Of a stretch of DNA of 64,000 nucleotides, positions 1-64,000 are shown piece by piece. This stretch comes from Micromonospora pallida (lineage in GTDB: Bacteria; Actinomycetota; Actinomycetes; Mycobacteriales; Micromonosporaceae), in assembly GCF_900090325.1 (NCBI RefSeq), contig NZ_FMHW01000002.1, forward strand, positions 6,387,001-6,451,000, written 5' to 3'. A model generated the notes under the pieces. The model searched no databases, was not told the DNA's origin, and was given only the letters and a program-made list of their open reading frames with translations. The translations under genes and the position numbers were made by a program. Position 1 is the first letter of the stretch. Each line of letters opens with the position of its first letter.

Positions 1-509
1 GGCGCGTCGAGGAAGTCCAGTGCCGAGCGGGAGGGTGGGGTGTCCACCACGATCAGGTCCCACTCGCCCCGGGCGTGGAGCTGACCGAGCTTCTCCATTG
101 CCATGTACTCCTGCGTACCGGCGAAGGTCGAACTCATCGCCTGGTAGAAGGGGTTGGCGAAGATCTCCGCCGCCCTCGCCGGATCGGTGTGCTGGAGCAC
201 CACGTCGTCGAAGGTCCGCTTCATGTCCAGCATCATGGCGTGCAGCTCGCCGTCGCCGTCGATCCCCTTGACCCGGCGGGGCGTGTTGTCCAGCTCGGTC
301 AGGCCGAGGGACTGGGCGAGCCGGCGGGCCGGGTCGATGGTGAGCACCACCGTACGCCGGCCGTGATGTTCTGCGGCGCGCAGCGCGAGCGCGGCGGCGG
401 TGGTGGTCTTCCCCACCCCGCCCGCACCACAGCAGACGACGATCCGCACGCCGGGGTCGGCAAGGATCTGGTCGACGTCCAGCAGCGGCGCTGCGTCTTC
501 GGAAGGCAC
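1..509 (-). CDS. ArsA/GET3-like P-loop ATPase, 3' end outside the window
   Basis: This is the N-terminal part of an anion-transporting-ATPase (ArsA/GET3) family protein, a cytoplasmic SIMIBI-class P-loop NTPase. The chosen GTG start at 509 gives a deviant Walker [10 protein letters not shown], at residues 28-36, followed by the family segment [14 protein letters not shown] and, near the break, VVDTPPS. A TTG at 512 is an equally possible start. The C-terminus runs off the left edge. It lies 57 bases downstream of a second ArsA-like gene on the same strand. M. tuberculosis has the same pair (Rv3679/Rv3680) beside the RidA and metallo-hydrolase genes, so the two products probably act as a heterodimer. 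Their substrate is unknown, and arsenite export is unlikely without ars genes nearby. Confidence 0.88.
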
Positions 510-566
510 CAATCGAGCGTATCGGGCTCGTGCGGCTCCCCGCGCCGTGCTGGCCCCAGGTGTGAG

Positions 567-1544
567 TCAGTCCGCCCGGACGAGCGCGGCGGCCAGGGTG
601 ACCAGGCCGTCCCGGTCCACCCCGGCCGGGAGCAGCGGCAGCTCGACCAGCGGCCGGCCGGCCTCGGCCAGCTCCGCGCGCAGCGTCTCCTCCAACTCCC
701 GCCGGACGGTCTGGTCGACCGCCTCCGCGTGCAGCCCGGCCACGGTGTCCCGGTCGGCCGGAAGCCCGGCGGCGAGCAGCCCACGGCGCAACTCGGCGTG
801 GCTGGTGGCTCGTCCGGCGGGCAGCGGTGGGCGGGTGCCGTTGACGATGATCCGCCCGACCGGGAAACCGAACGCGGTCAGCTCGGTGACCGCGTCCAGC
901 GTCTCCTGGACCGGCATCTCCTCGAGGAGGGTGACCACGTGCACCGCGGTCATCGGGGAGCGCAGCAGGGCGGCCACCCCCTCGCTCTGGGTCTTGATCG
1001 GCCCGACCTTCGCCAGCCTGGCGGTCTCCGCGGTCACGTTCAGGAACCGGCCGACCCGGCCGGTCGGCGGGGCGTCCAGCACCACCGCGTCGTACACCCG
1101 GCGCTGCCCGTCGGTACGGGTGGTCGCCTCCTTGACCTTGCCGGTCAGCAGGACGTCGCGTACGCCGGGGGCGATGGTGGAGGCGAAGTCGATCGCGCCC
1201 AGCTTGCGTAGTGCCCGGCCGGCGGCACCGAGCTTGTAGAACATGTCGAGGTACTCCAGCAGCGCCGCCTCGGCGTCCACCGCGAGTGCCCGGACCTCTC
1301 CGCCGCCCGGCGCGTCGGTCAGGTGCCGCTCCTCGTACGGCAACGGGTCGGTGCCGAAGAGCTGCGCGATGCCCTGCCGGCCCTCCACCTCGACCAGCAG
1401 CGTGCGCCGGCCACCGGCGGCCAGGGCCAGGGCCAGCGCCGCCGCGACGCTGGTCTTGCCTGTGCCGCCCTTGCCGGTCACCACATGGAGACGGGCCGGC
1501 CATCCGGGGCGGGCCGGCTCGACCGGCTGCTCAGCTGCTCGCAC
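567..1544 (-). CDS. ArsA-family ATPase
   Basis: A complete 325-residue ArsA/GET3-like ATPase. It has the deviant Walker A GKGGTGKTS at residues 24-32 with the signature lysine at 25, and a downstream VVLDAPPTGR segment typical of the switch II region. The start is a GTG. It is the upstream partner of the truncated ATPase gene at 1-509, and both are probably transcribed together. The family couples ATP hydrolysis to dimer closure around a client; in mycobacteria the paired proteins are cytoplasmic and have been linked to stress responses. No membrane segment or arsenite-binding cysteine cluster is visible, so a role in arsenic resistance is not supported. Family assignment is firm; client and function are unknown. 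Confidence 0.9.
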   Translation of the reverse strand: MRAAEQPVEPARPGWPARLHVVTGKGGTGKTSVAAALALALAAGGRRTLLVEVEGRQGIAQLFGTDPLPYEERHLTDAPGGGEVRALAVDAEAALLEYLDMFYKLGAAGRALRKLGAIDFASTIAPGVRDVLLTGKVKEATTRTDGQRRVYDAVVLDAPPTGRVGRFLNVTAETARLAKVGPIKTQSEGVAALLRSPMTAVHVVTLLEEMPVQETLDAVTELTAFGFPVGRIIVNGTRPPLPAGRATSHAELRRGLLAAGLPADRDTVAGLHAEAVDQTVRRELEETLRAELAEAGRPLVELPLLPAGVDRDGLVTLAAALVRAD

Positions 1545-1570
1545 CAGTCGAGCCTAACCAGCCTCCGGAC

Positions 1571-2386
1571 TCAGCCGACCTCGCAGACCCACCAGCCGGT
1601 GTCGCGGATTACGGTGAAGCGCAGCTCCTGATCGGCGGTCTTCTCGTCGGTGGTGGTCACGGTGAGCTTCGTGGAGACGGTGGCCCGCTCGTCGGTCTGG
1701 TCGTCCACCTTCGGCTCGGTCCACCGGAACCGGGGCGCCTCGTGCTCGGCGACGTACTTCTGCACCTCGGCCACCTTGGCGGCGATCTTCTCCTGGTCGC
1801 GGGACGAGGAGCAGGTCAGTTCGGAGGCCCGAACGGCGTTGCGGTCCTGGTAGACGGCGGTGAGGAACTCCTGCACCGCAGTGGTCGGCTCGGCCGCGCC
1901 CTCGCTGGGCCCGGTGTCGCGCAGCAGGAAGAAGGCGGCCGCGCCACCGCCGCCGCAGAGCAGCAGGGCGACCACCAGGGCGATCGAGGCGATCAGCAGG
2001 CCGCGCTTCTTCTTCGGGGCGGCCGGGTAACCGGGCGGGTACGGCCCGCCGGCCGGCGGGTACCCGGCTGCCGGATATCCGGGGGCCGGATACCCGGCAG
2101 CCGGTGGGTACCCCGGGACCGGCGGCGGATACCCACCGGGCGGCGGCACGGGCGCGCCGGACCCGGGCGGCGGCATGGGCGCGCCCGAAACCGGCGGCGG
2201 CACAGGTGCGCCGGAGACGGGCGGGACTCCCGGCGTGCCCGGCGGGTAGCCCGGTACGCCGCCCGGCTGCGGGGTCGGCCCGGGCGGGCCGTAGGCGTCG
2301 TGCGGGGCGGGGGACGGGACGCCGGGCTGCGGCTGGCCGGCGCCGAACGGCGGTGGGAACGGGCCACCCTGCGGCGGTTGGGTCAT
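1571..2386 (-). CDS. proline-rich, single-pass membrane protein with extracellular NTF2-like domain
   Basis: A 271-residue protein. Residues 1-124 are an extreme Pro/Gly/Tyr/Ala-rich tail with repeated GYPPAAGYPAPGYPA-like units. A KKKR stop-transfer motif at 125-128 precedes one membrane helix (about 129-151), and residues 165-271 form a soluble outer domain resembling DUF4878/NTF2-like lipoprotein domains, with two cysteines. I chose the ATG at 2386 because the proline-rich tail begins there. The same architecture recurs at 29524-30468 and, with a shorter tail, at 54182-54751. The gene is 26 bases upstream of the ArsA-like gene on the same strand, so co-transcription is possible. Function unknown; such tails often bind cytoplasmic partners or cell-envelope machinery. 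Confidence 0.75.
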   Translation of the reverse strand: MTQPPQGGPFPPPFGAGQPQPGVPSPAPHDAYGPPGPTPQPGGVPGYPPGTPGVPPVSGAPVPPPVSGAPMPPPGSGAPVPPPGGYPPPVPGYPPAAGYPAPGYPAAGYPPAGGPYPPGYPAAPKKKRGLLIASIALVVALLLCGGGGAAAFFLLRDTGPSEGAAEPTTAVQEFLTAVYQDRNAVRASELTCSSSRDQEKIAAKVAEVQKYVAEHEAPRFRWTEPKVDDQTDERATVSTKLTVTTTDEKTADQELRFTVIRDTGWWVCEVG

Positions 2387-2772
2387 CGTCTCCCCCGAAT
2401 GTCTGGTACGTGCGTCACCGGCGGCGGTGACGCTGGGACGGGCGGGCCGGGAGCGCCGACCCGCCCGTGAGGGTAGCGGTCGTCGGAGACGGGCGGGGGC
2501 CCGGTGCGGGCGCCCTGGCCGCCGCGCCCTGGTCGCCGCACCACCGAGCAGCGCGGTGATCGGCCGCCTACCGGTCGGGTAGCCGGTGGGGGTATCTGTT
2601 ACCGGACGGTAGAGCTGTCGCATATATGACTTTCCGTGATGATCTGAGCGCGCCCGGTTGCCGATGTCGGGTTTCGACCCTACGTTCGGGCCCGGCGCGG
2701 GGGAACGGGCCGGGCAACGACGTCCGCTCCGCACGGCAGATCGGATCAGGTACGACGCCTGGAGGCGGTTGC
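2387..2772. other. 386-bp intergenic region between divergent genes
   Basis: No credible gene is seen here. The region separates the proline-rich membrane protein (minus) from the hypothetical gene at 2773 (plus) and must carry both promoters. It turns less GC-rich around 2590-2650, where an inverted repeat TACCG-GA-CGGTA lies at 2600-2611. An ATG at 2626 is in frame with the gene at 2773, but the 49 extra residues look non-conserved, and the later ATG has the better ribosome-binding site. Confidence 0.5.
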
Positions 2773-3249
2773 ATGCGCGACGCGGAGAACACTCCCCGCA
2801 CCCAGTTTCCCGACGGCGAGCGGAGGCCCGCGCGCCGGGGAGAGGCCGGCGAGCCGGCGGGGGCGTCCCCCTGCAACGAGCGTCCGTACCGCCGATCGCC
2901 GGACCAGGTCGAACCGCCGCGCCTGCGGATCCGGTCGGCCGACCGAGGCCGGGAGGACGACGAGCCGGGCTACGTGATCCACCTGCCGGTCCGGGTGGTG
3001 GATCTCGCGGCGGCCACCAGACTGGCCGGTCGGGTCGCCGACTCCCTCGGCTTCCTGCTCGAGCTGGACGCCGGGGAGACCACCGTCTCCACCGCCGACG
3101 ACCAGAACAACCGGCACCGGGTCTTCTGCGACCTGCTCCTGCCCGACCGGTCGCGGTGCCCCCAGCGCTACGGGCACCCCGGCCCCTGCGGGGAGACGCC
3201 GGTGATCCCCGAGCCGCGTCCCGTGCCCCGGCCGTCCACCGGGCCGTAG
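2773..3249 (+). CDS. hypothetical protein, 158 aa
   Basis: I do not recognise this family. The ATG at 2773 is preceded by GGAGGCGG at 2761-2768, a good ribosome-binding site. The first 65 residues are charged and proline-rich. The remainder (about 66-140) looks folded: a strand-helix segment GYVIHLPVRVVDLAAATRL, a DQNNRHRVFCDLLL segment, then CPQRYGHPGPCG with two cysteines, and a Pro-rich tail. There is no signal peptide or membrane helix, so it is probably cytoplasmic. It sits 45 bases before the DUF4177 gene and could be the first gene of that run. Coding character (GC-rich third positions, codon-consistent frame) is good; function is unknown. Confidence 0.65.
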   Translation: MRDAENTPRTQFPDGERRPARRGEAGEPAGASPCNERPYRRSPDQVEPPRLRIRSADRGREDDEPGYVIHLPVRVVDLAAATRLAGRVADSLGFLLELDAGETTVSTADDQNNRHRVFCDLLLPDRSRCPQRYGHPGPCGETPVIPEPRPVPRPSTGP

Positions 3250-3294
3250 GCTGTCGGCGAACATCCACGTCACGACAACGGGAGCCCGGCAACG

Positions 3295-3450
3295 ATGCAG
3301 AAGTGGGAGTACGCCACCGTCCCGCTGCTGGTCCACGCGACCAAGCAGATTCTCGACAACTGGGGCGAGGACGGTTGGGAACTCGTCTCGGTGATCCCGG
3401 GACCGAACCCGGAGCAGCTCGTCGCCTACCTGAAGCGGCCCAAGGCATGA
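3295..3450 (+). CDS. DUF4177 family small protein
   Basis: A 51-residue protein with the family hallmarks: an opening KWEYATVPLLVH strand and a central NWGEDGWELVSVIPG turn, then AYLKRPK at the end. DUF4177 proteins are small alpha/beta domains of unknown function. The ATG at 3295 is preceded by a GGGAG ribosome-binding site at 3281-3285, and the stop overlaps the next gene's start by four bases (ATGA), so it is translationally coupled to the RidA gene. The same pair occurs as Rv3678A-Rv3678c in M. tuberculosis, which supports this being a real gene despite its length. Confidence 0.88.
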   Translation: MQKWEYATVPLLVHATKQILDNWGEDGWELVSVIPGPNPEQLVAYLKRPKA

Positions 3451-3902
3451 GCCCCGCCGCCAAGCTCGCCGAGCTGGGGCTGACGTTGCCCAAGGTCGTT
3501 CCGCCGGTGGCCAGCTACGTGCCGGCGGTGCAGTCCGGGCAGACCGTCTACGTCTCCGGGCAGCTTCCGATGGCCGAGGGGAAGCTCCTCGCCACCGGGA
3601 AGGTCGGCGCGGACGTCTCCGCCGAGCAGGCGAAGGACCTCGCCCAGCGCTGCGCGCTGAACGCGCTCGCCGCGATCGACGCGCTGGTCGGCCTGGAGAA
3701 CGTGGTCAAGGTGGTGAAGCTGACCGGCTTCGTCGCCTCGGCGCCCGGCTTCACCGGCCAGCCCGGCGTGATCAACGGCGCCTCCGACCTGTTCGGCGCG
3801 GTCTTCGGTGAGGCCGGCCGGCACGCCCGCAGCGCGGTCGGCGTGGCGGAGCTGCCGCTGGACGCCCCGGTCGAGGTCGAGGTCATCGTCGAGGTCGGCT
3901 GA
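3447..3902 (+). CDS. RidA (YjgF/YER057c/UK114) family protein
   Basis: A 151-residue protein of the RidA superfamily, cytoplasmic trimers that in the best-studied members hydrolyse reactive enamine/imine intermediates from PLP enzymes. The core shows GQTVYVSGQLPM near residues 32-43, an EQAKDLAQRCALNALAAIDAL helix, VVKVVKLTGFVAS and a C-terminal VAELPLDAPVEVEVIVEVG strand pair. The usual catalytic arginine of the RidA subclass (in an R-C-T/S context near the C-terminus) is not obvious here, so this may belong to an Rid subgroup without imine deaminase activity. Its ATG overlaps the stop of the DUF4177 gene by four bases. Family certain, chemistry uncertain. Confidence 0.88.
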   Translation: MSPAAKLAELGLTLPKVVPPVASYVPAVQSGQTVYVSGQLPMAEGKLLATGKVGADVSAEQAKDLAQRCALNALAAIDALVGLENVVKVVKLTGFVASAPGFTGQPGVINGASDLFGAVFGEAGRHARSAVGVAELPLDAPVEVEVIVEVG

Positions 3903-4016
3903 CCGACCGTACGTGGCACGGTTCCACCCGATCGGGGTGGAGCCGTGCCGTACTCCCGGTCGGTTCCGCGCTTCAAGATCGCGAGTAGCGGCCGGTCGGG
4001 TCGTACGATCGCAGCC

Positions 4017-4853
4017 ATGACGGGGCACCTGACGACGCCAGCGGCCGCGCTGGCGGATTCGCTGCCGGAGTGGGTGACGCTGCTACGCGCGCCGAACCCC
4101 GGCCCGATGACCCTCGACGGCACCAACACCTGGCTGCTGCGCGCCCCCGGGCGGGACGAGACGATCGTGGTCGACCCGGGCCCCGCCGACGAGGCGCACC
4201 TGGCCCGGATCGCTGCCCACGCGCCGATCGGGTTCGTGCTGATCACCCACGGGCACCCGGACCACACCGACGGCTCCCGCCGCCTGGCCGAGCTGCTCGG
4301 CGGGGTTCCGGTGCTCGCCGCCGACCCGGCGCACACCGTCGACGCCGAGCCCCTCACCGAATCCCGGGAGCTGCTCAACGGGTTCGGCTTCCTCGTCGAC
4401 CTGCTGCCCTCCCCCGGACACACCGGCGACTCGGTCTGCTTCCTCGTCGACCACGAGGGCGAGCAGGTGGTCCTCACCGGGGACACCATCCTCGGCCGGG
4501 GCACCACCGTGGTCGCCCACCCCGACGGCAACCTCGGCGACTACCTGGGCAGCCTGGGCCGGCTGTCGGCGTACCGGGGGATCGTCGCCCTGCCGGGGCA
4601 CGGCCCGGCGCTGGCCGACTGCGGCGTGGCGGCCGACTACTACCTGGCCCACCGGCGGGCCCGGCTCGACCAGGTCCGGGCGGCGGTCGCCGCCGGGGAC
4701 ACCACCGCCGCCGAGGTCGTCGCCCGGGTGTACACCGACGTGGACCGCTCGCTGTGGTGGGCGGCCGAGTGGTCGGTCCGGGCCCAGCTGGAGTACCTGG
4801 GCGTGCCGCCCCGGGAATCCAGCGCCGGAGAAGCGCGGTTGGACCAGCCGTGA
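4017..4853 (+). CDS. MBL-fold metallo-hydrolase (LACTB2-like)
   Basis: A 278-residue metallo-beta-lactamase-fold hydrolase. The metal-binding THGHPDH motif follows a TWLLRAPG...VVDPGP entry region, and the later SPGHTGDSVCF, LTGDT and LPGHGP segments supply the remaining histidine and aspartate ligands. A winged-helix-like tail with the AQLEYLG segment is typical of LACTB2-type enzymes, many of which are nucleases. The ATG at 4017 is preferred over upstream alternatives because conservation begins there. The M. tuberculosis counterpart by gene order is Rv3677c. Its stop overlaps the GTG of the cyclase gene by four bases (GTGA), so the two are translationally coupled here. Substrate not determined. 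Confidence 0.88.
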   Translation: MTGHLTTPAAALADSLPEWVTLLRAPNPGPMTLDGTNTWLLRAPGRDETIVVDPGPADEAHLARIAAHAPIGFVLITHGHPDHTDGSRRLAELLGGVPVLAADPAHTVDAEPLTESRELLNGFGFLVDLLPSPGHTGDSVCFLVDHEGEQVVLTGDTILGRGTTVVAHPDGNLGDYLGSLGRLSAYRGIVALPGHGPALADCGVAADYYLAHRRARLDQVRAAVAAGDTTAAEVVARVYTDVDRSLWWAAEWSVRAQLEYLGVPPRESSAGEARLDQP

Positions 4854-7800
4854 CCTGCCCGGTGTGTGGAACCGTCGCCGTGCCCGGTGCCCGGTTCTGC
4901 CACAACTGCGGCGCCGCGCTGCCGGCCGCCGCGACCCTGCCGGCGGCCGAACGCCGGGTCGTCACCGTGCTCTTCGGCGACCTCTCCGACTTCACCTCCT
5001 GGTCGGAGGACCTCGACCCGGAGCGGGTCGGCGCGGTCACCGACCGGGTGCTCGCCGCGCTCGCCGGGGCGGTGAAGACCTTCGGCGGCCACGTCGACAA
5101 GCTGACCGGCGACGGCATCATGGCGGTCTTCGGCGCGCCGGTCGCCCACGAGGACGACGCCGAGCGGGCCGTGCGGGCCGCGCTCTCCATGCAGCGGGCG
5201 GTCCGTCGGGTGCTCGACGACGAGCGCGGCGGTGGCGCTCCGCTCGGGCTGCGGGTCGGGCTGAACACCGGAGACGTGATCGCCGGCATCCAGGCCGCCA
5301 TCGAGTACACGGTCATCGGCGACACGGTGAACACCGCCGCCCGGCTGGCCGACGCCGCCGCCGTCGGCGCGGTGTACGCGGGGGCGCGGACCGCCGCCGC
5401 CACCCGGCACGTCGCCTCCTGGCGGGCGCTGCGTCCGTTGCGGCTCAAGGGCAAGCGCGAGCCGGTCGAGGCGTACGAGTCGCTCGGGCTCCTGGACGCG
5501 CCGGGCACCCGGTCCGGGCTCGGGGACGAGGCCCCGTTCGTCGGCCGGGAGACCGAGGTCGGCCGGGTCGCCGGCCGTCTCGCCGAGGTGGTGGACCGCG
5601 GTGAGCCGGGGGTGCTGCTGATGACCGCCGAGGCGGGGATCGGCAAGTCCCGGCTCGCCGCCGAGGTGGAACGCCTTGCCGCCGGGTACGACGTCGGCCC
5701 CGGCCGGTTCGCCGCGCACACCGGTGCCCGGGTGCTCTCGGTCCGCTGCGCGGCCTTCGGTGAACGCCGCCGGCTCGCGCCCCTCGCCGACCTGGTCCGG
5801 GCCGCGGTGGGCCTGCCCGGCGACGCCTCGACCGCGGTGACCCGGTCGGCCGTGGAGGAACGGCTGCGCCGGCTCGAACAGCGACTCGCCCGGGTGCAGC
5901 CGGTGCCGCCGCCGCTCGCCACCGAACAGTTGCTGGCCCTGCTCGGCTACGTCGACCTGCCCGCCCCGCACGGCGGCCCGGCCGACGACGCCGAGTGGAA
6001 CGCGAACAGCCCGCCGCCGGACACCGAGGCGGTGCCGACCGCAGTGGCGGGGCTGCTCAGCGGACTCGCCGCCGAGGTGCCCCTGGTGGTGGTCGTCGAC
6101 GATCTGCACGACGCCACCGGGGAGACCATCCAGGCCCTCGGGGTGGCCCTGTCCCGGTTGACCGGACCGGTGCTGGTGCTGTTGCTGGGCCGTCCCGAAC
6201 TGGTCCGGACGGCCGGCGCGCTGACCCGGCTCTCCGAGGCCGAGGTGCACGTGCTGCCGCCGCTGCGTGGCGCGGACGCCTCCCGGTTGCTCACCACCTA
6301 CCTCGGGGGCGGGAAGCTGCCCCAGGCCGACACCGACCGGCTGCTCGCCACCGCCCAGGGCAACCCGTTCTACCTCGCCGAACTGGTGACCCTGCTGATG
6401 GAGCGGGGCGCGCTGACCGCCGGGGCGGACCGGGACGGCAGCGGCGTGGCGATCTGGCGACTGGTTCCGGGCTCGCTCGGCAGCCGGCTGCTCTCCCGCG
6501 ACCTCGCCGCCGTGCTGGCCGCCCGGATCGACGCGCTCCCGCCCGAGGCCCGCTCGGTGCTGCGGGACGCTGCCGTGGTCGGCGACACCGTGCCCGCCGG
6601 CACCCTGGAGGCGTTGCGCGAGCGGCGCACCGGGCACGACGGCCGACCGGCTGCCGTGGTCGCGGTCGAGCTGGAGCGGGCCGTGGAGGAGCTGCTGCAA
6701 CGCCGGATGCTGCACCGCACCCGGACCGGCTACACGTTCGCCACGCCGCTGATGCGGGAGGCCGCCTACGCCGGAGTCAGCAAGGCGGACCTGGCCGACC
6801 GGCACGCCGCCCTGGCCCGCTGGGCCGCGCTGACCGACCCCGGTGGCGCGCCGGTGCCGCCGGGCGGGTTCACCGACGCCGCCCGGGACGAGTTCGTCGC
6901 CGAGCACGCCGAGCGGGCCACCGCGCTCGCCGACGCCGTCGGCCTCCGTCCGGACACGTCGGCCCGTACGGTGGCCCCGCTGGGCGTGGCCGCGCTGGAC
7001 CGGGCCGCCCGCCGCTCGCTCGCCGCCGGGGAGCCGGCGCTCGCCGTCGAGTACGCCGAACGCGCCGCCGAGCTGGCCCGGGACGGGCTGCCGGTCACCG
7101 CGCGGGTGGCGCACGCCCGCGCCCTGCTCCAGGTCGGCCGGGCCGCCGACGCGCTCGCCTTCGCCGAGAAGATCGCCGCCAACGCCACCGACGACGGCGC
7201 GACCCGGGCCAACGCCCTGCTGCTCGCCGGGCAGGCGTACCAGAACCTCGGCGACCTGGGCCGGGCGGTGGCGAGCTGGCAGGAGGCGTTGCAGGTGGCC
7301 GCCGCCGCCGAGTTGCCCACGCTGCGGGCCTCGGCGATGCGCCGACTCGGCATGGCCGACTTCGTCAGTGGACGGCTGGGCCAGGCCAGCAGCCGGCTCG
7401 CCGCCGCGTACCAGGTCAGCCTCGCCGTCCGGGACCCACGCGGACAGGCGTGGTCGTTGCAGAACCTGGCCTGGGTGACCACCACCCGGGGCGACTTCAC
7501 CGGCACCGACGCGGTGCTCGGTCGGGCTGCCCGGCTCTTCGCCGAGCTGAAGGACCCGTACGGGCGGGCCTGGCTGCGCGGGACGACCGCGTTCGCCCGG
7601 CTGCTCGCCGGCCGGCTGGGTGAGGCGTACCGGCTGGCGCAGATCTTCCTGCCGTTCGGCGAGCGGATCGGCGAGGCGTGGGCGGTCGGGACGCTGCGGG
7701 CGGTCGAGGCGTACGCCGCCGCGGAACTGGGCGAGCTGGCCGAGGCGGACCGCTCGGCCCGGCGCGCGTACCGGGAGTTCGTCGCCGCCTCGGACGACTG

Positions 7801-8566
7801 GGGGCGGGGCTTCGCCCTGGTGGTGCGGGGCGCGATCGCCCGGGGGCTGGGCGAGCCGGAGCACGCGGCGGACCTGCTCACCGACGCGCTCGACCACGCC
7901 GCTCGGACCGCCCACCCGCTGCTCACCGGGATGGCCGGCACGTTGCGTGGCTTCGTCGCGCTGGACCTGGGCGACGGGGCGGCGGCCGAAGGGTACGCGC
8001 GCGAGGTGCTCGCCGCCGTGGAGCCGCACAATCCGCAGGCGCCGGCGCAGGTGGCCCCCCGGGTGCTGCTGGCGATGGCCCGGCTCGCCGCCGGTGACCC
8101 GACCACCGCGGTGGGGCTGCTCGCCCCGGTCGCGACCGCCGCCGGCAACACGGCGCTGCTTTTCTCCCGCCGCCAGACCCTGGCCCGGTACGCCTCGGCG
8201 CTGCTCGCTCTCGGGCAGCACGAACAGGCGCTGGACTGGGCCCGCCGGGCGGTCGCCGTACCGGCCGAGGACGTCCGCAGCCAGGTGGTCGCGGCGCTGG
8301 TGCTGGCCGAGACGTCGAGCGCGTGCGGTCGGCCGGTCGAGGCGTTGGCCGCCGCTGAGGAGGCGGTACGGCTGGCGTACGCGACGGAGCAGCGCAGCGA
8401 GCGGGCCGACGCGGAGGCGTTGCGGGCCCGGCTGCTCGGCCCGGGTGCCCCGGCCACCCCGCTGCCGGCGACGGTGGCGGCGACGGGGGACGCGGACCCG
8501 AGGGGTTCGGCGGATTCGGCGGGATCTGTCGATTCCGCTGATGCCGGGACGCGCCGAAACGGATAG
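4850..8566 (+). CDS. adenylate/guanylate cyclase - AAA ATPase - TPR signalling protein
   Basis: A 1,238-residue multidomain regulator. Residues 3-20 form a zinc ribbon (C3, C6, C17, C20). Residues 35-215 are a class III nucleotide cyclase: metal aspartates D44 (FGDLSDFT) and D88 (LTGDG), purine-site residues K84 and T154, and transition-state residues N161 and R165, so it looks catalytically competent. A FVGRE-type AAA module starts near 230, with Walker A AEAGIGKS at 260-267. The C-terminal half is alpha-helical TPR-like repeats, ending in an Ala/Ser/Asp-rich tail. The GTG start overlaps the upstream stop. It probably makes cAMP under control of ligand or protein binding to the ATPase/TPR part. 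A Crp/Fnr-type gene lies 14 kb downstream and could be a receptor. Confidence 0.88.
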   Translation: MTCPVCGTVAVPGARFCHNCGAALPAAATLPAAERRVVTVLFGDLSDFTSWSEDLDPERVGAVTDRVLAALAGAVKTFGGHVDKLTGDGIMAVFGAPVAHEDDAERAVRAALSMQRAVRRVLDDERGGGAPLGLRVGLNTGDVIAGIQAAIEYTVIGDTVNTAARLADAAAVGAVYAGARTAAATRHVASWRALRPLRLKGKREPVEAYESLGLLDAPGTRSGLGDEAPFVGRETEVGRVAGRLAEVVDRGEPGVLLMTAEAGIGKSRLAAEVERLAAGYDVGPGRFAAHTGARVLSVRCAAFGERRRLAPLADLVRAAVGLPGDASTAVTRSAVEERLRRLEQRLARVQPVPPPLATEQLLALLGYVDLPAPHGGPADDAEWNANSPPPDTEAVPTAVAGLLSGLAAEVPLVVVVDDLHDATGETIQALGVALSRLTGPVLVLLLGRPELVRTAGALTRLSEAEVHVLPPLRGADASRLLTTYLGGGKLPQADTDRLLATAQGNPFYLAELVTLLMERGALTAGADRDGSGVAIWRLVPGSLGSRLLSRDLAAVLAARIDALPPEARSVLRDAAVVGDTVPAGTLEALRERRTGHDGRPAAVVAVELERAVEELLQRRMLHRTRTGYTFATPLMREAAYAGVSKADLADRHAALARWAALTDPGGAPVPPGGFTDAARDEFVAEHAERATALADAVGLRPDTSARTVAPLGVAALDRAARRSLAAGEPALAVEYAERAAELARDGLPVTARVAHARALLQVGRAADALAFAEKIAANATDDGATRANALLLAGQAYQNLGDLGRAVASWQEALQVAAAAELPTLRASAMRRLGMADFVSGRLGQASSRLAAAYQVSLAVRDPRGQAWSLQNLAWVTTTRGDFTGTDAVLGRAARLFAELKDPYGRAWLRGTTAFARLLAGRLGEAYRLAQIFLPFGERIGEAWAVGTLRAVEAYAAAELGELAEADRSARRAYREFVAASDDWGRGFALVVRGAIARGLGEPEHAADLLTDALDHAARTAHPLLTGMAGTLRGFVALDLGDGAAAEGYAREVLAAVEPHNPQAPAQVAPRVLLAMARLAAGDPTTAVGLLAPVATAAGNTALLFSRRQTLARYASALLALGQHEQALDWARRAVAVPAEDVRSQVVAALVLAETSSACGRPVEALAAAEEAVRLAYATEQRSERADAEALRARLLGPGAPATPLPATVAATGDADPRGSADSAGSVDSADAGTRRNG

Positions 8567-8625
8567 CGTTGGGGGCCACAGCGGTGGTCCACGGTGACGG
8601 CCGCGTCCCAGGGGAGGGGACCGTC

Positions 8626-8703
8626 ATGAGGCTGCCGCGTGCCGCCGTCGGGCCGGACGTCGTCGGTGCCTCGTCTGCGCTGGTCGCCGGTGCGGGGCAC
8701 TGA
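8626..8703 (+). CDS. possible 25-aa leader peptide upstream of the kinase gene
   Basis: A short open frame starting with ATG at 8626, preceded by a strong purine-rich ribosome-binding site (GGGGAGGGGA, 8611-8620). It encodes 25 residues beginning MRLPRAAVGPDVVG and ending VAGAGH, and stops 30 bases before the kinase start. The peptide is not obviously a signal or attenuator sequence, and I do not recognise it. The good ribosome-binding site is the main support; conservation in relatives is untested. Confidence 0.25.
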   Translation: MRLPRAAVGPDVVGASSALVAGAGH

Positions 8704-8733
8704 GCCGCCGGGTGAGTTGGGTATTTTCGAGCT

Positions 8734-10245
8734 GTGACCGCCACCCCGCCCGGCGCCCTGCCGAAGCCAATTGTGCCCGGTCTGACTGATTTGCAGGTCT
8801 TTGCCCGGGGCGGCTACGCCACCGTGTACCGGGCCGTCCAGATCTCCGTCGGGCGTGAGGTCGCGGTCAAGGTGGAGAACCGCACCCTGGACAACGAACG
8901 CGACCAGGCGCGCTTCCTGCGGGAAGCGCGGGCGGCCGGCCGGATGTCGTCCCACCCGCACGTGGTGGACCTCTTCGACGTCGGCGTCACCGTCGACCGG
9001 CACCCGTACCTGATCATGGAGCTCTGTGACGGGTCGTACGCCGAACGGATGCGCACTTCCCCGCTCGGTCCGGTCGAGGCGCGCGACCTCGGCGTCAAGA
9101 TCGCGGACGCGCTGGCGCACTCGCACGCGGCCGGGGTGCTGCACCGCGACGTGAAGCCGGCCAACATCCTGCACTCGCACTTCAACCCGGCGGTGCTGGC
9201 CGACTTCGGGCTGGCCGTGCTGGCCGAGGTGCGTGACCCCACGGTCACCATGGAGGTTCTCACCCCGGCGTACGCGCCGCCGGAGATGTTCCACCACAGC
9301 CCGCCCTCGCCGGCCGTCGACGTCTACGCGCTCTGCGCCACCCTGTACGCGGTGATGCACGGTCGGCCCCCGCGCTGGCAGTCGGAGCGCAACCCGAGCC
9401 TGGTCACCGTCCTGGAGATGTTCAACCAGCCGATCCCCGGACTGCCCGGGGTGCCGGACGAGCTGGTCGACGTGCTCCGGCTCGGCATGTCGAACGACCC
9501 GGGTGCCCGGCCCTCCGCGGTCGAGCTGCGCGGCCTGTTGGCCGGGCTGTCGCTCGGCACCTCCGACCACCCGCACCACCAGGGGACGTCCTTCGTCGGA
9601 CCCTGGCGGCACCCCGGTCCGGCCGAGCGCACCGGCGACGACTCGTCGCGCGGGCGCACCGGCCACCCCGCGCCCCGCCCCCCGGTCGACGACAGTCACC
9701 CGACGGTGCCGGCACCGGCGCGCCGTCGACGGCGCTGGTTTCTCGGCGGCGCGGGCGTGCTCGCCCTGGTCGCCTCGGCGGGTGCCGGGGCCTGGGTGGG
9801 GAGCATCCCCGAGCGGCCGGAGCCGCTGCCGTCCACCACAGCCGTGGCGGGCACGCTGCCGGGCTGTGCGGACGGTACCGCCGAGCTGCCCGCCGGTGGC
9901 CGCTGCGCCGACGAGTTGCAGTGCTTCGGCCCAGTCCGGGTCCGGGGAACCCGGGCCCAGGCCGTCCGGGTCCGATGTGACCGTCGGCACACGTGGGAGA
10001 GCTACGCCGAGGGCAACCTCCCCGTCGAACTGGCCGGCGCCGACCACGACACGGTCAAGGCCGCGCCGGCGGTCACGCGGGTCTGCAACCCGACGACGTT
10101 CCGGTTGACCAGCGGTCTGACCCAGGCGGACGGGTGGAAGCTGGAGGTGCTGCCACCGGACACCGAGGACTCCGAGCAGACGTACCGCTGCCTGGCCGGC
10201 CGGGGGGTCGACGGACTCGCCGCGCCGACGCTCAGCCTGCGCTGA
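8734..10245 (+). CDS. membrane-anchored Ser/Thr protein kinase with extracellular Cys-rich domain
   Basis: A 503-residue Hanks-type (PknB-like) kinase. The catalytic domain spans about 15-275: glycine loop ARGGYATVYRA, ATP lysine K46, alpha-C glutamate E64, catalytic HRDVKPANI with D139 and metal-binding DFGLA with D157. A proline/basic juxtamembrane stretch leads to RRRR and one membrane helix near 334-353. The outer domain of about 150 residues has several cysteines and an HTWESYAEG segment like septum-formation-type sensor domains, and it lacks PASTA repeats. The glycine loop has GGY where GxG is usual. Start is the GTG at 8734. Likely role: sensing an envelope or extracellular signal and phosphorylating cytoplasmic targets. 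Confidence 0.9.
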   Translation: MTATPPGALPKPIVPGLTDLQVFARGGYATVYRAVQISVGREVAVKVENRTLDNERDQARFLREARAAGRMSSHPHVVDLFDVGVTVDRHPYLIMELCDGSYAERMRTSPLGPVEARDLGVKIADALAHSHAAGVLHRDVKPANILHSHFNPAVLADFGLAVLAEVRDPTVTMEVLTPAYAPPEMFHHSPPSPAVDVYALCATLYAVMHGRPPRWQSERNPSLVTVLEMFNQPIPGLPGVPDELVDVLRLGMSNDPGARPSAVELRGLLAGLSLGTSDHPHHQGTSFVGPWRHPGPAERTGDDSSRGRTGHPAPRPPVDDSHPTVPAPARRRRRWFLGGAGVLALVASAGAGAWVGSIPERPEPLPSTTAVAGTLPGCADGTAELPAGGRCADELQCFGPVRVRGTRAQAVRVRCDRRHTWESYAEGNLPVELAGADHDTVKAAPAVTRVCNPTTFRLTSGLTQADGWKLEVLPPDTEDSEQTYRCLAGRGVDGLAAPTLSLR

Positions 10246-10262
10246 TCCGCCGGGCGGGGCGG

Positions 10263-10580
10263 TCAGCGGTCCCGGAGTCGGGCGCGCAGCGCCGCCACCA
10301 TCATCGGGTCGTCGAGCGTCTCGAGGGTGTCCGCGTCGATCCCGCGCAGGCCACCCGGCGGCTGCTGGACGGGCACGGGTGCCGGACCGGGCGGTGGCTG
10401 GTGGCGTGCCGCGTCGACGGCGACCCCGGTGGTCATCGCGAGCAGTACGACGAGGAGGGACAGCACCACGCCCAGGAAGTCGTCCCGGCGCAGGACGACC
10501 AGGGTGACCAGGAGGGCGACCGCCACGAGCGAGGCGGTCACCGCCAGAACCCGGGCACGGGTACGGGTTAGACGCATCAC
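10263..10580 (-). CDS. small two-helix membrane protein
   Basis: A 105-residue protein with two closely spaced hydrophobic helices (about residues 10-30 and 35-53) separated by RRDD, then a proline-rich linker and a charged, helical C-terminal tail ending RARLRDR. It starts with tandem ATG codons (10580 or 10577). It converges on the kinase gene, with 17 bases between stops. I do not recognise a family. The predicted topology places both ends in the cytoplasm. Function unknown; coding character is good. Confidence 0.6.
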   Translation of the reverse strand: MMRLTRTRARVLAVTASLVAVALLVTLVVLRRDDFLGVVLSLLVVLLAMTTGVAVDAARHQPPPGPAPVPVQQPPGGLRGIDADTLETLDDPMMVAALRARLRDR

Positions 10581-10728
10581 CGGTCCAGCATCACCCGGTT
10601 GCCCGCGCTGTCAACCGTCCAGGGTGGTGTGTGATCCGGCCGTGTACCAGCCGAACCACGCTGCGGTACGTACTGGATGCGTACGGTTATCCTGGTGGGC
10701 CCGCTGGCCCGTTTCCCCGGAGCCGTCC

Positions 10729-11664
10729 ATGAACATGCCGTCCCGGCAGCAGTTTCGGTCGATCGCCACCGCGCTGGCGGTCACCCTGACCCTCGGCCTC
10801 GCCGCGGTCGCCGGCTGCGACAGCCGTCAGGAGCCGCAGTTCCCCTCCGTGCAGGAGAAGCTGCGTGCGACACAGGTCCACGGCCAGCCGAAGCTGCGGA
10901 TCGGGGTGGCGACCCTGGACCCGCTGCTGGGCGGGCAGAAGAACGCCTTCGTCAACTTCGAGGGGGAGATCGCCCGGTACATCGCCGCGTCGCTCGGTTA
11001 CGAGGGGGACCAACGGATCGACCTGGTGCCACTGGCCACCGAGGACCGCATCCCCGCCCTCCAGAGCGGCCAGGTCGACCTCGTGGTCAGCAGTTTCTCG
11101 ATGACCGAGGAGCGGGAGAAGCAGGTCCTCTTCGCCGGTCCGTACTTCGTGACCACACAGGAGGTCCTGATCCCGCTCCGGCTCAAGGACCGGGTCCAGA
11201 CCATCGAGGACCTGCGTGACCCGAAGCTGCGGGTCTGCGCCAGTGGCGGCTCGACCAGCGAGGCGGAACTGGAGGAGCACGGCATCCGGCCCCGGGTGGT
11301 CAAGGACGTCTCCGACTGCGTCCGGGGCATTCGCGAGGACCGGTACGACGTGGTCAGCTCCGACGAGGCGATCCTGGCCGGATTCCGGTCCCAGTTCGCC
11401 ACCGAGTTCCAGATCGTCGACATGCCCTTCGGCACCAGCGAGCGGATCGGCGTGGGGGTGCCGATCGGTGACCCGGCGCTGCGCGACCTGGTCGCCTACT
11501 TCCTGCACAAGAGCTACCAACAGGGCCGCCGGGACGGCAGCAGCCCGTGGCTGACGGCGTACCACAAGACGCTCGGTCCGTGGCTGACGGCGGACCTGCC
11601 CCAGCCGCAGCCGTTAAACGTGCCGGACCTGGTGGACTTCGACGACAAGGCACCGACGCCGTGA
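10729..11664 (+). CDS. extracellular solute-binding lipoprotein (family 3)
   Basis: A 311-residue periplasmic-binding-protein family 3 member of the glutamate/polar amino-acid type. Residues 1-29 are a lipoprotein signal peptide with lipobox VAGC and C30 as the lipidated residue. The mature protein shows LRIGVATLDPLLG, the FVNFEGEIARYIAASLG helix, DLVVSSFSMTEERE and GPYFVTTQEVL segments characteristic of SBP_bac_3. A GGAG ribosome-binding site precedes the ATG at 10729. Unusually, the gene is coupled by a GTGA overlap to a six-helix membrane protein rather than to ABC permease and ATPase genes. It may therefore act as a ligand sensor for its partner rather than as a transporter subunit. Confidence 0.85.
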   Translation: MNMPSRQQFRSIATALAVTLTLGLAAVAGCDSRQEPQFPSVQEKLRATQVHGQPKLRIGVATLDPLLGGQKNAFVNFEGEIARYIAASLGYEGDQRIDLVPLATEDRIPALQSGQVDLVVSSFSMTEEREKQVLFAGPYFVTTQEVLIPLRLKDRVQTIEDLRDPKLRVCASGGSTSEAELEEHGIRPRVVKDVSDCVRGIREDRYDVVSSDEAILAGFRSQFATEFQIVDMPFGTSERIGVGVPIGDPALRDLVAYFLHKSYQQGRRDGSSPWLTAYHKTLGPWLTADLPQPQPLNVPDLVDFDDKAPTP

Positions 11665-12662
11665 GCACCCCGGTCACCGACCAGGCCGAGCGGCGGGCCC
11701 GGGCCAGCCAGTCCTTCTGGACGCTCGTGGTCGGCGTACCGGCGGTCTTCTCGGTGCTCCGGCTCGCGGTGGAGGCCGGCGGCGAACTCCAGACCACGCT
11801 GCTGCTGGTGGCGAACGTCGGGCCGGTGAACCTGATCGCCGGTTTCCTCACCACCGCCGCCCAACTGCTCTCCACCGTCCTGGTGGCCATCTTCGCCCTT
11901 GGCGCGGTCTTCGCCGTCAGCGCCGACCAGCCGGACCTCGCCGCCGTCAGCGCCCGCCGGCCCCTCTTCGCCCGGTGGACCGACATCACCCCGGCCTGGC
12001 TGGTGCTGGCGAGCTTCCTGTTCGCCCTGGTCACCTGGGAACTGCTCTACCTGCCGCTGCTGCTGCCCGCGTTCGCCGCCGCGTTCCAGATCACCCCGGA
12101 ACGACTGCACGAGCGACTGGCGCCCCGGCTGCTGCTCCTGACCGCCCTGCTGGCCGGGTACGGCTGGCTGGTCCTGCCGACCATGCTCGACGCCTGGTGG
12201 CAGCGGGACCTGGTGGCCCTGTTGCTGTTCGGCGGGCCGCCGCTGCTCGCCGTCGCCGTCGCCGGGCCGCTGCCGCGCGCGGTGCTCCGCCCGCTCGCCC
12301 CGCTCACCCAGGCCGCGGTGCTGGTCATCCTGGTCTGGGCGGCCCTGCCGGTGATCACCACCCCGGTGCTGCCGCTGACCGTGGTCACCGTCGCGAACCC
12401 GGTCGGCGGGAGCGAGGACGTACGAGGGCACGTGGTGGCCGTCGACGACGTGAACATGGCCGTCCTGGAGACCCGGGGCGGGGTGCGGTTCGTCCCGGTG
12501 GACCGGGTCGAGGCGCAGGTGCTCTGCCCGAACGAGGACGAACTGCCCCGGCACCGGCTGCGGATCCACGACTTCCACGTCGAGGACTCGCTGCTGGAGG
12601 GGCTGGGCCGGCGGGTACGACCGGTGCACCGGATCGACGCCGCCTGCCGCACCCCGAGCTGA
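11661..12662 (+). CDS. multi-pass membrane protein coupled to the solute-binding protein
   Basis: A 333-residue integral membrane protein with about six hydrophobic helices between residues 18 and 245, and a soluble C-terminal domain (about 250-333) that carries a VVAVDDVNMAVLETRGGVRFVPVDRVEAQ strand-rich segment and two cysteines. The GTG start overlaps the upstream stop by four bases, so it is translated with the solute-binding lipoprotein. It does not look like an ABC permease: no EAA loop is visible. I do not recognise its family. The last nine codons including the stop are duplicated immediately downstream (see the repeat at 12636). Confidence 0.65.
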   Translation: MSTPVTDQAERRARASQSFWTLVVGVPAVFSVLRLAVEAGGELQTTLLLVANVGPVNLIAGFLTTAAQLLSTVLVAIFALGAVFAVSADQPDLAAVSARRPLFARWTDITPAWLVLASFLFALVTWELLYLPLLLPAFAAAFQITPERLHERLAPRLLLLTALLAGYGWLVLPTMLDAWWQRDLVALLLFGGPPLLAVAVAGPLPRAVLRPLAPLTQAAVLVILVWAALPVITTPVLPLTVVTVANPVGGSEDVRGHVVAVDDVNMAVLETRGGVRFVPVDRVEAQVLCPNEDELPRHRLRIHDFHVEDSLLEGLGRRVRPVHRIDAACRTPS

Positions 12663-12689
12663 GACGCCGCCTGCCGCACCCCGGGCTGA
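12636..12689 (+). repeat. 27-bp tandem duplication spanning a stop codon
   Basis: The final 27 bases of the membrane protein gene, including its TGA, are repeated immediately with one mismatch (CCGAGC against CCGGGC), and nine bases of a third copy follow. The duplication keeps the reading frame, so the second copy also ends in a stop in the same frame. It looks like a recent slippage or misaligned-recombination event; read-through would be stopped again nine codons later. Confidence 0.85.
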
Positions 12690-12719
12690 GACGCCGCCCC
12701 CGCCCTGGCCCCGGGCCGA

Positions 12720-13883
12720 TCAGTACGACTTTTCCTGACCGAGCACGTGCTGGGCCACGAAGTTGAGGATCATCTCCCGGCTGACCGGGGCGATCCGGCC
12801 GGCGCGTACCGCCCCGAGCAGGGTGGCGACGCCGTACTCGGTGGTCATGCCGGCGCCGCCATGCACCTGGACAGCGGTGTCCACGGCGAGCGCGGCGGCC
12901 TCCCCGGCGGCGTACTTGGCCATGTTGGCGGACACCCCGGCCTCCTGGTCCCGCCCGGCGTCGTACCGGGTGGCCGCCTTGTAGGTCATGAGTCGGGCCA
13001 GTTCCACCTGGATGGCCGCGTGCGCCAGCGGCTGCGACACCCCCTGGTGCGAGCCGATGCTCCGGCCGCCCCAGACCCGCCGGGTCGCGGCGTACTCGGC
13101 GGCGCGTTCGATCGCGTAGCGGCCGGTGCCGGCCGACATCGCGGCGACGGTGATCCGCTCCGGGTTCAGACCGGCGAAGAGCGCCGGCAGTCCGGCCTCG
13201 AGCGATTCGCCGACCAGCGCGTCGGCGGGCAACCGCACGTCGTCGAGGTAGAGCAGGAACTGGTTCTCCGGAGAGACGATCTCCATGTCCAGCCGGGAGC
13301 AGGTCAGCCCGGCCGCGTCCGTCGGCACGAGGAACAGCGCCGGCTTGAGCTTTCCGGTGGTCGTGTCCTCGGTCCGCGCCACCACCAGCACGTACTGCGC
13401 CTCGTCCACGCCGGAGATGAAGCACTTGCGCCCGGAGAGCAGCCAGTCGTCGCCGTCCCGGCGGGCCACCGTCCCGAGCCGGTGGAAGTTCGACCCGGCC
13501 TCCGGCTCGGTGATCGCGAAGACCACCCTCAGCGAACCGTCGGCCAGCCCGGGGAGGAGGCGTTCGCGCTGGTCGGCGGTGCCGTGCTTGGCGATCACCG
13601 TGCCGGCGATGGCGGGGGAGACCACCAACAGCAGCAGCGGGCAGCCGGCGGCGGCCAGCTCCTCGCAGACGATCGCCAGTTCGGTGATGCCGCCGCCCCC
13701 GCCGCCGTACTCGGTGGGGATGTTGACGCCGAGGTAGCCGAGCCGACCGGCCTCCTCCCACAGTTCGGTGGTGTGCTCGCCGGCCTTGGCCTTCGCCACG
13801 AAGTACCGGTGGCCGTACCGTCGGCCCAGCGCCCGGACGGCATCGCGGAGTTGCTCCTGCTCGTCGGTGAGGTCGAAGTCCAT
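12720..13883 (-). CDS. acyl-CoA dehydrogenase
   Basis: A 387-residue FAD-dependent acyl-CoA dehydrogenase that introduces the alpha-beta double bond in an acyl-CoA. It shows the N-terminal helical domain starting MDFDLTDEQEQLRDAVR, the FAITEPEAGSN flavin/substrate loop, the SGRKCFISG strand and the C-terminal VQVHGGAGMTTEYGV motif. Length is normal for the family. Its ATG overlaps the stop of the biotin carboxylase gene by one base, and it is the last gene of the minus-strand acyl-CoA operon that begins with the TetR gene near 22000. Context suggests a branched or terpenoid acyl-CoA substrate, which is inference only. Confidence 0.92.
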   Translation of the reverse strand: MDFDLTDEQEQLRDAVRALGRRYGHRYFVAKAKAGEHTTELWEEAGRLGYLGVNIPTEYGGGGGGITELAIVCEELAAAGCPLLLLVVSPAIAGTVIAKHGTADQRERLLPGLADGSLRVVFAITEPEAGSNFHRLGTVARRDGDDWLLSGRKCFISGVDEAQYVLVVARTEDTTTGKLKPALFLVPTDAAGLTCSRLDMEIVSPENQFLLYLDDVRLPADALVGESLEAGLPALFAGLNPERITVAAMSAGTGRYAIERAAEYAATRRVWGGRSIGSHQGVSQPLAHAAIQVELARLMTYKAATRYDAGRDQEAGVSANMAKYAAGEAAALAVDTAVQVHGGAGMTTEYGVATLLGAVRAGRIAPVSREMILNFVAQHVLGQEKSY

Positions 13884-15865
13884 CAGGCGTCCTCCTCGGT
13901 CGGGTCGACCACGGCCAGTACGGCACCCGTCTCGACCTGCCCACCGGTCGGCACCGGCAGGTCGGTGACGACGCCGTCGACCGGGGCGAGCACGGGGTGT
14001 TCGAGCTTCATCGCCTCCAGGGTCAACAGCAGGTCCCCGGCGGCGACCCGCTGACCCGTCTCGACGTGCCGGCGGGTGACCGTGCCGGGCAGCGGCGCCA
14101 GCAGCGAACCGGCCGCCAGTTCGGCGGTGGGCAGGGGGAGACGCGGCAGCTCGGTCAGGCTCGTCGCCCCGTCCGGGCCGTCCACGAAGACCGCCGACCC
14201 CACCTGGTGTACGCGGTACGTCCGCCGGACCCCGTCGACGTCCAGCACCACCCGCTCCGGAGCGGCCCCGACCAGGGTGACGGTCCGTACGTTGGCCGGG
14301 TCGGTGGACCACTCGGCGAGCCCGCCCGTGCGGTCCAGCCGGTACCGGACCTCGATCTCGCCGTCCGCCCCGGCGAACCGGGTGACCTGGGGAAACGCCG
14401 GCACGTTCCGCCAGCCGGACGGGAGGGAACCGAGCACCGGTGCTTCGGCGCGGCGGGCGGCGGCCGAGGCGAGCGCGGCAGCGAGCGCGGTCAGCGGTAC
14501 CGCGTCGGCCGGCAACAGCGGGGCGAAGACCTCCGGGTGCCGGTCGAGGAAGCCGGTGTCGACCTCGGCGGCCAGGAACTCAGGGCTGCGCAGCACCCGG
14601 ACCAGCAGGTCCCGGTTGGTGGTCACCCCGTGCAGTTCGGCGCGGGCCAGCGTCCGGGCCAGCAGGCGGGTGGCCTCCTCGCGGGTCTGCGCCCAGGCGA
14701 TCACCTTCGCCAGCATCGAGTCGTAGTGCACCCCGACCGTCGAGCCGGCCACCACGCCCGAGTCGAGGCGCAGGCCGACGGCCCGGAGGGTGCCGAACTC
14801 GCGGGCCACCCCGGGGATCGCGAACCGGTGCAGGGTGCCGGTGGCCGGCCGCCAGTCCCGCGCCGGATCCTCGGCGCAGAGCCGTGCCTCGATCGCGTAG
14901 CCGCGCATCCAGGCCGGGTCGACGGCGTTCTCCGGCAGTGGCTGTCCCTCGGCGACCATCAGTTGCAGCCGGACCAGGTCCAGGCCGGTGGTGAGTTCGG
15001 TGACCGGGTGCTCGACCTGGAGCCTGGTGTTCATCTCCAGGAAGAAGAACTCCCCGGTCGGGGCGAGCAGGAACTCCACCGTGCCCGCGCCGACATACCC
15101 GACCGCTCGGCCGGCGGCCACCGCGGCCTCGTGCAGCTTCTCCCGCAGGTCGATCGGGATGACGCCGGGGGCCTCCTCGATCAGCTTCTGGTGCCGACGC
15201 TGGATCGAGCACTCGCGGACGCCCTGCGCGGCGACCGTGCCGTGGCTGTCCCCGAAGATCTGTACCTCGATATGGCGGCCCCGTTCGACGTACCGCTCGA
15301 CGAAGACCGTGCCGTCGCCGAACGCGCCGGCCGCCTCCCGGCTCGCGGCGGCGACCGCCTCGGCGAGACCGGCGGCCTCCCGGACCACGCGCATGCCCCG
15401 CCCACCGCCGCCGGCAGACGCCTTGACCAGCACCGGGAAGTCGGTGACCTGGTCGGGATCGGTCCAGGTCGGCAGCATCGGCACGCCGGCCTCGGCGAGC
15501 AGCGCCTTGGCCGCCATCTTGTCGCCCATCGCGGCGATCGCGGCGGCCGGCGGGCCGACCCAGGTCAGCCCGGCGTCGGTCACCGCCGTCGCGAACCCGG
15601 CGTTCTCGGCGAGAAAGCCGTAGCCCGGGTGCACGGCGTCCGCGCCGGACCGCCGGGCCGCGGCCAGGAGCAGGTCGATCCGCAGGTACGTCTCGGCCGG
15701 TGTGTTCCCGGGGAGGCGTACGGCATGGTCGGCCTCGGCGACGAACGGCGCGTCGGCGTCCGCGTCCGAGTGCACGGCGACGGTCTCCAGGCCGAGCGCA
15801 CGGCAGGTGGCGAAGATCCGGCGGGCGATCTCCCCCCGGTTAGCGACCAGCAGTCTGGTGATCAT
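13883..15865 (-). CDS. acyl-CoA carboxylase alpha subunit (biotin carboxylase-BCCP)
   Basis: A 660-residue fusion of an ATP-grasp biotin carboxylase (about 1-450; opening LLVANRGEIARRIF, HPGYGFLAENA, KASAGGGGRGMRVV, EMNTRLQVEHPVTE) and a C-terminal biotin-carrier domain with EAMKLEHPV. The biotinylated lysine is K620. It carboxylates its own biotin with bicarbonate and ATP, then passes CO2 to the carboxyltransferase subunit encoded just upstream. The subunit length fits methylcrotonyl-, geranyl- or other 3-methyl-enoyl-CoA carboxylases. It is followed by the acyl-CoA dehydrogenase gene with a one-base overlap. A 68-base gap containing a Micromonospora-like intergenic repeat separates it from the frameshifted carboxyltransferase gene. 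Confidence 0.93.
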   Translation of the reverse strand: MITRLLVANRGEIARRIFATCRALGLETVAVHSDADADAPFVAEADHAVRLPGNTPAETYLRIDLLLAAARRSGADAVHPGYGFLAENAGFATAVTDAGLTWVGPPAAAIAAMGDKMAAKALLAEAGVPMLPTWTDPDQVTDFPVLVKASAGGGGRGMRVVREAAGLAEAVAAASREAAGAFGDGTVFVERYVERGRHIEVQIFGDSHGTVAAQGVRECSIQRRHQKLIEEAPGVIPIDLREKLHEAAVAAGRAVGYVGAGTVEFLLAPTGEFFFLEMNTRLQVEHPVTELTTGLDLVRLQLMVAEGQPLPENAVDPAWMRGYAIEARLCAEDPARDWRPATGTLHRFAIPGVAREFGTLRAVGLRLDSGVVAGSTVGVHYDSMLAKVIAWAQTREEATRLLARTLARAELHGVTTNRDLLVRVLRSPEFLAAEVDTGFLDRHPEVFAPLLPADAVPLTALAAALASAAARRAEAPVLGSLPSGWRNVPAFPQVTRFAGADGEIEVRYRLDRTGGLAEWSTDPANVRTVTLVGAAPERVVLDVDGVRRTYRVHQVGSAVFVDGPDGATSLTELPRLPLPTAELAAGSLLAPLPGTVTRRHVETGQRVAAGDLLLTLEAMKLEHPVLAPVDGVVTDLPVPTGGQVETGAVLAVVDPTEEDA

Positions 15866-15883
15866 TCGCGGCTGACCCTTTCG

Positions 15884-15926
15884 TTCGCGACTGCGGGACT
15901 CCGCTTCGCTGCGTTCCTCGCGCTCA
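15884..15926. repeat. intergenic repeat-like element between carboxylase genes
   Basis: The 68-base gap inside this operon holds a CGCGACTGCGGGACTCCGCT...CGCTGCGTTCCTCGCGCTCA stretch that I recall as a recurrent short intergenic element in Micromonospora-type genomes. It does not recur elsewhere in this window, so the repeat claim rests on memory and needs a genome search. It interrupts an otherwise tightly overlapped operon. Confidence 0.35.
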
Positions 15927-15933
15927 CGGGTGC

Positions 15934-17534
15934 TCACATCCGGAAGACGCCGAAGCCGTCCGCCCCGGCAATCGGTGCACTGTGGACGGCGGAGAGGCAG
16001 AGGCCGAGGACGGTACGGGTGTCCCGGGGGTCGATCACCCCATCGTCGTAGAGCCGACCGGAGAGGAACAGCGCCCCGGACTCCGACTCGATCTGCTGCT
16101 CGACCATCGTCCGCATCGCCGTGTCGGCGTCCTCGTCGTACTCCCGGCCCCGGGCGGCGGCGGCCTGACGGGCCACGATGGACAGCACCCCGGCCAGCTG
16201 CGCCGGCCCCATCACCGCCGACTTCGCGTTCGGCCAGGTGAACAGGAACCTCGGGTCGTACGCCCGGCCGCACATGCCGTAGTTCCCGGCCCCGTACGAC
16301 GCGCCCAGGTTGACCGTCAGGTGCGGCACGGTCGAGTTCGACACCGCGTTGACCATCAGCGCGCCGTGCTTGATGATGCCGCGCTGCTCGTACTCGGTGC
16401 CGACCATGTAGCCGGTGGTGTTCTGGAGGAAGACCAGCGGGGTGTCGGTGGTGTTGGCGAGCTGGATGAACTGGGCCGCCTTCTGCGCCTCCTCGCTGAA
16501 CAGCACGCCCCGCGCGTTGGCGAGGACGCCGACCGGGTACCCGTGCAGCTCGCCCCAACCGGTGACCAGCGCGGTGCCGTACGCCGGCTTGAACTCGTCG
16601 AAGTCGCTGTCGTCGAGGACCCGGGCCAGCACCTCGCGCGGGTCGAAGGGCACCTTCAGGTCGGCGCTGGCGATGCCGAGCAGCTCCTCCGGGTCGTACC
16701 GGGGCGGGGCCGGATCCAGGGCGCGGGGCGGCGGGCCGTGCTTGCGCCAGTTCAACCGGCGTACGCACCGCCGGGCCAGCCGGATGCCGTCCCGTTCGTC
16801 CTCGGCGAGGAAGTCGGCCAGCCCGGACCGGGTGGCGTGCATGGCTGCCCCGCCCAGCGACTCGTCGTCGGCGTCCTCACCGGTCGCCATCTTCACCAGC
16901 GGCGGACCGGCCAGGTACACCTGCGACCGGTCCCGGATCATGATCGTGTAGTCCGACATGCCCGGGATATACGCGCCGCCGGCGGTGGCGTTACCGAAGA
17001 CCACGCTGACCGTGGGGATCTTCGCGGCGGAGAGCCGGGTCAGGTCCCGGAACACCCGGCCGCCCGGGATGAAGATCTCCGCCTGGGTGGGCAGATCCGC
17101 GCCGGCCGACTCGACCAGGTTCACCATCGGCAGCCGGTTGGCCAGGGCGATCTCCCCGGCCCGGCGGGTCTTCGCCAGCGACCAGGGGTTGACCGCGCCG
17201 CCGCGTACCGTCGGATCGTTGGCGAGGATCAGGCACTCCACCCCTCGACCACCCCGATGCCGGTCACCACGCTCGCCCCCACCGGGAAGTCCGTGCCGTA
17301 GCCGGCCACCGGCGACAGCTCCAGGAACGGGCTGTCCGGGTCGAGCAGCAGTTCGATCCGCTCCCGGGGCAGGAGGCGACCGCGCCGGTGGTGCCGGGTG
17401 ACGTACTTCTCGCCGCCGCCCGCGCGAGCCACGTCCAACGCCTCCGCCAGCTCGGCCAGCCGCTCCAGCAGGGCCGTCCGGTTCGTCGCGAAGGCTGCCG
17501 AGGCCGGGTCGATCGCACTGCTCAACGTGGTCAC
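15934..17534 (-). pseudogene. acyl-CoA carboxylase carboxyltransferase (beta) subunit, broken by a one-base frameshift
   Basis: The reading frame from the GTG at 17534 encodes the first 101 residues (up to GIGVVEG) and then hits TGA at 17229-17231. The rest of the protein (ECLILANDPTVRGGA through GFGVFRM, about 435 residues) continues in another frame from 17241 to 15934. The break falls at a run of four C bases (17241-17244 on the plus strand); one more base restores the conserved GVVEG-xECLILAND junction. All other family features are intact (GGAYIPGMSDY, GASYGAGNYGMCGRAYDPRF). Either the gene is newly inactivated, a homopolymer sequencing error occurred, or frameshifting is used. Its GTG start overlaps the upstream acyl-CoA dehydrogenase stop by four bases. 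Confidence 0.85.
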
Positions 17535-18684
17535 AGCCCCATGCCCTTCGCGATGATCTCGTTCATGATCTCGGTGGTGCCGCCGCCGATGCCGAGAAGC
17601 CGGGAGTCCCGGTAGTGCCGCTCCACCTCGGCGTCGCGCAGGTAGCCGAAGCCGCCATGCAGTTGCAGGGCCTCGTCCACCACCCGGGAGCAGGCGGCCA
17701 CCGCCACGTTCTTCGCCATCGCCACCTCGGTCACCACCGGCTCGCCCGCCGCGACCCGGGCCGCCACCTCGTGCACGTACGCCCGCGCGGACTCGGCGGC
17801 GGTGTGCATCCCGGCCAGCCTGTGCCGGACGAGCTGCCGATCCACCAGCGGACGGCCGAAGGTCGACCGGTCCCGGCACCAGCGCACGGCCAGCTCGACG
17901 CAGCGCTGCGCGGTCGCGTACGCGCTGGTGGCCAGGGTGAGCCGCTCGGTGGCGAAGTGCTGCATGATCGCCAGGAAGCCGGTGTCCTCCGTGCCGATCC
18001 GGTTCGCCACCGGCACCCGCACGTCGACGAAGGAGAGTTCGGCGGTGTCCGAGCAGTGCCAGCCGAGCTTCTCCAGGGGACGGCCCACCGTGAAGCCCGG
18101 GGTGCCCTTGTCGATCACCAGCAGGGTGAGCGGGCCCCTACCCAGCCGGCCGGTGCAGACCGCCGTGGTGACGAAGTCGGCCCGGACCCCACTGGTGATG
18201 TAGGTCTTCGCGCCGTTCACCACGTAGTGGTCGCCGTCGCGGCGGGCGTGCGTGCGGATCGCGGCGACGTCCGAGCCGCCCTCCGGTTCAGTGATCGCCA
18301 ACGCGCCGATCATCGTCCCGGCCAGGGTCGGGCGGACGTACCGCTCGACGAGATCGGCCGGCCCGGGCGAGTCCGAGCCGGCCGCGGCGACCATATGCGG
18401 CAACGCGATGCCGTGCGTGAAGAGGGCGGCGACCAGCCCGGACGAGCCGCCGGCCCGGATGATCTCCTCGGTGACGACGATCGAGTCGAGCAGGTCGCCG
18501 CCGCTGCCGCCGACCCGTTCGGGAAAGCCGATGCCGAGCAGCCCCACCCGCGCCGCCGCCTCGTGCAGCGCGCGTGGAACGCTGCCGGCCCGCTCCCAGT
18601 CGGCCAGGTGCGGGAGCACCTCCCGGGTCACGAAGGCCCGGGTGAGTTCCCGCAACTGTCGCCGCTCCGGGGTGTCCACGATGG

Positions 18685-18688
<4 letters not shown>
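17531..18688 (-). CDS. acyl-CoA dehydrogenase
   Basis: A 385-residue flavin acyl-CoA dehydrogenase, the second in this operon. Recognisable elements are LAITEPEGGSDVAAIRTHA, NGAKTYITSGVRADF, the CRDRSTFGRPLVDRQLV helix and the C-terminal LQLHGGFGYLRDAEVERHYRDSR segment, which ends with GGGTTEIMNEIIAKG. It starts at a GTG overlapping the AtuA-like gene's stop (GTGA), and its own stop overlaps the carboxyltransferase start, so the four central genes are translationally coupled. Citronellyl-CoA dehydrogenase-like enzymes sit beside carboxylases in acyclic terpene pathways, a plausible but unproven assignment. Confidence 0.92.
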
Positions 18689-20495
<1,807 letters not shown>

Positions 20496-20499
<4 letters not shown>

Positions 20500-21308
20500 G
20501 CGCCCGCCTCCCCGGCCCCGACCGGCTGCGCCCCGCCGGGCACCCGGCCGACGCCGGGTGGCCCGGCGAACGCCTGGGCGACGTCGAGCCACTCGTCGGC
20601 GACCGGGCCGGTCGCGGCCAGCGCCAGGTCGGCCCGGTGCCGACGCTGGGTGACCAGCATGCAGAAGTCCAGCGCCGGGCCGGTTACCCGGTCGGTTGCC
20701 GTCGCCGGCCCGTGGTTCCAGGTGGAGCCGTCCGGAGCGGTCAGCTCGACCCGGACCGGTGTGGTCGGCACCGCGCGGCCGTGCGCGGCGAAGCCGTGCC
20801 CGAGGGTCCGGAAGCCGAGGTGCGCGATGTGCCGGAGCCGGTTGGTGGGGGTGCGGGTGACGCCGAGGGCGTCGGCCACGTCCTGGCCGTGCGCCCAGGT
20901 CTCCATGAGCCGGGCGGTGGCCATCGAGGCGGCCGACATCGACGTGCCGACCCAGGGCAGCTGCCCGCCCTCGGGGACGGCCGCGAGGGCGGTGGTCAGC
21001 GCCTCCCGGCCGGTCCGCCACCGGGCCAGCAGGTCGGCGGGTGGGGTGAGGAACTCCTCGACACCCTGGTCGACCAGGCGGGGCACGTCCGGCGCGGCGG
21101 CGACCGCGGCGTGGAACGCCGCCGGGTCGGTGGTGGCCAGCAGGGCGACGTGGTCGGTCCAGGCGAGGTGGGCGATCTGATGGCCGATCGTCCAGCCGGG
21201 GGCCGGGGTGGGACGGGCCCAGGTGACCTCGGGCAGCGGGGCGACCAGGGCGTCGAGCTGGGCCGACTCGGCGGCGAGATCGGCGAGCAGGTCGGGAAGG
21301 GCGACCAT
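20496..21308 (-). CDS. TIGR03084 family metal-binding (DinB/maleylpyruvate isomerase-like) protein
   Basis: A 270-residue four-helix-bundle protein of the DinB-like superfamily. It has the WTIGHQIAHLAWTD helix and the METWAHGQDVADALG helix, which supply three histidines for a divalent metal site, followed by a C-terminal sterol-carrier-like strand region (VRVELTAPDGSTWNHGP). Members of this family are commonly encoded next to AtuA-like genes and acyl-CoA dehydrogenases in actinobacteria, as here. The enzymatic role is not known; mycothiol- or CoA-related transfer chemistry is possible given the superfamily. It follows the TetR gene by 14 bases and overlaps the AtuA-like gene. Confidence 0.85.
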
Positions 21309-21322
21309 GGTGCCTCCGGAGG

Positions 21323-22000
21323 TCAGGGCGCGAGCAGGGTGGCGAGCTGGCGTTTCCAGGCGTTCAGCAAGGCGGTGCGGCGGGTCGAGTCGTCGGTGAG
21401 CAGGTTGGCCACCCCGAGCCCGCGGAGCAGGTCGAGGGTGGCCTGCACCGCCTCACGGACCCCGGGACGCCGTTCGTCGGCGTCGAGCACCGCGACGGTG
21501 AGCCGGTGCATCTCCCGGCCGACCCGAGCCTCCAGCGGCACCAGGGCCGCGCGTAGCTCCGGGTCGGTGCGGGCCGCCACCCACAGTTCGAGGGCGGCGA
21601 CGAAGAGCGGCCCGGTGAAGGCGGCGGCGAGCATGTCGATCACCCGGTCGAGCCGTTGGGGACCGGCCGGCAGCGCCTCGGCCTCGGCACGCAGTTCCGC
21701 CGCGCGCCGTTCGGCCAGGTGGACCACGGCTGCGGTGACCAGCGCCGCCCGGGTGGGGTAGTGGTGCAGTTGCGCGCCCCGGGAGACCCCGGCGCGGGTG
21801 GCGACGACCGTGGTGGTGGTGCCGGACCAGCCGTGCTCGATCAGGCAGTCGACGGTCGCCTCCAGCAGCCGGGTACGGGTGGCGCGACTGCGCTCCTGCT
21901 GCGGAACCCGGCCCGGCTGCGGGACGCCGCCGGACTGTGGGGCGCGGCGCTGCTGCGGGTCGCGGTCCGGGTCCACGGCGTCACTCGGCGGGGCGGGCAC
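21323..22000 (-). CDS. TetR family transcriptional regulator
   Basis: A roughly 217-225 residue repressor. The DNA-binding domain opens RATRTRLLEATVDCLIEHGW, with TTTTVVATRAGVSRGAQLHHYPTR as the helix-turn-helix; the C-terminal part is the all-helical ligand domain. The start is uncertain: GTG at 22000 or 21976, each beginning a charged, poorly conserved extension. It is the first gene of the acyl-CoA operon and precedes the TIGR03084 gene by 14 bases. A 14-bp palindrome at 22030-22043 just upstream is a likely autoregulatory operator. The ligand is probably an acyl-CoA intermediate of the operon's pathway, by analogy with other TetR regulators of acyl-CoA catabolism. Confidence 0.88.
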   Translation of the reverse strand: MPAPPSDAVDPDRDPQQRRAPQSGGVPQPGRVPQQERSRATRTRLLEATVDCLIEHGWSGTTTTVVATRAGVSRGAQLHHYPTRAALVTAAVVHLAERRAAELRAEAEALPAGPQRLDRVIDMLAAAFTGPLFVAALELWVAARTDPELRAALVPLEARVGREMHRLTVAVLDADERRPGVREAVQATLDLLRGLGVANLLTDDSTRRTALLNAWKRQLATLLAP

Positions 22001-22029
22001 CCCGCCAGCGTGCCGCCGGAGAAACAAAC

Positions 22030-22043
22030 AGTCAAGACTGACT
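22030..22043. promoter_or_regulatory. candidate TetR operator
   Basis: A perfect inverted repeat AGTCA-AGAC-TGACT sits 30 bases upstream of the TetR gene's first possible start and overlaps a minus-strand TTGACT that could be a -35 box. The local sequence is unusually AT-rich for this genome. Size, symmetry and position fit autoregulation by the adjacent TetR protein. No second copy was found in the window. Confidence 0.5.
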
Positions 22044-22089
22044 TTTTCTGGTGGGTCAGCCTCGCCGGAGCAGATCGGGGTGGTGCGCG

Positions 22090-22839
22090 TCAGCGGCCGT
22101 CGCGTGGGCCGAAGACGGTCAGCGCCTCGGCGTCGTCGTGCCGGGAGCGCACGTACTCGTCGGCCCAGGCGGCAGCACCCGGATACCCCGACTCGGCGGC
22201 GACGCGGGCACAGGCCGCGTCCAGGTCGAACCTGCTGCGGCGCAGTTGCACACCCGGCCCGAGCAGCGCCCAGTGCGCCCCCGCCCCGCCGTACGGCATG
22301 CCGACGCTGCCCGGGTTGACCACCAGACGGCGGTGGGCGAGCCGGACGAACGGCAGATGGGTGTGACCGCAGACCACCGTGCCGACCTCGGTCGGCAGCG
22401 TGGCGAACACCTCGGCCCACCGGTCGAGCCGGGAGTCGACCAGCACGACCTCCTCGTCGTCGCGCGGGGTGGCGTGGCAGAACAGCACCTCACCCAGTCC
22501 GGCGACGGGCAGCGTCACGCTGAGCGGCAGCGCGGCCAGCCGGGCCACCTGGTCGTCACGGAGCTGACTGGCGGCCCAGGGCGTCACCTCGTCCAGGACC
22601 GGGAACTCCCGGCCGGCGCGCAGCCAGACCAGCTCGCGGTCGGCGTTGCCGCCCACCCAGACGGCCCGGTCACCGAGAGATGCCAGCAGGTCCAGCACCT
22701 CGACCGGTTGAGGTCCGGCGGCGATGTCCCCGGTGAGCACGACCAGGTCGGCCGCGACGACATCCGGTTCGGCCAGCACGGCCTCCAACGCGGGCAGGAC
22801 GCCGTGGATGTCGGAAAGGACGGCGACGCGTTCCAGCAT
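22090..22839 (-). CDS. metallophosphoesterase (calcineurin-like, YfcE/DUF899-type fold)
   Basis: A 249-residue calcineurin-like phosphoesterase. Metal-binding signatures are visible in order: VLSDIHG, LTGDIAAG, GGNAD (the usual GNHD/GNCD motif, with Ala-Asp), FCHATP and VVCGHTHLPF, then VVNPGSVGMP. It is cytoplasmic, with no signal peptide. Such enzymes hydrolyse phosphodiesters or protein phosphates; the substrate cannot be told here. It lies between the acyl-CoA operon and the Crp/Fnr gene, all on the minus strand, but a strong terminator at 22899-22929 separates it from the Crp gene, so it has its own promoter. Confidence 0.88.
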   Translation of the reverse strand: MLERVAVLSDIHGVLPALEAVLAEPDVVAADLVVLTGDIAAGPQPVEVLDLLASLGDRAVWVGGNADRELVWLRAGREFPVLDEVTPWAASQLRDDQVARLAALPLSVTLPVAGLGEVLFCHATPRDDEEVVLVDSRLDRWAEVFATLPTEVGTVVCGHTHLPFVRLAHRRLVVNPGSVGMPYGGAGAHWALLGPGVQLRRSRFDLDAACARVAAESGYPGAAAWADEYVRSRHDDAEALTVFGPRDGR

Positions 22840-22898
22840 CGCACCACGATGGCAGCCGGGGACCGACCCGGTCGACGGTTTCTGCGCCGGGCAGAAAA

Positions 22899-22929
22899 CG
22901 GGAGGGCCACCCCAGGGGTGGCCCTCCCG
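22899..22929 (-). terminator. intrinsic terminator of the Crp/Fnr gene
   Basis: A 15-bp perfect GC-rich inverted repeat (CGGGAGGGCCACCCC and its complement, separated by one base) starts 15 bases after the Crp/Fnr stop codon. On the minus strand it is followed by CGTTTTCTGC, giving a short T-tract, so it is a classical intrinsic terminator for that gene. Confidence 0.85.
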
Positions 22930-22943
22930 TCACGCGGTCAGGG

Positions 22944-23621
22944 TCAGACCCGTGCCCGGCGGGCGAGCCGCTCCGGGTCGAGGATGATGATGCTCTTGCC
23001 GTCCAGCCGCAGCCAGCCCCGGGACGCGAAGTCGGCCAGCGCCTTGTTGACCGTCTCCCGGGACGCGCCGACGAGCTGCGCGATCTCCTCCTGGGTCAGG
23101 TCGTGGGTCACCCGCAGCACGCCGCCGTCCCGGGTGCCGAACCGGCCGGCCATCTGGAGCAGGTTTTTGGCGACCCGTCCGGGCACGTCGGTGAAGATCA
23201 GGTCGGCCAGCGAGTCGTTCGTCCGCCGGAGCCGGCGGGCCAGCACCCGCAGCAGCTGCTCGGCGATCTCGGGCCGGTTGTTCAGCCACGGCCGCAGCGC
23301 CTGCTTGCGCAGCCGGACCAGCCGGGTGTCGGTGACCGCGGTGGCGGTGGCCGTCCGGGGACCCGGGTCGAAGAGCGACAACTCGCCGACCATGTCCGAC
23401 GGGCCCATCACCGCGATGAGGTTCTGCCGGCCGTCCGCTGCCCGCCGTCCCACCTTGATCTTGCCGGAAAGCAGGATGTAAAGGCTGTCGCCGGGCTCGC
23501 CTTCGTTGAAGACCACCTCGCCCTTGCGGACCTCGAGCGTCTCCATCTCCTTGGCGAGCGCTTCGGCCGCCTCCGGGTCGACGCCCTGGAAGATTCCACT
23601 ACGGGCCAGTACCTCGTCCAT
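22944..23621 (-). CDS. crp: Crp/Fnr family transcriptional regulator
   Basis: A 225-residue cyclic-nucleotide-responsive regulator, very like actinobacterial Crp/GlxR. The cNMP-binding barrel carries [21 protein letters not shown] and [17 protein letters not shown], whose Arg-Thr pair matches the phosphate-binding residues; the dimer helix is followed by a winged HTH with [20 protein letters not shown] as recognition region. Gene order (MBL hydrolase ... Crp ... nth ... MarP) matches Rv3676 of M. tuberculosis. It is monocistronic, ending in a strong terminator. It probably binds cAMP, possibly made by the cyclase encoded at 4850-8566. I saw no convincing TGTGA-N6-TCACA site upstream of its own start. 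Confidence 0.92.
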
Positions 23622-23838
23622 CGCGCACCTCCGCCTGTGTGTGCCGTTCGTCGGCTGGGTCCGCCGTCCGCTGATCCCGCGCGCGACGCCAGTCTAGGCG
23701 CACGTGAGCGGTAATCAGAGGTCACCCCTGGAACGTGATCTTTGGGCGTAACGAAACCGACCTGATCAGAGGCTATGATCCACCGCCGGTGACCGTCCGG
23801 GGAGCGTTCCGCCGGGTGCCGGCCGTAGGGTCACCGGC

Positions 23839-24564
23839 GTGCTGAGCGAGCCCATTCTGACCACCCGGACCGAGGACGGCCGGGACGTCCCGGTGCTGTA
23901 CTGGCGCGCCGCCCGCCCGCTGTACGCGGTCAGCTCCGCGCCGCTCGGCGGCGGGATCGGGGTACGCCGGTGGGTGGTCAACGCGACCGTGCCGATGTCG
24001 TACCACCGGGACGACCCGGCCGACCACCTCGCCGGGCTGGCCGACCAGCTCGGCCTCGACGGGCCCGGCGTCGGCCTGCTGACCGGGGTCGACGTCGCCG
24101 AGGTGGTCAGCCGCGCCGACAGCGGGGTACGGGTCTGGGCGACGGTCGGACTGGGCACCCCGGTCCAGGCCGCCGCCCCGGCGACCCCGGCCGTCGTGGA
24201 GCCGGTCGGGACGGTCAACATCGTGGCCCTGGTGCCCGTCCGGCTCGGCGACGCGGCGCTGGTCAACGCCGTGGCCACGGCCACCGAGGCGAAGACCCAG
24301 GCGATCGTCGAACTGGGGTTGCCGGCCACCGGTACGCCGACCGACGCGGTGACCGTGCTCTGCCCGGCGGACGGCCCGGTCGACCCGTACGGCGGACCCC
24401 GCTCCCGCTGGGGTGCCCCGCTGGCCCGCGCGGTGCACGCGGCCGTGTTGGCCGGCGGCGCCCACGAGGTGGTGCCGTGGTCGGACCGACCGCGCCCGGA
24501 AGTCTCCCCCGGATCGGTGCATTTCAACCGATCGGCCATCCCCGGGAGCCCCGCCGACCGGTAG
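23839..24564 (+). CDS. cbiZ: adenosylcobinamide amidohydrolase (CbiZ)
   Basis: A 241-residue CbiZ-family amidohydrolase that cleaves the aminopropanol tail from (adenosyl)cobinamide to yield adenosylcobyric acid, allowing salvage of incomplete corrinoids. Family features are WVVNATVPMSY, GLLTGVDVAEVV, TVNIVALVP, EAKTQAIVELG and GTPTDAVTVLCP. The start is the GTG at 23839. No other cobalamin genes and no recognisable cobalamin riboswitch are present in the 217-base upstream region, so it stands alone here. It lies divergent from crp and directly before the CapA-like gene. A TATGAT box at 23774-23779 could be its -10 element, but no good -35 accompanies it. Confidence 0.9.
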   Translation: MLSEPILTTRTEDGRDVPVLYWRAARPLYAVSSAPLGGGIGVRRWVVNATVPMSYHRDDPADHLAGLADQLGLDGPGVGLLTGVDVAEVVSRADSGVRVWATVGLGTPVQAAAPATPAVVEPVGTVNIVALVPVRLGDAALVNAVATATEAKTQAIVELGLPATGTPTDAVTVLCPADGPVDPYGGPRSRWGAPLARAVHAAVLAGGAHEVVPWSDRPRPEVSPGSVHFNRSAIPGSPADR

Positions 24565-24575
24565 GGTCGCGGTCG

Positions 24576-25736
24576 ATGTACGCCGCAGCCTCCCGTCACG
24601 CCCGTCGCCGCTCCCGCCGCCCGGTGGCCGCGTTGGGCATGCTCCTCGCCCTGCTGGTCGTCGCCGGATGCGGTCCGGATGCGGAGACCCCCGCCTGGCA
24701 ACCCGCCGACCCGTCGACCGCATCGCCCGACCCGGCGGGCTCGAGCGCGCCCCCGGCGGAGGAGGAGAAGGTCATCTCGCTCTCCGCCACCGGGGACATC
24801 ATCATCGGCAACGCGCCGAACCGGCTGCCCCCGAACGGGGGCAAGGGCTTCTTCGACAGCGTCAAGACCGCGCTCGAGGCCGACCTGGTGATGGGCAACC
24901 TGGAGGAGCCGCTGACCGTCGACACCGGGACCGGCAAGTGCGGGGCGAACTCCACCCGCTGCTTCCAGTTCCGGGCCCCGCCGGAGTACGCCGCCCACCT
25001 CAAGGATGCCGGGTTCGAGCTGCTCAACCAGGCGAACAACCACGGGTACGACTACGGCCCGGCCGGCTACAAGAACACCCAGAAGGCGCTGGAGGAGTAC
25101 GGCCTGAAGCACACCGGCGCGCCCGACCAGATCACCGTGGTCGACGTCGAGGGCGTCAAGGTGGCGGTCGCCGGCTTCTCGTCGTACGTCTGGTCCAACA
25201 GCCTGGTCGACATCGACGCCGCCGAGCAGGTGATCGAGAAGGCCGCGACCATGGCGGACCTGGTGGTCGTACAGGTGCACATGGGCGGCGAGGGGTCGGA
25301 GAAGACCCGGGTGAAGCCCGGCACGGAGATGTTCCTCGGTGAGAACCGGGGCGACCCGGTCAAGTTCTCCAAGGCGATGATCGACGCTGGCGCGGACCTG
25401 ATCGTCGGGCACGGCCCGCACGTGCTGCGGGGCATGGAGTTCTACCAGGGCCGCCTGATCGCCTACAGCCTCGGCAACTTCGCTGGGGGCGGCAACTCGC
25501 TGAGCAACAACGGCCGGCTGGGCTGGGGTGGCGTGCTCAAGGTGTCGCTGAAGGCGGACGGCACCTTCGTCGAGGGCTCGTTCGCCTCGACGTACATGAA
25601 CGGCATCGGCAAGCCGGTCCCGGACCCGGACGACCGGGGCCTCGGCCTGCTCAAGACGCTCACCGGCCAGGACTTCCCGAAGACCGGGGCCACGTTCGCC
25701 GCCGACGGGACGATCTCCGCGCCGGACGCCGGGTAG
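24576..25736 (+). CDS. CapA family (poly-gamma-glutamate capsule-type) lipoprotein
   Basis: A 386-residue exported lipoprotein with a CapA-like metallophosphoesterase-fold domain. Signal peptide 1-31 has a basic, twin-arginine-like start (SRRP) and a lipobox VAGC with C32. The domain shows [51 protein letters not shown] and YSLGNFAGG, the conserved His/Asp/Asn set of the family. A low-complexity Pro/Ala/Ser linker (33-60) tethers it to the membrane. The ATG at 24576 is 11 bases after the cbiZ stop. The family includes CapA/PgsA, but without capB/C genes nearby polyglutamate synthesis is not supported; a wall-modifying hydrolase is equally possible. Confidence 0.87.
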
Positions 25737-25777
25737 GCAGGACCGGTCTGTCCGCCCGGCGACGTAGGCTGGCCGGC

Positions 25778-26650
25778 GTGACCACCAGCTCTCCCAGCGT
25801 GGCGGAGACCGACCTGGGCCGTAAGCGGCGGGCCCGGCGGATCGGCCGCCTGCTCACCGACACCCACCCCGACGCGCACTGCGAACTCGACCATGGCAAC
25901 GCGCTGGAACTCGCCGTCGCCACGATCCTCTCCGCCCAGTGCACGGACAAGCGGGTCAACGAGGTCACTCCGAAGCTCTTCGCCCGGTACCCGACCGCTG
26001 CGGACTACGCCGCCGCCGACCGGGCCGAACTGGAGGAGCTGATCCGGCCGACCGGCTTCTACCGGAACAAGACCGACTCGCTGATCAGGCTGGGGCAGGC
26101 CCTCGTCGAGCGGCACGGCGGCCAGGTGCCCGGAAAGCTGGTCGACCTGGTGCCCCTGCCCGGGATCGGCCGCAAGACCGCCAACGTCATCCTCGGCAAC
26201 GCCTTCGGCGTCCCGGGGATCACCGTCGACACGCACTTCCAACGGCTGGTGCACCGCTGGCGGCTGACCGCCGAGACCGACCCGGTCAAGATCGAGCACG
26301 CGATCGGGGCGCTCTTCGAGAAGCGCGACTGGACCATGCTGTCGCACCGGGTGATCTTCCACGGGCGGCGGGTCTGTCACGCCCGCAAGCCCGCCTGCGG
26401 CGCCTGCACGCTGACGAAGCTCTGCCCGTCGTACGGGACCGGGCCGACCGAGCCGGCCGCCGCGGCGAAGCTGCTCAAGGGCCCCCGAGTCCGGGACTTG
26501 GCGGTCGCCGCCGGGGTCGATCCTGAGCTGGTCCCCGCCCAGGCCGTCGCCGCCGGGGTGGACCCCGATCCGGTTCCCGCCCAGGTCGTCGCCGCCGGGT
26601 CCGATCCCGAGCCGGTTCCTGCCCAGGTCGTCGCCGTGGAGGTGCCGTGA
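25778..26650 (+). CDS. nth: endonuclease III
   Basis: A 290-residue DNA glycosylase/AP lyase for oxidised pyrimidines in base excision repair. The helix-hairpin-helix [11 protein letters not shown] carries catalytic lysine K133, and ITVDTHFQR supplies catalytic aspartate D151. The iron-sulphur loop has the canonical C-X6-C-X2-C-X5-C spacing. The C-terminus is extended about 50 residues beyond E. coli Nth by three 14-residue repeats of [13 protein letters not shown] type (see repeat at 26504). The GTG start follows the CapA gene by 41 bases, and the stop overlaps the TlpA-like gene. Same order as Rv3674c-Rv3671c of M. tuberculosis. Confidence 0.95.
26504..26629 (+). repeat. three 42-bp tandem repeats in the 3' end of nth
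   Basis: Three in-frame 42-base units each encode a 14-residue VAAG(V/S)DP(E/D)(L/P)VPAQ(A/V) motif at the C-terminus of endonuclease III. The units differ by a few bases, so they are not brand new. The tail lies beyond the iron-sulphur domain and is probably disordered. Confidence 0.8.
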
Positions 26651-27378
26651 ACCGACGGGTGGCTGCGGCTCTCCTCGCCCCGCTGCTGGCACTGACCGGC
26701 TGCACCACCGGGGAGACCGACCAGACCAGCGCGTCACCGGCCGCGACCGGGGACTCGCCCTTCGCCGACTGCGCCACGCTGACCGCACCCCCCTCGGCTC
26801 CGCCAGCCGGTTCGTCGCCCGCACCGTCCGGTCCGGCCGCCGGTCCGTCGAGCCCGGCCGCCGTGCCTGGCACCTCGTCGGACCCGGCCGCCGCGCTCGT
26901 GCCGTCGTCGGGCCGGGCCGCCGGGTCGTCGCCCGCCGCCTCGTCCGGGGCGGGCCGGGAACTGCCCGACCTGAGCTTCGTCTGCCTCACCGGGGGCACC
27001 GAGGTCTCCCTGAAAGCGGTACGCGGACCAGCGGTGATCAACCTCTGGGCCTCCTGGTGCGGGCCCTGCCGCAAGGAACTCCCCGCGTTCCAGCGTCTGC
27101 ATGAGCGGGCGGCCGGGCAGGTGCACGTGATCGGGGTGAACACCTCCGACGACCGGTCCCGGGCGATCTCGATCGGTGAGGACTTCGGCGTCACCTTCCC
27201 CACGCTGGTCGACACCGACCAGCAGTTGCAGCGGGCACTGCCGCCGATCGCCATGCCGAAGACCATCCTGGTCGACGCGCAGGGCCGGATCCGACACCAG
27301 GACGTCTCCGGCGCGCTCGACGACGCCCGCCTCGCCGACCTCGTCCGCCGGCACCTCGACCTGGACCTACCCGCATGA
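26647..27378 (+). CDS. TlpA/ResA-like thioredoxin-fold lipoprotein
   Basis: A 243-residue exported thiol-disulphide oxidoreductase. A short signal peptide with lipobox LTGC (C19) is followed by a long Pro/Ser/Ala linker (about 40-100), then a thioredoxin fold with [22 protein letters not shown] (active-site CGPC), VIGVNTSDD and the cis-proline segment [10 protein letters not shown]. It would act on the outer face of the membrane, reducing or oxidising envelope proteins or cytochrome c. The GTG start overlaps the nth stop by four bases, and its stop overlaps the Nudix start. Counterpart by gene order: Rv3673c. Confidence 0.9.
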
Positions 27379-28067
27379 CCCGTCCGCTCCCCGGGTGGAT
27401 GGACCCGCTGCTCGCGCGGCTCGGCACGGCGCGCTCCGAGGACTTCACCCCGCTGCACACCCCGACCAGCGGTGGCCGGCAGAGCGCGGTGCTGGTGCTG
27501 CTCGCCGAGGAACCGGACGTCGGGCCGGACGTCCTCGTCCTGCAACGGGCCGCCACCCTGCGCAACCATGCCGGTCAGCCGGCCTTCCCCGGCGGGGCCG
27601 CCGACCCGGACGACGCCGACGCCACCGCGACCGCGTTGCGCGAGGCGAACGAGGAGGTCGACCTCGACCCGGACAGCGTCACCGTCCTGGCCGAGCTGCC
27701 GAAACTCTGGATCCCGGTCAGCGACTTCGTGGTCACCCCGGTCCTCGGCTGGTGGCACCGGCCGCACCCGGTGCACCCACGGGAGCCGGCCGAGGTCGCG
27801 CACGTCGCCCGACTGCCGGTCGCCGAGCTGGTCGACCCGGCGAACCGGATGCGGGTACGCCATCCGAGCGGCTGGACCGGGCCGGCCTTCTCCGCCCGGG
27901 GCATGCTGGTCTGGGGGTTCACCGCAGGCGTGCTCGCCACCCTCCTGGAGATGGGTGGCTGGGCCCGACCCTGGCCCCGGGACCGGGTGGTCGACCTGCC
28001 GCCGACGGCGGCCACCCCGGCACCGTCCGCCGGCACCGACTCCGCCGACGAGATGGCCGGCCGCTGA
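27375..28067 (+). CDS. Nudix hydrolase (CoA pyrophosphatase-like)
   Basis: A 230-residue Nudix protein. The motif reads GGAADPDDADATATALREANEEVDL, with the essential REANEEV core; the first conserved Glu of the consensus is replaced by Asp. The preceding LRNHAGQPAFPGG matches the CoA-diphosphatase (NudL/UPF0035) signature, so the likely reaction is CoA or acyl-CoA cleavage to phosphopantetheine and 3',5'-ADP. The ATG overlaps the upstream stop by four bases. In M. tuberculosis the gene at this position is Rv3672c. Cytoplasmic; no signal peptide. Confidence 0.9.
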   Translation: MTRPLPGWMDPLLARLGTARSEDFTPLHTPTSGGRQSAVLVLLAEEPDVGPDVLVLQRAATLRNHAGQPAFPGGAADPDDADATATALREANEEVDLDPDSVTVLAELPKLWIPVSDFVVTPVLGWWHRPHPVHPREPAEVAHVARLPVAELVDPANRMRVRHPSGWTGPAFSARGMLVWGFTAGVLATLLEMGGWARPWPRDRVVDLPPTAATPAPSAGTDSADEMAGR

Positions 28068-28130
28068 CGGCGACGGTCCGCTTCCGCGACGATCGTCGCC
28101 GCCGCCAGGAGGTGCCCGTACGCTGGACGG

Positions 28131-29309
28131 GTGTCGGCCGTTGATCTCGTCCTGCTGCTGCTCATGCTCGTGTTCGCGATCAGCGGATATCGCCAGGGAT
28201 TCGTCATCGGGGCGCTCTCCTTCACCGGCTTCTTCTTCGGGGCCCTGCTCGGTCTCCAGGTCGGTCCCCTGCTCGCGGACCGGCTCAGCGACAGCGCCGC
28301 CCGGGTGATCGTCGCGCTGACCGCGGTGTTCGGGCTGGCGGTGCTGGGCCAGACCCTTGCCGGCTGGCTCGGCTCGCACCTGCGGCACGCGATCACCAGC
28401 CGGATCGGCCGCCGCGCCGACGACATCGGGGGGGCGTTCGTCTCGCTCTTCGCGGTGATCATGGTGGCCTGGCTCGTCGCCGTCCCGCTCGGGTCGTCGT
28501 CCTTCCCCTGGCTGGCCGCCTCGGTACGGAACAGCGCACTGCTCACCGTGGTCGACCGGGTGATGCCGGACCAGGCCCAGCAGCTCTCCACCGCGCTGCG
28601 GGACACCGTCGACACCAACGGCTTCCCGGACGTCTTCGGCGATCTGGCCCCCACGCGGGCGCGGCAGGTCTCGCCCCCGGACCCGGCGCTCGCCGGCTCC
28701 CAGGTGGTCGCCAACGGCCAGCGTTCGGTGGTCAAGGTGCTCGGCTCCGCGCCTAGCTGCGGTCGCCGGATCGAGGGCTCCGGCTTCATCTACGCCGATG
28801 ACCGGGTGATGACCAACGCGCACGTGGTCGCCGGCACCCGCGACGTCTCGGTGGAACTGGGCGGCGACCGGTACGACGGCCGGGTCGTGGTCTATGACCC
28901 GGACCGGGACCTGGCCGTGCTCCACGTGCCGGACCTGCCCGGCCCGGCCCTGCGGTTCGCCGCCGACTCGGCGGGCAGCGGGGCGGACGCGATCGTGCTC
29001 GGCTTCCCACTTGACGGGCCGTACGACGCGCAGTCGGCCCGGATCCGGGACGTCGACCAGATCACCGGCCCGGACATCTACTCGTCGGGGGACGTCACCC
29101 GGGAGGTCTACACCATCCGCGCGCTGGTGCGCAGCGGCAACTCCGGCGGGCCACTGGTCGCGCCGAACGGACTGGTACTCGGGGTGATCTTCGCGGCGGC
29201 GGCGGACGACCCGAACACCGGGTTCGCGGTCACCGCCGAGGAGGCCCGGCCGGTGGCCCTGGCCGGTGCGGAGCGCACCCGCGCGGTCGGCACCGGCGAC
29301 TGCACCTGA
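28131..29309 (+). CDS. MarP-like membrane serine protease
   Basis: A 392-residue protein with an N-terminal CvpA/colicin V-like membrane domain of four helices (about 1-125) and an external trypsin-like protease domain. The catalytic triad is H231 (TNAHVVAG), D260 (DRDLAVL) and S338 (RSGNSGGPL). This is the architecture of M. tuberculosis MarP (Rv3671c), which protects against acid and oxidative stress by processing the wall hydrolase RipA. The gene follows the Nudix gene at the same place as in M. tuberculosis. Start is the GTG at 28131. MarP has a redox-regulated disulphide; whether the Cys in APSCGRR plays this role here is untested. Confidence 0.92.
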   Translation: MSAVDLVLLLLMLVFAISGYRQGFVIGALSFTGFFFGALLGLQVGPLLADRLSDSAARVIVALTAVFGLAVLGQTLAGWLGSHLRHAITSRIGRRADDIGGAFVSLFAVIMVAWLVAVPLGSSSFPWLAASVRNSALLTVVDRVMPDQAQQLSTALRDTVDTNGFPDVFGDLAPTRARQVSPPDPALAGSQVVANGQRSVVKVLGSAPSCGRRIEGSGFIYADDRVMTNAHVVAGTRDVSVELGGDRYDGRVVVYDPDRDLAVLHVPDLPGPALRFAADSAGSGADAIVLGFPLDGPYDAQSARIRDVDQITGPDIYSSGDVTREVYTIRALVRSGNSGGPLVAPNGLVLGVIFAAAADDPNTGFAVTAEEARPVALAGAERTRAVGTGDCT

Positions 29310-29467
29310 GCCGGTAACTGCCGCACCTGAGCGGCGGCCCGCGGGTACAGGAGGCCCTGCTCGACACCCACTCGCTCGGTGGCGGCGCTGGGCCGGTGGC
29401 GACCGCACCGAGCCGGCGACGGCTGTGCCGTCAGTGCAGAGCGGGGCAGGAGCAGGTGCTGCCCGGC

Positions 29468-29499
29468 CCGGGGAGAGGTGGTGTCCCACCCCTCCCCGG
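29468..29499. terminator. candidate bidirectional terminator hairpin
   Basis: An inverted repeat with 14-base arms (CCGGGGAGAGGTGG, one mismatch, TGTC loop) lies between the convergent MarP and proline-rich membrane protein genes. It has no T-tract, which is usual for GC-rich actinobacteria. Its position 24 bases past the stop of the minus-strand gene supports termination. Confidence 0.55.
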
Positions 29500-29523
29500 C
29501 TCCGGGTCGCGCACGGGTCGGGC

Positions 29524-30468
29524 TCAGCCCAGGAACTTGTCCAGGGCGGACTCGATGGCGCCGGTGTCCGGCGAGGCGTACGCCTTCATCGTGCTCTTGT
29601 TGTAGGTCACGAAGGACGGGCAGCGGACGGCCGGCGCGTTGATGGTGCCGCCGTCGCCGATCTTCTGCGCGGTCTTCGCGGCGTAGAAGGTGAGGGTGTA
29701 CCGGGACGACACGTAGTCGATCGTGATGATCTTGTCCGAGCTGTCCTTGAGCTGGCACTTCTTACCGGCGCCCTCGCTGCCCTCCTGGTACTTCAGGCAG
29801 CCCACGACGCTGACGCTCTCGAACTCGTCGCTCTTGGCGTAGTACGACTTGCCGTAGCCGGCGGAGCGGAGCATCCAGTTGTCCGGCCGGTCCACGGAGT
29901 TGTAGAACGTGTACGCCTTGGAACCGGACGGGGTCGAGTAGTCCTTGGCGTTGAGGATCGGGCTGCCCTCGCAGACCGACTCGAAGTCGCTGGAGTACCG
30001 GGCGGTCACCGCGTTGTTGTTGTTCGGCCCGTCGTCCGGCGTCTGCTCGGTCGACGGGGCGGTGCTCGGGTCGGTGCCGCCGGGAGCCGAGGTGGTGGCC
30101 ACCGGTGGCGGTTCCGGGTCGTCGTCACCGCTGGCGACGATCAGACCGACGCCGACCCCGCAGAGCGCCAGCAGCGCCACCGTCGCGGCGCCGACCCCGA
30201 GGCCGATCATCAGGCCCCGGCTCTTCTTCGCGGGCTGCACCGGTGTGGCGAACTGCGGCGGCGGGTATCCCGGCTGCTGCTGCGGGTAGCCGGGTTGCTG
30301 CTGGTAGCCGGGCTGACCGTACGCGAACGGATCCGGCTGTCCCGAGATCGGCTGGCCGGGCGGCGGTCCCCACGGCTGCCCGGAGACCGGCTGGCCCGGC
30401 GGCTGTCCCCAGGGCTGCCCGGCGTTCGGATCGGACGGTCCTCCGTACGGAGGGTGACTGTCGCTCAT
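29524..30468 (-). CDS. Pro/Gln-rich single-pass membrane protein with extracellular domain
   Basis: A 314-residue protein built like the one at 1571-2386: an N-terminal Pro/Gly/Gln/Tyr-rich cytoplasmic tail with near-identical GQPWGQPPGQPVSGQPWGPP units (1-80), a KKSR motif, one membrane helix near 86-110, an acidic and Ser/Thr/Pro linker, and an extracellular domain of about 165 residues with four cysteines and many lysine, serine and tyrosine residues. The outer domain looks like a secreted folded module, but I cannot name it. It is an isolated gene between MarP and the secretion module. The proline-rich tail resembles those of actinobacterial envelope proteins. Confidence 0.7.
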   Translation of the reverse strand: MSDSHPPYGGPSDPNAGQPWGQPPGQPVSGQPWGPPPGQPISGQPDPFAYGQPGYQQQPGYPQQQPGYPPPQFATPVQPAKKSRGLMIGLGVGAATVALLALCGVGVGLIVASGDDDPEPPPVATTSAPGGTDPSTAPSTEQTPDDGPNNNNAVTARYSSDFESVCEGSPILNAKDYSTPSGSKAYTFYNSVDRPDNWMLRSAGYGKSYYAKSDEFESVSVVGCLKYQEGSEGAGKKCQLKDSSDKIITIDYVSSRYTLTFYAAKTAQKIGDGGTINAPAVRCPSFVTYNKSTMKAYASPDTGAIESALDKFLG

Positions 30469-30686
30469 CTTTGGCCCTTATCGCTGTCGGCGGTGCGCTG
30501 GCACCCGAATCAATGTTCACGATAAACAGCGATGCAAATTGCCTGCTCACCGGTATCTCGAGCGATGCCGGGAACTCAACGGCCATTCATTGGAAGAATT
30601 CGAGGGGGAGCCGGTCCGTAGCGCTGAGTTAATTTTCCGTCACCATCACCCGCCTCGGGCTGATGGCGGCGCCGGATTGGGCGAGG
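30469..30686. promoter_or_regulatory. AT-richer upstream region of the Pro/Gln-rich membrane protein
   Basis: This 218-base interval between two minus-strand genes is markedly less GC-rich than its surroundings, with AATCAATG, GATAAACAG, TTCATTGGAAGAATTC and GAGTTAATTTTC stretches. It most likely carries the promoter of the gene starting at 30468. A weak open frame on the plus strand (TTG start, 30539) crosses it but has no supporting signals. Confidence 0.35.
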
Positions 30687-32105
30687 TCAGCGCCGGGTCG
30701 GGCGACGGTACCGGCGAATCAACAGCCCCGCACCAGTGACCAGGACAACACCGAGCAGTACGCCACCCCACAGCCGTCCGGGGGCGTTTCCCTCGGCGCC
30801 ACCGGCGGCCCGGGCCGTCCACCCGTCCCGCCGTGTGCCGGCGAGACCGAGTCGGCCGGTCTCGGTGCCGGACGTCTCGGCCACGCCCGGTGCCCGGCCG
30901 AAGCCCACCTCGCCGGGGGAGGAGTCGTCGTCGAGCGGGTTGCGCGGCACCGGGGGAACGTCCCGGGTCAGCGCGGCGACCGGATCGAGCCGGCCGAAGC
31001 CGAACCGGTCGTCCCGGCCGGCGGGGCCGATGTCCTGGGCGGTGCTGATCAGCCGCTGCACCACGTCACCGGCGGACATCTGCGGCCAGTTGGCGCGTAG
31101 CAGCGCGGCGGTGGCGGCCACCAACGGGGCGGCGAAGCTCGTCCCCTGCACCCGCCAGTAGCCGCCGGGCCGGGCGCCCACCAGCTCGGTGGCCGGTGCG
31201 GTCAGTACGGTCTCCGGCCCGGTGACCGAGCCGGACCAGAGTTTGTCGCTGTCCCGCTCCAGACCGGCGACCGCGATCACCCCGGGTTCCCGGGCCGGGT
31301 ACCAGATCCGGGGGCCGGAGGAGACCGACAGGTTGCCGGTGCAGGCGATCACCACCACGTCCCGCGCGAAGGCGTAGTCCAGCGCGGCCGCCAGGGCGGC
31401 GCTGTCGCCACTCCCGCCCAGGGAGAGGTTGATCACCCGCGCGCCGTTGTCGACCGCCCACCGGACTCCCTTGGCGACGACCAGCGCGTCGTCGTAGCGG
31501 TTCTCCTCGTCGAGGACCCGCACCGGCAGGATCTTCGCGTCCGGGGCCAGGCCGACCGCGCCCCGCCGGTCGTCCCGCCGGCCGGCGATCAGGGCGGCGA
31601 CCGTGGTCCCGTGCCCCACCGGGTCCGGCTCCGCCGCCCCGACGGGATCGACCAGGTCCAGACCGGGGAGCACCTGTCCGGCCAGGTCCGGGTGGGTGGC
31701 GTCCACCCCGGAATCGATCACCGCGACGGTGACCCCGCGCCCGGTGGACGTCCGCCAGGCGCTCTCCGCGTCGAGCGCGTCGAGTTGCCACTGGTCGTCG
31801 CGTACCTGGTCGGCGCGGGTAGGGGCGTACACCGGGTCGACGACGGCGGGCGCCGGACGCAGCGGCGCCCCGACGGTCGTGACCGCCCGGGCCGGCGCTT
31901 CGACGGTCGTGACCGCCCGGGCCGGCGCCCCGACGGTCGTGACCGCGCGGACCGGCGCAGTCACGACGGCCGCCGAGGGCGAGGCGGCGTGGGCGGGTGA
32001 CGCGGGTGGCACGACGAGCGGGACGGCCGTCGCGGCCGCGGCGAGCAGCGCACAGCCGGCGAGCCGCCGGGCCCCGGTAGCGCACCTCCGCCGCACCCCA
32101 GTCAC
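30687..32105 (-). CDS. mycP: type VII secretion-associated mycosin (S8 subtilisin protease)
   Basis: A 472-residue membrane-anchored subtilase of the mycosin family. From the preferred GTG at 32105 it has a signal peptide with AHA cleavage, a Thr/Val/Pro repeat linker (about 45-95), the catalytic triad D131 (VIDSGVD), H165 (GHGTTVA) and S323 (GTSFAAPL), and a C-terminal membrane helix followed by RRYRRPTRR. Mycosins process ESX substrates and stabilise the secretion complex. It is the gene downstream of eccC. The start is not certain because the ribosome-binding site is weak; a further upstream frame is open but looks non-coding. Confidence 0.88.
   Translation of the reverse strand: MTGVRRRCATGARRLAGCALLAAAATAVPLVVPPASPAHAASPSAAVVTAPVRAVTTVGAPARAVTTVEAPARAVTTVGAPLRPAPAVVDPVYAPTRADQVRDDQWQLDALDAESAWRTSTGRGVTVAVIDSGVDATHPDLAGQVLPGLDLVDPVGAAEPDPVGHGTTVAALIAGRRDDRRGAVGLAPDAKILPVRVLDEENRYDDALVVAKGVRWAVDNGARVINLSLGGSGDSAALAAALDYAFARDVVVIACTGNLSVSSGPRIWYPAREPGVIAVAGLERDSDKLWSGSVTGPETVLTAPATELVGARPGGYWRVQGTSFAAPLVAATAALLRANWPQMSAGDVVQRLISTAQDIGPAGRDDRFGFGRLDPVAALTRDVPPVPRNPLDDDSSPGEVGFGRAPGVAETSGTETGRLGLAGTRRDGWTARAAGGAEGNAPGRLWGGVLLGVVLVTGAGLLIRRYRRPTRR
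31861..31950 (-). repeat. 30-bp tandem repeats in the mycosin linker
   Basis: Three contiguous 30-base units, with a degenerate fourth copy beyond 31950, encode decapeptides of the PARAVTTVGA type just after the signal peptide of the mycosin. Units differ at only a few bases. They lengthen the extracellular linker before the protease domain and keep the frame, so copy number could vary without breaking the gene. Confidence 0.8.
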
Positions 32106-32205
32106 ACCCTCAGCCCATTCGCCACGCCGGACACATGATGCTCGGAGGTTACCTGCTCTCCGGCCCACTCCGACTCCTCTTCGCACAATCACCCACCATC
32201 GGTGC

Positions 32206-35200
32206 TCAGCTCGGCGGGAGGTACGCGAGCTGCACCAGCCGTACGCCCTCCCGCCGGGTCACCAGCCGGCCCCGACCGGGCGGCAGCGGGCCGGGGCGGA
32301 CCGGTCCGACCAGCGCGCCCTCGTCCGGGCTGCCGGTCATCACCAGGCCGGCCGTGGCGAGTTCCCGCAGCCGTTGGACGATCGGCTCGTACTGGGCCCG
32401 GGCCGCGCCGCCGGAGCGCCGGGCCAGCACCAGGTGCAGCCCCACGTCCCGGGCCTGCGGTAGGTACTCCTCCAGCGCCCGCAACGGGTTCGCCGGGCCG
32501 GTGGCGACCAGGTCGTAGTCGTCGACCAGCACGAACAGTTCCGGTCCGGACCACCAGGACCGGTCCCGCAGTTGCCCGGCAGTGACCTCCGGGCCGGGCA
32601 TCCGGCGCCGCATGTAGCCGGCGACCGACTCGATCAGCTCGGCGGTGCCGGCCGCGGCGGTGCCGTAGCCGATCAGGTGGTCCGTCTCGATCGCGCCGAG
32701 CAGGCTGCGCCGGTAGTCGACCAGGATGATCCGGGCCTGCTCCGGGGTGAACCGCCGGGTGATCGACGTGGCCAGCGAGCGCAGGAAGGACGACTTGCCG
32801 CACTCCGCGTCCCCGAAGACCACGAAGTGCGGCTCGGCGGCGAAGTCGAGTTCGACCGGACGCAGGTCCGCCTCGGCGATGCCGACCGGCAGCCGTAGCC
32901 CGGTCGACGTGGACAGGTCCAGGTCCGGGTAGGGCAGCACCGGCGGGAGCAGCCGTACCGCCGGGGCGGCTGGACCGGCCCAGGCCCCGGCGACCGCCTT
33001 CACCAGGTCGCCGGTGTCCGCCCCGGAGTCGGCCAGTCGCGGCACGGCGGCCAGTCGCGGTACCGCGGCCAGGAAGTGCAGACGTTCCGCGGTGATGCCC
33101 CGGCCCGGGCTGTTCTCCGGCACGTTCATCGCCGCCTGCCGGGCGACGCCCGAGTCGGACGGGTCGCCGAGGCGCAGTTCCAGCCGGGAACCGAACAGGT
33201 CCCGGATCGCCGGCCGGAAGTCCAACCAGCGCAGCGCGGTCGCCACCACGTGCACGCCGTACGCCAGCCCCCGGCCGGCCAGGTCGGTGACCGGACCTTC
33301 CAGGTCGTCGTACTCGCCGCGCAGGGTGGCCCAGCCGTCCACCACGAGGAAGACGTCGCCGAACGGGTCGGTCACCGGCTGCCCGGCGGCGGCCAGTCCC
33401 GCCCGCCGCTGCCGGTACGCGGCCATCGATTCCACGCCCAGCTCCGCGAAGCGTTGCTCGCGCTCGGCCAGCAGAGTGGCGACCTCCCCGACGGTACGGC
33501 GTACCGAGGTCGGGTCGGCGCGGCCGGCGACCCCGCCGACGTGCGGCAGATCGCGGAGCGGGCCCAGCCCGCCGCCGCCGAAGTCCAGGCAGTACACCTG
33601 CACCTCGTACGGGGTGTGGGTGAGCGCGAGCGTGCAGATCAGCGTGCGCAGCAGGCCGGACTTGCCGCTCTGCGGCGCGCCGACCACGGCGACGTGCCCG
33701 GCCGCGCCGTCCAGGGCCAACCAGAGCAGGTCACGGCGCTGGTCGTACGGCTTGTCGACCACCGCCACCGGCACCTGGAGCGCGCCGTGCAGCTCCGGAT
33801 TGCCGAAGGTCAGGCCGCGCGCCGGGTCGGTACCGACCGGGCCGAGCAGGTCGTCCAGGGCCGGTGAGGAGTCCAGTGGGGGCAGCCAGACCTGGTGGGC
33901 CGGCGGACCCTGGCCGGCGATCCGCCCGACCAGCACGTCCAGCAGGGTCCCGCCGTCCGGCTCCTCCTCGACCGGTCGGGTCGACGGGGCGGCCGGCTCC
34001 GGCACCGGCACGAGGTGGGTGGAGAAGGCGAGCAGGCGGGGCGTGCCGGCGGTGCTGCCACCCACACCGCCGCCGGGCCGGCGGAGCGCCCCGGAGACGT
34101 ACGCGGCCCGGAACCGGACCAGCGGCTCGGTGCCGAAGCGCAGGTAGCCGTGCCCGGGGGAGCGGGGCAGCTCGTGCGCGTCCGGCACACCGAGCACCGT
34201 CCGGGACTCCAGCGCGGAGAAGGTCCGCAACCCGATCCGGTACGACAGGTGGGTGTCCAGCCCGCGCAGCCGTCCCTCCTCCAGCCGCTGCGACGCCAGC
34301 AGCAGGTGCACCCCGAGGGACCGACCCAGCCGGCCGATCTGCACGAACAGGTCGATGAAGTCCGGCTTGTGGAAGAGCAGCTCGGAGAACTCGTCGCAGA
34401 TCACCAGCAGGGACGGCAACGGGGCGAGCGGGGTGCCCGCCGTCCGGGCCCGTTCGTAGTCGCGCAGGCTGGCGAAGTTGCCGGCCCGTCGCAGCAGCTC
34501 CTGCCGGCGGGTCAACTCGCCGTTGAGCGCGTCGGCCATCCGGTCCACCAGCGGTAGCGCGTCCGCGAGGTTGGTGATCACGGCGGCGGTGTGCGGCAGC
34601 CGGTCGAACGAGGCGAAGGTGGCCCCGCCTTTGAAGTCGATCAGGACGAAGTTGAGCACCTCCGAGCTGTGCGCGGCCGCCAGCCCCAGCACCAGCGTGC
34701 GCAGCAGCTCCGACTTGCCGGACCCGGTGGCCCCGATGAGCAGCCCGTGCGGACCCATGCCGTCCTGTGCGGACTCCTTCAGGTCCAGCTCGATCGCGCC
34801 ACCGTCGGTGCCGACGCCGATCGGCACCCGCAGCCGGTCGCGCGGGGCCCGGGGCGTCCAGCCCTGCTCGACCGAGAAGTTCTCCGGATCGCCGAGGCCG
34901 AGCAGCTCGGGCAGGCCCAGTTCGGCCCGGACCGGCGCGTCCGACCCCCGGACCGTGGTCGCCAACCGCAGCGGGGCGAGCCGTCGGGCGACCGCCTCGG
35001 CGTCGGTGATCCCGAGCTGGTCGGCGGTGCCCACCTCGGCGTGCGTGTCGGCCGTGTACGAGTGCAGCCGCCCGTCGCGTACCGCCAGCACCAGCGTGGT
35101 CCGGTCGGGCAGGCGCGGCGGCGGGGTGTCCAGGTCGACCACGGTGACCGCGTCGATCCCCCCGTCCGAGGTGAGGTGGGTGGCGCCGGTCAGGTCCGCG

Positions 35201-36192
35201 CCGTCGAGTACCACCACCACGTGTGGCCCGTCGGTGGCCGGCCCGGCCGGACTGAACCGCGAGCGGCTGCCCAGCACCTCGCCGAGGAGCTGTTCGAGAT
35301 CGGTCGCGGCGCTGGTGACCAGACGCACCGGGCCGAGCGCGTCGGTCCGGACCGGATGGTGGGCGTGCGGCAGCCACTTGACCCACTCCCAGGCCGCCCG
35401 CCGCTCCGGCCCGGCGCAGACCGCGACGAGCAGTTCGTCCGGGGCGTGGAAGACCGCGAGCTGGGTGAGCATCGCCCGGGCCAGCGCCCGCGCCGACGGC
35501 GAGCCGGCCGTCCGGGTCGTCGGGTCGTCGCCGTCGCCGCGCAGGTGGACCCGGGCGAAGCTGCGCAGCGAGAGCGCCACCGGCAGGTCCGGCACCACCG
35601 AGTACGCGTCGAGGAACCGGCGCAGCGCGCCTGCGGTCATCGGTTCCAGCTCCTCCAGCGGCCGGGTGGTGGGCGGCAGCAGCGGGGTGGCCAGGGTCTG
35701 CGGCCCGAGCGCCACCCGGACCACCGCGAAGTCCGGGTCGGTGGGGCGGCGCTCCCACACCCGGTGGCTGTCGACGGTGGACCAGAGCCGGGTCGGGGCG
35801 GGGTGCCGGTAGTACAGGCCGGCACGCTGCCGGCCGGCGGTGCGCCGGACCTGGCGACGCAGCACGGCGAGGTGGCGCAGGTACTCCCGCCGGGCGGCCA
35901 TCATCTCGGACTTCTTCGGGGTGCCGGCGGCGCTGCCCCAGGAGGTGACCAGCATGGCCAGCGAGGAGAGCCCGAACATGCCGCCGACCACGTACGAGTA
36001 CGCCCCACCGCCCCGGCCGAACATCATCGCCATGGCCACCGTCCCGCCGAGCATCGGCAGGAGCATCAGCAGCTGCTGCCACCGGCCGCCGGTGACCTCG
36101 GGGATCTCCGGGGGCGCCTCGACCGGGAGTTCGCCGACCGGGATCTCCGGGGCCGGGCGGCGCGGCGGTCGCTTGATGACGACAGTGGACAC
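32206..36192 (-). CDS. eccC: type VII secretion protein EccC (three-ATPase FtsK/SpoIIIE)
   Basis: A 1,328-residue motor protein of ESX-type secretion. After a proline-rich N-terminus come two membrane helices (about 38-80), a DUF-like stalk domain, and three FtsK/SpoIIIE ATPase domains with intact Walker A motifs: GATGSGKS (K493), GAPQSGKS (K844) and GDAECGKS (K1133). The first domain also has a full Walker B (LLVICDEFSELL). EccCa and EccCb are fused, as in ESX-5 and actinomycete systems. A small tandem repeat (LAAVPR twice) lies between domains 2 and 3. The GTG start has a GGGAGG ribosome-binding site five bases upstream. It is divergent from eccD and followed by mycP. Confidence 0.95.
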   Translation of the reverse strand: MSTVVIKRPPRRPAPEIPVGELPVEAPPEIPEVTGGRWQQLLMLLPMLGGTVAMAMMFGRGGGAYSYVVGGMFGLSSLAMLVTSWGSAAGTPKKSEMMAARREYLRHLAVLRRQVRRTAGRQRAGLYYRHPAPTRLWSTVDSHRVWERRPTDPDFAVVRVALGPQTLATPLLPPTTRPLEELEPMTAGALRRFLDAYSVVPDLPVALSLRSFARVHLRGDGDDPTTRTAGSPSARALARAMLTQLAVFHAPDELLVAVCAGPERRAAWEWVKWLPHAHHPVRTDALGPVRLVTSAATDLEQLLGEVLGSRSRFSPAGPATDGPHVVVVLDGADLTGATHLTSDGGIDAVTVVDLDTPPPRLPDRTTLVLAVRDGRLHSYTADTHAEVGTADQLGITDAEAVARRLAPLRLATTVRGSDAPVRAELGLPELLGLGDPENFSVEQGWTPRAPRDRLRVPIGVGTDGGAIELDLKESAQDGMGPHGLLIGATGSGKSELLRTLVLGLAAAHSSEVLNFVLIDFKGGATFASFDRLPHTAAVITNLADALPLVDRMADALNGELTRRQELLRRAGNFASLRDYERARTAGTPLAPLPSLLVICDEFSELLFHKPDFIDLFVQIGRLGRSLGVHLLLASQRLEEGRLRGLDTHLSYRIGLRTFSALESRTVLGVPDAHELPRSPGHGYLRFGTEPLVRFRAAYVSGALRRPGGGVGGSTAGTPRLLAFSTHLVPVPEPAAPSTRPVEEEPDGGTLLDVLVGRIAGQGPPAHQVWLPPLDSSPALDDLLGPVGTDPARGLTFGNPELHGALQVPVAVVDKPYDQRRDLLWLALDGAAGHVAVVGAPQSGKSGLLRTLICTLALTHTPYEVQVYCLDFGGGGLGPLRDLPHVGGVAGRADPTSVRRTVGEVATLLAEREQRFAELGVESMAAYRQRRAGLAAAGQPVTDPFGDVFLVVDGWATLRGEYDDLEGPVTDLAGRGLAYGVHVVATALRWLDFRPAIRDLFGSRLELRLGDPSDSGVARQAAMNVPENSPGRGITAERLHFLAAVPRLAAVPRLADSGADTGDLVKAVAGAWAGPAAPAVRLLPPVLPYPDLDLSTSTGLRLPVGIAEADLRPVELDFAAEPHFVVFGDAECGKSSFLRSLATSITRRFTPEQARIILVDYRRSLLGAIETDHLIGYGTAAAGTAELIESVAGYMRRRMPGPEVTAGQLRDRSWWSGPELFVLVDDYDLVATGPANPLRALEEYLPQARDVGLHLVLARRSGGAARAQYEPIVQRLRELATAGLVMTGSPDEGALVGPVRPGPLPPGRGRLVTRREGVRLVQLAYLPPS

Positions 36193-36282
36193 ACATCCTC
36201 CCTATGCGCTCGGTAACCCGAGCCTGGCTCATGGTAGGAAAAGTGCTGCCGTCCGCGCGCACCGCCTGACAGGGAGTGAGAA

Positions 36283-37689
36283 TTGTCGACAACCGGGCTC
36301 GCCCGACTCACGATCTGCGCCCCGCAGCGGCGGCTGGACGTGGCGCTGCCGGAGCAGGTGCCGCTCGCCGAACTCCTGCCCGAGGTGCTCCGGCACGCCG
36401 GTGAGGGGCTCGCCGACGACGGCGAACGACACGGCGGCTGGGTGCTGCGTCGTACCGACGGGGTCGTGCTGGCGACCGGTCAGGCGCTGCACGCCCAGGG
36501 CGTCCGCGACGGCGAGGTGCTGCACCTCGTCCCGGCCCACGCGCAGTGGCCCGAACTCGAGTACGACGACGTGGTGGAGGTCATCGCGGACGGCGCACGC
36601 CGTCGGGGCGCCGCCTGGTCGCCGGCCGCCACCCGGGTCGCCGCGTTGGCCGGGGCCGCCGTGCCGCTTGCCGTCGGGCTGGTCGCGCTCACCGCCGGCG
36701 GCCCCGACCACCCGGCCGACTGGCTGGTCGCGGCGGCGGTCGCCGTCCTGCTCGCGGGCGCCGGTGGCGTCGCCTCCCGGGCGTACGGGGACGGCCCGGC
36801 CGGAGCGGCGCTGGGCGGGTACGCCCTGCCGTACGCCTTCGCCGCCGGCGCGCTGCTGGTCAGCTCCGGTGACCCGGTCTCCCCGTTCCGCCCGGTGCGC
36901 TGGCTGGGCGCACCCGAGCTGCTGGCCGGCTCGGTCGCGCTGCTCCTCGTCGCGGTGCTCGGTCTGCTCGGCGTCGCCGCCCGGCTGCGGGTGTTCGTCG
37001 GCGGGGCGACGGTCGGGCTGGCCGGCGCGGCCACCGCCCTGCTCGGGCTGGTCCTCACCCCGGCCGGCACCGCCGCCGTCCTGCTCAGCGTCCTGGTCTT
37101 CGCCGTCGGCGCGCTGCCCCTGCTCGCCATCCGCCTCGGCAAGGTGCCGCTCCCGCCGATCACGCTGCCGGCCGGAGCCGGGACCGAGGCTCGCCCCGGG
37201 GTCCGCGACCTGCCGGACACCGGCCGGGTGCACGCGGCGGTGGCCCGTACCGAGGAGACGCTGACCGGGATGCTGCTCGGGCACGCGGTGCTGGCGGTCG
37301 CCGCCGCGCTCGTGCTCACCGTGACCGGCGGGCTCGCCGGCCGGATCCTGGTCGCCGTCGCCGCGGTGGTGCTGCTGCTGCGGGCGCGACTGTTCGTGGC
37401 GCTGCGGCAGCGGGTGCCCACCGTGCTCGCCGGTCTGGCCGCCCTCGCCGTGCTGGGCGTCGCCCTGGTCGACCGGGCCGGCCCGGTGGCCCTGCTCGGG
37501 CTGGTCGCCGCCGGGGCGGTGCTCGCGCTGCTCACCGTGGCGGCCGGCACCACGTACGCGCGGCGGCCGGTCTCGCCGTACCTGGGTCGGGCGGCCGACC
37601 TGACCGACACGCTGCTGGTGGTGGCGGTGGTCCCGGTGGCCTGCGCGGTGCTCGACCTGTACGACCGGGCCCGGGGCCTGCTCGGCTGA
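36283..37689 (+). CDS. eccD: type VII secretion integral membrane protein EccD
   Basis: A 468-residue channel subunit: an N-terminal ubiquitin-like domain (about 1-95, starting LARLTICAPQRRLDVALP and ending VLHLVPAHAQ) followed by about eleven membrane helices, as in YukD-EccD fusions. The start is a TTG at 36283 with a clear AGGGAGTGAG ribosome-binding site. It is divergent from eccC, with 90 bases between start codons holding both promoters. EccB, EccE and WXG100/ESAT-6 genes, which normally accompany it, are not in the window, so the system is either incomplete or encoded at more than one locus. Confidence 0.9.
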   Translation: MSTTGLARLTICAPQRRLDVALPEQVPLAELLPEVLRHAGEGLADDGERHGGWVLRRTDGVVLATGQALHAQGVRDGEVLHLVPAHAQWPELEYDDVVEVIADGARRRGAAWSPAATRVAALAGAAVPLAVGLVALTAGGPDHPADWLVAAAVAVLLAGAGGVASRAYGDGPAGAALGGYALPYAFAAGALLVSSGDPVSPFRPVRWLGAPELLAGSVALLLVAVLGLLGVAARLRVFVGGATVGLAGAATALLGLVLTPAGTAAVLLSVLVFAVGALPLLAIRLGKVPLPPITLPAGAGTEARPGVRDLPDTGRVHAAVARTEETLTGMLLGHAVLAVAAALVLTVTGGLAGRILVAVAAVVLLLRARLFVALRQRVPTVLAGLAALAVLGVALVDRAGPVALLGLVAAGAVLALLTVAAGTTYARRPVSPYLGRAADLTDTLLVVAVVPVACAVLDLYDRARGLLG

Positions 37690-37725
37690 GCGGCCCCGGG
37701 CCCGGTTCGGTCGGATCGGCTGCGG

Positions 37726-38232
37726 TCAGTGCGCGTTCTCGCCGCGCGCCTCCGCCTCCTGGTGCCGCCGGTACGACGCCCGGATCTCCGCCTCCGCCTC
37801 GGTCCGCCCCACCCAGGTCGCGCCCTCGACCGACTTGCCCGGCTCCAGGTCCTTGTAGACCTCGAAGAAGTGCTGGATCTCCAGCCGGTCGAACTCGCCC
37901 AGGTGGTGGATGTCGCGCAGGTGCTCCTGACGCGGGTCCTCGTAGGGCACGCAGAGGACCTTGTCGTCCCCGCCCTTCTCGTCGGTCATCCGGAACATGC
38001 CGATGGTGCGGCAGCGGATCAGGCAGCCCGGGAAGGTCGGCTCGGGCACCAGCACCAGGGCGTCCAGCGGGTCGCCGTCCTCACCCAGCGTGCCCTCGAT
38101 GAAGCCGTAGTCGGCCGGGTACTGGGTGGACGTGAAGAGCGTGCGGTCCAGCCTGATCCGGCCGGTCACGTGGTCCACCTCGTATTTGTTGCGGTGACCC
38201 TTGGGGATCTCAACCGTCACGTCGAAATCCAT
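37726..38232 (-). CDS. ppa: inorganic pyrophosphatase
   Basis: A 168-residue soluble family I pyrophosphatase that hydrolyses pyrophosphate and so drives biosynthetic reactions. It shows the opening [14 protein letters not shown], the active-site [26 protein letters not shown] block with the DxDxxD-type metal-binding aspartates, and the LCVPYEDPR and YKDLEPGK segments. Length is typical for bacteria. The ATG at 38232 is followed by normal [10 protein letters not shown]. It is divergent from dacB, with 146 bases between, matching the Rv3628-Rv3627c arrangement in M. tuberculosis. Its stop is 36 bases from the stop of the convergent eccD. Confidence 0.96.
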
Positions 38233-38323
38233 CTCACGCTCCCTATGTCGCCCACGCTGGCTACGAAATGTGACACCCCCGGACGGGGCGATGCGCACCC
38301 GCCGGCGTCGGGCGCCGCATAGT

Positions 38324-38336
38324 CTTCGGACCGAAG
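38324..38336. promoter_or_regulatory. palindrome between ppa and dacB
   Basis: CTTCGG-A-CCGAAG is a perfect inverted repeat 42 bases upstream of the dacB GTG and about 90 bases upstream of ppa. Its position in the divergent promoter region makes it a candidate operator; no matching protein is known. A TTTTTGG stretch follows at 38354-38360. Confidence 0.35.
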
Positions 38337-38378
38337 TAGTGTCGCCCAAGCCGTTTTTGGCGGGGGGAGGAGGGGGTT

Positions 38379-40379
38379 GTGGGGAGGGAAGATTCACACT
38401 ACCGCTCGGGAGGCGACCGTGCTCCGGATCGACCGGAGCGGGTCACCGGGCGGGTGGTGGTGCCCGGCGCGCACGGTTCGGCGCAGGTGACAGCCGGTTC
38501 GGCCGGCGGCCAGCCCCACCCGACCGCCCCCGGCCGGGGAGCGCCACCGCCCCCGGTCTACCGGCCGCCGGCCCGCCCCGCCGGCACCGTCGTGCCGGCC
38601 AGCCTGCCGTTCCCCGAATCCTCCGGCCCGCCCTACGGTGGCCTCGCTCCGGCTGGTCCGCCCCAGGGCAGCCCCGCACCCTCCGGGGCGCCGTTCGGCG
38701 GTGCCGCACCGCACGGCAGCCCCGCACCCTCCGGCCCGCCCTACGGCAGCCCCACATCCGCCGGGACGTCTCCCGGCGGTGCCGCGCCCTCCGGCCCGCC
38801 CTACGGCAGTGCCGCACCTTCCGGGACCCCTTACGGTGGTCCCGTGCCCGCCGGCCCGCCCTACGGTGGCGCTGCTCCGGCCGGTCCGTCCGAGCCGCCG
38901 TCGGTTGCGCCCGAGGGCCCGCCCCCGGGCGGTGCTGACGGCCCGTCCCCGCGCCGGCGGCGCACCCTGCTGACGGTGCTGGCGACTGTCCTGCTGCTGG
39001 TCGTCGCCGGGGTCGGGCTGGTCGTGGTCCGACCCGGCCCGGTGGCCGGCTGGCTCGGTGCCGACGCCGAGCCGACGGCGGACGCCCGCCCACTCGAGGC
39101 GGCGCCCGTTCCCGTGTTGGCGGCCCCGGCCGCCGCCGCCCCGGTCCCGACCCCGGCGGGGGTTCGGGCCGCGCTCGACCCGCTGGTCGACGCGACCGCG
39201 CTGGGCAGCCGGGTCAACGTGTCGGTCACCGACGTCGGCACCGGCCAGGAGTTGTACGGGCGGGGCGCGGACGACGGCACCGTGCCCGCCTCGGTCACCA
39301 AGCTGGTCACCGGTGTGACCGTGCTGGCCGCCCGCGGCCCGGCGTACCGGATCGGCACCCGGGTGGTGGCCGGCGCGACGCCCGGCGAGGTGGTGCTCGT
39401 CGGCGGGGGCGATCCGACTCTCGCCGTGGACGCCAACGGCTTCTATCCCGGTGCGGCCCGCCTGGACGTCCTCGCCGAACAGGTGAAACAGGCCCTCGGC
39501 GGTACGTCGCCGACCAGGGTGACGGTCGACTCGACGCTCTTTCCCGGCCCCGTCCACGAGCCGGGCTGGGACTCCGACATCCCCACCGGCGGGTACGGCG
39601 CCGCGATCACCGCGCTGATGACCGACGGGGCGCGCCGCGACCCGGACGCCGGCCCGAAGGCGGCCGAACGGTACGCCGCCCCCGACCTCGCCGCCGGGCG
39701 GGCGTTCGCGAAGCTCCTCGGCCTGCCGTCCGGCACGGACGTGGAGCGGGGCAAGGCCCCGGCCGGCGGCGGCAGCGCCGGTGCGGCCGGGACGCCCGCC
39801 CCCGGCACCGAGTTGGGCCGGGTCGAGTCACCACCGCTGATCCGGCTGGTCGACATCATGATCACGGATAGTGACAACGTGGTCGCCGAGGCACTGGCCC
39901 GCCAGGTCGCCATCGCCCGCAACCAGCCGGCGTCGTTCGTCGGTGGGGCCGCCGCGATGGACCAGGTGGCGGCCGAACTCGGGCTGCCCGCCGACGAACT
40001 CGACCTGGCCGACGGCAGCGGGTTGTCGCGCACCAACCGGATCAGCCCGTCCCTGCTCACCGACCTGATCGTGCTGGCCGGCAACGGCACCCGACCGGAG
40101 CTGGCCGGGATTTTCGGCGGCCTGCCGGTCGGCGGCTGGTCCGGCACCCTGGACGAACGGTTCGGCGCGGAGGACACCAGCGCCGGAGCGGGCGTGGTGC
40201 GGGCCAAGACCGGCACCCTGACCGGGGTGCACGCGATCGCCGGGCTGGTCACCACGGCCGACGGCCGCCTGCTCAGCTTCGCGATCCTCACCGACCGCAC
40301 GCCGCCCGACACCCCGGACGCCACCCGGCTCGCCCTGGACCGGATCGGGGCGGCGCTGGCCGGCTGCGGCTGTCGCTGA
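38379..40379 (+). CDS. dacB: D-alanyl-D-alanine carboxypeptidase/endopeptidase (PBP4-type)
   Basis: A 666-residue class C penicillin-binding protein that trims peptidoglycan cross-links or stem peptides on the outer membrane face. Catalytic motifs are S305-V-T-K308, S498-D-N and K610-T-G-T. A long N-terminal cytoplasmic tail (about 1-190) is built from Pro/Gly/Ala/Ser/Tyr repeats of the PSGPPYG type, then RRRR and one membrane helix near 193-215, so this is a bitopic rather than signal-peptide-processed protein. The start is the GTG at 38379. Rv3627c is the counterpart by gene order. The tail resembles those of the proline-rich membrane proteins elsewhere in the window. Confidence 0.92.
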
Positions 40380-40457
40380 CCAGGTCTCCCGGGGGCGACC
40401 GCGTCCGGGACACCCGTTCCGCCACGGGGCTGGCGTCCTCCGGGACGGCCCGGCCCC

Positions 40458-40699
40458 GTGCCGGCCGGCACGACCGCGTACGCCCGGCCTCGTGCCGGCC
40501 AGGGCGACCGACTGCGCCCGGCCTCGTGCCGGCCAGGGCGACCGACTGCGCCCGGCCCGTGCCGGCCAGGGCGACCGACTGCGCCCGGCCCGTGCCGGCC
40601 AGGGCGACCGACTGCGCCCGGCCCGTGCCGGCCAGGGCGACCGACTGCGCCCGGCCCGTGCCGGCCAGGGCGACCGACTGCGCCCGGCCCGTGCCGGCC
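40458..40699. repeat. 33/34-bp tandem array (about seven units)
   Basis: Between dacB and the metalloprotease lie head-to-tail units starting GTGCCGGCCAGGGCGACCGA at 40492, 40526, 40559, 40592, 40625 and 40658, preceded by a diverged copy at 40458 and followed by a partial copy at 40691. The first two full-length spacings are 34 bases and the rest 33. Later copies are identical. The first copy contains a perfect 16-bp palindrome CGTGCCGGCCGGCACG (40457-40472). The units are open in several frames but have no ribosome-binding site or conserved protein. This accounts for most of the 373-base gene-free gap at 40380-40752. Confidence 0.9.
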
Positions 40700-40752
40700 T
40701 GGCCACCTCCGAGCCCGGGTGGGGGTGTACCGGCGCGGGTACGGTGGGGTGC

Positions 40753-41820
40753 ATGGCGCAGTTCGTGGACTGGGATCTGGCCGCCGCCACCGCGGGGGCC
40801 CTGGGCAAGTCGGGGCCCCGGGTCTCGTACGCCGAAGCGACCGAGGTGGTGGGCGAGCTGCGGCGGCTGACCGACGAGGCAGCCGAGCACGTGGCCGAGT
40901 ACACCGGTCTGCGTGCGCAGGTCACGCACCCGCCGGTGCGGGTGGTGGACCGCCGTGACTGGGCCGCCACCAACATCGCCGGCCTGCGCGAGGTGATCAC
41001 GCCGCTGGTCGGCCGGCTCTCCGGGGACAAGCAGCCGGGGCCGCTCACCGAGGCGATCGGCTCGCGGCTGACCGGGGTGCAGGCCGGCACCGTGCTGGCG
41101 TACCTCTCCGGTCGGGTGCTCGGCCAGTACGAGGTCTTCTCCGCCGACCCGGGTCAACTGCTCCTGGTCGCGCCGAACATCGTGGAGGTCGAGCGGAAGC
41201 TGGGGGCCGACCCCCGCGACTTCCGCCTCTGGGTCTGCCTACACGAGGTGACCCACCGGACGCAGTTCACCGCCGTCCCGTGGATGCGCGCGTACTTCCT
41301 CGGGGAGGTGCAGGCCTTCGTCGACGCCTCGCAGGGCGGTGAGCACCTGCTGGAGCGGCTGCGGCGCGGGGTGGCCACCCTCTCCGACGCGATCAAGGAC
41401 CCGGAGAGCCGGGCCAGCGTGCTGGACATCGTCCAGACGCCGGCGCAGCGTGCCGTGTTGGACCGGTTGACGGCGCTGATGACCCTGCTCGAGGGGCACG
41501 CCGAGTTCGTGATGGACGGCGTCGGACCGGAGGTCATCCCGAGCGTGGAGCAGATCCGGGCCGGCTTCAACCGGCGCCGGGAGGCGGGCAACCCGCTGGA
41601 GAAGGCGATTCGCCGGCTGCTCGGGGTGGAGGTCAAGATGCGCCAGTACGCCGAGGGGCGCAAGTTCGTGCACGGTGTGGTCGAGCGGGTAGGCATGGCG
41701 GGCTTCAACCGGATCTTCGCGTCCCCGCTGACCCTGCCCCGCCTCGATGAACTGGGCGACCCGGACGCCTGGGTGGCCCGGGTGCACGGTCCGGCCGGGC
41801 CGCTGCCGACGGTCGACTGA
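40753..41820 (+). CDS. zinc-dependent metalloprotease (DUF2342 family)
   Basis: A 355-residue protein of the actinobacterial DUF2342 family, annotated as coenzyme F420-associated or zinc-dependent metalloprotease. The zincin motif HEVTH lies at residues 164-168, with a downstream glutamate-rich helix (GHAEFVMDGVG) that could supply the third ligand. There is no signal peptide, so it acts in the cytoplasm. It corresponds by gene order to Rv3626c and is followed closely by tilS, its stop only 10 bases before the tilS GTG. The ATG at 40753 follows the 33-bp tandem array. Substrate unknown. Confidence 0.88.
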   Translation: MAQFVDWDLAAATAGALGKSGPRVSYAEATEVVGELRRLTDEAAEHVAEYTGLRAQVTHPPVRVVDRRDWAATNIAGLREVITPLVGRLSGDKQPGPLTEAIGSRLTGVQAGTVLAYLSGRVLGQYEVFSADPGQLLLVAPNIVEVERKLGADPRDFRLWVCLHEVTHRTQFTAVPWMRAYFLGEVQAFVDASQGGEHLLERLRRGVATLSDAIKDPESRASVLDIVQTPAQRAVLDRLTALMTLLEGHAEFVMDGVGPEVIPSVEQIRAGFNRRREAGNPLEKAIRRLLGVEVKMRQYAEGRKFVHGVVERVGMAGFNRIFASPLTLPRLDELGDPDAWVARVHGPAGPLPTVD

Positions 41821-41830
41821 CCGCCGGGTC

Positions 41831-42862
41831 GTGGCCGCGCTCGCGCCGCCGGTAGCCGCGATCCGGGTCGCCGTCCGCCGGGCACTGGTCGAGGCGCCTG
41901 GGCCCGGACCCGTCCTGGTGGCCTGTTCGGGCGGCGCCGACTCGCTCGCCCTCGCCGCGGCCACCGCCTTCGTCGCGCCCCGGCTGGGCCGTCCGGCCGG
42001 GCTGGTCACCGTCGACCACGGACTCCAGGCCGGCTCCGCCGAACGGGCCGCCGCCGTGGCCCGCTGGGCGGAGCAGACCGGGTTCGCCCCGGTGGAGGCG
42101 GTCCGGGTGCACGTCGCGGGACGCCCCGGCGGCCCGGAGGGGGCCGCGCGGGACGCCCGCTACCAGGCGTTGGCCGAGGCCGGCCGACGGTACGGCGCGA
42201 GCGCCGTGCTCACCGGCCACACCCGGGACGACCAGGCGGAGACTGTGCTGCTCGCCCTGGCCCGGGGCGCCGGGCCACGTGGCCTGGCCGGCATGCCGTC
42301 CCGCCGGGACCTGGCCGGGGTGCCGTTGCTGCGTCCGTTCCTCGACGTGACCCGGGAGCAGACCCGTACGGCGTGCGCCGTGCTCGGGCTCACCCCGTGG
42401 GAGGACCCGCACAACGTCGACCCCTCGTACGCCCGCGCCCGGGTCCGCAGCGACGTGCTGCCGGTGCTGGTCGCGGCGCTCGGCCGGGGGGTGCTGGACA
42501 ACCTCGCCCGGACGGCCCGACTGGTGGCCGCCGACGCCGCAGTCCTCGACGACCTCGCCGCCGACGCGCTGGCCAAGGCCCGGGTACCGGCCGGCAGCCG
42601 CGCGGGAGCGGGCGGGGCGACCGGGGCCCGCTCGGCGGGCGGTGAGCTGGTCGTGTCGACACTGGCCGGGCTCGCGCCCGCGGTGCGTACCCGGGTGCTG
42701 CACGCCTGGGCCCGCGAGTTGGGCGCGCCGGCGGCGGCGCTGTCGCACCGGCACGTCGCCGCGCTCGACGCGCTGGTCACGGACTGGCGCGGGCAGGGCG
42801 CGGTGCACCTGCCCGGCGGGCTGCGGGTCACCCGCCGCGATGGTCACCTCGTGCCCGCCTGA
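41831..42862 (+). CDS. tilS: tRNA(Ile)-lysidine synthetase
   Basis: A 343-residue PP-loop ATPase that attaches lysine to the wobble cytidine of tRNA-Ile2 (CAU), so that AUA is read as isoleucine; essential in bacteria. The PP-loop SGGADS spans residues 33-38, followed by VTVDHGLQAGS, GHTRDDQAETVLL and RGAGPRGLAGMP. The C-terminal domain is the short actinobacterial type. I chose the GTG at 41831, 10 bases after the metalloprotease stop. It normally lies directly before hpt; here ggt, a regulator and a small ORF intervene. Confidence 0.92.
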   Translation: MAALAPPVAAIRVAVRRALVEAPGPGPVLVACSGGADSLALAAATAFVAPRLGRPAGLVTVDHGLQAGSAERAAAVARWAEQTGFAPVEAVRVHVAGRPGGPEGAARDARYQALAEAGRRYGASAVLTGHTRDDQAETVLLALARGAGPRGLAGMPSRRDLAGVPLLRPFLDVTREQTRTACAVLGLTPWEDPHNVDPSYARARVRSDVLPVLVAALGRGVLDNLARTARLVAADAAVLDDLAADALAKARVPAGSRAGAGGATGARSAGGELVVSTLAGLAPAVRTRVLHAWARELGAPAAALSHRHVAALDALVTDWRGQGAVHLPGGLRVTRRDGHLVPA

Positions 42863-42884
42863 CGTTGAGGTGGTTGCCGCTGAG

Positions 42885-42942
42885 GTGGTTGCAGGGGTCC
42901 CCTTCTACCTCATTTTGATGAGGAGGGGACCCCTGCAACCAC
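42885..42942. repeat. long inverted-repeat (hairpin) element after tilS
   Basis: A 19-bp perfect inverted repeat (GTGGTTGCAGGGGTCCCCT and its complement) encloses a second, 6-bp stem CCTCAT-TTTG-ATGAGG, giving a nested hairpin. Just upstream, TGAGGTGGTTGC occurs twice (42866 and 42881). It lies 22 bases past the tilS stop, so it could terminate tilS, but its size and AGGGGACCCCT core resemble the intergenic palindromes scattered through Micromonospora-type genomes. Confidence 0.75.
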
Positions 42943-43005
42943 TCACCCCACAGCCGACTCCCGGCGTGACCCCTGGCCGGTCCGCGGGTGCGGTAGACAT
43001 GGCGG

Positions 43006-44649
43006 ATGTCGCACCCCCGACCGCCCCTCTTCGCCCCGCACGGCGCCGTCGCGACCAGCCAGCCGCTCGCTGCGGCGGCCGGACTGGCGGTGCTACGGCG
43101 CGGCGGCAACGCCGTCGACGCCGCCCTGGCCACCGCGATCACCCTCACCGTGGTCCAGCCGGGCTCCAACGACATCGGCGGTGACCTGTTCGCCATCGTC
43201 TGGGACGGCGAACGGCTGCACGGCCTGAACGCCTCCGGCCGTTCCCCGGCGGCCCTGACCCGGGACGTGGTCCTCGCCGCGACCGGCGGCCGGGGCGTCG
43301 ACCCGGTGGCCGCCCTCGGCGGAGCCCAGGCGAGCGGCCCGGCGATGCCCGCCCGGGGCTGGCTGCCGGTGACCGTGCCCGGCGCGCCCGCCGGCTGGCG
43401 GGACCTGCACGACCGGTTCGGCTCGCTGCCGTTCGCCGACCTCTTCACCGACGCGGTCGGGTACGCCGAGCACGGGTACCCGGTCTCCACCAGCGTGGCG
43501 GCCGGCTGGGCGCGGGCCGCCGCCCTGCACGAGGGACTGGTCGGGCCGGAGTTCGCCGAGTGGCGCCGGGTGTTCACGGTCGACGGGCGGCCACCCCGGG
43601 CCGGGCAGCGGTGGCGCAACCCGGACGCGGCCCGGACCCTGCGCCGGATCGCCGCCACCGGGGCGGCGGACTTCTACCAGGGCGGGATCGCTGCCGCGCT
43701 GGCCGAGCACGCCGCCCGCACCGGTGGTCTCCTCACCGCCGACGACCTGGCTGGGCACCGGTCGGAGTGGGTGGACCCGGTGTCCGCCCGGTACCGGGGG
43801 CACGAGGTGTGGGAGTTGCCGCCGAACGGGCAGGGGATCGCCGCGCTGCTCGCCCTGAACGTCCTCGACGGCGTGGACCTCGCGGCGCTCCCGCTGGCCG
43901 AGCGGCTGCACTGGCAGATCGAGGCGGTGAAGCTCGGCTGCGCCGACGCGCACGCGTACGTGGCCGATCCGGAGCACGCCACGGTACCGACGGCGGCCCT
44001 GCTCGATCCGGCGTACGCGGCGGCCCGCCGGGCGCTGGTGACCGACCGGGCCGGCACACCCGCCGCCGGTGACCCGGAGCGGGGCGGCACGGTGTACCTC
44101 TGTACGGCCGACTCCGCCGGCATGATGGTGAGCCTGATCCAGTCCACCTACCTGGGCTTCGGCTCGCACGTGGTGCTGCCCGGCCACGGCTTCGGGCTAC
44201 AGAACCGGGGCACCGGCTTTCGCCTTGACCCGGCGCACCCGAACGCGGTCGGGCCGTCTCGGCGGCCCTTCCACACGATCATTCCCGGGTTCCTGACGCG
44301 GGACGGCGTACCGGTGGGGCCGTTCGGGGTGATGGGCGGGCACATGCAGCCACAGGGGCACGTCCAGCTGGTCTCGGCCACCCTGGACGCCGGCCTGGAC
44401 CCGCAGGCCGCCCTCGGCGCGCCGCGCTGGTACTGGCACGCCGGCCGGTCGGTGCTGGTGGAGCCGGGACTGACGGCGACCGCCGAGGGCCGGGCGGCGG
44501 TGGCGGCGCTGCGCGAACGTGGCCACGAGATCACCGTCGCCGACGAGTCGGGCGTCTTCGGGTACGGACAGGCGATCTGGCGGCCCGGCGACGACGGGTA
44601 CGTGGTCGGCTCGGAGCCCCGGGTGGACGGCGCGGCGATGGGCTGGTGA
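43006..44649 (+). CDS. ggt: gamma-glutamyltransferase family protein
   Basis: A 547-residue Ntn-hydrolase of the gamma-glutamyltransferase family. The predicted autoprocessing and catalytic nucleophile is T362 in GGTVYLCTAD; the large-subunit part contains GGNAVDAALATAITLTVVQP and SNDIGGD, and the small-subunit part contains PFGVMGGHMQPQGHVQ. There is no signal peptide, unlike the periplasmic glutathione-degrading enzymes, so a cytoplasmic role (for example an acylase or mycothiol-related turnover) is more likely. The ATG at 43006 follows the hairpin element. It is not in the M. tuberculosis tilS-hpt interval and looks like an insertion in the backbone. Confidence 0.9.
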   Translation: MSHPRPPLFAPHGAVATSQPLAAAAGLAVLRRGGNAVDAALATAITLTVVQPGSNDIGGDLFAIVWDGERLHGLNASGRSPAALTRDVVLAATGGRGVDPVAALGGAQASGPAMPARGWLPVTVPGAPAGWRDLHDRFGSLPFADLFTDAVGYAEHGYPVSTSVAAGWARAAALHEGLVGPEFAEWRRVFTVDGRPPRAGQRWRNPDAARTLRRIAATGAADFYQGGIAAALAEHAARTGGLLTADDLAGHRSEWVDPVSARYRGHEVWELPPNGQGIAALLALNVLDGVDLAALPLAERLHWQIEAVKLGCADAHAYVADPEHATVPTAALLDPAYAAARRALVTDRAGTPAAGDPERGGTVYLCTADSAGMMVSLIQSTYLGFGSHVVLPGHGFGLQNRGTGFRLDPAHPNAVGPSRRPFHTIIPGFLTRDGVPVGPFGVMGGHMQPQGHVQLVSATLDAGLDPQAALGAPRWYWHAGRSVLVEPGLTATAEGRAAVAALRERGHEITVADESGVFGYGQAIWRPGDDGYVVGSEPRVDGAAMGW

Positions 44650-44656
44650 GCGCTTC

Positions 44657-45619
44657 TCAGGGGGTGGGGACCCGCTCCCGGAAGGTGGCCCGGTAGGCGG
44701 CCGGGGTGGCGCCGACCCGTCGCGTGAAGTGGTGGCGCAGGGCGGCGGCGTCGCCGAAACCGGCCTGGCCGGCCACCGCGTCCACACTGAGCCGGGTCTC
44801 CTCCAGCAGTCGCCGGGCCAGCAGTACCCGCTGGTTGGTCAACCAGTCGTGCGGGGTGGTGCCGGTCTCGGCGCGGAACCGCCGGGCGAAGGTACGCGGA
44901 CTCATGCCGGCACGACCGGCCAGCTCCTCCACGGTCAGCGGCCGGTCCAGGTGCCCCATCAACCACGTGAGCACCGGCTCCAGGGTCGGCGCCTCGGGGG
45001 CCCGGGGGATCGGTGTCTCGATGTACTGCGCCTGCCCGCCGTCCCGGTGTGGCGGGACGACCATCCGCCGGGCGAGCCGGGTGGCCACCGACGAGCCGTG
45101 CTCCTGCCGGACCAGGTGCAGGCAGGCGTCGAGGCCGGCGGCGGTGCCGGCGCTGGTCAGCAGCGGACCGTCCTGGACGTAGAGCGCGTTGCACCGGACC
45201 CGGGCCAGGGGATGGCGTTCCTGCAGGTCGTCGACGTACTTCCAGTGGGTGGTGCAGTCCCGACCGTCGAGCAGCCCGGCCCGGCCGAGCAGGAACGCGC
45301 CGGAGCAGACGCTGAACACGTACGCGCCCCGCTCGACGGCCCGGCGCAGCGCGGCCAGTACCTCCGGCGGAGCCTCCGCGTCGCGGCCGTGGGCCGGCAC
45401 CGCGACCAGGTCGGCCTCGTCGACCGGGGTCAGATCGGCCGCCGGCAGCAGGGAGAAGCCCGACGAGGTACGCACCGGAGCCCCATCGACCCCGCACACG
45501 GAGAACCGGTAGCCGGGGAAGCCGTCGGCCGTGCGGTCGGTGCCGAAGACCTCACAGAGCACGCCCAGCTCGAACGGGGCGACCTGGTCCAGCGCGAGCA
45601 CGGCGACGGTACGAAGCAT
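44657..45619 (-). CDS. GlxA/AdpA-type AraC family transcriptional regulator
   Basis: A 320-residue regulator with an N-terminal DJ-1/PfpI-like (glutamine amidotransferase-fold) domain (about 1-170, nucleophile-elbow cysteine in [12 protein letters not shown]) and a C-terminal AraC-type DNA-binding domain with two helix-turn-helices ([20 protein letters not shown] and [20 protein letters not shown]). This is the architecture of Streptomyces AdpA, but shorter. It converges on ggt, with seven bases between stops, and is divergent from the small membrane ORF at 45768. A near-AdpA-consensus palindrome at 45662-45677 lies upstream of its start, suggesting autoregulation. Confidence 0.9.
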
Positions 45620-45661
45620 GTGAGCAGGGTAACTCCATAGGTGGCAGAAATTCGAGGTCGG

Positions 45662-45677
45662 GTGGCATTCCTGCCAC
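45662..45677. promoter_or_regulatory. AdpA-like operator
   Basis: GTGGCA-TTCC-TGCCAC is a perfect 16-bp palindrome, and its minus-strand reading TGGCAGGAAT differs from the Streptomyces AdpA consensus TGGCSNGWWY at one base. A second GTGGCA half-site starts at 45641. It lies 43 bases upstream of the AdpA-like gene and about 90 bases upstream of the divergent small ORF. Confidence 0.5.
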
Positions 45678-45767
45678 TGTTCCCCACTTCCGGACGGTCC
45701 CAGACTGGAGCGGTCCGGTGCGCACCGGCGGCGAGAACGACGGACACCCACGAAAGCGAGCGCCGCC

Positions 45768-45905
45768 ATGGAATTCCTCCTGTTCCTGCTCTTCTTCCTC
45801 GTCCTCGCGGTCAGCTCGGTGCTCGGGCTCACCGCGGACAGCCGGGACTCGGCCGACTGGAAGCCGACCGAGGACGGCCGGCGCTGGTGCTCCCGGCCCT
45901 GCTGA
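45768..45905 (+). CDS. small single-helix membrane protein, 45 aa
   Basis: An ATG-initiated frame encoding an N-terminal membrane helix rich in Leu/Phe (residues 2-22) followed by a polar tail with [19 protein letters not shown] and ending CSRPC. Composition is very different from the reading frames on either side, and the sequence looks like a genuine short membrane protein. The ribosome-binding site is weak (GAAAGCGAG). It is divergent from the AdpA-like gene and 148 bases before hpt. Function unknown. Confidence 0.45.
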
Positions 45906-46053
45906 CCGGCCGTACCCGGACCGGCCGCCGCGAGGCGGTCGGCCCCGACCGGCCCGGGTCCGCAGGGCGCCGGGGACGGGCCGTCGGCGGGAAATCGCCG
46001 CAAAGGGCTGGCCCCGCCGACGGCGACCGAGTGGCGTACGGCAGGCTAGGGGC

Positions 46054-46629
46054 ATGGCTGACGGCTCCTGGTACGACGCCGACATCGACCACGTGATCAT
46101 TTCCGAGGCGCAGATCCGCGAGAAGACCGCGGAACTGGCCAAGCAGGTCTCGGCGGACTACGCCGACGTCGAGGACGGGCTGCTGCTGGTCTGCGTGCTC
46201 AAGGGCGCGGTCATGTTCATGGCCGACTTCGCCCGGGCGCTCGGACGGCACGGTCCCCCCGCCGAGTTGGAGTTCATGGCGGTCTCCTCGTACGGCCAGG
46301 GCACCACCTCCTCCGGGGTGGTCCGGATCCTCAAGGACCTCGACCGGGACATCGCCGGCCGGCACGTGGTGGTGGTCGAGGACATCGTCGACTCCGGGCT
46401 GACCCTCTCCTGGCTGCTGCGCTACCTGGAGTCGCGGTCGGCCGCGAGCGTCGAGGTGGTGGCGTTGTTCCGCAAGCCCGACGCGGTCAAGGTTGAGGTC
46501 CCGGTGAAGTACGTCGGGTTCGACATCCCGACCGAGTTCGTCGTCGGCTACGGCCTCGACTTCGGCGAGCGCTACCGCGAGCTGCCCTACGTGGGTGTGC
46601 TCAAGCCGCAGGTCTACGCCCGGTCCTGA
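46054..46629 (+). CDS. hpt: hypoxanthine phosphoribosyltransferase
   Basis: A 191-residue purine-salvage enzyme converting hypoxanthine (and guanine) with PRPP to IMP (GMP). Diagnostic segments are [20 protein letters not shown], the flexible loop [15 protein letters not shown], the PRPP-binding motif [14 protein letters not shown], and [27 protein letters not shown]. Length is normal. In M. tuberculosis hpt lies immediately after tilS and some distance before ftsH. The ATG at 46054 has a modest AGGCTAGGGGC upstream region. Cytoplasmic. Confidence 0.96.
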
Positions 46630-47138
46630 CCGCCCGACGGCTCCGCCCGCCAGGGTGGCCGCGTCGCGCGGGGGACCGAGGCTGTCGGCGGCAGGCCGGG
46701 CCGGTGCGGTTTGGCGTCCAAAGCGGGTGATATCAGCCGACATCGAGCGGACGTACAGCGCGCTTTCAGGTATTCGGACTACGGTGGTGGTTCGGTGACG
46801 TGGGAGCAACCCCGCGCCGGGCCGCCGACCACCGGTCGACGCGCCGGGTGCGGTGCCGACGTCACGCCGGCTCTCGCCCGGTGCCCGGGCGGTTGGGGAG
46901 GGACTGGCGGAGCCGACGGTCACGCGCTGTCATGCCGGCGGTGCGCGACTGCGGCCCTCGCAAGCTCACTCGTCGTCCGCACGGTGTACCGTCGAATGAC
47001 CGCGACGCGGCAAAATCCGCGTCTCGGGGTCGAGGCCAGCCCGAACGGCGGCTCCGGCCGCCGCCTCGGCGGCGAATAGCCATCAGACGGTCAGGACGTC
47101 GATCAGGAGGGTCCGGGCGCTCGGCGCTCGACAACAGT
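46630..47138. other. 509-bp non-coding region before ftsH
   Basis: No convincing gene lies here. A plus-strand frame at 46711-47079 has scattered composition and no family resemblance, and is probably not translated. The region should hold the ftsH promoter. A perfect palindrome TTTGG-CGT-CCAAA lies at 46710-46722, followed by less GC-rich sequence (GATATCAGCC, CTTTCAGGTATTCGG). An AGGAGG at 47105-47110 is too far (28 bases) from the ftsH ATG to be its ribosome-binding site in the usual way. Confidence 0.5.
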
Positions 47139-49223
47139 ATGGAACGTACGCGTTTCTTCCGCCGCCCGGTGGTCTGGATCATCCTGGTGATCGCCGGCGC
47201 GATTCTGCTCAGTCAGTTGTTCACGGGTGGACCGAGCTACCACAAGGTCGACACGTCGGTCGCGCTCGACCGGCTCAACACCGCACAGATGGACAAGGTC
47301 GTCTTCCAGGACAAGGAGCAGACGCTCCAGATCGACCTGAAGGACAAGGCCAAGTTCGGCGACACCACCACCGACAAGATCGAGGCGCAGTTCCCGTACG
47401 AGGTCGGTGACAAGGTCTGGGACCAGGTCCTCGCGGCCAAGGCGGCGAACCGGATCAGCGGTGCGGCCGACACCGAGGTGTCGTCGGACAGCGTCCTGGT
47501 CACGCTGCTGGTGAACCTGCTGCCCATCGTCCTGCTGGTGCTTCTGCTGCTCTTCTTCATGTCGCAGATGCAGGGTGGCGGCTCCCGGGTGCTCAACTTC
47601 GGCAAGTCCAAGGCCAAGATGATCACCAAGGACACCCCGAAGACCACCTTCGCCGACGTGGCCGGGGCCGACGAGGCCGTCGAGGAACTCCACGAGATCA
47701 AGGACTTCCTCCAGAACCCGGCGAAGTACCAGGCCCTGGGCGCCAAGATCCCCAAGGGTGTGCTTCTCTTCGGCCCCCCCGGTACGGGCAAGACGCTGCT
47801 CGCCCGCGCGGTCGCCGGTGAGGCCGGGGTGCCGTTCTACTCGATCTCCGGCTCCGACTTCGTCGAGATGTTCGTCGGTGTCGGCGCCAGCCGGGTGCGT
47901 GACCTCTTCGAGCAGGCCAAGGCGAACGCTCCGGCGATCGTCTTCGTCGACGAGATCGACGCGGTCGGCCGGCACCGGGGCGCCGGCATGGGCGGTGGCC
48001 ACGACGAGCGCGAGCAAACGCTCAACCAGCTCCTCGTCGAGATGGACGGCTTCGACACCAAGGGCGGCGTCATCCTGATCGCCGCCACCAACCGGCCGGA
48101 CATCCTCGACCCGGCGCTGCTGCGTCCGGGCCGGTTCGACCGGCAGATCCCGGTGGACGCCCCCGACATGGAGGGCCGCAAGGCGATCCTGCGGGTGCAC
48201 GCCAAGGGCAAGCCGTTCACGCCCGACGTCGACCTGGACTCGGTCGCCCGCCGGACCCCAGGGTTCAGCGGTGCCGACCTGGCCAACGTGATCAACGAGG
48301 GCGCCCTGCTCACCGCCCGCAAGGAACAGCGGGCGATCAGCAACGACACGCTCGAGGAGTCGATCGACCGGGTCATCGCCGGTCCGCAGCGGCGGACCCG
48401 GGTGATGGGCGACCAGGAGAAGAAGATCACCGCGTACCACGAGGGTGGGCACGCGCTGGTCGCCTGGGCGCTGCCGCACGCCGCCCCGGTGCACAAGGTG
48501 ACCATCCTGTCCCGTAGCCGGTCGCTGGGGCACACCCTGGTGCTCCCCACCGAGGACAAGTACACCCAGACCCGGGCCGAGATGGTCGACACGCTGGCGT
48601 ACGCGCTCGGCGGTCGGGCCGCGGAGGAGCTGGTCTTCCACGAGCCGACCACCGGTGCCGGCAACGACATCGAGAAGGCCACCCAGCTCGCCCGCGCGAT
48701 GATCACCCAGTTCGGCATGAGCTCGAAGCTCGGGGCCATCAAGTACGGCACCAGCGGCGACGAGCCGTTCCTCGGCCGCAACATGGGGCACGAGCGGGAC
48801 TACTCGGACGCGGTGGCCGCCGAGATCGACAGTGAGATGCGGGCGCTGATCGAGCTGGCCCACGACGAGGCCTGGGAGATCCTGGTCGAGTACCGGGATG
48901 TCCTGGACAACATTGTCCTCGAGCTGATGGAGAAGGAAACCCTCTCCACCGCCGACATGGCGCGGATCTGCGCCCGCGTGGTCAAGCGCCCGCCGATGGC
49001 CCCGTACAACGGCTTCGGCAAGCGGCAGCCCTCCACCGAGCCGCCGGTGCTCACCCCCGCCGAGAAGGAGGCGCTGAAGGCGCAGGCGGAGGCGGACGGC
49101 GTCCGGGCCGGGGTCGGCGGTGGCTCCGCCAACAACCTCGGTGGCACCTCCGCCAACAGTCTGGGCGGTGCCTCCGCCAACAACCTCGGCGGCACAGCGA
49201 ACAGCTCGGACGGTACCCACTGA
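47139..49223 (+). CDS. ftsH: ATP-dependent zinc metalloprotease FtsH
   Basis: A 694-residue membrane AAA+ protease that degrades unstable or misassembled membrane and regulatory proteins. Two membrane helices flank a small extracellular domain (about 11-30 and 120-140). The AAA module has Walker A GPPGTGKT with K218, [14 protein letters not shown] and the arginine-finger segment RPGRFDR; the protease domain has HEGGH at 434-438. The C-terminus ends in Ser/Asn/Gly repeats (SANNLGG type, three copies). The ATG at 47139 is chosen because it gives the usual short [13 protein letters not shown] start. The folE coding region follows directly. Rv3610c is the counterpart. Confidence 0.96.
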
Positions 49224-49258
49224 ACCCGCGCGAACAGGCGGCCAGCCAGGACCAACCT

Positions 49259-49927
49259 GTGCTGGCCGCCTCGGCCACCGAACCCGACGGCGACGAGGCC
49301 CTGGACTACCTCGCCGCCCGGCTGGTCAACGGTAAGCTCACCGGCCGTCCGGTCGAGGACGCCGTTGACCTGGGCCGGATCGAGAAAGCGGTACGCGAGA
49401 TCCTGATCGCGGTCGGGGAGGATCCCGACCGGGACGGGCTGCTGCAGACCCCGGCCCGGGTCGCCCGCGCCTACGCCGAACTCTTTGCCGGCCTCCGGGT
49501 CGACCCGAAGCAGGTGCTCACCACCACCTTCGAGGCCAACCACGAGGAGTTGGTGATCGTCCGGGACATCGACGTGATGAGCCTGTGCGAGCACCACCTG
49601 CTCCCCTTCCGGGGTAGCGCGCACATCGGCTACATCCCCGGGCCGGACGGCCGGATCACCGGGTTGTCCAAGCTGGCCCGGCTGGTCGAGGTCTTCGCCC
49701 GCCGGCCGCAGGTGCAGGAACGGCTGACCTCGCAGATCGCCGACCTGCTGATGGAGCGGCTCGCCCCGCGCGGCGTCATCGTGGTGCTCGAGTGCGAGCA
49801 CATGTGCATGGCCATGCGAGGCATCCAGAAGTCCGGCGCCAAGACGATCACCTCGGCGGTTCGTGGCACCCTCCAACGCGACGCGAAGTCCCGCGCCGAG
49901 GCGATGGCCCTGATCATCCCGCGCTGA
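49259..49927 (+). CDS. folE: GTP cyclohydrolase I
   Basis: A 222-residue enzyme (from GTG 49259) making 7,8-dihydroneopterin triphosphate, the first step of folate synthesis. Zinc ligands lie in [11 protein letters not shown] (C110, H113) and ECEHMCM (C179, C183), and the [19 protein letters not shown] motif is intact. An alternative start is a CTG at 49220 that forms a CTGA overlap with the ftsH stop and would add 13 residues ([13 protein letters not shown]...); such coupling is common in this window, but CTG starts are rare. In M. tuberculosis folP1 follows folE directly; here the next 13.6 kb is an accessory block. Confidence 0.94.
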
Positions 49928-50043
49928 CCACAGCGGTCACGCCCCGTCGACGGTCGGCCGTCTCGCGTCGGCCGTCGGCGGTCTTGTCCCGCCTTGGTCG
50001 TCGGCGGCCTCGTCCGTGTGGTCGGCAGCGTTCGCGGTACGGC

Positions 50044-50787
50044 TCAACCGGCCCCGGCCAGCACGGCCAGGAGGATCCCGACAGTGCTCAGGGCTGCGGG
50101 AACGCCGCACACCAACGCGCCGAAGCGTGGCGTGCGGTCGAGTTGTTCGTTCGGGCCCGTGCCACTGCCGTGGCCCGGGTCCGGGGCCGAACCCGGACGG
50201 AAGAACCGGCCGACGCCGAACCAGCCCACCGCCCATGCCACCGGCGGCATCAGCAGGCCGAGCAGCAACGTGGGCACGGTCCACGCGCCGGAGCCGGTCA
50301 GCAAGAGGACGACCACCTGGAGCACCGGCACCAGCAGCGCCACCGGCCCGTAGACCAGCAGGTTCCGCAGCCGGGGCGACCAGCCTTCCACCGGGAGCAG
50401 TCCGCGCGCGTCGAGCACCGCGTCGGCGGCGTCCGCACACTCCCCGGCAGAGCGCAGCGCCGTCAGCACCGCCACCGGACCGGCCGCCATCGACCGGGCT
50501 GCCGCAGTCAGCTCCGGCGGGGAGGGCGCCAGCGACATCGCCGGTACGCCCCGCTCACGCAGACGCGACTGCTGGGCGGCCAGACGGGCCCGTACCGTGG
50601 TCAACTCCTCCCGGGCAGCCTCGACCGACCGGGCCTGCGCACCGGCGGCGGTGGCGGCGCCCCGGCGTACCCCGTCGAGCTGGCGGGCGGCGGCGAGGTA
50701 GTCGGTCCACGCGGCGGCGACCGGATCCGGCGGGGGCGGCTCCTCCGGCGCGGCCCGCTGCGTCGGAGCGTTCCCGACCTCGGTCAT
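50044..50787 (-). CDS. coiled-coil, multi-pass membrane protein
   Basis: A 247-residue protein. Residues 22-90 form a probable coiled coil or helical hairpin (AAAWTDYLAAARQLDGVRRGAA and later EELTTVRARLAAQQSRLRERG), then a soluble stretch and three membrane helices near 143-163, 168-191 and 222-245, with a Pro/Gly/Ser loop between the second and third. It follows the FtsK-like gene on the same strand by 106 bases and is likely its partner. I do not recognise the family. It could be a membrane anchor or substrate-interacting protein for the FtsK-like protein. Confidence 0.6.
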   Translation of the reverse strand: MTEVGNAPTQRAAPEEPPPPDPVAAAWTDYLAAARQLDGVRRGAATAAGAQARSVEAAREELTTVRARLAAQQSRLRERGVPAMSLAPSPPELTAAARSMAAGPVAVLTALRSAGECADAADAVLDARGLLPVEGWSPRLRNLLVYGPVALLVPVLQVVVLLLTGSGAWTVPTLLLGLLMPPVAWAVGWFGVGRFFRPGSAPDPGHGSGTGPNEQLDRTPRFGALVCGVPAALSTVGILLAVLAGAG

Positions 50788-50893
50788 CCCACCTCCCCAG
50801 CCCTGGTCACGTCCTCGTGTCGGCAGTCGCCCGGCCGCCGTGCGGTCTGGCGTCTCCCGACCCCGGCCGGTTCTGCGGCCGCCCCGTCCCTGG

Positions 50894-53800
50894 TCATCCC
50901 GGCTCCCCGGCCCCGGCCTCGGCGAACGGCACCAGGAGCGTGCCCGGTCCCTCCGGCCCGTCCCAGAGCAGCGCCCGTCCCGGCCGGGGCGACCACTGCA
51001 CTGTCCGGCCGACGATCTGTGTCAACTGGTTGGCGGGCACGTCGACCACCACCACCGACGCCACCTTGCCGACCCCGTCCTCCGGGTCGAGCAACGCCGC
51101 GAACGCCGATGCCGAACGCCACCAGCCCAGCACGTGCCGTCCGTCCGGCGGACCCTGGTGCAGCAGGGTCCGCAGTGGCCCGTCCGGCACCCCGCCCGGA
51201 CCGTCCGCCCCGAACAGCACCAGGTAGCCCGGACGGTCGTCCTCGAGGATGGCGAGCAGCCCGGCCAGATCGACCGTCTCGACGGTGTGCCGGGCGGCCA
51301 GTTCGACGGCGAGCGCGGTGGCGAGTGCGCCTGCGGTCCTGGTCAGCGTGGCGACGACGAACCGGGCCGTGCCCGGCGGATGGTGTGCCGCGACACTCCG
51401 GGCGGCGGTGGACAGCAACGCGGCGGACTCCTGGCCGGTGCCGAGCACCGCCAGGTTCCGACCGGCTGCCGGGACGAGCGGCACCGACACCGTTTTCCGA
51501 GACACGTCCAGCGCCCGGCCGAGCAGCGCGGCCGGGATTTCCGCCCGTCCCGCGGCGGCCGCCCGGTAGCCCGGGTCGTTGTCGAGCACCGGGCGGGCGT
51601 AACCGGCGAAGACCACCGGCGGGGACGACCCGGCGGGCCGGGCCGCCCAGAGGTCGTGCCGCAGCGTGGCGAGCGCGGCCGGGTCGTCGAGCGGATCCGG
51701 GAAGCGCACCATCCGTTCGTGCCCCCGGGTGGCGCCGCGCGGGCCACCGAGTCCGCCTGCGGTGTTGACCACCGCGCTGCCCACCGCCAGGCCGGCGGCG
51801 GCGTCGTTGGTCGGTTCCAGCACCGCGCCGCCGCCGGGCAACGCCACCCGTACGGGAAACTGACCGAGCACCGAGTCACGGGAGGTCGAGGCCGTTCCGG
51901 CAGCCAGCCCGAGGTCGCCCTCCCCGGCCAGGACCAGATGGATCCCGTACGCCCGCCCGGTGCGGGCCAGGGTCTCCAGCCGGCTGGCCAGATCGGTACC
52001 GAGCCGGTCCCGCTGACCCGGCCGGTGGCTGGCGTGGCCGTCCCGGAAGAGCAGCGACACGTTGTCGATGACACAGACGATCCGGGGCAGGGATTGGTGC
52101 TGACGCAGTTCGGCGAAGCGCTGTCCACCGGCGCGGTGACCCGCCTCCGCGCGCCGACGCAGCTCCGCTTCGAGGTGACCGAAGAGGGCCTGCACGTACT
52201 CCCGGTCGGCCGCGAGCGCGGCCGTCGCGACCTGTGGCACCCACGACCTGTCCCGCCGGGTCTGGAGGAACTCGGTGAACGACTCGCCGTCGGTCAGGTC
52301 CACCAGGTGCAGGACCAGCTCCTCCGGGCCGTACCGGGCGGCCAGGCCGAACAGCACGTTGGTCAGGAAGTCCGCCCGCCCGCTGCCCGGGCGGCCGCTG
52401 ATCAGCCAGTGCGGGGTCAGCTCGGTGAGACCGAGGGTGACGGCCCGTCCATCCGCGTCCCCGACCACGGTCGAGAGGCCGCTCGCGGAACTCGCTGTCC
52501 AGCGGGGCGCCTCGGCGGACGGCAGGAGGGTGGCGAGGGTGAGTTGGGCACCGGCGGCCACCCGACGGGCCAGCCGGCGGCAGACCGCGTCGACCAACTC
52601 GACCGGCGGATCCTCCTCGACCAGGACCGGCGAGTTCAGTCCGGTCGGGGGTTCCGCGCCGGGGCCGGCGAAGGAGGTGCCGGGCGGATCGCCCAGCAGG
52701 GCGTACGCGTTGCGGATCGCGATCTCCGTCGCGTACGGCAATCGGGTCGTACCGCCGTGGGCCGCGCTCCCGTCGCGGCCGGGGCGAGTGGTGTCCGGCT
52801 CGCGGGGCCGGCCCGGACCGTCCGCCATCCGCGCGTCGGAAACGGGTACGCCGGAGGGCGCCGTACCGTCGCTGGTGCTGGTGCTGGTGCTGGTGCTGGT
52901 GCTGGTGCTGGTGCTGGTGCTGGTGCTGGTGGGTGATGGCCGGTGGGTCGTCGGTGCTGGTGGGTCCGGCGGCGCCGCTGGCCAACCGGCGACGACCAGG
53001 TGCAGGCCGGCGCGGTGGCCGCACCGGGCCAGTGCCTCGATCCGCGCCAGATCGTTCGGCTCGACTTCCGGCGGCAGCGCGGCGATCACCAACAGCATGG
53101 TCCGGTCGTGTCGGCGCTGCCGGGCGGTCCCGGAGGCCACCCACTGCTCGGCCTCGCCGAGCACGGCCCGAAGGCCGGCGGCATCCGTGGCGGGTGGCGG
53201 CAGCAGACCGGCGTCGGCCAGCGGGGCGAACGGGGCGAAAATTCCGCTGGCCCGGTCCGCGATCCCAGTCCCGGCGGAACTGCTCGGCGTTTCCGGGACG
53301 GGCGAATCGATCGGAGCCCGGGTGGTACCGCCAGCGGGGCCGGTCGACGTCCCGGTGCTGTCGTCGGTGGGTGGGTCGGACGCCGGTTCGCTTCTCCCGC
53401 TGCCGCGCGGGCCGGGGATCTGGTCGACGGGGGCGGCGGACGACGGCCCGATCCTCCCTCCGTCGGGCGGGGCGGGCGTCCTGCCGGCGAGCGGGTCCGT
53501 TTCTCCGATACGAGCACCCGCTGGGTGGGCTGTCGCGTCGGTGGTGCCGTCGACAGCGCGTACCAACAGGGAACCGGGTGGCGAGGCGGCCAGCAGCCGG
53601 AGCAGTACGGCACGGAGGAGGCCGGCGACGCGCGGGTCGTTGGCGTCGGTGTCGACGACCAGATGGCCGGTGCCGGCCAGGGGCACCAGGGCGGGGAAGC
53701 GCGCGTCGTCCAGCGGTGTGGCGGTACCGACCCGGACGAAGGCGGGGACCCCGTCATCGGGTGGTGTGTCCGGGGTGAGCGAGTCCATGGCGCTGCCCGC

Positions 53801-53980
53801 CCAGCCCGGCGCCAACGCCTCCGCTGCTCGGCGAAGCCGGTCAGCCAGCTCGTACTGTCGGCGTTGGTCAGCAGGGACCGGCCTGGTGTCGTCCAGCATC
53901 GCGGCGGCGGCGGTCGTGGTGGCAGTCGCCCGACGGTGCAGGGTGGCGGCACGGCTGGTGCGACCCTTGATGTTGGCCAC
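50894..53980 (-). CDS. FtsK/SpoIIIE-like protein with degenerate nucleotide-binding motifs
   Basis: A 1,028-residue EccC/FtsK-like protein. From the GTG at 53980 (GGGGAGAGAGG ribosome-binding site) it has an N-terminal helical region, an ATPase-like domain around 90-160, a long low-complexity linker with a (Thr-Ser)10 tract at 351-370, and two FtsK-like domains. The Walker A at 529-536 reads GRPGSGRA, with Arg and Ala in place of the Lys and Ser/Thr, and its Walker B position reads VCVIDNVSLL. The last domain has GTGQESAA near residue 845. It therefore probably binds nucleotide weakly or not at all. No membrane helix is apparent. Role unknown; possibly a scaffold, or a pseudo-ATPase partner of EccC or of the VirB4-like ATPase. 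Confidence 0.75.
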   Translation of the reverse strand: MANIKGRTSRAATLHRRATATTTAAAAMLDDTRPVPADQRRQYELADRLRRAAEALAPGWAGSAMDSLTPDTPPDDGVPAFVRVGTATPLDDARFPALVPLAGTGHLVVDTDANDPRVAGLLRAVLLRLLAASPPGSLLVRAVDGTTDATAHPAGARIGETDPLAGRTPAPPDGGRIGPSSAAPVDQIPGPRGSGRSEPASDPPTDDSTGTSTGPAGGTTRAPIDSPVPETPSSSAGTGIADRASGIFAPFAPLADAGLLPPPATDAAGLRAVLGEAEQWVASGTARQRRHDRTMLLVIAALPPEVEPNDLARIEALARCGHRAGLHLVVAGWPAAPPDPPAPTTHRPSPTSTSTSTSTSTSTSTSTSTSDGTAPSGVPVSDARMADGPGRPREPDTTRPGRDGSAAHGGTTRLPYATEIAIRNAYALLGDPPGTSFAGPGAEPPTGLNSPVLVEEDPPVELVDAVCRRLARRVAAGAQLTLATLLPSAEAPRWTASSASGLSTVVGDADGRAVTLGLTELTPHWLISGRPGSGRADFLTNVLFGLAARYGPEELVLHLVDLTDGESFTEFLQTRRDRSWVPQVATAALAADREYVQALFGHLEAELRRRAEAGHRAGGQRFAELRQHQSLPRIVCVIDNVSLLFRDGHASHRPGQRDRLGTDLASRLETLARTGRAYGIHLVLAGEGDLGLAAGTASTSRDSVLGQFPVRVALPGGGAVLEPTNDAAAGLAVGSAVVNTAGGLGGPRGATRGHERMVRFPDPLDDPAALATLRHDLWAARPAGSSPPVVFAGYARPVLDNDPGYRAAAAGRAEIPAALLGRALDVSRKTVSVPLVPAAGRNLAVLGTGQESAALLSTAARSVAAHHPPGTARFVVATLTRTAGALATALAVELAARHTVETVDLAGLLAILEDDRPGYLVLFGADGPGGVPDGPLRTLLHQGPPDGRHVLGWWRSASAFAALLDPEDGVGKVASVVVVDVPANQLTQIVGRTVQWSPRPGRALLWDGPEGPGTLLVPFAEAGAGEPG
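52871..52930 (-). repeat. hexanucleotide microsatellite (GCTGGT)10
   Basis: Ten perfect head-to-tail copies of GCTGGT (ACCAGC on the coding strand) encode (Thr-Ser)10 inside the FtsK-like gene. Because the unit is six bases, copy-number changes would lengthen or shorten the linker by two residues without a frameshift. Confidence 0.95.
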
Positions 53981-54181
53981 CCGTCCCACCTCTCTCCCCG
54001 AGGCCGGCAACCCCTGAGCAGAGACGGTATCCCAGGTCGACGCGGCGGTCCGGGACGCGCGACGGTGATGCGCGCGGGAAGCTCGCGAACCGTACTGATC
54101 CGGCGAAGCGGGACGAGCCAGGTGAAGATCGGCGGCATCCGGGGCATTGGGTACGGGGCACCCAACCGATAGCCTCAGGGG

Positions 54182-54751
54182 GTGGAATCAGTGCAGCCCC
54201 CCGCCGGTTCCCAGGTGTCCCGCGTACCCGCTCAGCGGACCCCGCAGGAGGATCTGGCGCCAGCCCCGGCCCTGCCGGTCCCGGTGCCGCCGCGCCGTCG
54301 AATGCGGACAGTCCTGACGGTGGCCGGCGTCATGCTTACCGTGCTCTGCCTCAGCGGGGCCGTCACCGCATACATCCTCTACGACCGCGCCAGCGCCCCC
54401 GATCGCAGTGCCCCTGACGTCGCTGTCGTGAATTATCTTCGAGCATTCTTGATCGACCGTAACGACGCAAGGGCTGACCTCTTCACCTGCGGGAAGGGGA
54501 GTGAAGGGTTGGCTGAACTGCGAGCACTGCGGACTGACCTGGAGTCACGGGAGAAGCGTTTCGGCACCAGCTTCTCGACAAAGTGGGGCGGGCTTGCGGT
54601 TCAGGAGAATGGAGAGCAGGCAACCGTCAACGTTGATCTGACTATCTCTGCCTTTGTCGATGGAATCAGTCAGAGCGACCGACAGTCATGGCAGTTCAGC
54701 ACTCGCGTGGAAGGTGACTGGCGCGTGTGCAGCGCGGCGAAGGTCGGCTGA
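54182..54751 (+). CDS. single-pass membrane protein with extracellular NTF2-like domain
   Basis: A 189-residue protein: proline-rich N-terminus (1-38), RRR then one membrane helix (about 42-66), and an external domain with RSAPDVAVVNYLRAFLIDRNDARADLF, a TCGKG cysteine and a final WRVCSAAKVG, the same ending style (WWVCEVG) as the protein at 1571-2386. Codon use is visibly less GC-rich than its neighbours (AATTATCTTCGAGCATTC), suggesting recent acquisition or relaxed expression. The GTG start at 54182 is divergent from the FtsK-like gene. It is convergent with the 199-residue gene at the tail of the secretion operon. Confidence 0.65.
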   Translation: MESVQPPAGSQVSRVPAQRTPQEDLAPAPALPVPVPPRRRMRTVLTVAGVMLTVLCLSGAVTAYILYDRASAPDRSAPDVAVVNYLRAFLIDRNDARADLFTCGKGSEGLAELRALRTDLESREKRFGTSFSTKWGGLAVQENGEQATVNVDLTISAFVDGISQSDRQSWQFSTRVEGDWRVCSAAKVG

Positions 54752-54756
54752 CCGCG

Positions 54757-55356
54757 TCATTCGACCCAGAGGAGGTGGACGGGCACCTCGAGGGTGGTCG
54801 GTGGCTGGCCGCGCCAGGCCCAGCGATACCAGTTCAGCTCGGCGGCTACCCGGATGCAGATGTCCCCGTCGGGGCCGGAGTAGGGCTCGGTGACGGCGCG
54901 CAGATCACGCTGTTCCGTCGGACCGACCACGTGGACGACTCGCCGGCCGGTCACCGCGCCGGCCTCGAAGACCGGCGTCGGCAACCGGTGCGCTGGGGCG
55001 TCCAGAGAGACCAGACGTGGCACCAGGTCATGCGGGGTGCCGGCGACAGGGCGGGGGCCCAGGGTCTCCACCCAGACCCGGTCCACCGGTACCAGCGGCG
55101 CGAACACCTCCACCTGCTCGGACTCGGCCCGGTACCACTCGTTCTCCGGGATCACCGGAACGTACGTGCGGCTGTTCTGCACCACCCGCTGATCGGCCCG
55201 CAGGTCACCACGCCAGCCTGTGCCGGGCAGCCCGATCACGACCCGGCGTCCGTGCAGGTCGACCAGCCCGGTCGCGGGCACCATCCGGATCGGCCGGGGA
55301 GGAAGCGGCGCCCAGTCGGGTTGACCGGCGAAGGGATCTGGAAGTTGATTGTTCAT
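54757..55356 (-). CDS. hypothetical protein at the end of the type IV secretion-like operon
   Basis: A 199-residue protein with no signal peptide or membrane helix. It starts MNNQLPDPFAGQPDWAPLPP and contains a strand-rich core (RVVIGLPGTGWRGDLRADQRV, VWVETLGPRPVAGTPHDLVP) and several tryptophans, ending WRGQPPTTLEVPVHLLWVE. It is 13 bases downstream of the M23 gene on the same strand and the last member of the run. I do not recognise the family. Its position suggests a secretion-accessory or substrate role. Confidence 0.6.
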   Translation of the reverse strand: MNNQLPDPFAGQPDWAPLPPRPIRMVPATGLVDLHGRRVVIGLPGTGWRGDLRADQRVVQNSRTYVPVIPENEWYRAESEQVEVFAPLVPVDRVWVETLGPRPVAGTPHDLVPRLVSLDAPAHRLPTPVFEAGAVTGRRVVHVVGPTEQRDLRAVTEPYSGPDGDICIRVAAELNWYRWAWRGQPPTTLEVPVHLLWVE

Positions 55357-55369
55357 CGGCCCGGACGTG

Positions 55370-56545
55370 TTACGCGGCGCCCTTCAGCGGGGCACCTCGC
55401 TCCTTCATGAAGGGCACCGGGTTGACGGCGCCGCGACTGGTGCGGTCCTCGTTGAGGTGCACCTCGAAGTGCAGGTGCGGGCCGGAGGAGTTGCCGCTGC
55501 TGCCCACCTCACCGATGACCTCACCCGCCTTGACCGTCTGACCGGGGACGACGCGTGGTTTCTCGACCATGTGGCAGTAGCGGGTGATGTAACCACCCGC
55601 GTGCAGCATGTCGACGAACCAGCCACAGCCGCCCTTGTTCGGCCAGCCGTCCACGTCGCAGCTGAGCCGCCCCCGGTTGTCCGGGTCACACCTGGCGACT
55701 AACACCCGGCCGCTAGCGGCAGCGCGGATCTTGGTTCCCTTGGGGGCGGCGATGTCCACGCCGTTGTGCTTGGGGCGGTCCGCCGTGCGGAATCCCGACC
55801 CGACCCCCCCAGGGATGGGCGCTGTCCAACCTGATGCGGCGATCTCGCCGCCAGCAGCCGCGTCGCAGACCTTCCTTCCGGAGATCTGTACCGTCCGGGC
55901 GGCTCCGCCCGCCAGTGCGTCCACGATTCGGCTAGCCAGTTCCTCGTGCTTGGCGTAGGCGTCGGGGAAGGCGCTGATCTGCACCCGCTGCGCGGCCACG
56001 GTCAGCGGAAGCTTCTCCCAGTTGTCGACCTTGACCAGCTTCTCGTAGAACTTTCGGGCCGCGTAGGCGGGATCCAAGCGCTGCTCGACCGAGCCCCACC
56101 CGGCGCGCTGCTGGAACAGTCCGAGGGAGTCGTGGTCCCAGCCGATCCCCTCGTTCGGGATCCGCTGCGATCCGGCGACCGTGGGGTTCGCGAGATTACG
56201 CAGCCCGGACTCCTGCATTGCGGTGGCGACGGCGATCACCCAGGCTCGTGGGGGCAGCTTCATGTCTTGCCCGACCTTGATGATGATGGCGGCGTTCCGG
56301 AGTTGACGCTCGCCGTACTCGGTGAACCGGGGCATGTCACCAGTCACGTTGACCTTGTGGTCTGGTCCGCAGGTCAGCGAGTTCGCGTTCACCGGATCGC
56401 CGGTATCGCCACCCAGTTCGGTGAGGAGGAAGGCGCCGGCGCCGCCCGTGCAGCAGAGCAGGGCAAGCGCCGCGGTCAGTGCCGCTGCCAGTGCCCCCAC
56501 CCGTACCTGCCGGCGCGGCGAGGTCTTTCGGGTCGTGTCGCTCAT
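55370..56545 (-). CDS. transglycosylase-like plus M23 peptidase (VirB1-like wall hydrolase)
   Basis: A 391-residue bitopic protein with an N-terminal signal-anchor (about 15-45). A lytic-transglycosylase/soluble murein hydrolase-like domain follows (ALQESGL-type helix read as ATAMQESGLRNL, catalytic Glu; SLGLFQQR), then an M23 metallopeptidase domain with metal ligands in KHNGVDIAAPKG and SSGPHLHFEVHLN and a disulphide-like pair of cysteines. Such double hydrolases open the cell wall for conjugation-type machines (VirB1/TcpG-like). It lies between the VirB8-like gene (four-base overlap) and the 199-residue gene. It is the best functional clue that the operon builds a trans-envelope apparatus. 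Confidence 0.85.
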   Translation of the reverse strand: MSDTTRKTSPRRQVRVGALAAALTAALALLCCTGGAGAFLLTELGGDTGDPVNANSLTCGPDHKVNVTGDMPRFTEYGERQLRNAAIIIKVGQDMKLPPRAWVIAVATAMQESGLRNLANPTVAGSQRIPNEGIGWDHDSLGLFQQRAGWGSVEQRLDPAYAARKFYEKLVKVDNWEKLPLTVAAQRVQISAFPDAYAKHEELASRIVDALAGGAARTVQISGRKVCDAAAGGEIAASGWTAPIPGGVGSGFRTADRPKHNGVDIAAPKGTKIRAAASGRVLVARCDPDNRGRLSCDVDGWPNKGGCGWFVDMLHAGGYITRYCHMVEKPRVVPGQTVKAGEVIGEVGSSGNSSGPHLHFEVHLNEDRTSRGAVNPVPFMKERGAPLKGAA

Positions 56546-57090
56546 GCCCGCTCCCAGTCCACCACGTCAACCAGCCAGCGTCCCTCCGGTGCCACGAGTT
56601 CCAGCCGCAGCTCACCGGTGTCCAGTGGGACGAGCGCCTCGACGAACGACTCGGTTCGTGGCCGGAGAGTGGCGGGACCGGTGGTCCGTTCCGCCGGCAC
56701 TCCGGCCGGGTCCGCCCCGGCCATCTTCTCGACCAGAACGGGTGTGGCGAGTGGCCGGATCGTCGCCAGCCACTCCTCGCTGGTCATGCCACTCCCACCG
56801 AGCCAAGCCCGCACGAAGGTGTCCACGACCTGCTCCGGCTTGGGCGTGCCCGGGCGGGTGACCGGGGACGGCGGTGCGGCCGTGGAGATGGCACCGTCGT
56901 CCCCCGAGTTCGGGTCGACCGTGGTGACCGGGCGGTCCGGCCGATTGCTGAGCCCGGCGGACGGGTCGGCCGGGCCGGAGACCAGCCGCGCCGCTCCGAT
57001 GACCCCGAAGACCAGGACGGCGATGCCCAAGGCCACGCCGAGTCGGGACCGGAGCACTCGGGTGAGAAGGAACTCGATTGCCCGTCGCAC
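56542..57090 (-). CDS. bitopic VirB8/TcpC-like protein
   Basis: A 182-residue protein with an N-terminal membrane helix (about 14-34), a Pro/Ser/Asp linker, and an external alpha/beta domain (about 80-182) with FVRAWLGGSGMTSEEWLATI, which resembles the NTF2-like fold of VirB8/TcpC conjugation proteins. Sequence similarity is too weak for certainty. The GTG at 57090 has a GAGGTGAGGA ribosome-binding site overlapping the end of the VirB6-like gene's stop by a few bases. It overlaps the transglycosylase-M23 gene by four bases. VirB8 homologues assemble the inner-membrane part of type IV secretion machines. Confidence 0.55.
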   Translation of the reverse strand: MRRAIEFLLTRVLRSRLGVALGIAVLVFGVIGAARLVSGPADPSAGLSNRPDRPVTTVDPNSGDDGAISTAAPPSPVTRPGTPKPEQVVDTFVRAWLGGSGMTSEEWLATIRPLATPVLVEKMAGADPAGVPAERTTGPATLRPRTESFVEALVPLDTGELRLELVAPEGRWLVDVVDWERA

Positions 57091-57094
57091 GTCC

Positions 57095-59065
57095 TCACCT
57101 CGCCTCGGTGCGCACCCGGGGTGCCTGCGGGGTGGGAGCGGGGGTCCGCTCCCGTGAACCGGGACGGTAGAGCACGAAGGACGAGTTCTCCTCCGGTGCG
57201 TCCGGCTCCGTCCAGGTTGCCGGCTGCCGGCGGGGCCTCGGTGGCGCGGCGGACCGACCGGTACGACGTGGCTCGTCCTGGACGGTCGTCTCGTCCACAT
57301 GTTCGCGACCGTCCGGACGTTGCCGGGGTTCCGCCTCGGCGATTGTCCGGCTCTCGGCACGCGCCGCGGTCTGTGCCGGATCTTCCCGACGTGACTCCGG
57401 CCGGAGCCGGGTCTGTTCGACCGTTGCGCCCCGTTTCCGACCCGGCGTCGACGTCGCCCGTTCGCCGGCTTCAGCCTCCTCGAGCCGGGCAGCCGTCCGC
57501 ATGTCCCGGAAGAACCGTCGGTGCCAGGAGCCGCCCGCCCCGCCCGCCTCGCGGCCGTCTTTCCCGCCGAGTTGGGTGATCCGGCGGTACGGCCGCAGCA
57601 GTAGCCAACCGACCACACCGCAGAGCCAGACCAGCACCACCTGGAGCCAACCCGGGAGGGTGGGTGTATTCATGATCAGGTCGACCGCGAACAGGTAGAT
57701 AGCCGCGCCGGTACCGAAGATGGCGACGTTGAACACCGCTGCGACGACCGCGTTCCCGAGCCGGCGCAGGCCAGCGCTGGCCGGGCGCATCAGGCCGATG
57801 GTGCCGAGGATCGGTGCCGCGATCACCGCCCACCGGAAGATCAGGAAGCCGAGGAGGACCAGCAGGGAGGCGGTCAGGTCGAACATGGCGAAGAGGACGG
57901 CGGCGAGCACGGCGATGAAGCCCGCGCCGACCCGGTCCATGTCGCGGACGCCCTGGAGGTATTCGTACGCCTCCGGGTCCTCCTTCTTGATCTGCTCGGC
58001 GACCCGGGCCCACTGCTGTTGCTTGATGTCGATAATGACGTCCCGTGTCGCCGGGTTCTCCCGGAGACTCTCAGCTTCCTCCCAGGAGAGCGACTTCGCG
58101 TCGTAGAGGGCCCGCCCGTACTTCGTTGCGGTCTCGCTGTCCGCGGAGCCGAGCACCCCGCGCAGCCAGTTGCGGTAGAGCATCGACTCGGTGGCCGTGT
58201 CGCTGGCCCGAACTGCTGGCGGACGATTGTCCTTGCAAGCGGCGGGGTTGGGTAGGACGCACTTGTCAGGGGGAATGTCCTTCGCAGCGGGGCCGACCGC
58301 GTCGTGCACCACACCCAGTGTGGTGACCAGGGTGCCGTCGGCGAGGTTTGCCGACTTCACCGGCCAGGCAGCCAGCGCGGTCACCGCGACCATCACCAGC
58401 AGCGCCCAACCGGCCGTGGTCATCGCGTTGCTCATGTCCGACTGTCGGGAGCGCCAGAGCAGGTAGAGCCCGACGACGCACAGGGTGATGATGCCGAAGA
58501 CGCTGAACACCTTCTGGTAGACGGCCTTGGTGGCCTGGTCCACCAACGGGTCCGCCCAGCCCCACATCGACCGAGGCTCCCAGGCCCGTTCGCGCAGGGC
58601 GTTCGAGGCGCCGATGATGGCGTTGGCCACCATGAATTCGCCGTTCGCGACCATCGTGGTGAACCGGTATTCCGGGTGGATCACGGACGACGCGCAGCCG
58701 GTGTCGATGTCGTACGTGTTGAAGCTGTAACCGGCGTACCCGTAGTCGCTGTAGAGCCCCTTCGGACCGGGTTGCTTGGCGGAGTCCGGTCGGGCGGCGA
58801 ACCAGCCGGCCAGCCCCGAGTCTGGTGCACCGGGTGTCGGCGCGTTGCGGCACTTGACCGCGTCCTCGCTGATGTTGTCGAGCTTCGCTACGCAGGCGCG
58901 GAAGTCGGCCTGCCACTCCTGCGCGGTGCAGAGTTCGGCCCGTGCCTGGGTTGTCGGGGGTGGAGCCGCCGCCGCACCGACCGCGGGCCAGACGATTGTG
59001 GCCACCGCGAGTACGCCGACGGCGAGGAGGAGTGCCGCGATCCGTGCCGGGGCCCTCGCCACCAT
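57095..59065 (-). CDS. VirB6/TrbL-like polytopic membrane protein
   Basis: A 656-residue protein: signal peptide (cleavage near AAA), an extracellular cysteine-bearing domain (about 35-165), then at least six membrane helices interrupted by a large external loop (about 250-370), and a charged, disordered cytoplasmic tail (about 490-656, Arg/Pro/Glu-rich). Topology and membrane-helix pattern match TrbL/VirB6 channel subunits, and it sits between VirB4-like and VirB8-like genes as in conjugation operons. The ATG at 59065 is one base beyond the VirB4-like stop. Probably the DNA or protein channel component. Certainty is moderate because VirB6 proteins diverge rapidly. Confidence 0.7.
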   Translation of the reverse strand: MVARAPARIAALLLAVGVLAVATIVWPAVGAAAAPPPTTQARAELCTAQEWQADFRACVAKLDNISEDAVKCRNAPTPGAPDSGLAGWFAARPDSAKQPGPKGLYSDYGYAGYSFNTYDIDTGCASSVIHPEYRFTTMVANGEFMVANAIIGASNALRERAWEPRSMWGWADPLVDQATKAVYQKVFSVFGIITLCVVGLYLLWRSRQSDMSNAMTTAGWALLVMVAVTALAAWPVKSANLADGTLVTTLGVVHDAVGPAAKDIPPDKCVLPNPAACKDNRPPAVRASDTATESMLYRNWLRGVLGSADSETATKYGRALYDAKSLSWEEAESLRENPATRDVIIDIKQQQWARVAEQIKKEDPEAYEYLQGVRDMDRVGAGFIAVLAAVLFAMFDLTASLLVLLGFLIFRWAVIAAPILGTIGLMRPASAGLRRLGNAVVAAVFNVAIFGTGAAIYLFAVDLIMNTPTLPGWLQVVLVWLCGVVGWLLLRPYRRITQLGGKDGREAGGAGGSWHRRFFRDMRTAARLEEAEAGERATSTPGRKRGATVEQTRLRPESRREDPAQTAARAESRTIAEAEPRQRPDGREHVDETTVQDEPRRTGRSAAPPRPRRQPATWTEPDAPEENSSFVLYRPGSRERTPAPTPQAPRVRTEAR

Positions 59066-59066
59066 G

Positions 59067-62000
59067 TCACGCCTCCAGGTCCGAGAGGATGCTCGGTAGG
59101 TTCGCGGCGTTCGTGGCGACCGCCGTCGGGGTGGTGTCGAGGTGTTCCAGCAGGCCGTCGACGTACGAGACGTCCACCCGGACCTTCTGCACCCGGCCGT
59201 CGACGTCTCGCATGACGAACTCCCGGAAACCGAGTCGGGCGGCCGACGACGCGTCGGCTGCCGACAGGGAGGCCAGGGTTGCCTCGTAGCCGTCGTCGAC
59301 CGGCACCCGGAGCAGTCGGAGCGCCTCGGAGGCGATCTCGGCGTCCTCGGCGATCCGGCCGACGAAGACCGTGGAGACGAGGTTCTGCACGTCCAGCCCG
59401 AGGATGTCGCGTGGATTCTGCGAGGCGACCAGCGCAGCGAGGTTCCATTTCCGGGAGTCGCGGGCCAGCCGGACCAGGAAGGACCGACCGGAGCGCCAGC
59501 CCTCCATGAAGTGGGCCTCGTCCAGGCCGACGAGCTTCCGCGACGACATCGAGCCGCCGTAGCAGCGGCGGACCGCGAGCCGGTGGGCGGTGTGCAACAT
59601 CGGCAGGGCCAACGACTCCTCGGCCGACCAGTACTCCCGCTCGATCTTCAGGTCGGGCAGGCGCAGCCCGGCCATGGTGATCACGGTGAGGGCCGCGTCC
59701 GCGCCGAGCAGGCCCTCCGGCGGACGGCCGAAGAAGAGCAGCGCCAGCGGCATCTCGGCGGTGTCCAGCAGGAGGTTGGCCAGTTCCTTGCCGGCGTCGT
59801 CGTCGAGCTGCCCGAGGCAGGCGACCACGTCGTCCAGGGTGGAGGTCTCCTCGGCCGGCACCTGGCGGACCGCGTGCCGGAACAGGGTGGCGGTGGACGC
59901 CTCCCGGGCGACCTGCGGCGGCACCAGCATCATGCAGATGTCCTGCACCAGCATGCGCCGTTCGGCCCGGGCGTTGGAAACCGCGATCTCGAACTCCCGG
60001 TCACCCGCCGCCCCGCTGGCGAACTCGGTCCGCAGCGGCGTCGGGATCAGCGAGTACGGCGCGAGTGTGCCGTGCTCGGAGCCGGTCAGGTTCAGCACCC
60101 GGGAGTACGGCCGCAGCTCGGGCATCTGGCACAGGCGGGCCAGCGGGCCGGACGGGTCGAGCAGGGTCACCTGGACGCCCCGTCGGGCGGCGAGATAGCC
60201 GAGGGCACCCAGCAGGGTCGACTTGCCACCACCCGGCTCGGCGACGAAGACGGCCAGACCGGAGCGTTCCCGCACCTCCATCGGGAAGTGCATGTCGAGG
60301 AAGACCGGGCGGCGGCAGGTGCCGGCGGTCCGTCCGATCAGGTCGCCCCGCCGGTCGCCGACGGTGGAGGCGGCCTGTGGCAGAGCGGCGGCGAGGAGGT
60401 TGACCGGCATCCGACGGACGTATCCGGTGTTGGCGATCGGCTCGCCGGGGATGAACTCCCGGGCCAGCCAGTCCTGGTTCTTCGGGTGCTGGAGCGAGAT
60501 GCGCAGCTCGCGCGAGTAGAGCTGGATCAGGCGGCGGGCCCGTTCCAGGCATTCCTCCCTGGTCCGGCCGCCGACGGCGATCCGGTGCCAGCCGTGCGCC
60601 CGGGCCGAGTCCACCGGCAGACCAGTGGTCATCTCGTCGCCGATCACCAGCGCCCGCTTGGCGAGGCGTTCCAGCTCCGGCGGGGCGTCGATGCCGTGCT
60701 CGGCGTAGTCGAGCTGCTGCGAGCGGATCATCCGGAGCCGGTGTTCCAGGTTACGGAAGGAATCGCCGGAGCCGAGGATGTCGACCCGGGTGGAGATTTC
60801 CATCGGCCAGGGCAGCCGCTCGTGGAAGTGCAGCCACGGTTCGTGCTTCTCGGGGATCTCCAGCGGTTCCATCCGGCCGACCGCGAGCACCGCGACGTGC
60901 CGCTCCTCGCCGGTCATCCGGTTGACCAGCTTGACCGTGGAGCCGTACGGGGTGCGGTACCGTTCGACCTGCTCGGTCAGGGCGAGCAGGTCGCCCCGTT
61001 CCCAGCGCCCGTTGGTCACCGGGGAGAGCGCCCCCGGCGGTGCCATGCAGAGCGCCACCGAGCGGTAGAGCAGCCACTCCAGTTCCTGAGAGGTGACCCG
61101 CCGGCCGCGCATGCCGAACGCGCCGAGCACCTCGTCGAACTGCTCCACCGTCCGGCCGAGCTTGCGTCGTTCGCCGTCGGCGGTGCCCCGGCCGAAGGCG
61201 CGCAGCAGGCGTTCGGTCATCGAGTCGCCCAGCGAGCGGCGGGCGAAGGTGACCCCGAGGTAGGTCTGTCCCTCGGCGTGGTTGACCGAGAGCAGGTGCC
61301 GCTGCGCGGCGACGAGGTGGTCGGCCCAGGCCGGGGTGCCCGGCACGTCCGCCAGCGGGTTCGGCGTGTACGAGTCGATGGTGCGGGCCCACTCGTCGGC
61401 CGGGAACGGCCGGGTGGTGCGGCGCAGGTGCAGCCGGAATCCGGCCAGGCCGGCGTACTGCTCGGAGATCGCCGAGAGCAGGGCCTCCCGTTCGGCGTCG
61501 GGACGGAACGCCCAGCGCACCTCGGGGAGCCAGTACCAGGCGGTGACCGTGTTCGGGGTGAAGGTCAGGTGCCCGGCGATCTCGGTGATGGCCAGCTCGA
61601 CGGAGGGATCCCGGTCCCCGAACTTGATCTTCGGCGGTCGGATCCGGGTCGGCTTGGTGGGCTTGACCGACTTCTCGCGCTTCTCCCGTCGACCCTCGGC
61701 GGAACGCTGCCGGGGCGGGACCCGGCGGTGGCTCGGCGGGGTGTCTCGGCCGGCCTGGTCCAGCGGCGCGGCGGCTGGGGCCGGTTCCGCCGGCGGGCGG
61801 GCCATGGGCAGGCGTTCGGCCGGCTGTTCCGGCACGCGCGGCAGCACCACGGGCGGCTCAGGTTCGGCCAGCGCCGGCAGCGGGGCCGCCGGTCGGGGCT
61901 CGGGTGCCGGCGCGGCCGGTGGCGGTGCCGGTACGGGCGGCGGGTCGACCGGGACGGCCCGGGGGGCTGGTGCCGGCACCGGCCGAGGCTGCTCCACGGC

Positions 62001-62411
62001 CGGCGTGGCAGCCCGGGGCGCTGCCGGCTCGACGGGCGGAGCGGATGGCTGGTGCGGAATCGGCAGCGGGTCGCGTCCGGGCCGCCGCAGTGGCGTCAGG
62101 GGCTGCCGGGTGACCCCCGGTCGGGTGCCCCCGAAGAGGTCGAGGAAGGGTGAGTCGATGTCCGGACTCTCCGGCGCGGAACGCGGCGGCGCGGACTCCT
62201 CGCCCGACGGGGCCGGCCGGCCACGGGCCGGTCGGGGTGCCTGGAAGACGCCGATGCTCCCCTGACCAGGGCTGGTAGCCAGCGCCGGGTCGAGGCTCAC
62301 CTCGTCGACCGGGTCGTCCTGGGGGTAGTCGAGCGAGCGCGCACGGTGACCGTGCGGGGCGGCCTGATGTCCGGCCGGGTACGACTGCCCCGGCGTCGAC
62401 GAGCGGCTCAT
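59067..62411 (-). CDS. VirB4-like AAA ATPase
   Basis: A 1,114-residue cytoplasmic ATPase of the VirB4/TraC/TrsE type. An N-terminal Pro/Ala-rich disordered region (about 1-235) precedes a VirB4 N-terminal-like domain and a C-terminal AAA-like ATPase with Walker A AEPGGGKST (K730) and Walker B VGLDEAH (D964, E965). The LVASQNPRDI segment is typical of secretion/conjugation ATPases. It is the longest protein of the operon and its likely motor. It lies between the VirB3-like gene and the VirB6-like gene. Family assignment is firm by motif and context; whether it drives DNA or protein transport is unknown. Confidence 0.87.
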   Translation of the reverse strand: MSRSSTPGQSYPAGHQAAPHGHRARSLDYPQDDPVDEVSLDPALATSPGQGSIGVFQAPRPARGRPAPSGEESAPPRSAPESPDIDSPFLDLFGGTRPGVTRQPLTPLRRPGRDPLPIPHQPSAPPVEPAAPRAATPAVEQPRPVPAPAPRAVPVDPPPVPAPPPAAPAPEPRPAAPLPALAEPEPPVVLPRVPEQPAERLPMARPPAEPAPAAAPLDQAGRDTPPSHRRVPPRQRSAEGRREKREKSVKPTKPTRIRPPKIKFGDRDPSVELAITEIAGHLTFTPNTVTAWYWLPEVRWAFRPDAEREALLSAISEQYAGLAGFRLHLRRTTRPFPADEWARTIDSYTPNPLADVPGTPAWADHLVAAQRHLLSVNHAEGQTYLGVTFARRSLGDSMTERLLRAFGRGTADGERRKLGRTVEQFDEVLGAFGMRGRRVTSQELEWLLYRSVALCMAPPGALSPVTNGRWERGDLLALTEQVERYRTPYGSTVKLVNRMTGEERHVAVLAVGRMEPLEIPEKHEPWLHFHERLPWPMEISTRVDILGSGDSFRNLEHRLRMIRSQQLDYAEHGIDAPPELERLAKRALVIGDEMTTGLPVDSARAHGWHRIAVGGRTREECLERARRLIQLYSRELRISLQHPKNQDWLAREFIPGEPIANTGYVRRMPVNLLAAALPQAASTVGDRRGDLIGRTAGTCRRPVFLDMHFPMEVRERSGLAVFVAEPGGGKSTLLGALGYLAARRGVQVTLLDPSGPLARLCQMPELRPYSRVLNLTGSEHGTLAPYSLIPTPLRTEFASGAAGDREFEIAVSNARAERRMLVQDICMMLVPPQVAREASTATLFRHAVRQVPAEETSTLDDVVACLGQLDDDAGKELANLLLDTAEMPLALLFFGRPPEGLLGADAALTVITMAGLRLPDLKIEREYWSAEESLALPMLHTAHRLAVRRCYGGSMSSRKLVGLDEAHFMEGWRSGRSFLVRLARDSRKWNLAALVASQNPRDILGLDVQNLVSTVFVGRIAEDAEIASEALRLLRVPVDDGYEATLASLSAADASSAARLGFREFVMRDVDGRVQKVRVDVSYVDGLLEHLDTTPTAVATNAANLPSILSDLEA

Positions 62412-62460
62412 TCGATCGCCTCACCCGGATCACTCGACCGTCCGATCGGCGTACGCCCGG

Positions 62461-62823
62461 TCATGCCAGCTCCTCCCGGATCCTGATCCGGCTGCCGACC
62501 AGGCGTGGGTCGCGTAGTTCGGCCGCCGGCTCCCGGGTACGTCGCCAGTCGGTCAGCGCGGTGCGGATCACCATGCGCGCCGGCCGGTCCGGGTCGACGT
62601 ACCGGAAGATGAACGAGGTCGTCACGATGGCGAGCGCGATCTCCCAGGCAGGGAAGAGCTCGACCTTCAGCGTGAACAACCAGTGGATGAACATGTAGAG
62701 GGGGACGAGCAGCATGAACAGGCCGTACTGCGCGTACGGCAGGTGAACGGGGAGGGTGTACCCCGGCGGGCCCAGGTAGACCAGACGGGCCCGGTAGATG
62801 TCGTCGTCGGTGCGCAGCCGCAT
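62461..62823 (-). CDS. VirB3/PrgI-like small membrane protein
   Basis: A 120-residue protein with two adjacent hydrophobic helices (about 30-52 and 60-80) and a charged C-terminal tail rich in Arg and Glu. Size, two-helix topology and position directly upstream of a VirB4-like gene fit VirB3/PrgI, which docks VirB4 to the membrane. The start is the ATG at 62823; 49 bases separate it from the ATPase gene. It follows the VirB2-like gene by 13 bases. Assignment rests on topology and neighbours. Confidence 0.6.
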   Translation of the reverse strand: MRLRTDDDIYRARLVYLGPPGYTLPVHLPYAQYGLFMLLVPLYMFIHWLFTLKVELFPAWEIALAIVTTSFIFRYVDPDRPARMVIRTALTDWRRTREPAAELRDPRLVGSRIRIREELA

Positions 62824-62836
62824 CTCGTGCCCGCGC

Positions 62837-63166
62837 CTATTCGAAGATCAGTTCGATCAGGTAGTCACCGACGAAGAAGAGCGTGGCGGCGCCGGCGATG
62901 AAGGCGAGCCCGACGATGGCGATGGCCGAGCTGGTCAGCACCTTCGAGATCTCACCCCGGCTGGCCCGGCCGATGAAGATGACGCCCAGCACGGCGAGCA
63001 GGATGGGCGCGATCTTGCTGGCGAAGAAGGAGACGACACCATCGGTGTTGATCCCCTTGGGGGCCGGCTCGGCGAGCGGGGTCGACGCCAGGGCGTGGAG
63101 CATCGGGGCGACAGCTGTCGACACCGTGTCCACGAACTCTGTGGCGATCACTGAAAACCTCCCCAT
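62837..63166 (-). CDS. VirB2/TrbC-like pilin-sized membrane protein
   Basis: A 109-residue protein with two hydrophobic helices (about 49-66 and 80-105) separated by a short polar turn GRASRGEISKVLTSS, and an N-terminal region with FVDTVSTAVAPML. Many VirB2/TrbC prepilins have this two-helix hairpin. It is the first gene of the minus-strand operon. Unlike classical VirB2 it lacks an obvious cleaved signal peptide. The ATG at 63166 has no strong ribosome-binding site. Assignment rests on topology and gene order. Confidence 0.5.
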   Translation of the reverse strand: MGRFSVIATEFVDTVSTAVAPMLHALASTPLAEPAPKGINTDGVVSFFASKIAPILLAVLGVIFIGRASRGEISKVLTSSAIAIVGLAFIAGAATLFFVGDYLIELIFE

Positions 63167-63504
63167 GGGCGCGGCCGGCGAAGCCGCTTGCGCTACTCGG
63201 GTGAACCTGACGGACGGTGCGTTTCGGGCGCGTCGTCACTGACGCTGCGTTCGCGCCCCACCACGCTAGGTGGCAGGCTTTGGGCGGATTTCCCCGCTTT
63301 GGTCCTCCCTCCGGGCTTCGGTCGCCTCAGTGCCGAAGCAATTCCAAAGCGTACGGGCCGCCCCTCTTTGGAACAAGCGGCGAAGAGTATGCCCGCTTCG
63401 CCCCCGGCGACCGATCGTACACCTGTTCCAATTGCCTTGTCAGGGGCGCGGACAACCGACCCCGACCCACCCCAGCCCCTCGGCGTGGCGGGTACGGTGC
63501 AGCG
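63167..63504. promoter_or_regulatory. 338-bp divergent promoter region between the secretion operon and folP
   Basis: There is no gene. The region drives the VirB2-like operon on the minus strand and folP on the plus strand. It is less GC-rich around 63330-63435 and carries an 8-bp inverted repeat TTCCAAAG (63342-63349) and CTTTGGAA (63366-63373), plus a third TTCCAA copy at 63426-63431. These could be binding sites for one dimeric regulator of the operon. No clear -35/-10 pair was identified. Confidence 0.55.
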
Positions 63505-64000
63505 GTGACCGATCTGGTAGGGGCGGATGTCCCGGTGGTGATGGGCGTCCTGAACGTCACGCCCGACTCCTTCTCCGACGGTGGCCGGTACGCCGACGTC
63601 GACGCCGCCGTCCGACACGGCGTGTGGCTGCACGCCACCGGCGCCCATCTGGTCGACGTGGGTGGCGAGTCGACCCGTCCCGGCGCGGATCGGATCGACG
63701 CCGAGACCGAGACGGCCCGGGTGCTGCCGGTCGTCCGGGAACTCGCCGCCGCCGGGGTGCCGGTCAGCATCGACACCACCCGGGCCCGGGTGGCCGAGGC
63801 CGTGCTGGCTGCCGGGGCGGCCGTGGTCAACGACGTCTCCGGTGGCCTGGCCGATCCGGACATGGCGCGAGTGGTCCGCGACGCCGGCTGCCCCTGGGTG
63901 CTGATGCACTGGCGCGGCCACTCCCGGGACATGCGTGACCTGGCCACCTACACCGACGTGGTCGCTGACGTACGGGCCGAGTTGACCCAGCGCGTCGAGG
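63505..64000 (+). CDS. folP: dihydropteroate synthase, 3' end outside the window
   Basis: The first 165 residues of folP, which condenses p-aminobenzoate with dihydropterin pyrophosphate in folate synthesis. The hallmark MGVLNVTPDSFSDGGRY, DVGGESTRPGADRI, SIDTTRARVAEAVLAAGA, VNDVSGG and VLMHWRG segments are all present. The GTG at 63505 is chosen because the protein starts directly with MTDLVGADVPVVMGVLNVTP. The gene runs off the right edge. In M. tuberculosis folP1 (Rv3608c) directly follows folE; here 13.6 kb of accessory genes lie between them. Confidence 0.95.
   Translation, partial: MTDLVGADVPVVMGVLNVTPDSFSDGGRYADVDAAVRHGVWLHATGAHLVDVGGESTRPGADRIDAETETARVLPVVRELAAAGVPVSIDTTRARVAEAVLAAGAAVVNDVSGGLADPDMARVVRDAGCPWVLMHWRGHSRDMRDLATYTDVVADVRAELTQRVE

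What the first reader, a model, noticed from the sequence alone, without database searches (positions are those of the whole stretch)
50044..63166. A type IV secretion-like operon and an FtsK-like pair inserted between folE and folP
folE and folP are adjacent in M. tuberculosis and commonly clustered elsewhere, but here they are separated by 13.1 kb of genes. Seven minus-strand genes (63166 to 54757) match the order of a minimal Gram-positive type IV machine: VirB2-like, VirB3/PrgI-like, VirB4-like ATPase, VirB6/TrbL-like, VirB8-like, transglycosylase-M23 hydrolase, and an unknown protein. I see no relaxase, integrase, origin of transfer, or VirD4-type coupling ATPase, so this may be a stable chromosomal secretion system rather than a mobile element. 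That is inference from motifs, topology and gene order.
Basis: partly seen in the sequence, partly recalled or inferred. Interest (0 to 1): 0.85.

Follow-up and report, generated by a model that had tools for sequence, protein, structure and literature searches.

The report
Conjugation channel fixed in actinomycete chromosomes
This stretch of a Micromonospora-like chromosome carries the channel-building genes of a DNA-transfer machine normally found on plasmids, held in the same place by its relatives and without the usual DNA-nicking enzyme, which suggests the cell has taken the channel over for a job of its own.

Summary
The operon is real. Six minus-strand genes (63166-55370) encode VirB2-, VirB3/PrgI-, VirB4-, VirB6- and VirB8-like proteins and a transglycosylase/M23 hydrolase, in the order of transfer operons on linear actinomycete plasmids. 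VirB4 and hydrolase motifs are kept in 79-80 of 80 relatives; dN/dS is 0.05-0.36 in four comparisons.

It does not behave as a mobile element. The folP-operon-folE block has the same order and strands in 55 of 80 Micromonosporaceae loci; 17 of the other 25 are cut short. A strong VirB4 match is in 41 of 42 own-family genomes and in 41 Pseudonocardiaceae genomes; ten of the latter, examined, lie at a different locus. Tree and AU test (p 2.4e-5) favour at least two fixations.

Corrections: gene 7 is not a core T4SS part, lying beside folE without the operon in six relatives. The FtsK-like neighbour lost its Walker lysine in Micromonospora. 50044-50787 is not FtsK-like.

Likely role, inferred: a developmental or hyphal envelope channel, like Streptomyces cmdABCDEF (PMC2782261).

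The parts
62837..63166 (-). VirB2-like small membrane protein, 109 aa, two predicted TM segments
   Evidence: BLAST to same-position genes on two of three plasmids, 5e-5 (L083) and 3e-4 (L081); TM scan
62461..62823 (-). VirB3/PrgI-like membrane protein, 120 aa; most conserved gene of the operon
   Evidence: BLAST to genes on three of three plasmids, 2e-11 to 2e-5; dN/dS 0.05-0.09
59067..62411 (-). VirB4/TcpF-like ATPase, 1114 aa
   Evidence: AAA_10 9e-23; TcpF 8.8e-20, below its cut-off; 32-37% to plasmid VirB4; Walker A GGGKST 79/80, DEAH 80/80
57095..59065 (-). VirB6-like polytopic membrane protein, 656 aa, six predicted hydrophobic segments
   Evidence: BLAST to plasmid genes 2e-51 to 2e-21; weak CD3337/EF1877 hit 0.0018
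56542..57090 (-). VirB8-like protein, 182 aa, one N-terminal TM (start chosen at GTG 57090)
   Evidence: Aligned with two plasmid counterparts at 27-28%; AlphaFold model pLDDT 79; best PDB match PrgL VirB8 domain 7aed, E 0.014, TM 0.36/0.46
55370..56545 (-). cell-wall hydrolase: lytic-transglycosylase-like domain plus M23 endopeptidase
   Evidence: Peptidase_M23 2.3e-26; plasmid hydrolases 2e-34 to 1e-13; Glu112 in 79 of 79 aligned, His260, Asp264, His357 in 80 of 80 (catalytic roles recalled)
54757..55356 (-). seventh gene (c7), 199 aa, no TM, two repeats of a small beta-rich unit; last gene of the operon but also found beside folE without it
   Evidence: No family hit; model pLDDT 84.5, no PDB match at E 0.001; beside folE without the operon in six genomes
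54182..54751 (+). 189-aa protein with a probable TM segment, unknown function, converging on c7; a gene of the block, not shown to be part of the machine
   Evidence: Matched in 80 of 80 loci; no Pfam hit; TM judged by eye
50894..54010 (-). FtsK/EccC-like protein, 1038 aa, degenerate Walker A (GRPGSGR); neighbour, not shown to be part of the machine
   Evidence: FtsK_SpoIIIE 1.5e-13; EccCa 6e-14; Walker Lys kept in 11 of 74 relatives, none of them Micromonospora or Salinispora
50044..50787 (-). 247-aa protein with a hydrophobic C-terminus; not FtsK-like
   Evidence: No credible family hit; dN/dS 0.38-0.56

Best explanation
The six genes at 63166-55370 are the channel and wall-opening part of a conjugation-type type IV machine of the actinomycete linear-plasmid kind, fixed in the chromosome and taken over by the host. 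Shown: gene identity and order, intact VirB4 and hydrolase motifs, conserved position, family-wise grouping in the tree, dN/dS well below 1, and no relaxase in the block. Inferred: VirB2/3/6/8 form a membrane complex, the hydrolase opens the peptidoglycan, and VirB4 drives assembly or transport. Also inferred: the channel serves hyphal development or movement of material between compartments, as the distantly related cmdABCDEF operon appears to do in Streptomyces. Identity and domestication about 0.93; the developmental or inter-compartment role about 0.45.
For: Identity. Same six-gene order on five plasmid regions read. Intact motifs. Selection: (window against four of 80 loci). Position: 55 of 80 loci with all 12 genes in the same order and strands, 66 of 80 with folP plus the seven-gene operon. 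Prevalence: 41 of 42 own-family genomes (one of the 41 partial) and 41 f51 genomes with a strong VirB4 match. Tree: own family plus f47 and f49 100/100, f51 100/99; separate fixations by AU test p 2.4e-5. Role by analogy: cmdABCDEF mutants have sporulation and chromosome-segregation defects and actinorhodin overproduction, and CmdB is VirB4-like (PMC2782261, parts 1-3 of 4 read).
Against: The cmd-like VirB4 (L128, itself only inferred to be cmd) falls outside the window-plus-plasmid group with the f17 family (quick tree), so the two operons are not shown to be orthologous. No expression or mutant data were found for this locus. One own-family genome (G279) has only a weak VirB4 match, so the system may be dispensable. 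In 11 of 74 relatives the FtsK-like neighbour keeps its Walker lysine, so a coupling role there is not excluded. The tree is unrooted: plasmids descending from chromosomal copies is possible. Substrate and target compartment are unknown.
Confidence: 0.5

Rival explanations
1. The channel moves DNA between cells or hyphae for the host: a domesticated exchange or uptake system, comparable in principle to the crenarchaeal Ced system.
For: The closest relatives found are plasmid operons, the related SLP2 genes being required for plasmid transfer (PMC2782261). Ced imports chromosomal DNA with few components (abstract start of PMC11868833; its lack of a relaxase is recalled).
Against: No relaxase in the block. 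The nearby FtsK-like protein has lost its Walker lysine in Micromonospora. No direct evidence of DNA movement.
Confidence: 0.25
2. Protein secretion: the channel exports an effector or wall protein, with VirB4 or an unlinked ATPase as receptor.
For: T4SSs without a VirD4 protein exist (PMC12857230, passages seen). Hydrolase and VirB4 motifs are intact.
Against: No candidate substrate gene is linked to the operon across families in the loci examined; c7 lies apart from it in six own-family genomes.
Confidence: 0.15
3. The operon still serves mobile elements in trans: a coupling protein and relaxase of a resident element use this channel.
For: The same genome has an ICE-like cluster with a TraG/TrwB-type coupling protein and a Replic_Relax protein.
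Against: That cluster has its own VirB4-like, PrgI, TrbL and pilin genes. Fixed position and dN/dS of 0.36 or less in the six core genes fit a host function better. In Streptomyces, deleting cmd did not change transfer of an SLP2-derived plasmid (data not shown there; PMC2782261).
Confidence: 0.1
4. A decaying remnant of an integrated conjugative element.
For: No relaxase in the block; the FtsK-like neighbour is degenerate in Micromonospora.
Against: Motifs intact in 79-80 of 80 loci, dN/dS 0.05-0.36 in the six core genes, strong VirB4 matches in 41 of 42 own-family genomes.
Confidence: 0.02

Closest known systems
Transfer operons of actinomycete linear plasmids (five regions read: Streptomyces NEAU-S7GS2, Streptomyces NBC_01304, Nonomuraea NBC_00507, Pseudonocardia DSM 110487 p1, R. 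jostii pRHL3)
   Same: Same six-gene order; in the three compared by BLAST, VirB4 32-37% and VirB6 22-30% identical, hydrolase related
   Different: Four of the five regions have an annotated FtsK/SpoIIIE protein near the operon (none annotated in the Pseudonocardia stretch read); pRHL3 is typed with a MOBP relaxase. The window's FtsK-like neighbour is of another kind (best E 0.002 to a plasmid one) and there is no relaxase.
cmdABCDEF (SCO4126-4131) of Streptomyces coelicolor
   Same: Chromosomal, co-transcribed, VirB4-like ATPase plus membrane proteins, three genes resembling SLP2 transfer genes (PMC2782261)
   Different: A cmd-like locus (L128, identity inferred) has VirB4 25% identical and groups elsewhere in the quick tree; its hydrolase gene is on the other strand.
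Tcp system of Clostridium perfringens pCW3
   Same: VirB4 matches TcpF best among NCBIfam models (8.8e-20); the conjugation NTF2-like protein 3ub1 (TcpC, name recalled) is among the fold matches of the VirB8 model
   Different: Far below the TcpF cut-off (70 vs 1100 bits); chromosomal; no TcpA-type coupling protein identified.
Ced DNA-import system of Sulfolobales
   Same: Host-owned DNA transporter of few components (abstract start); VirB4-like motor recalled
   Different: Archaeal; no sequence comparison made here.

Membership tests
Gram-positive type IV secretion system | VirB4-family ATPase | tested here: met
   AAA_10 9e-23, TcpF 8.8e-20, intact Walker motifs
Gram-positive type IV secretion system | VirB6-like polytopic membrane protein | tested here: met
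   Plasmid homologues 2e-51 to 2e-21
Gram-positive type IV secretion system | VirB8-like protein | tested here: met
   27-28% to plasmid counterparts; PrgL VirB8 domain best fold match but weak, E 0.014
Gram-positive type IV secretion system | VirB1-like peptidoglycan hydrolase | tested here: met
   M23 2.3e-26; plasmid hydrolases; conserved catalytic residues
Conjugative element (plasmid or ICE) | Relaxase in the element | tested here: not met
   None of the ten genes of the block matches one; nearest flanking genes are ftsH, folE, folP, folB
Conjugative element (plasmid or ICE) | Coupling ATPase | tested here: inconclusive
   No VirD4-type protein in the block. The FtsK-like neighbour has the same Pfam domain as plasmid coupling proteins but resembles EccC more and lacks the Walker lysine in Micromonospora, though not in 11 of 74 relatives
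Conjugative element (plasmid or ICE) | Integrase, tRNA attachment site or border repeats | tested here: not met
   No tRNA in the window; no border direct repeats of 18 nt or more; no integrase among the block's genes or the ten own-genome flanking ORFs scanned. The full 50 kb on each side was not scanned.
Conjugative element (plasmid or ICE) | Variable position and presence among relatives | tested here: not met
   55 of 80 loci identical in order and strand, 17 of the other 25 cut short; strong VirB4 in 41 of 42 own-family genomes. Position does differ between families and in two genera of the own family.
cmd operon (Streptomyces) | Orthology of VirB4 | tested here: inconclusive
   L128 groups with f17, outside the window-plus-plasmid group (quick tree), but its identity as cmd is inferred and its branch is long
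cmd operon (Streptomyces) | Role in sporulation and chromosome segregation | not testable with these tools
   Needs a deletion mutant

The most novel reading that the evidence does not exclude
Mycelial actinomycetes have repeatedly captured the channel of linear-plasmid conjugation machines and turned it into a housekeeping envelope device. It was fixed independently in Micromonosporaceae with two related families, in Pseudonocardiaceae, and as cmd in Streptomyces. It works without a relaxase and, in Micromonospora, without an active FtsK-type coupling ATPase beside it, in sporulation or in traffic between hyphal compartments.
Probability: 0.35. Interest if true: 0.82.

Novelty: new variant of a known kind. 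Interest (0 to 1): 0.62.

Why it matters
Two large families of mycelial, antibiotic-producing actinomycetes carry a conserved operon whose VirB4 gene is mostly named just 'ATP-binding protein' in the lists seen. If the reading is right, conjugation channels have been turned into developmental or intercompartment devices more than once, and a single deletion in a laboratory Micromonospora or Saccharopolyspora would test it. It also bears on how cmdABCDEF, described in 2009, works.

Tried and rejected
Mobile element: rejected by conserved position, tree and flanks. Decaying remnant: rejected by dN/dS and intact motifs. Anti-phage system: only weak ATPase hits in PADLOC (VirB4 to mad8 7e-8, FtsK-like protein to SspH 1e-7), as this ATPase superfamily would give. 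c7 as the seventh T4SS part: first favoured because a c7 homologue lies near the f45 operon; rejected as a core part because c7 sits beside folE without the operon in six own-family genomes, including one with no strong VirB4. FtsK-like protein as coupling ATPase: disfavoured, not excluded. The seventh gene of the Pseudonocardiaceae operon as a c7 homologue: no convincing alignment. PDB sequence search with VirB4: nothing useful. c7 fold search: mostly Tudor/SH3-like matches at E 0.02 or worse.

Errors of mine and dropped rows: the VirB8 frame in the script was wrong, so its VirB8 rows are void. One search used a wrong label for c7 and was redone. In one search two loci (L129, L130) gave no VirB4 hit and were dropped; eight long or distant rows (L120-L125, L128, L131) were left out. 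The ORF caller is crude and lists some wrong-strand frames. Family codes f1, f2 and so on are the tool's. f51 is named Pseudonocardiaceae because L147's VirB4 is 100% identical over 97% to Saccharopolyspora erythraea, and because the Actinopolyspora mortivallis and Actinosynnema entries lie on contigs of the same length as those fetched from G306 and G260. Naming f19 as Streptomyces-like and f2 as Mycobacteriaceae-like is a guess.
Full report
What is there. Between folE (49259-49927, GTP_cyclohydroI 4.2e-77) and folP (from about 63505, dihydropteroate synthase 1e-92) lie ten genes. Seven on the minus strand form a tight unit, 63166 to 54757, with gaps of 13, 49, 1, 4, -4 and 13 nt. Pfam, NCBIfam and PHROGs identify the VirB4-type ATPase and the M23 hydrolase. 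The small membrane proteins are too diverged for those libraries, so I compared them with plasmid genes.

Match to plasmid transfer operons. tblastn of VirB4 finds 293 plasmid records. In five plasmid regions read with context, all on linear records, a VirB4-like 'ATP-binding protein' is preceded by small proteins and followed by a large, a small and a peptidase gene. BLAST against three of them matches B2 (two of three, 5e-5 and 3e-4), B3 (three of three, 2e-11 to 2e-5), B4 (three of three, 4e-153 to 4e-106), B6 (three of three, 2e-51 to 2e-21) and the hydrolase (three of three, 2e-34 to 1e-13), in the same order. The VirB8-like protein aligns at 27-28% with two plasmid counterparts. Its model (pLDDT 79, pTM 0.60) has the PrgL VirB8 domain as first PDB match at E 0.014, with other VirB8- or NTF2-like conjugation proteins lower in the list; no match reached E 0.001.

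Working parts. In 80 related loci VirB4 keeps EPGGGKST in 79 of 80 (EPGGGKSL in one) and DEAH in 80 of 80. The hydrolase keeps Glu112 in 79 of 79 aligned and His260, Asp264 and His357 in 80 of 80 (that these are catalytic is recalled). Pairwise dN/dS (Nei-Gojobori, window against four loci: L048, L064, L001, L038) is 0.05-0.36 for the six core genes, 0.18-0.25 for c7 and 0.26-0.56 for the other three genes.

Position. 256 relatives were confirmed in genome contigs and the best 80 kept; all 80 record titles name Micromonosporaceae. 66 of 80 hold folP plus all seven genes. 55 of 80 hold all twelve genes from folP to folE, all 55 in the same order and strands. Of the other 25, twelve start at a contig end within 160 bases of the VirB4 match, and five (L019, L026, L036, L073, L080) end less than 4.2 kb after c7. 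Eight had 5.7 kb or more after c7 and still lack something: L017, L050, L075, L078 and L079 lack only folE; L004 and L006 lack the FtsK-like gene, the 50044-type gene and folE; L062 lacks folP, B2 and B3 although 10 kb upstream is held, as does L036. These exceptions were not pursued. No tRNA lies in the window and no direct repeat of 18 nt or more spans the borders. Flanking genes tested are ordinary: ftsH, a phosphoribosyltransferase, gamma-glutamyltranspeptidase, folP, folB, a transporter component, a trypsin-like/Colicin V protein, EccC and one ORF without a hit.

How wide. Profile A1 (VirB4 C-terminal part) found some match in 122 of 249 genomes of the order. In the own family 41 of 42 have a strong match; one of these, G311, is partial next to a run of N, and the 42nd, G279, has only E 4.6e-4. 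No own-family genome stands at the head of the kinship-sorted list without a match. 41 f51 genomes have E 1e-139 or better; misses in f51 cannot be excluded because 107 genomes without a match were not listed. Strong matches (460 bits or more) also occur in f44, f45, f47 and f49; f42 and f41 have intermediate ones (G135 338 bits, G147 173, G190 148); f2 genomes reach at best E 5e-6.

Neighbours elsewhere. Twenty further loci were read, ten of them f51. In the ten f51 loci, B3, B4, B6 and hydrolase lie in the same order in ten of ten, B8 is found by tblastn with the window protein in eight of ten, and a predicted small protein before B3 matches a plasmid B2 in eight of ten. Conserved f51 neighbours include a CT398 zinc-ribbon protein and an RNase H/histidine-phosphatase protein, tested in two loci. 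In L154 (f49) the operon is followed by IF-3 and pheS-like genes; L157 (f47) shows the same IF-3-like frame by eye. In L156 (f44) a tRNA-synthetase-like gene and a DUF3090 gene flank it, and in L158 (f45) CofD and F420-ligase genes lie nearby. So the operon is chromosomal-looking but at different housekeeping loci in different families.

Wider class. 38 of 118 genomes had some match. Outside the order the best was G102 (433 bits). Family f17 had seven genomes at 124-132 bits. A Streptomyces-like genome, G112, had a weak match (39 bits) at mid-chromosome, in a row of genes with VirB4- and VirB6-like members (L128). I take L128 to be cmd-like, which is not verified by name.

Tree. With 42 VirB4 proteins (careful IQ-TREE; eight long or distant rows left out) the own family with f47 and f49 is one group (100/100) and f51 another (100/99), the latter on the side of the ten plasmids (100/99). 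Forcing the two chromosomal sets together is rejected (AU p 2.4e-5), though I named the group after seeing the tree. An earlier quick tree of 50 rows agrees on these groups and puts f17 with the Streptomyces-like row apart (98); its careful search did not finish. The root is not inferred.

History of the locus. Two genera of the own family (g74, g75; L159, L160) fall outside the twelve folE-folP-type rows (100/100 for the twelve). L159 and L160 carry the core operon with no folE, c7 or FtsK-like match within 19.5 kb. In six of six loci from these genera c7 lies beside folE and ftsH without the operon: L195-L198, L200 and L202. c7 itself is in 42 own-family and two f45 genomes among 249. The simplest reading is that the operon was already chromosomal and moved once next to c7 at the folE locus.

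The FtsK-like protein. It has an FtsK_SpoIIIE domain, as plasmid coupling proteins do, but resembles EccC (6e-14) more than them (best 0.002). Its Walker lysine is kept in 11 of 74 relatives (Asanoa, Actinoplanes, Symbioplanes, Phytohabitans, Plantactinospora), is arginine in 62 and valine in one. In Micromonospora it cannot be assumed to be a motor; in the other genera a coupling role stays possible.

Literature. PMC2782261 (parts 1-3 of 4 read): cmdABCDEF mutants have fewer spores, 6-8% anucleate spores against 0.1%, aberrant branching and actinorhodin overproduction; CmdB is membrane-located and VirB4-like; transfer of an SLP2-derived plasmid was unchanged (data not shown). PMC4182475 (passages): a virB4-like gene in Micromonospora lupini, surrounded by proteins of unknown function, was noted; whether it is this gene was not checked. 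PMC12857230, PMC3218068, PMC6585502 and PMC9195940 (passages only) did not describe this operon in what I saw. Searches listed no paper that by title or abstract start describes it; only open-licence full text is held, so description elsewhere is possible.

Verdict. A genuine, widely fixed, apparently domesticated conjugation-type channel. What it works like is well supported; what it transports is not known.

Noticed in passing
L086 (own genome C2:948000-967500): Separate ICE-like cluster: VirB4/TraG P-loop protein, PrgI, TrbL, T4SS pilin, TraG/TrwB-type coupling protein and a Replic_Relax protein. The whole-genome search with PF02534 had reported no match, although the L086 protein passes that family's cut-off (23.6 against 20.1 bits).
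   Followed up: partly
window 32206-36192 (-): Full-length type VII secretion EccC (EccCa 2e-292, EccCb 2e-261), about 15 kb from the EccC-like FtsK protein of the block.
   Followed up: no
window 50894-54010 (-): FtsK-like gene whose Walker lysine is kept in several Micromonosporaceae genera but lost in Micromonospora and Salinispora: a possible enzyme-to-scaffold change.
   Followed up: partly
Proteins P0250, P0265, P0277: VirB4 relatives of about 1350 aa carrying a PF14528 domain (LAGLIDADG-type, recalled), which suggests an intein in VirB4 of some Saccharopolyspora and Haloactinomyces.
   Followed up: no
L147:14356-14889 (+) and equivalents in other f51 loci: A different, uncharacterised gene follows the hydrolase in the Pseudonocardiaceae operon; its frame matches in nine of the nine other f51 loci examined.
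   Followed up: partly
L158:11534-12112 and L199:2400-2981 (+): c7 homologues in two f45 genomes, next to a CofD gene in L158 and a similar frame by eye in L199, while c7 lies next to folE in the own family: a repeated neighbourhood with pterin or deazaflavin genes.
   Followed up: partly
window 52859-52936: Short tandem repeat of GCTGGT units inside the FtsK-like frame, giving a Thr-Ser run.
   Followed up: no
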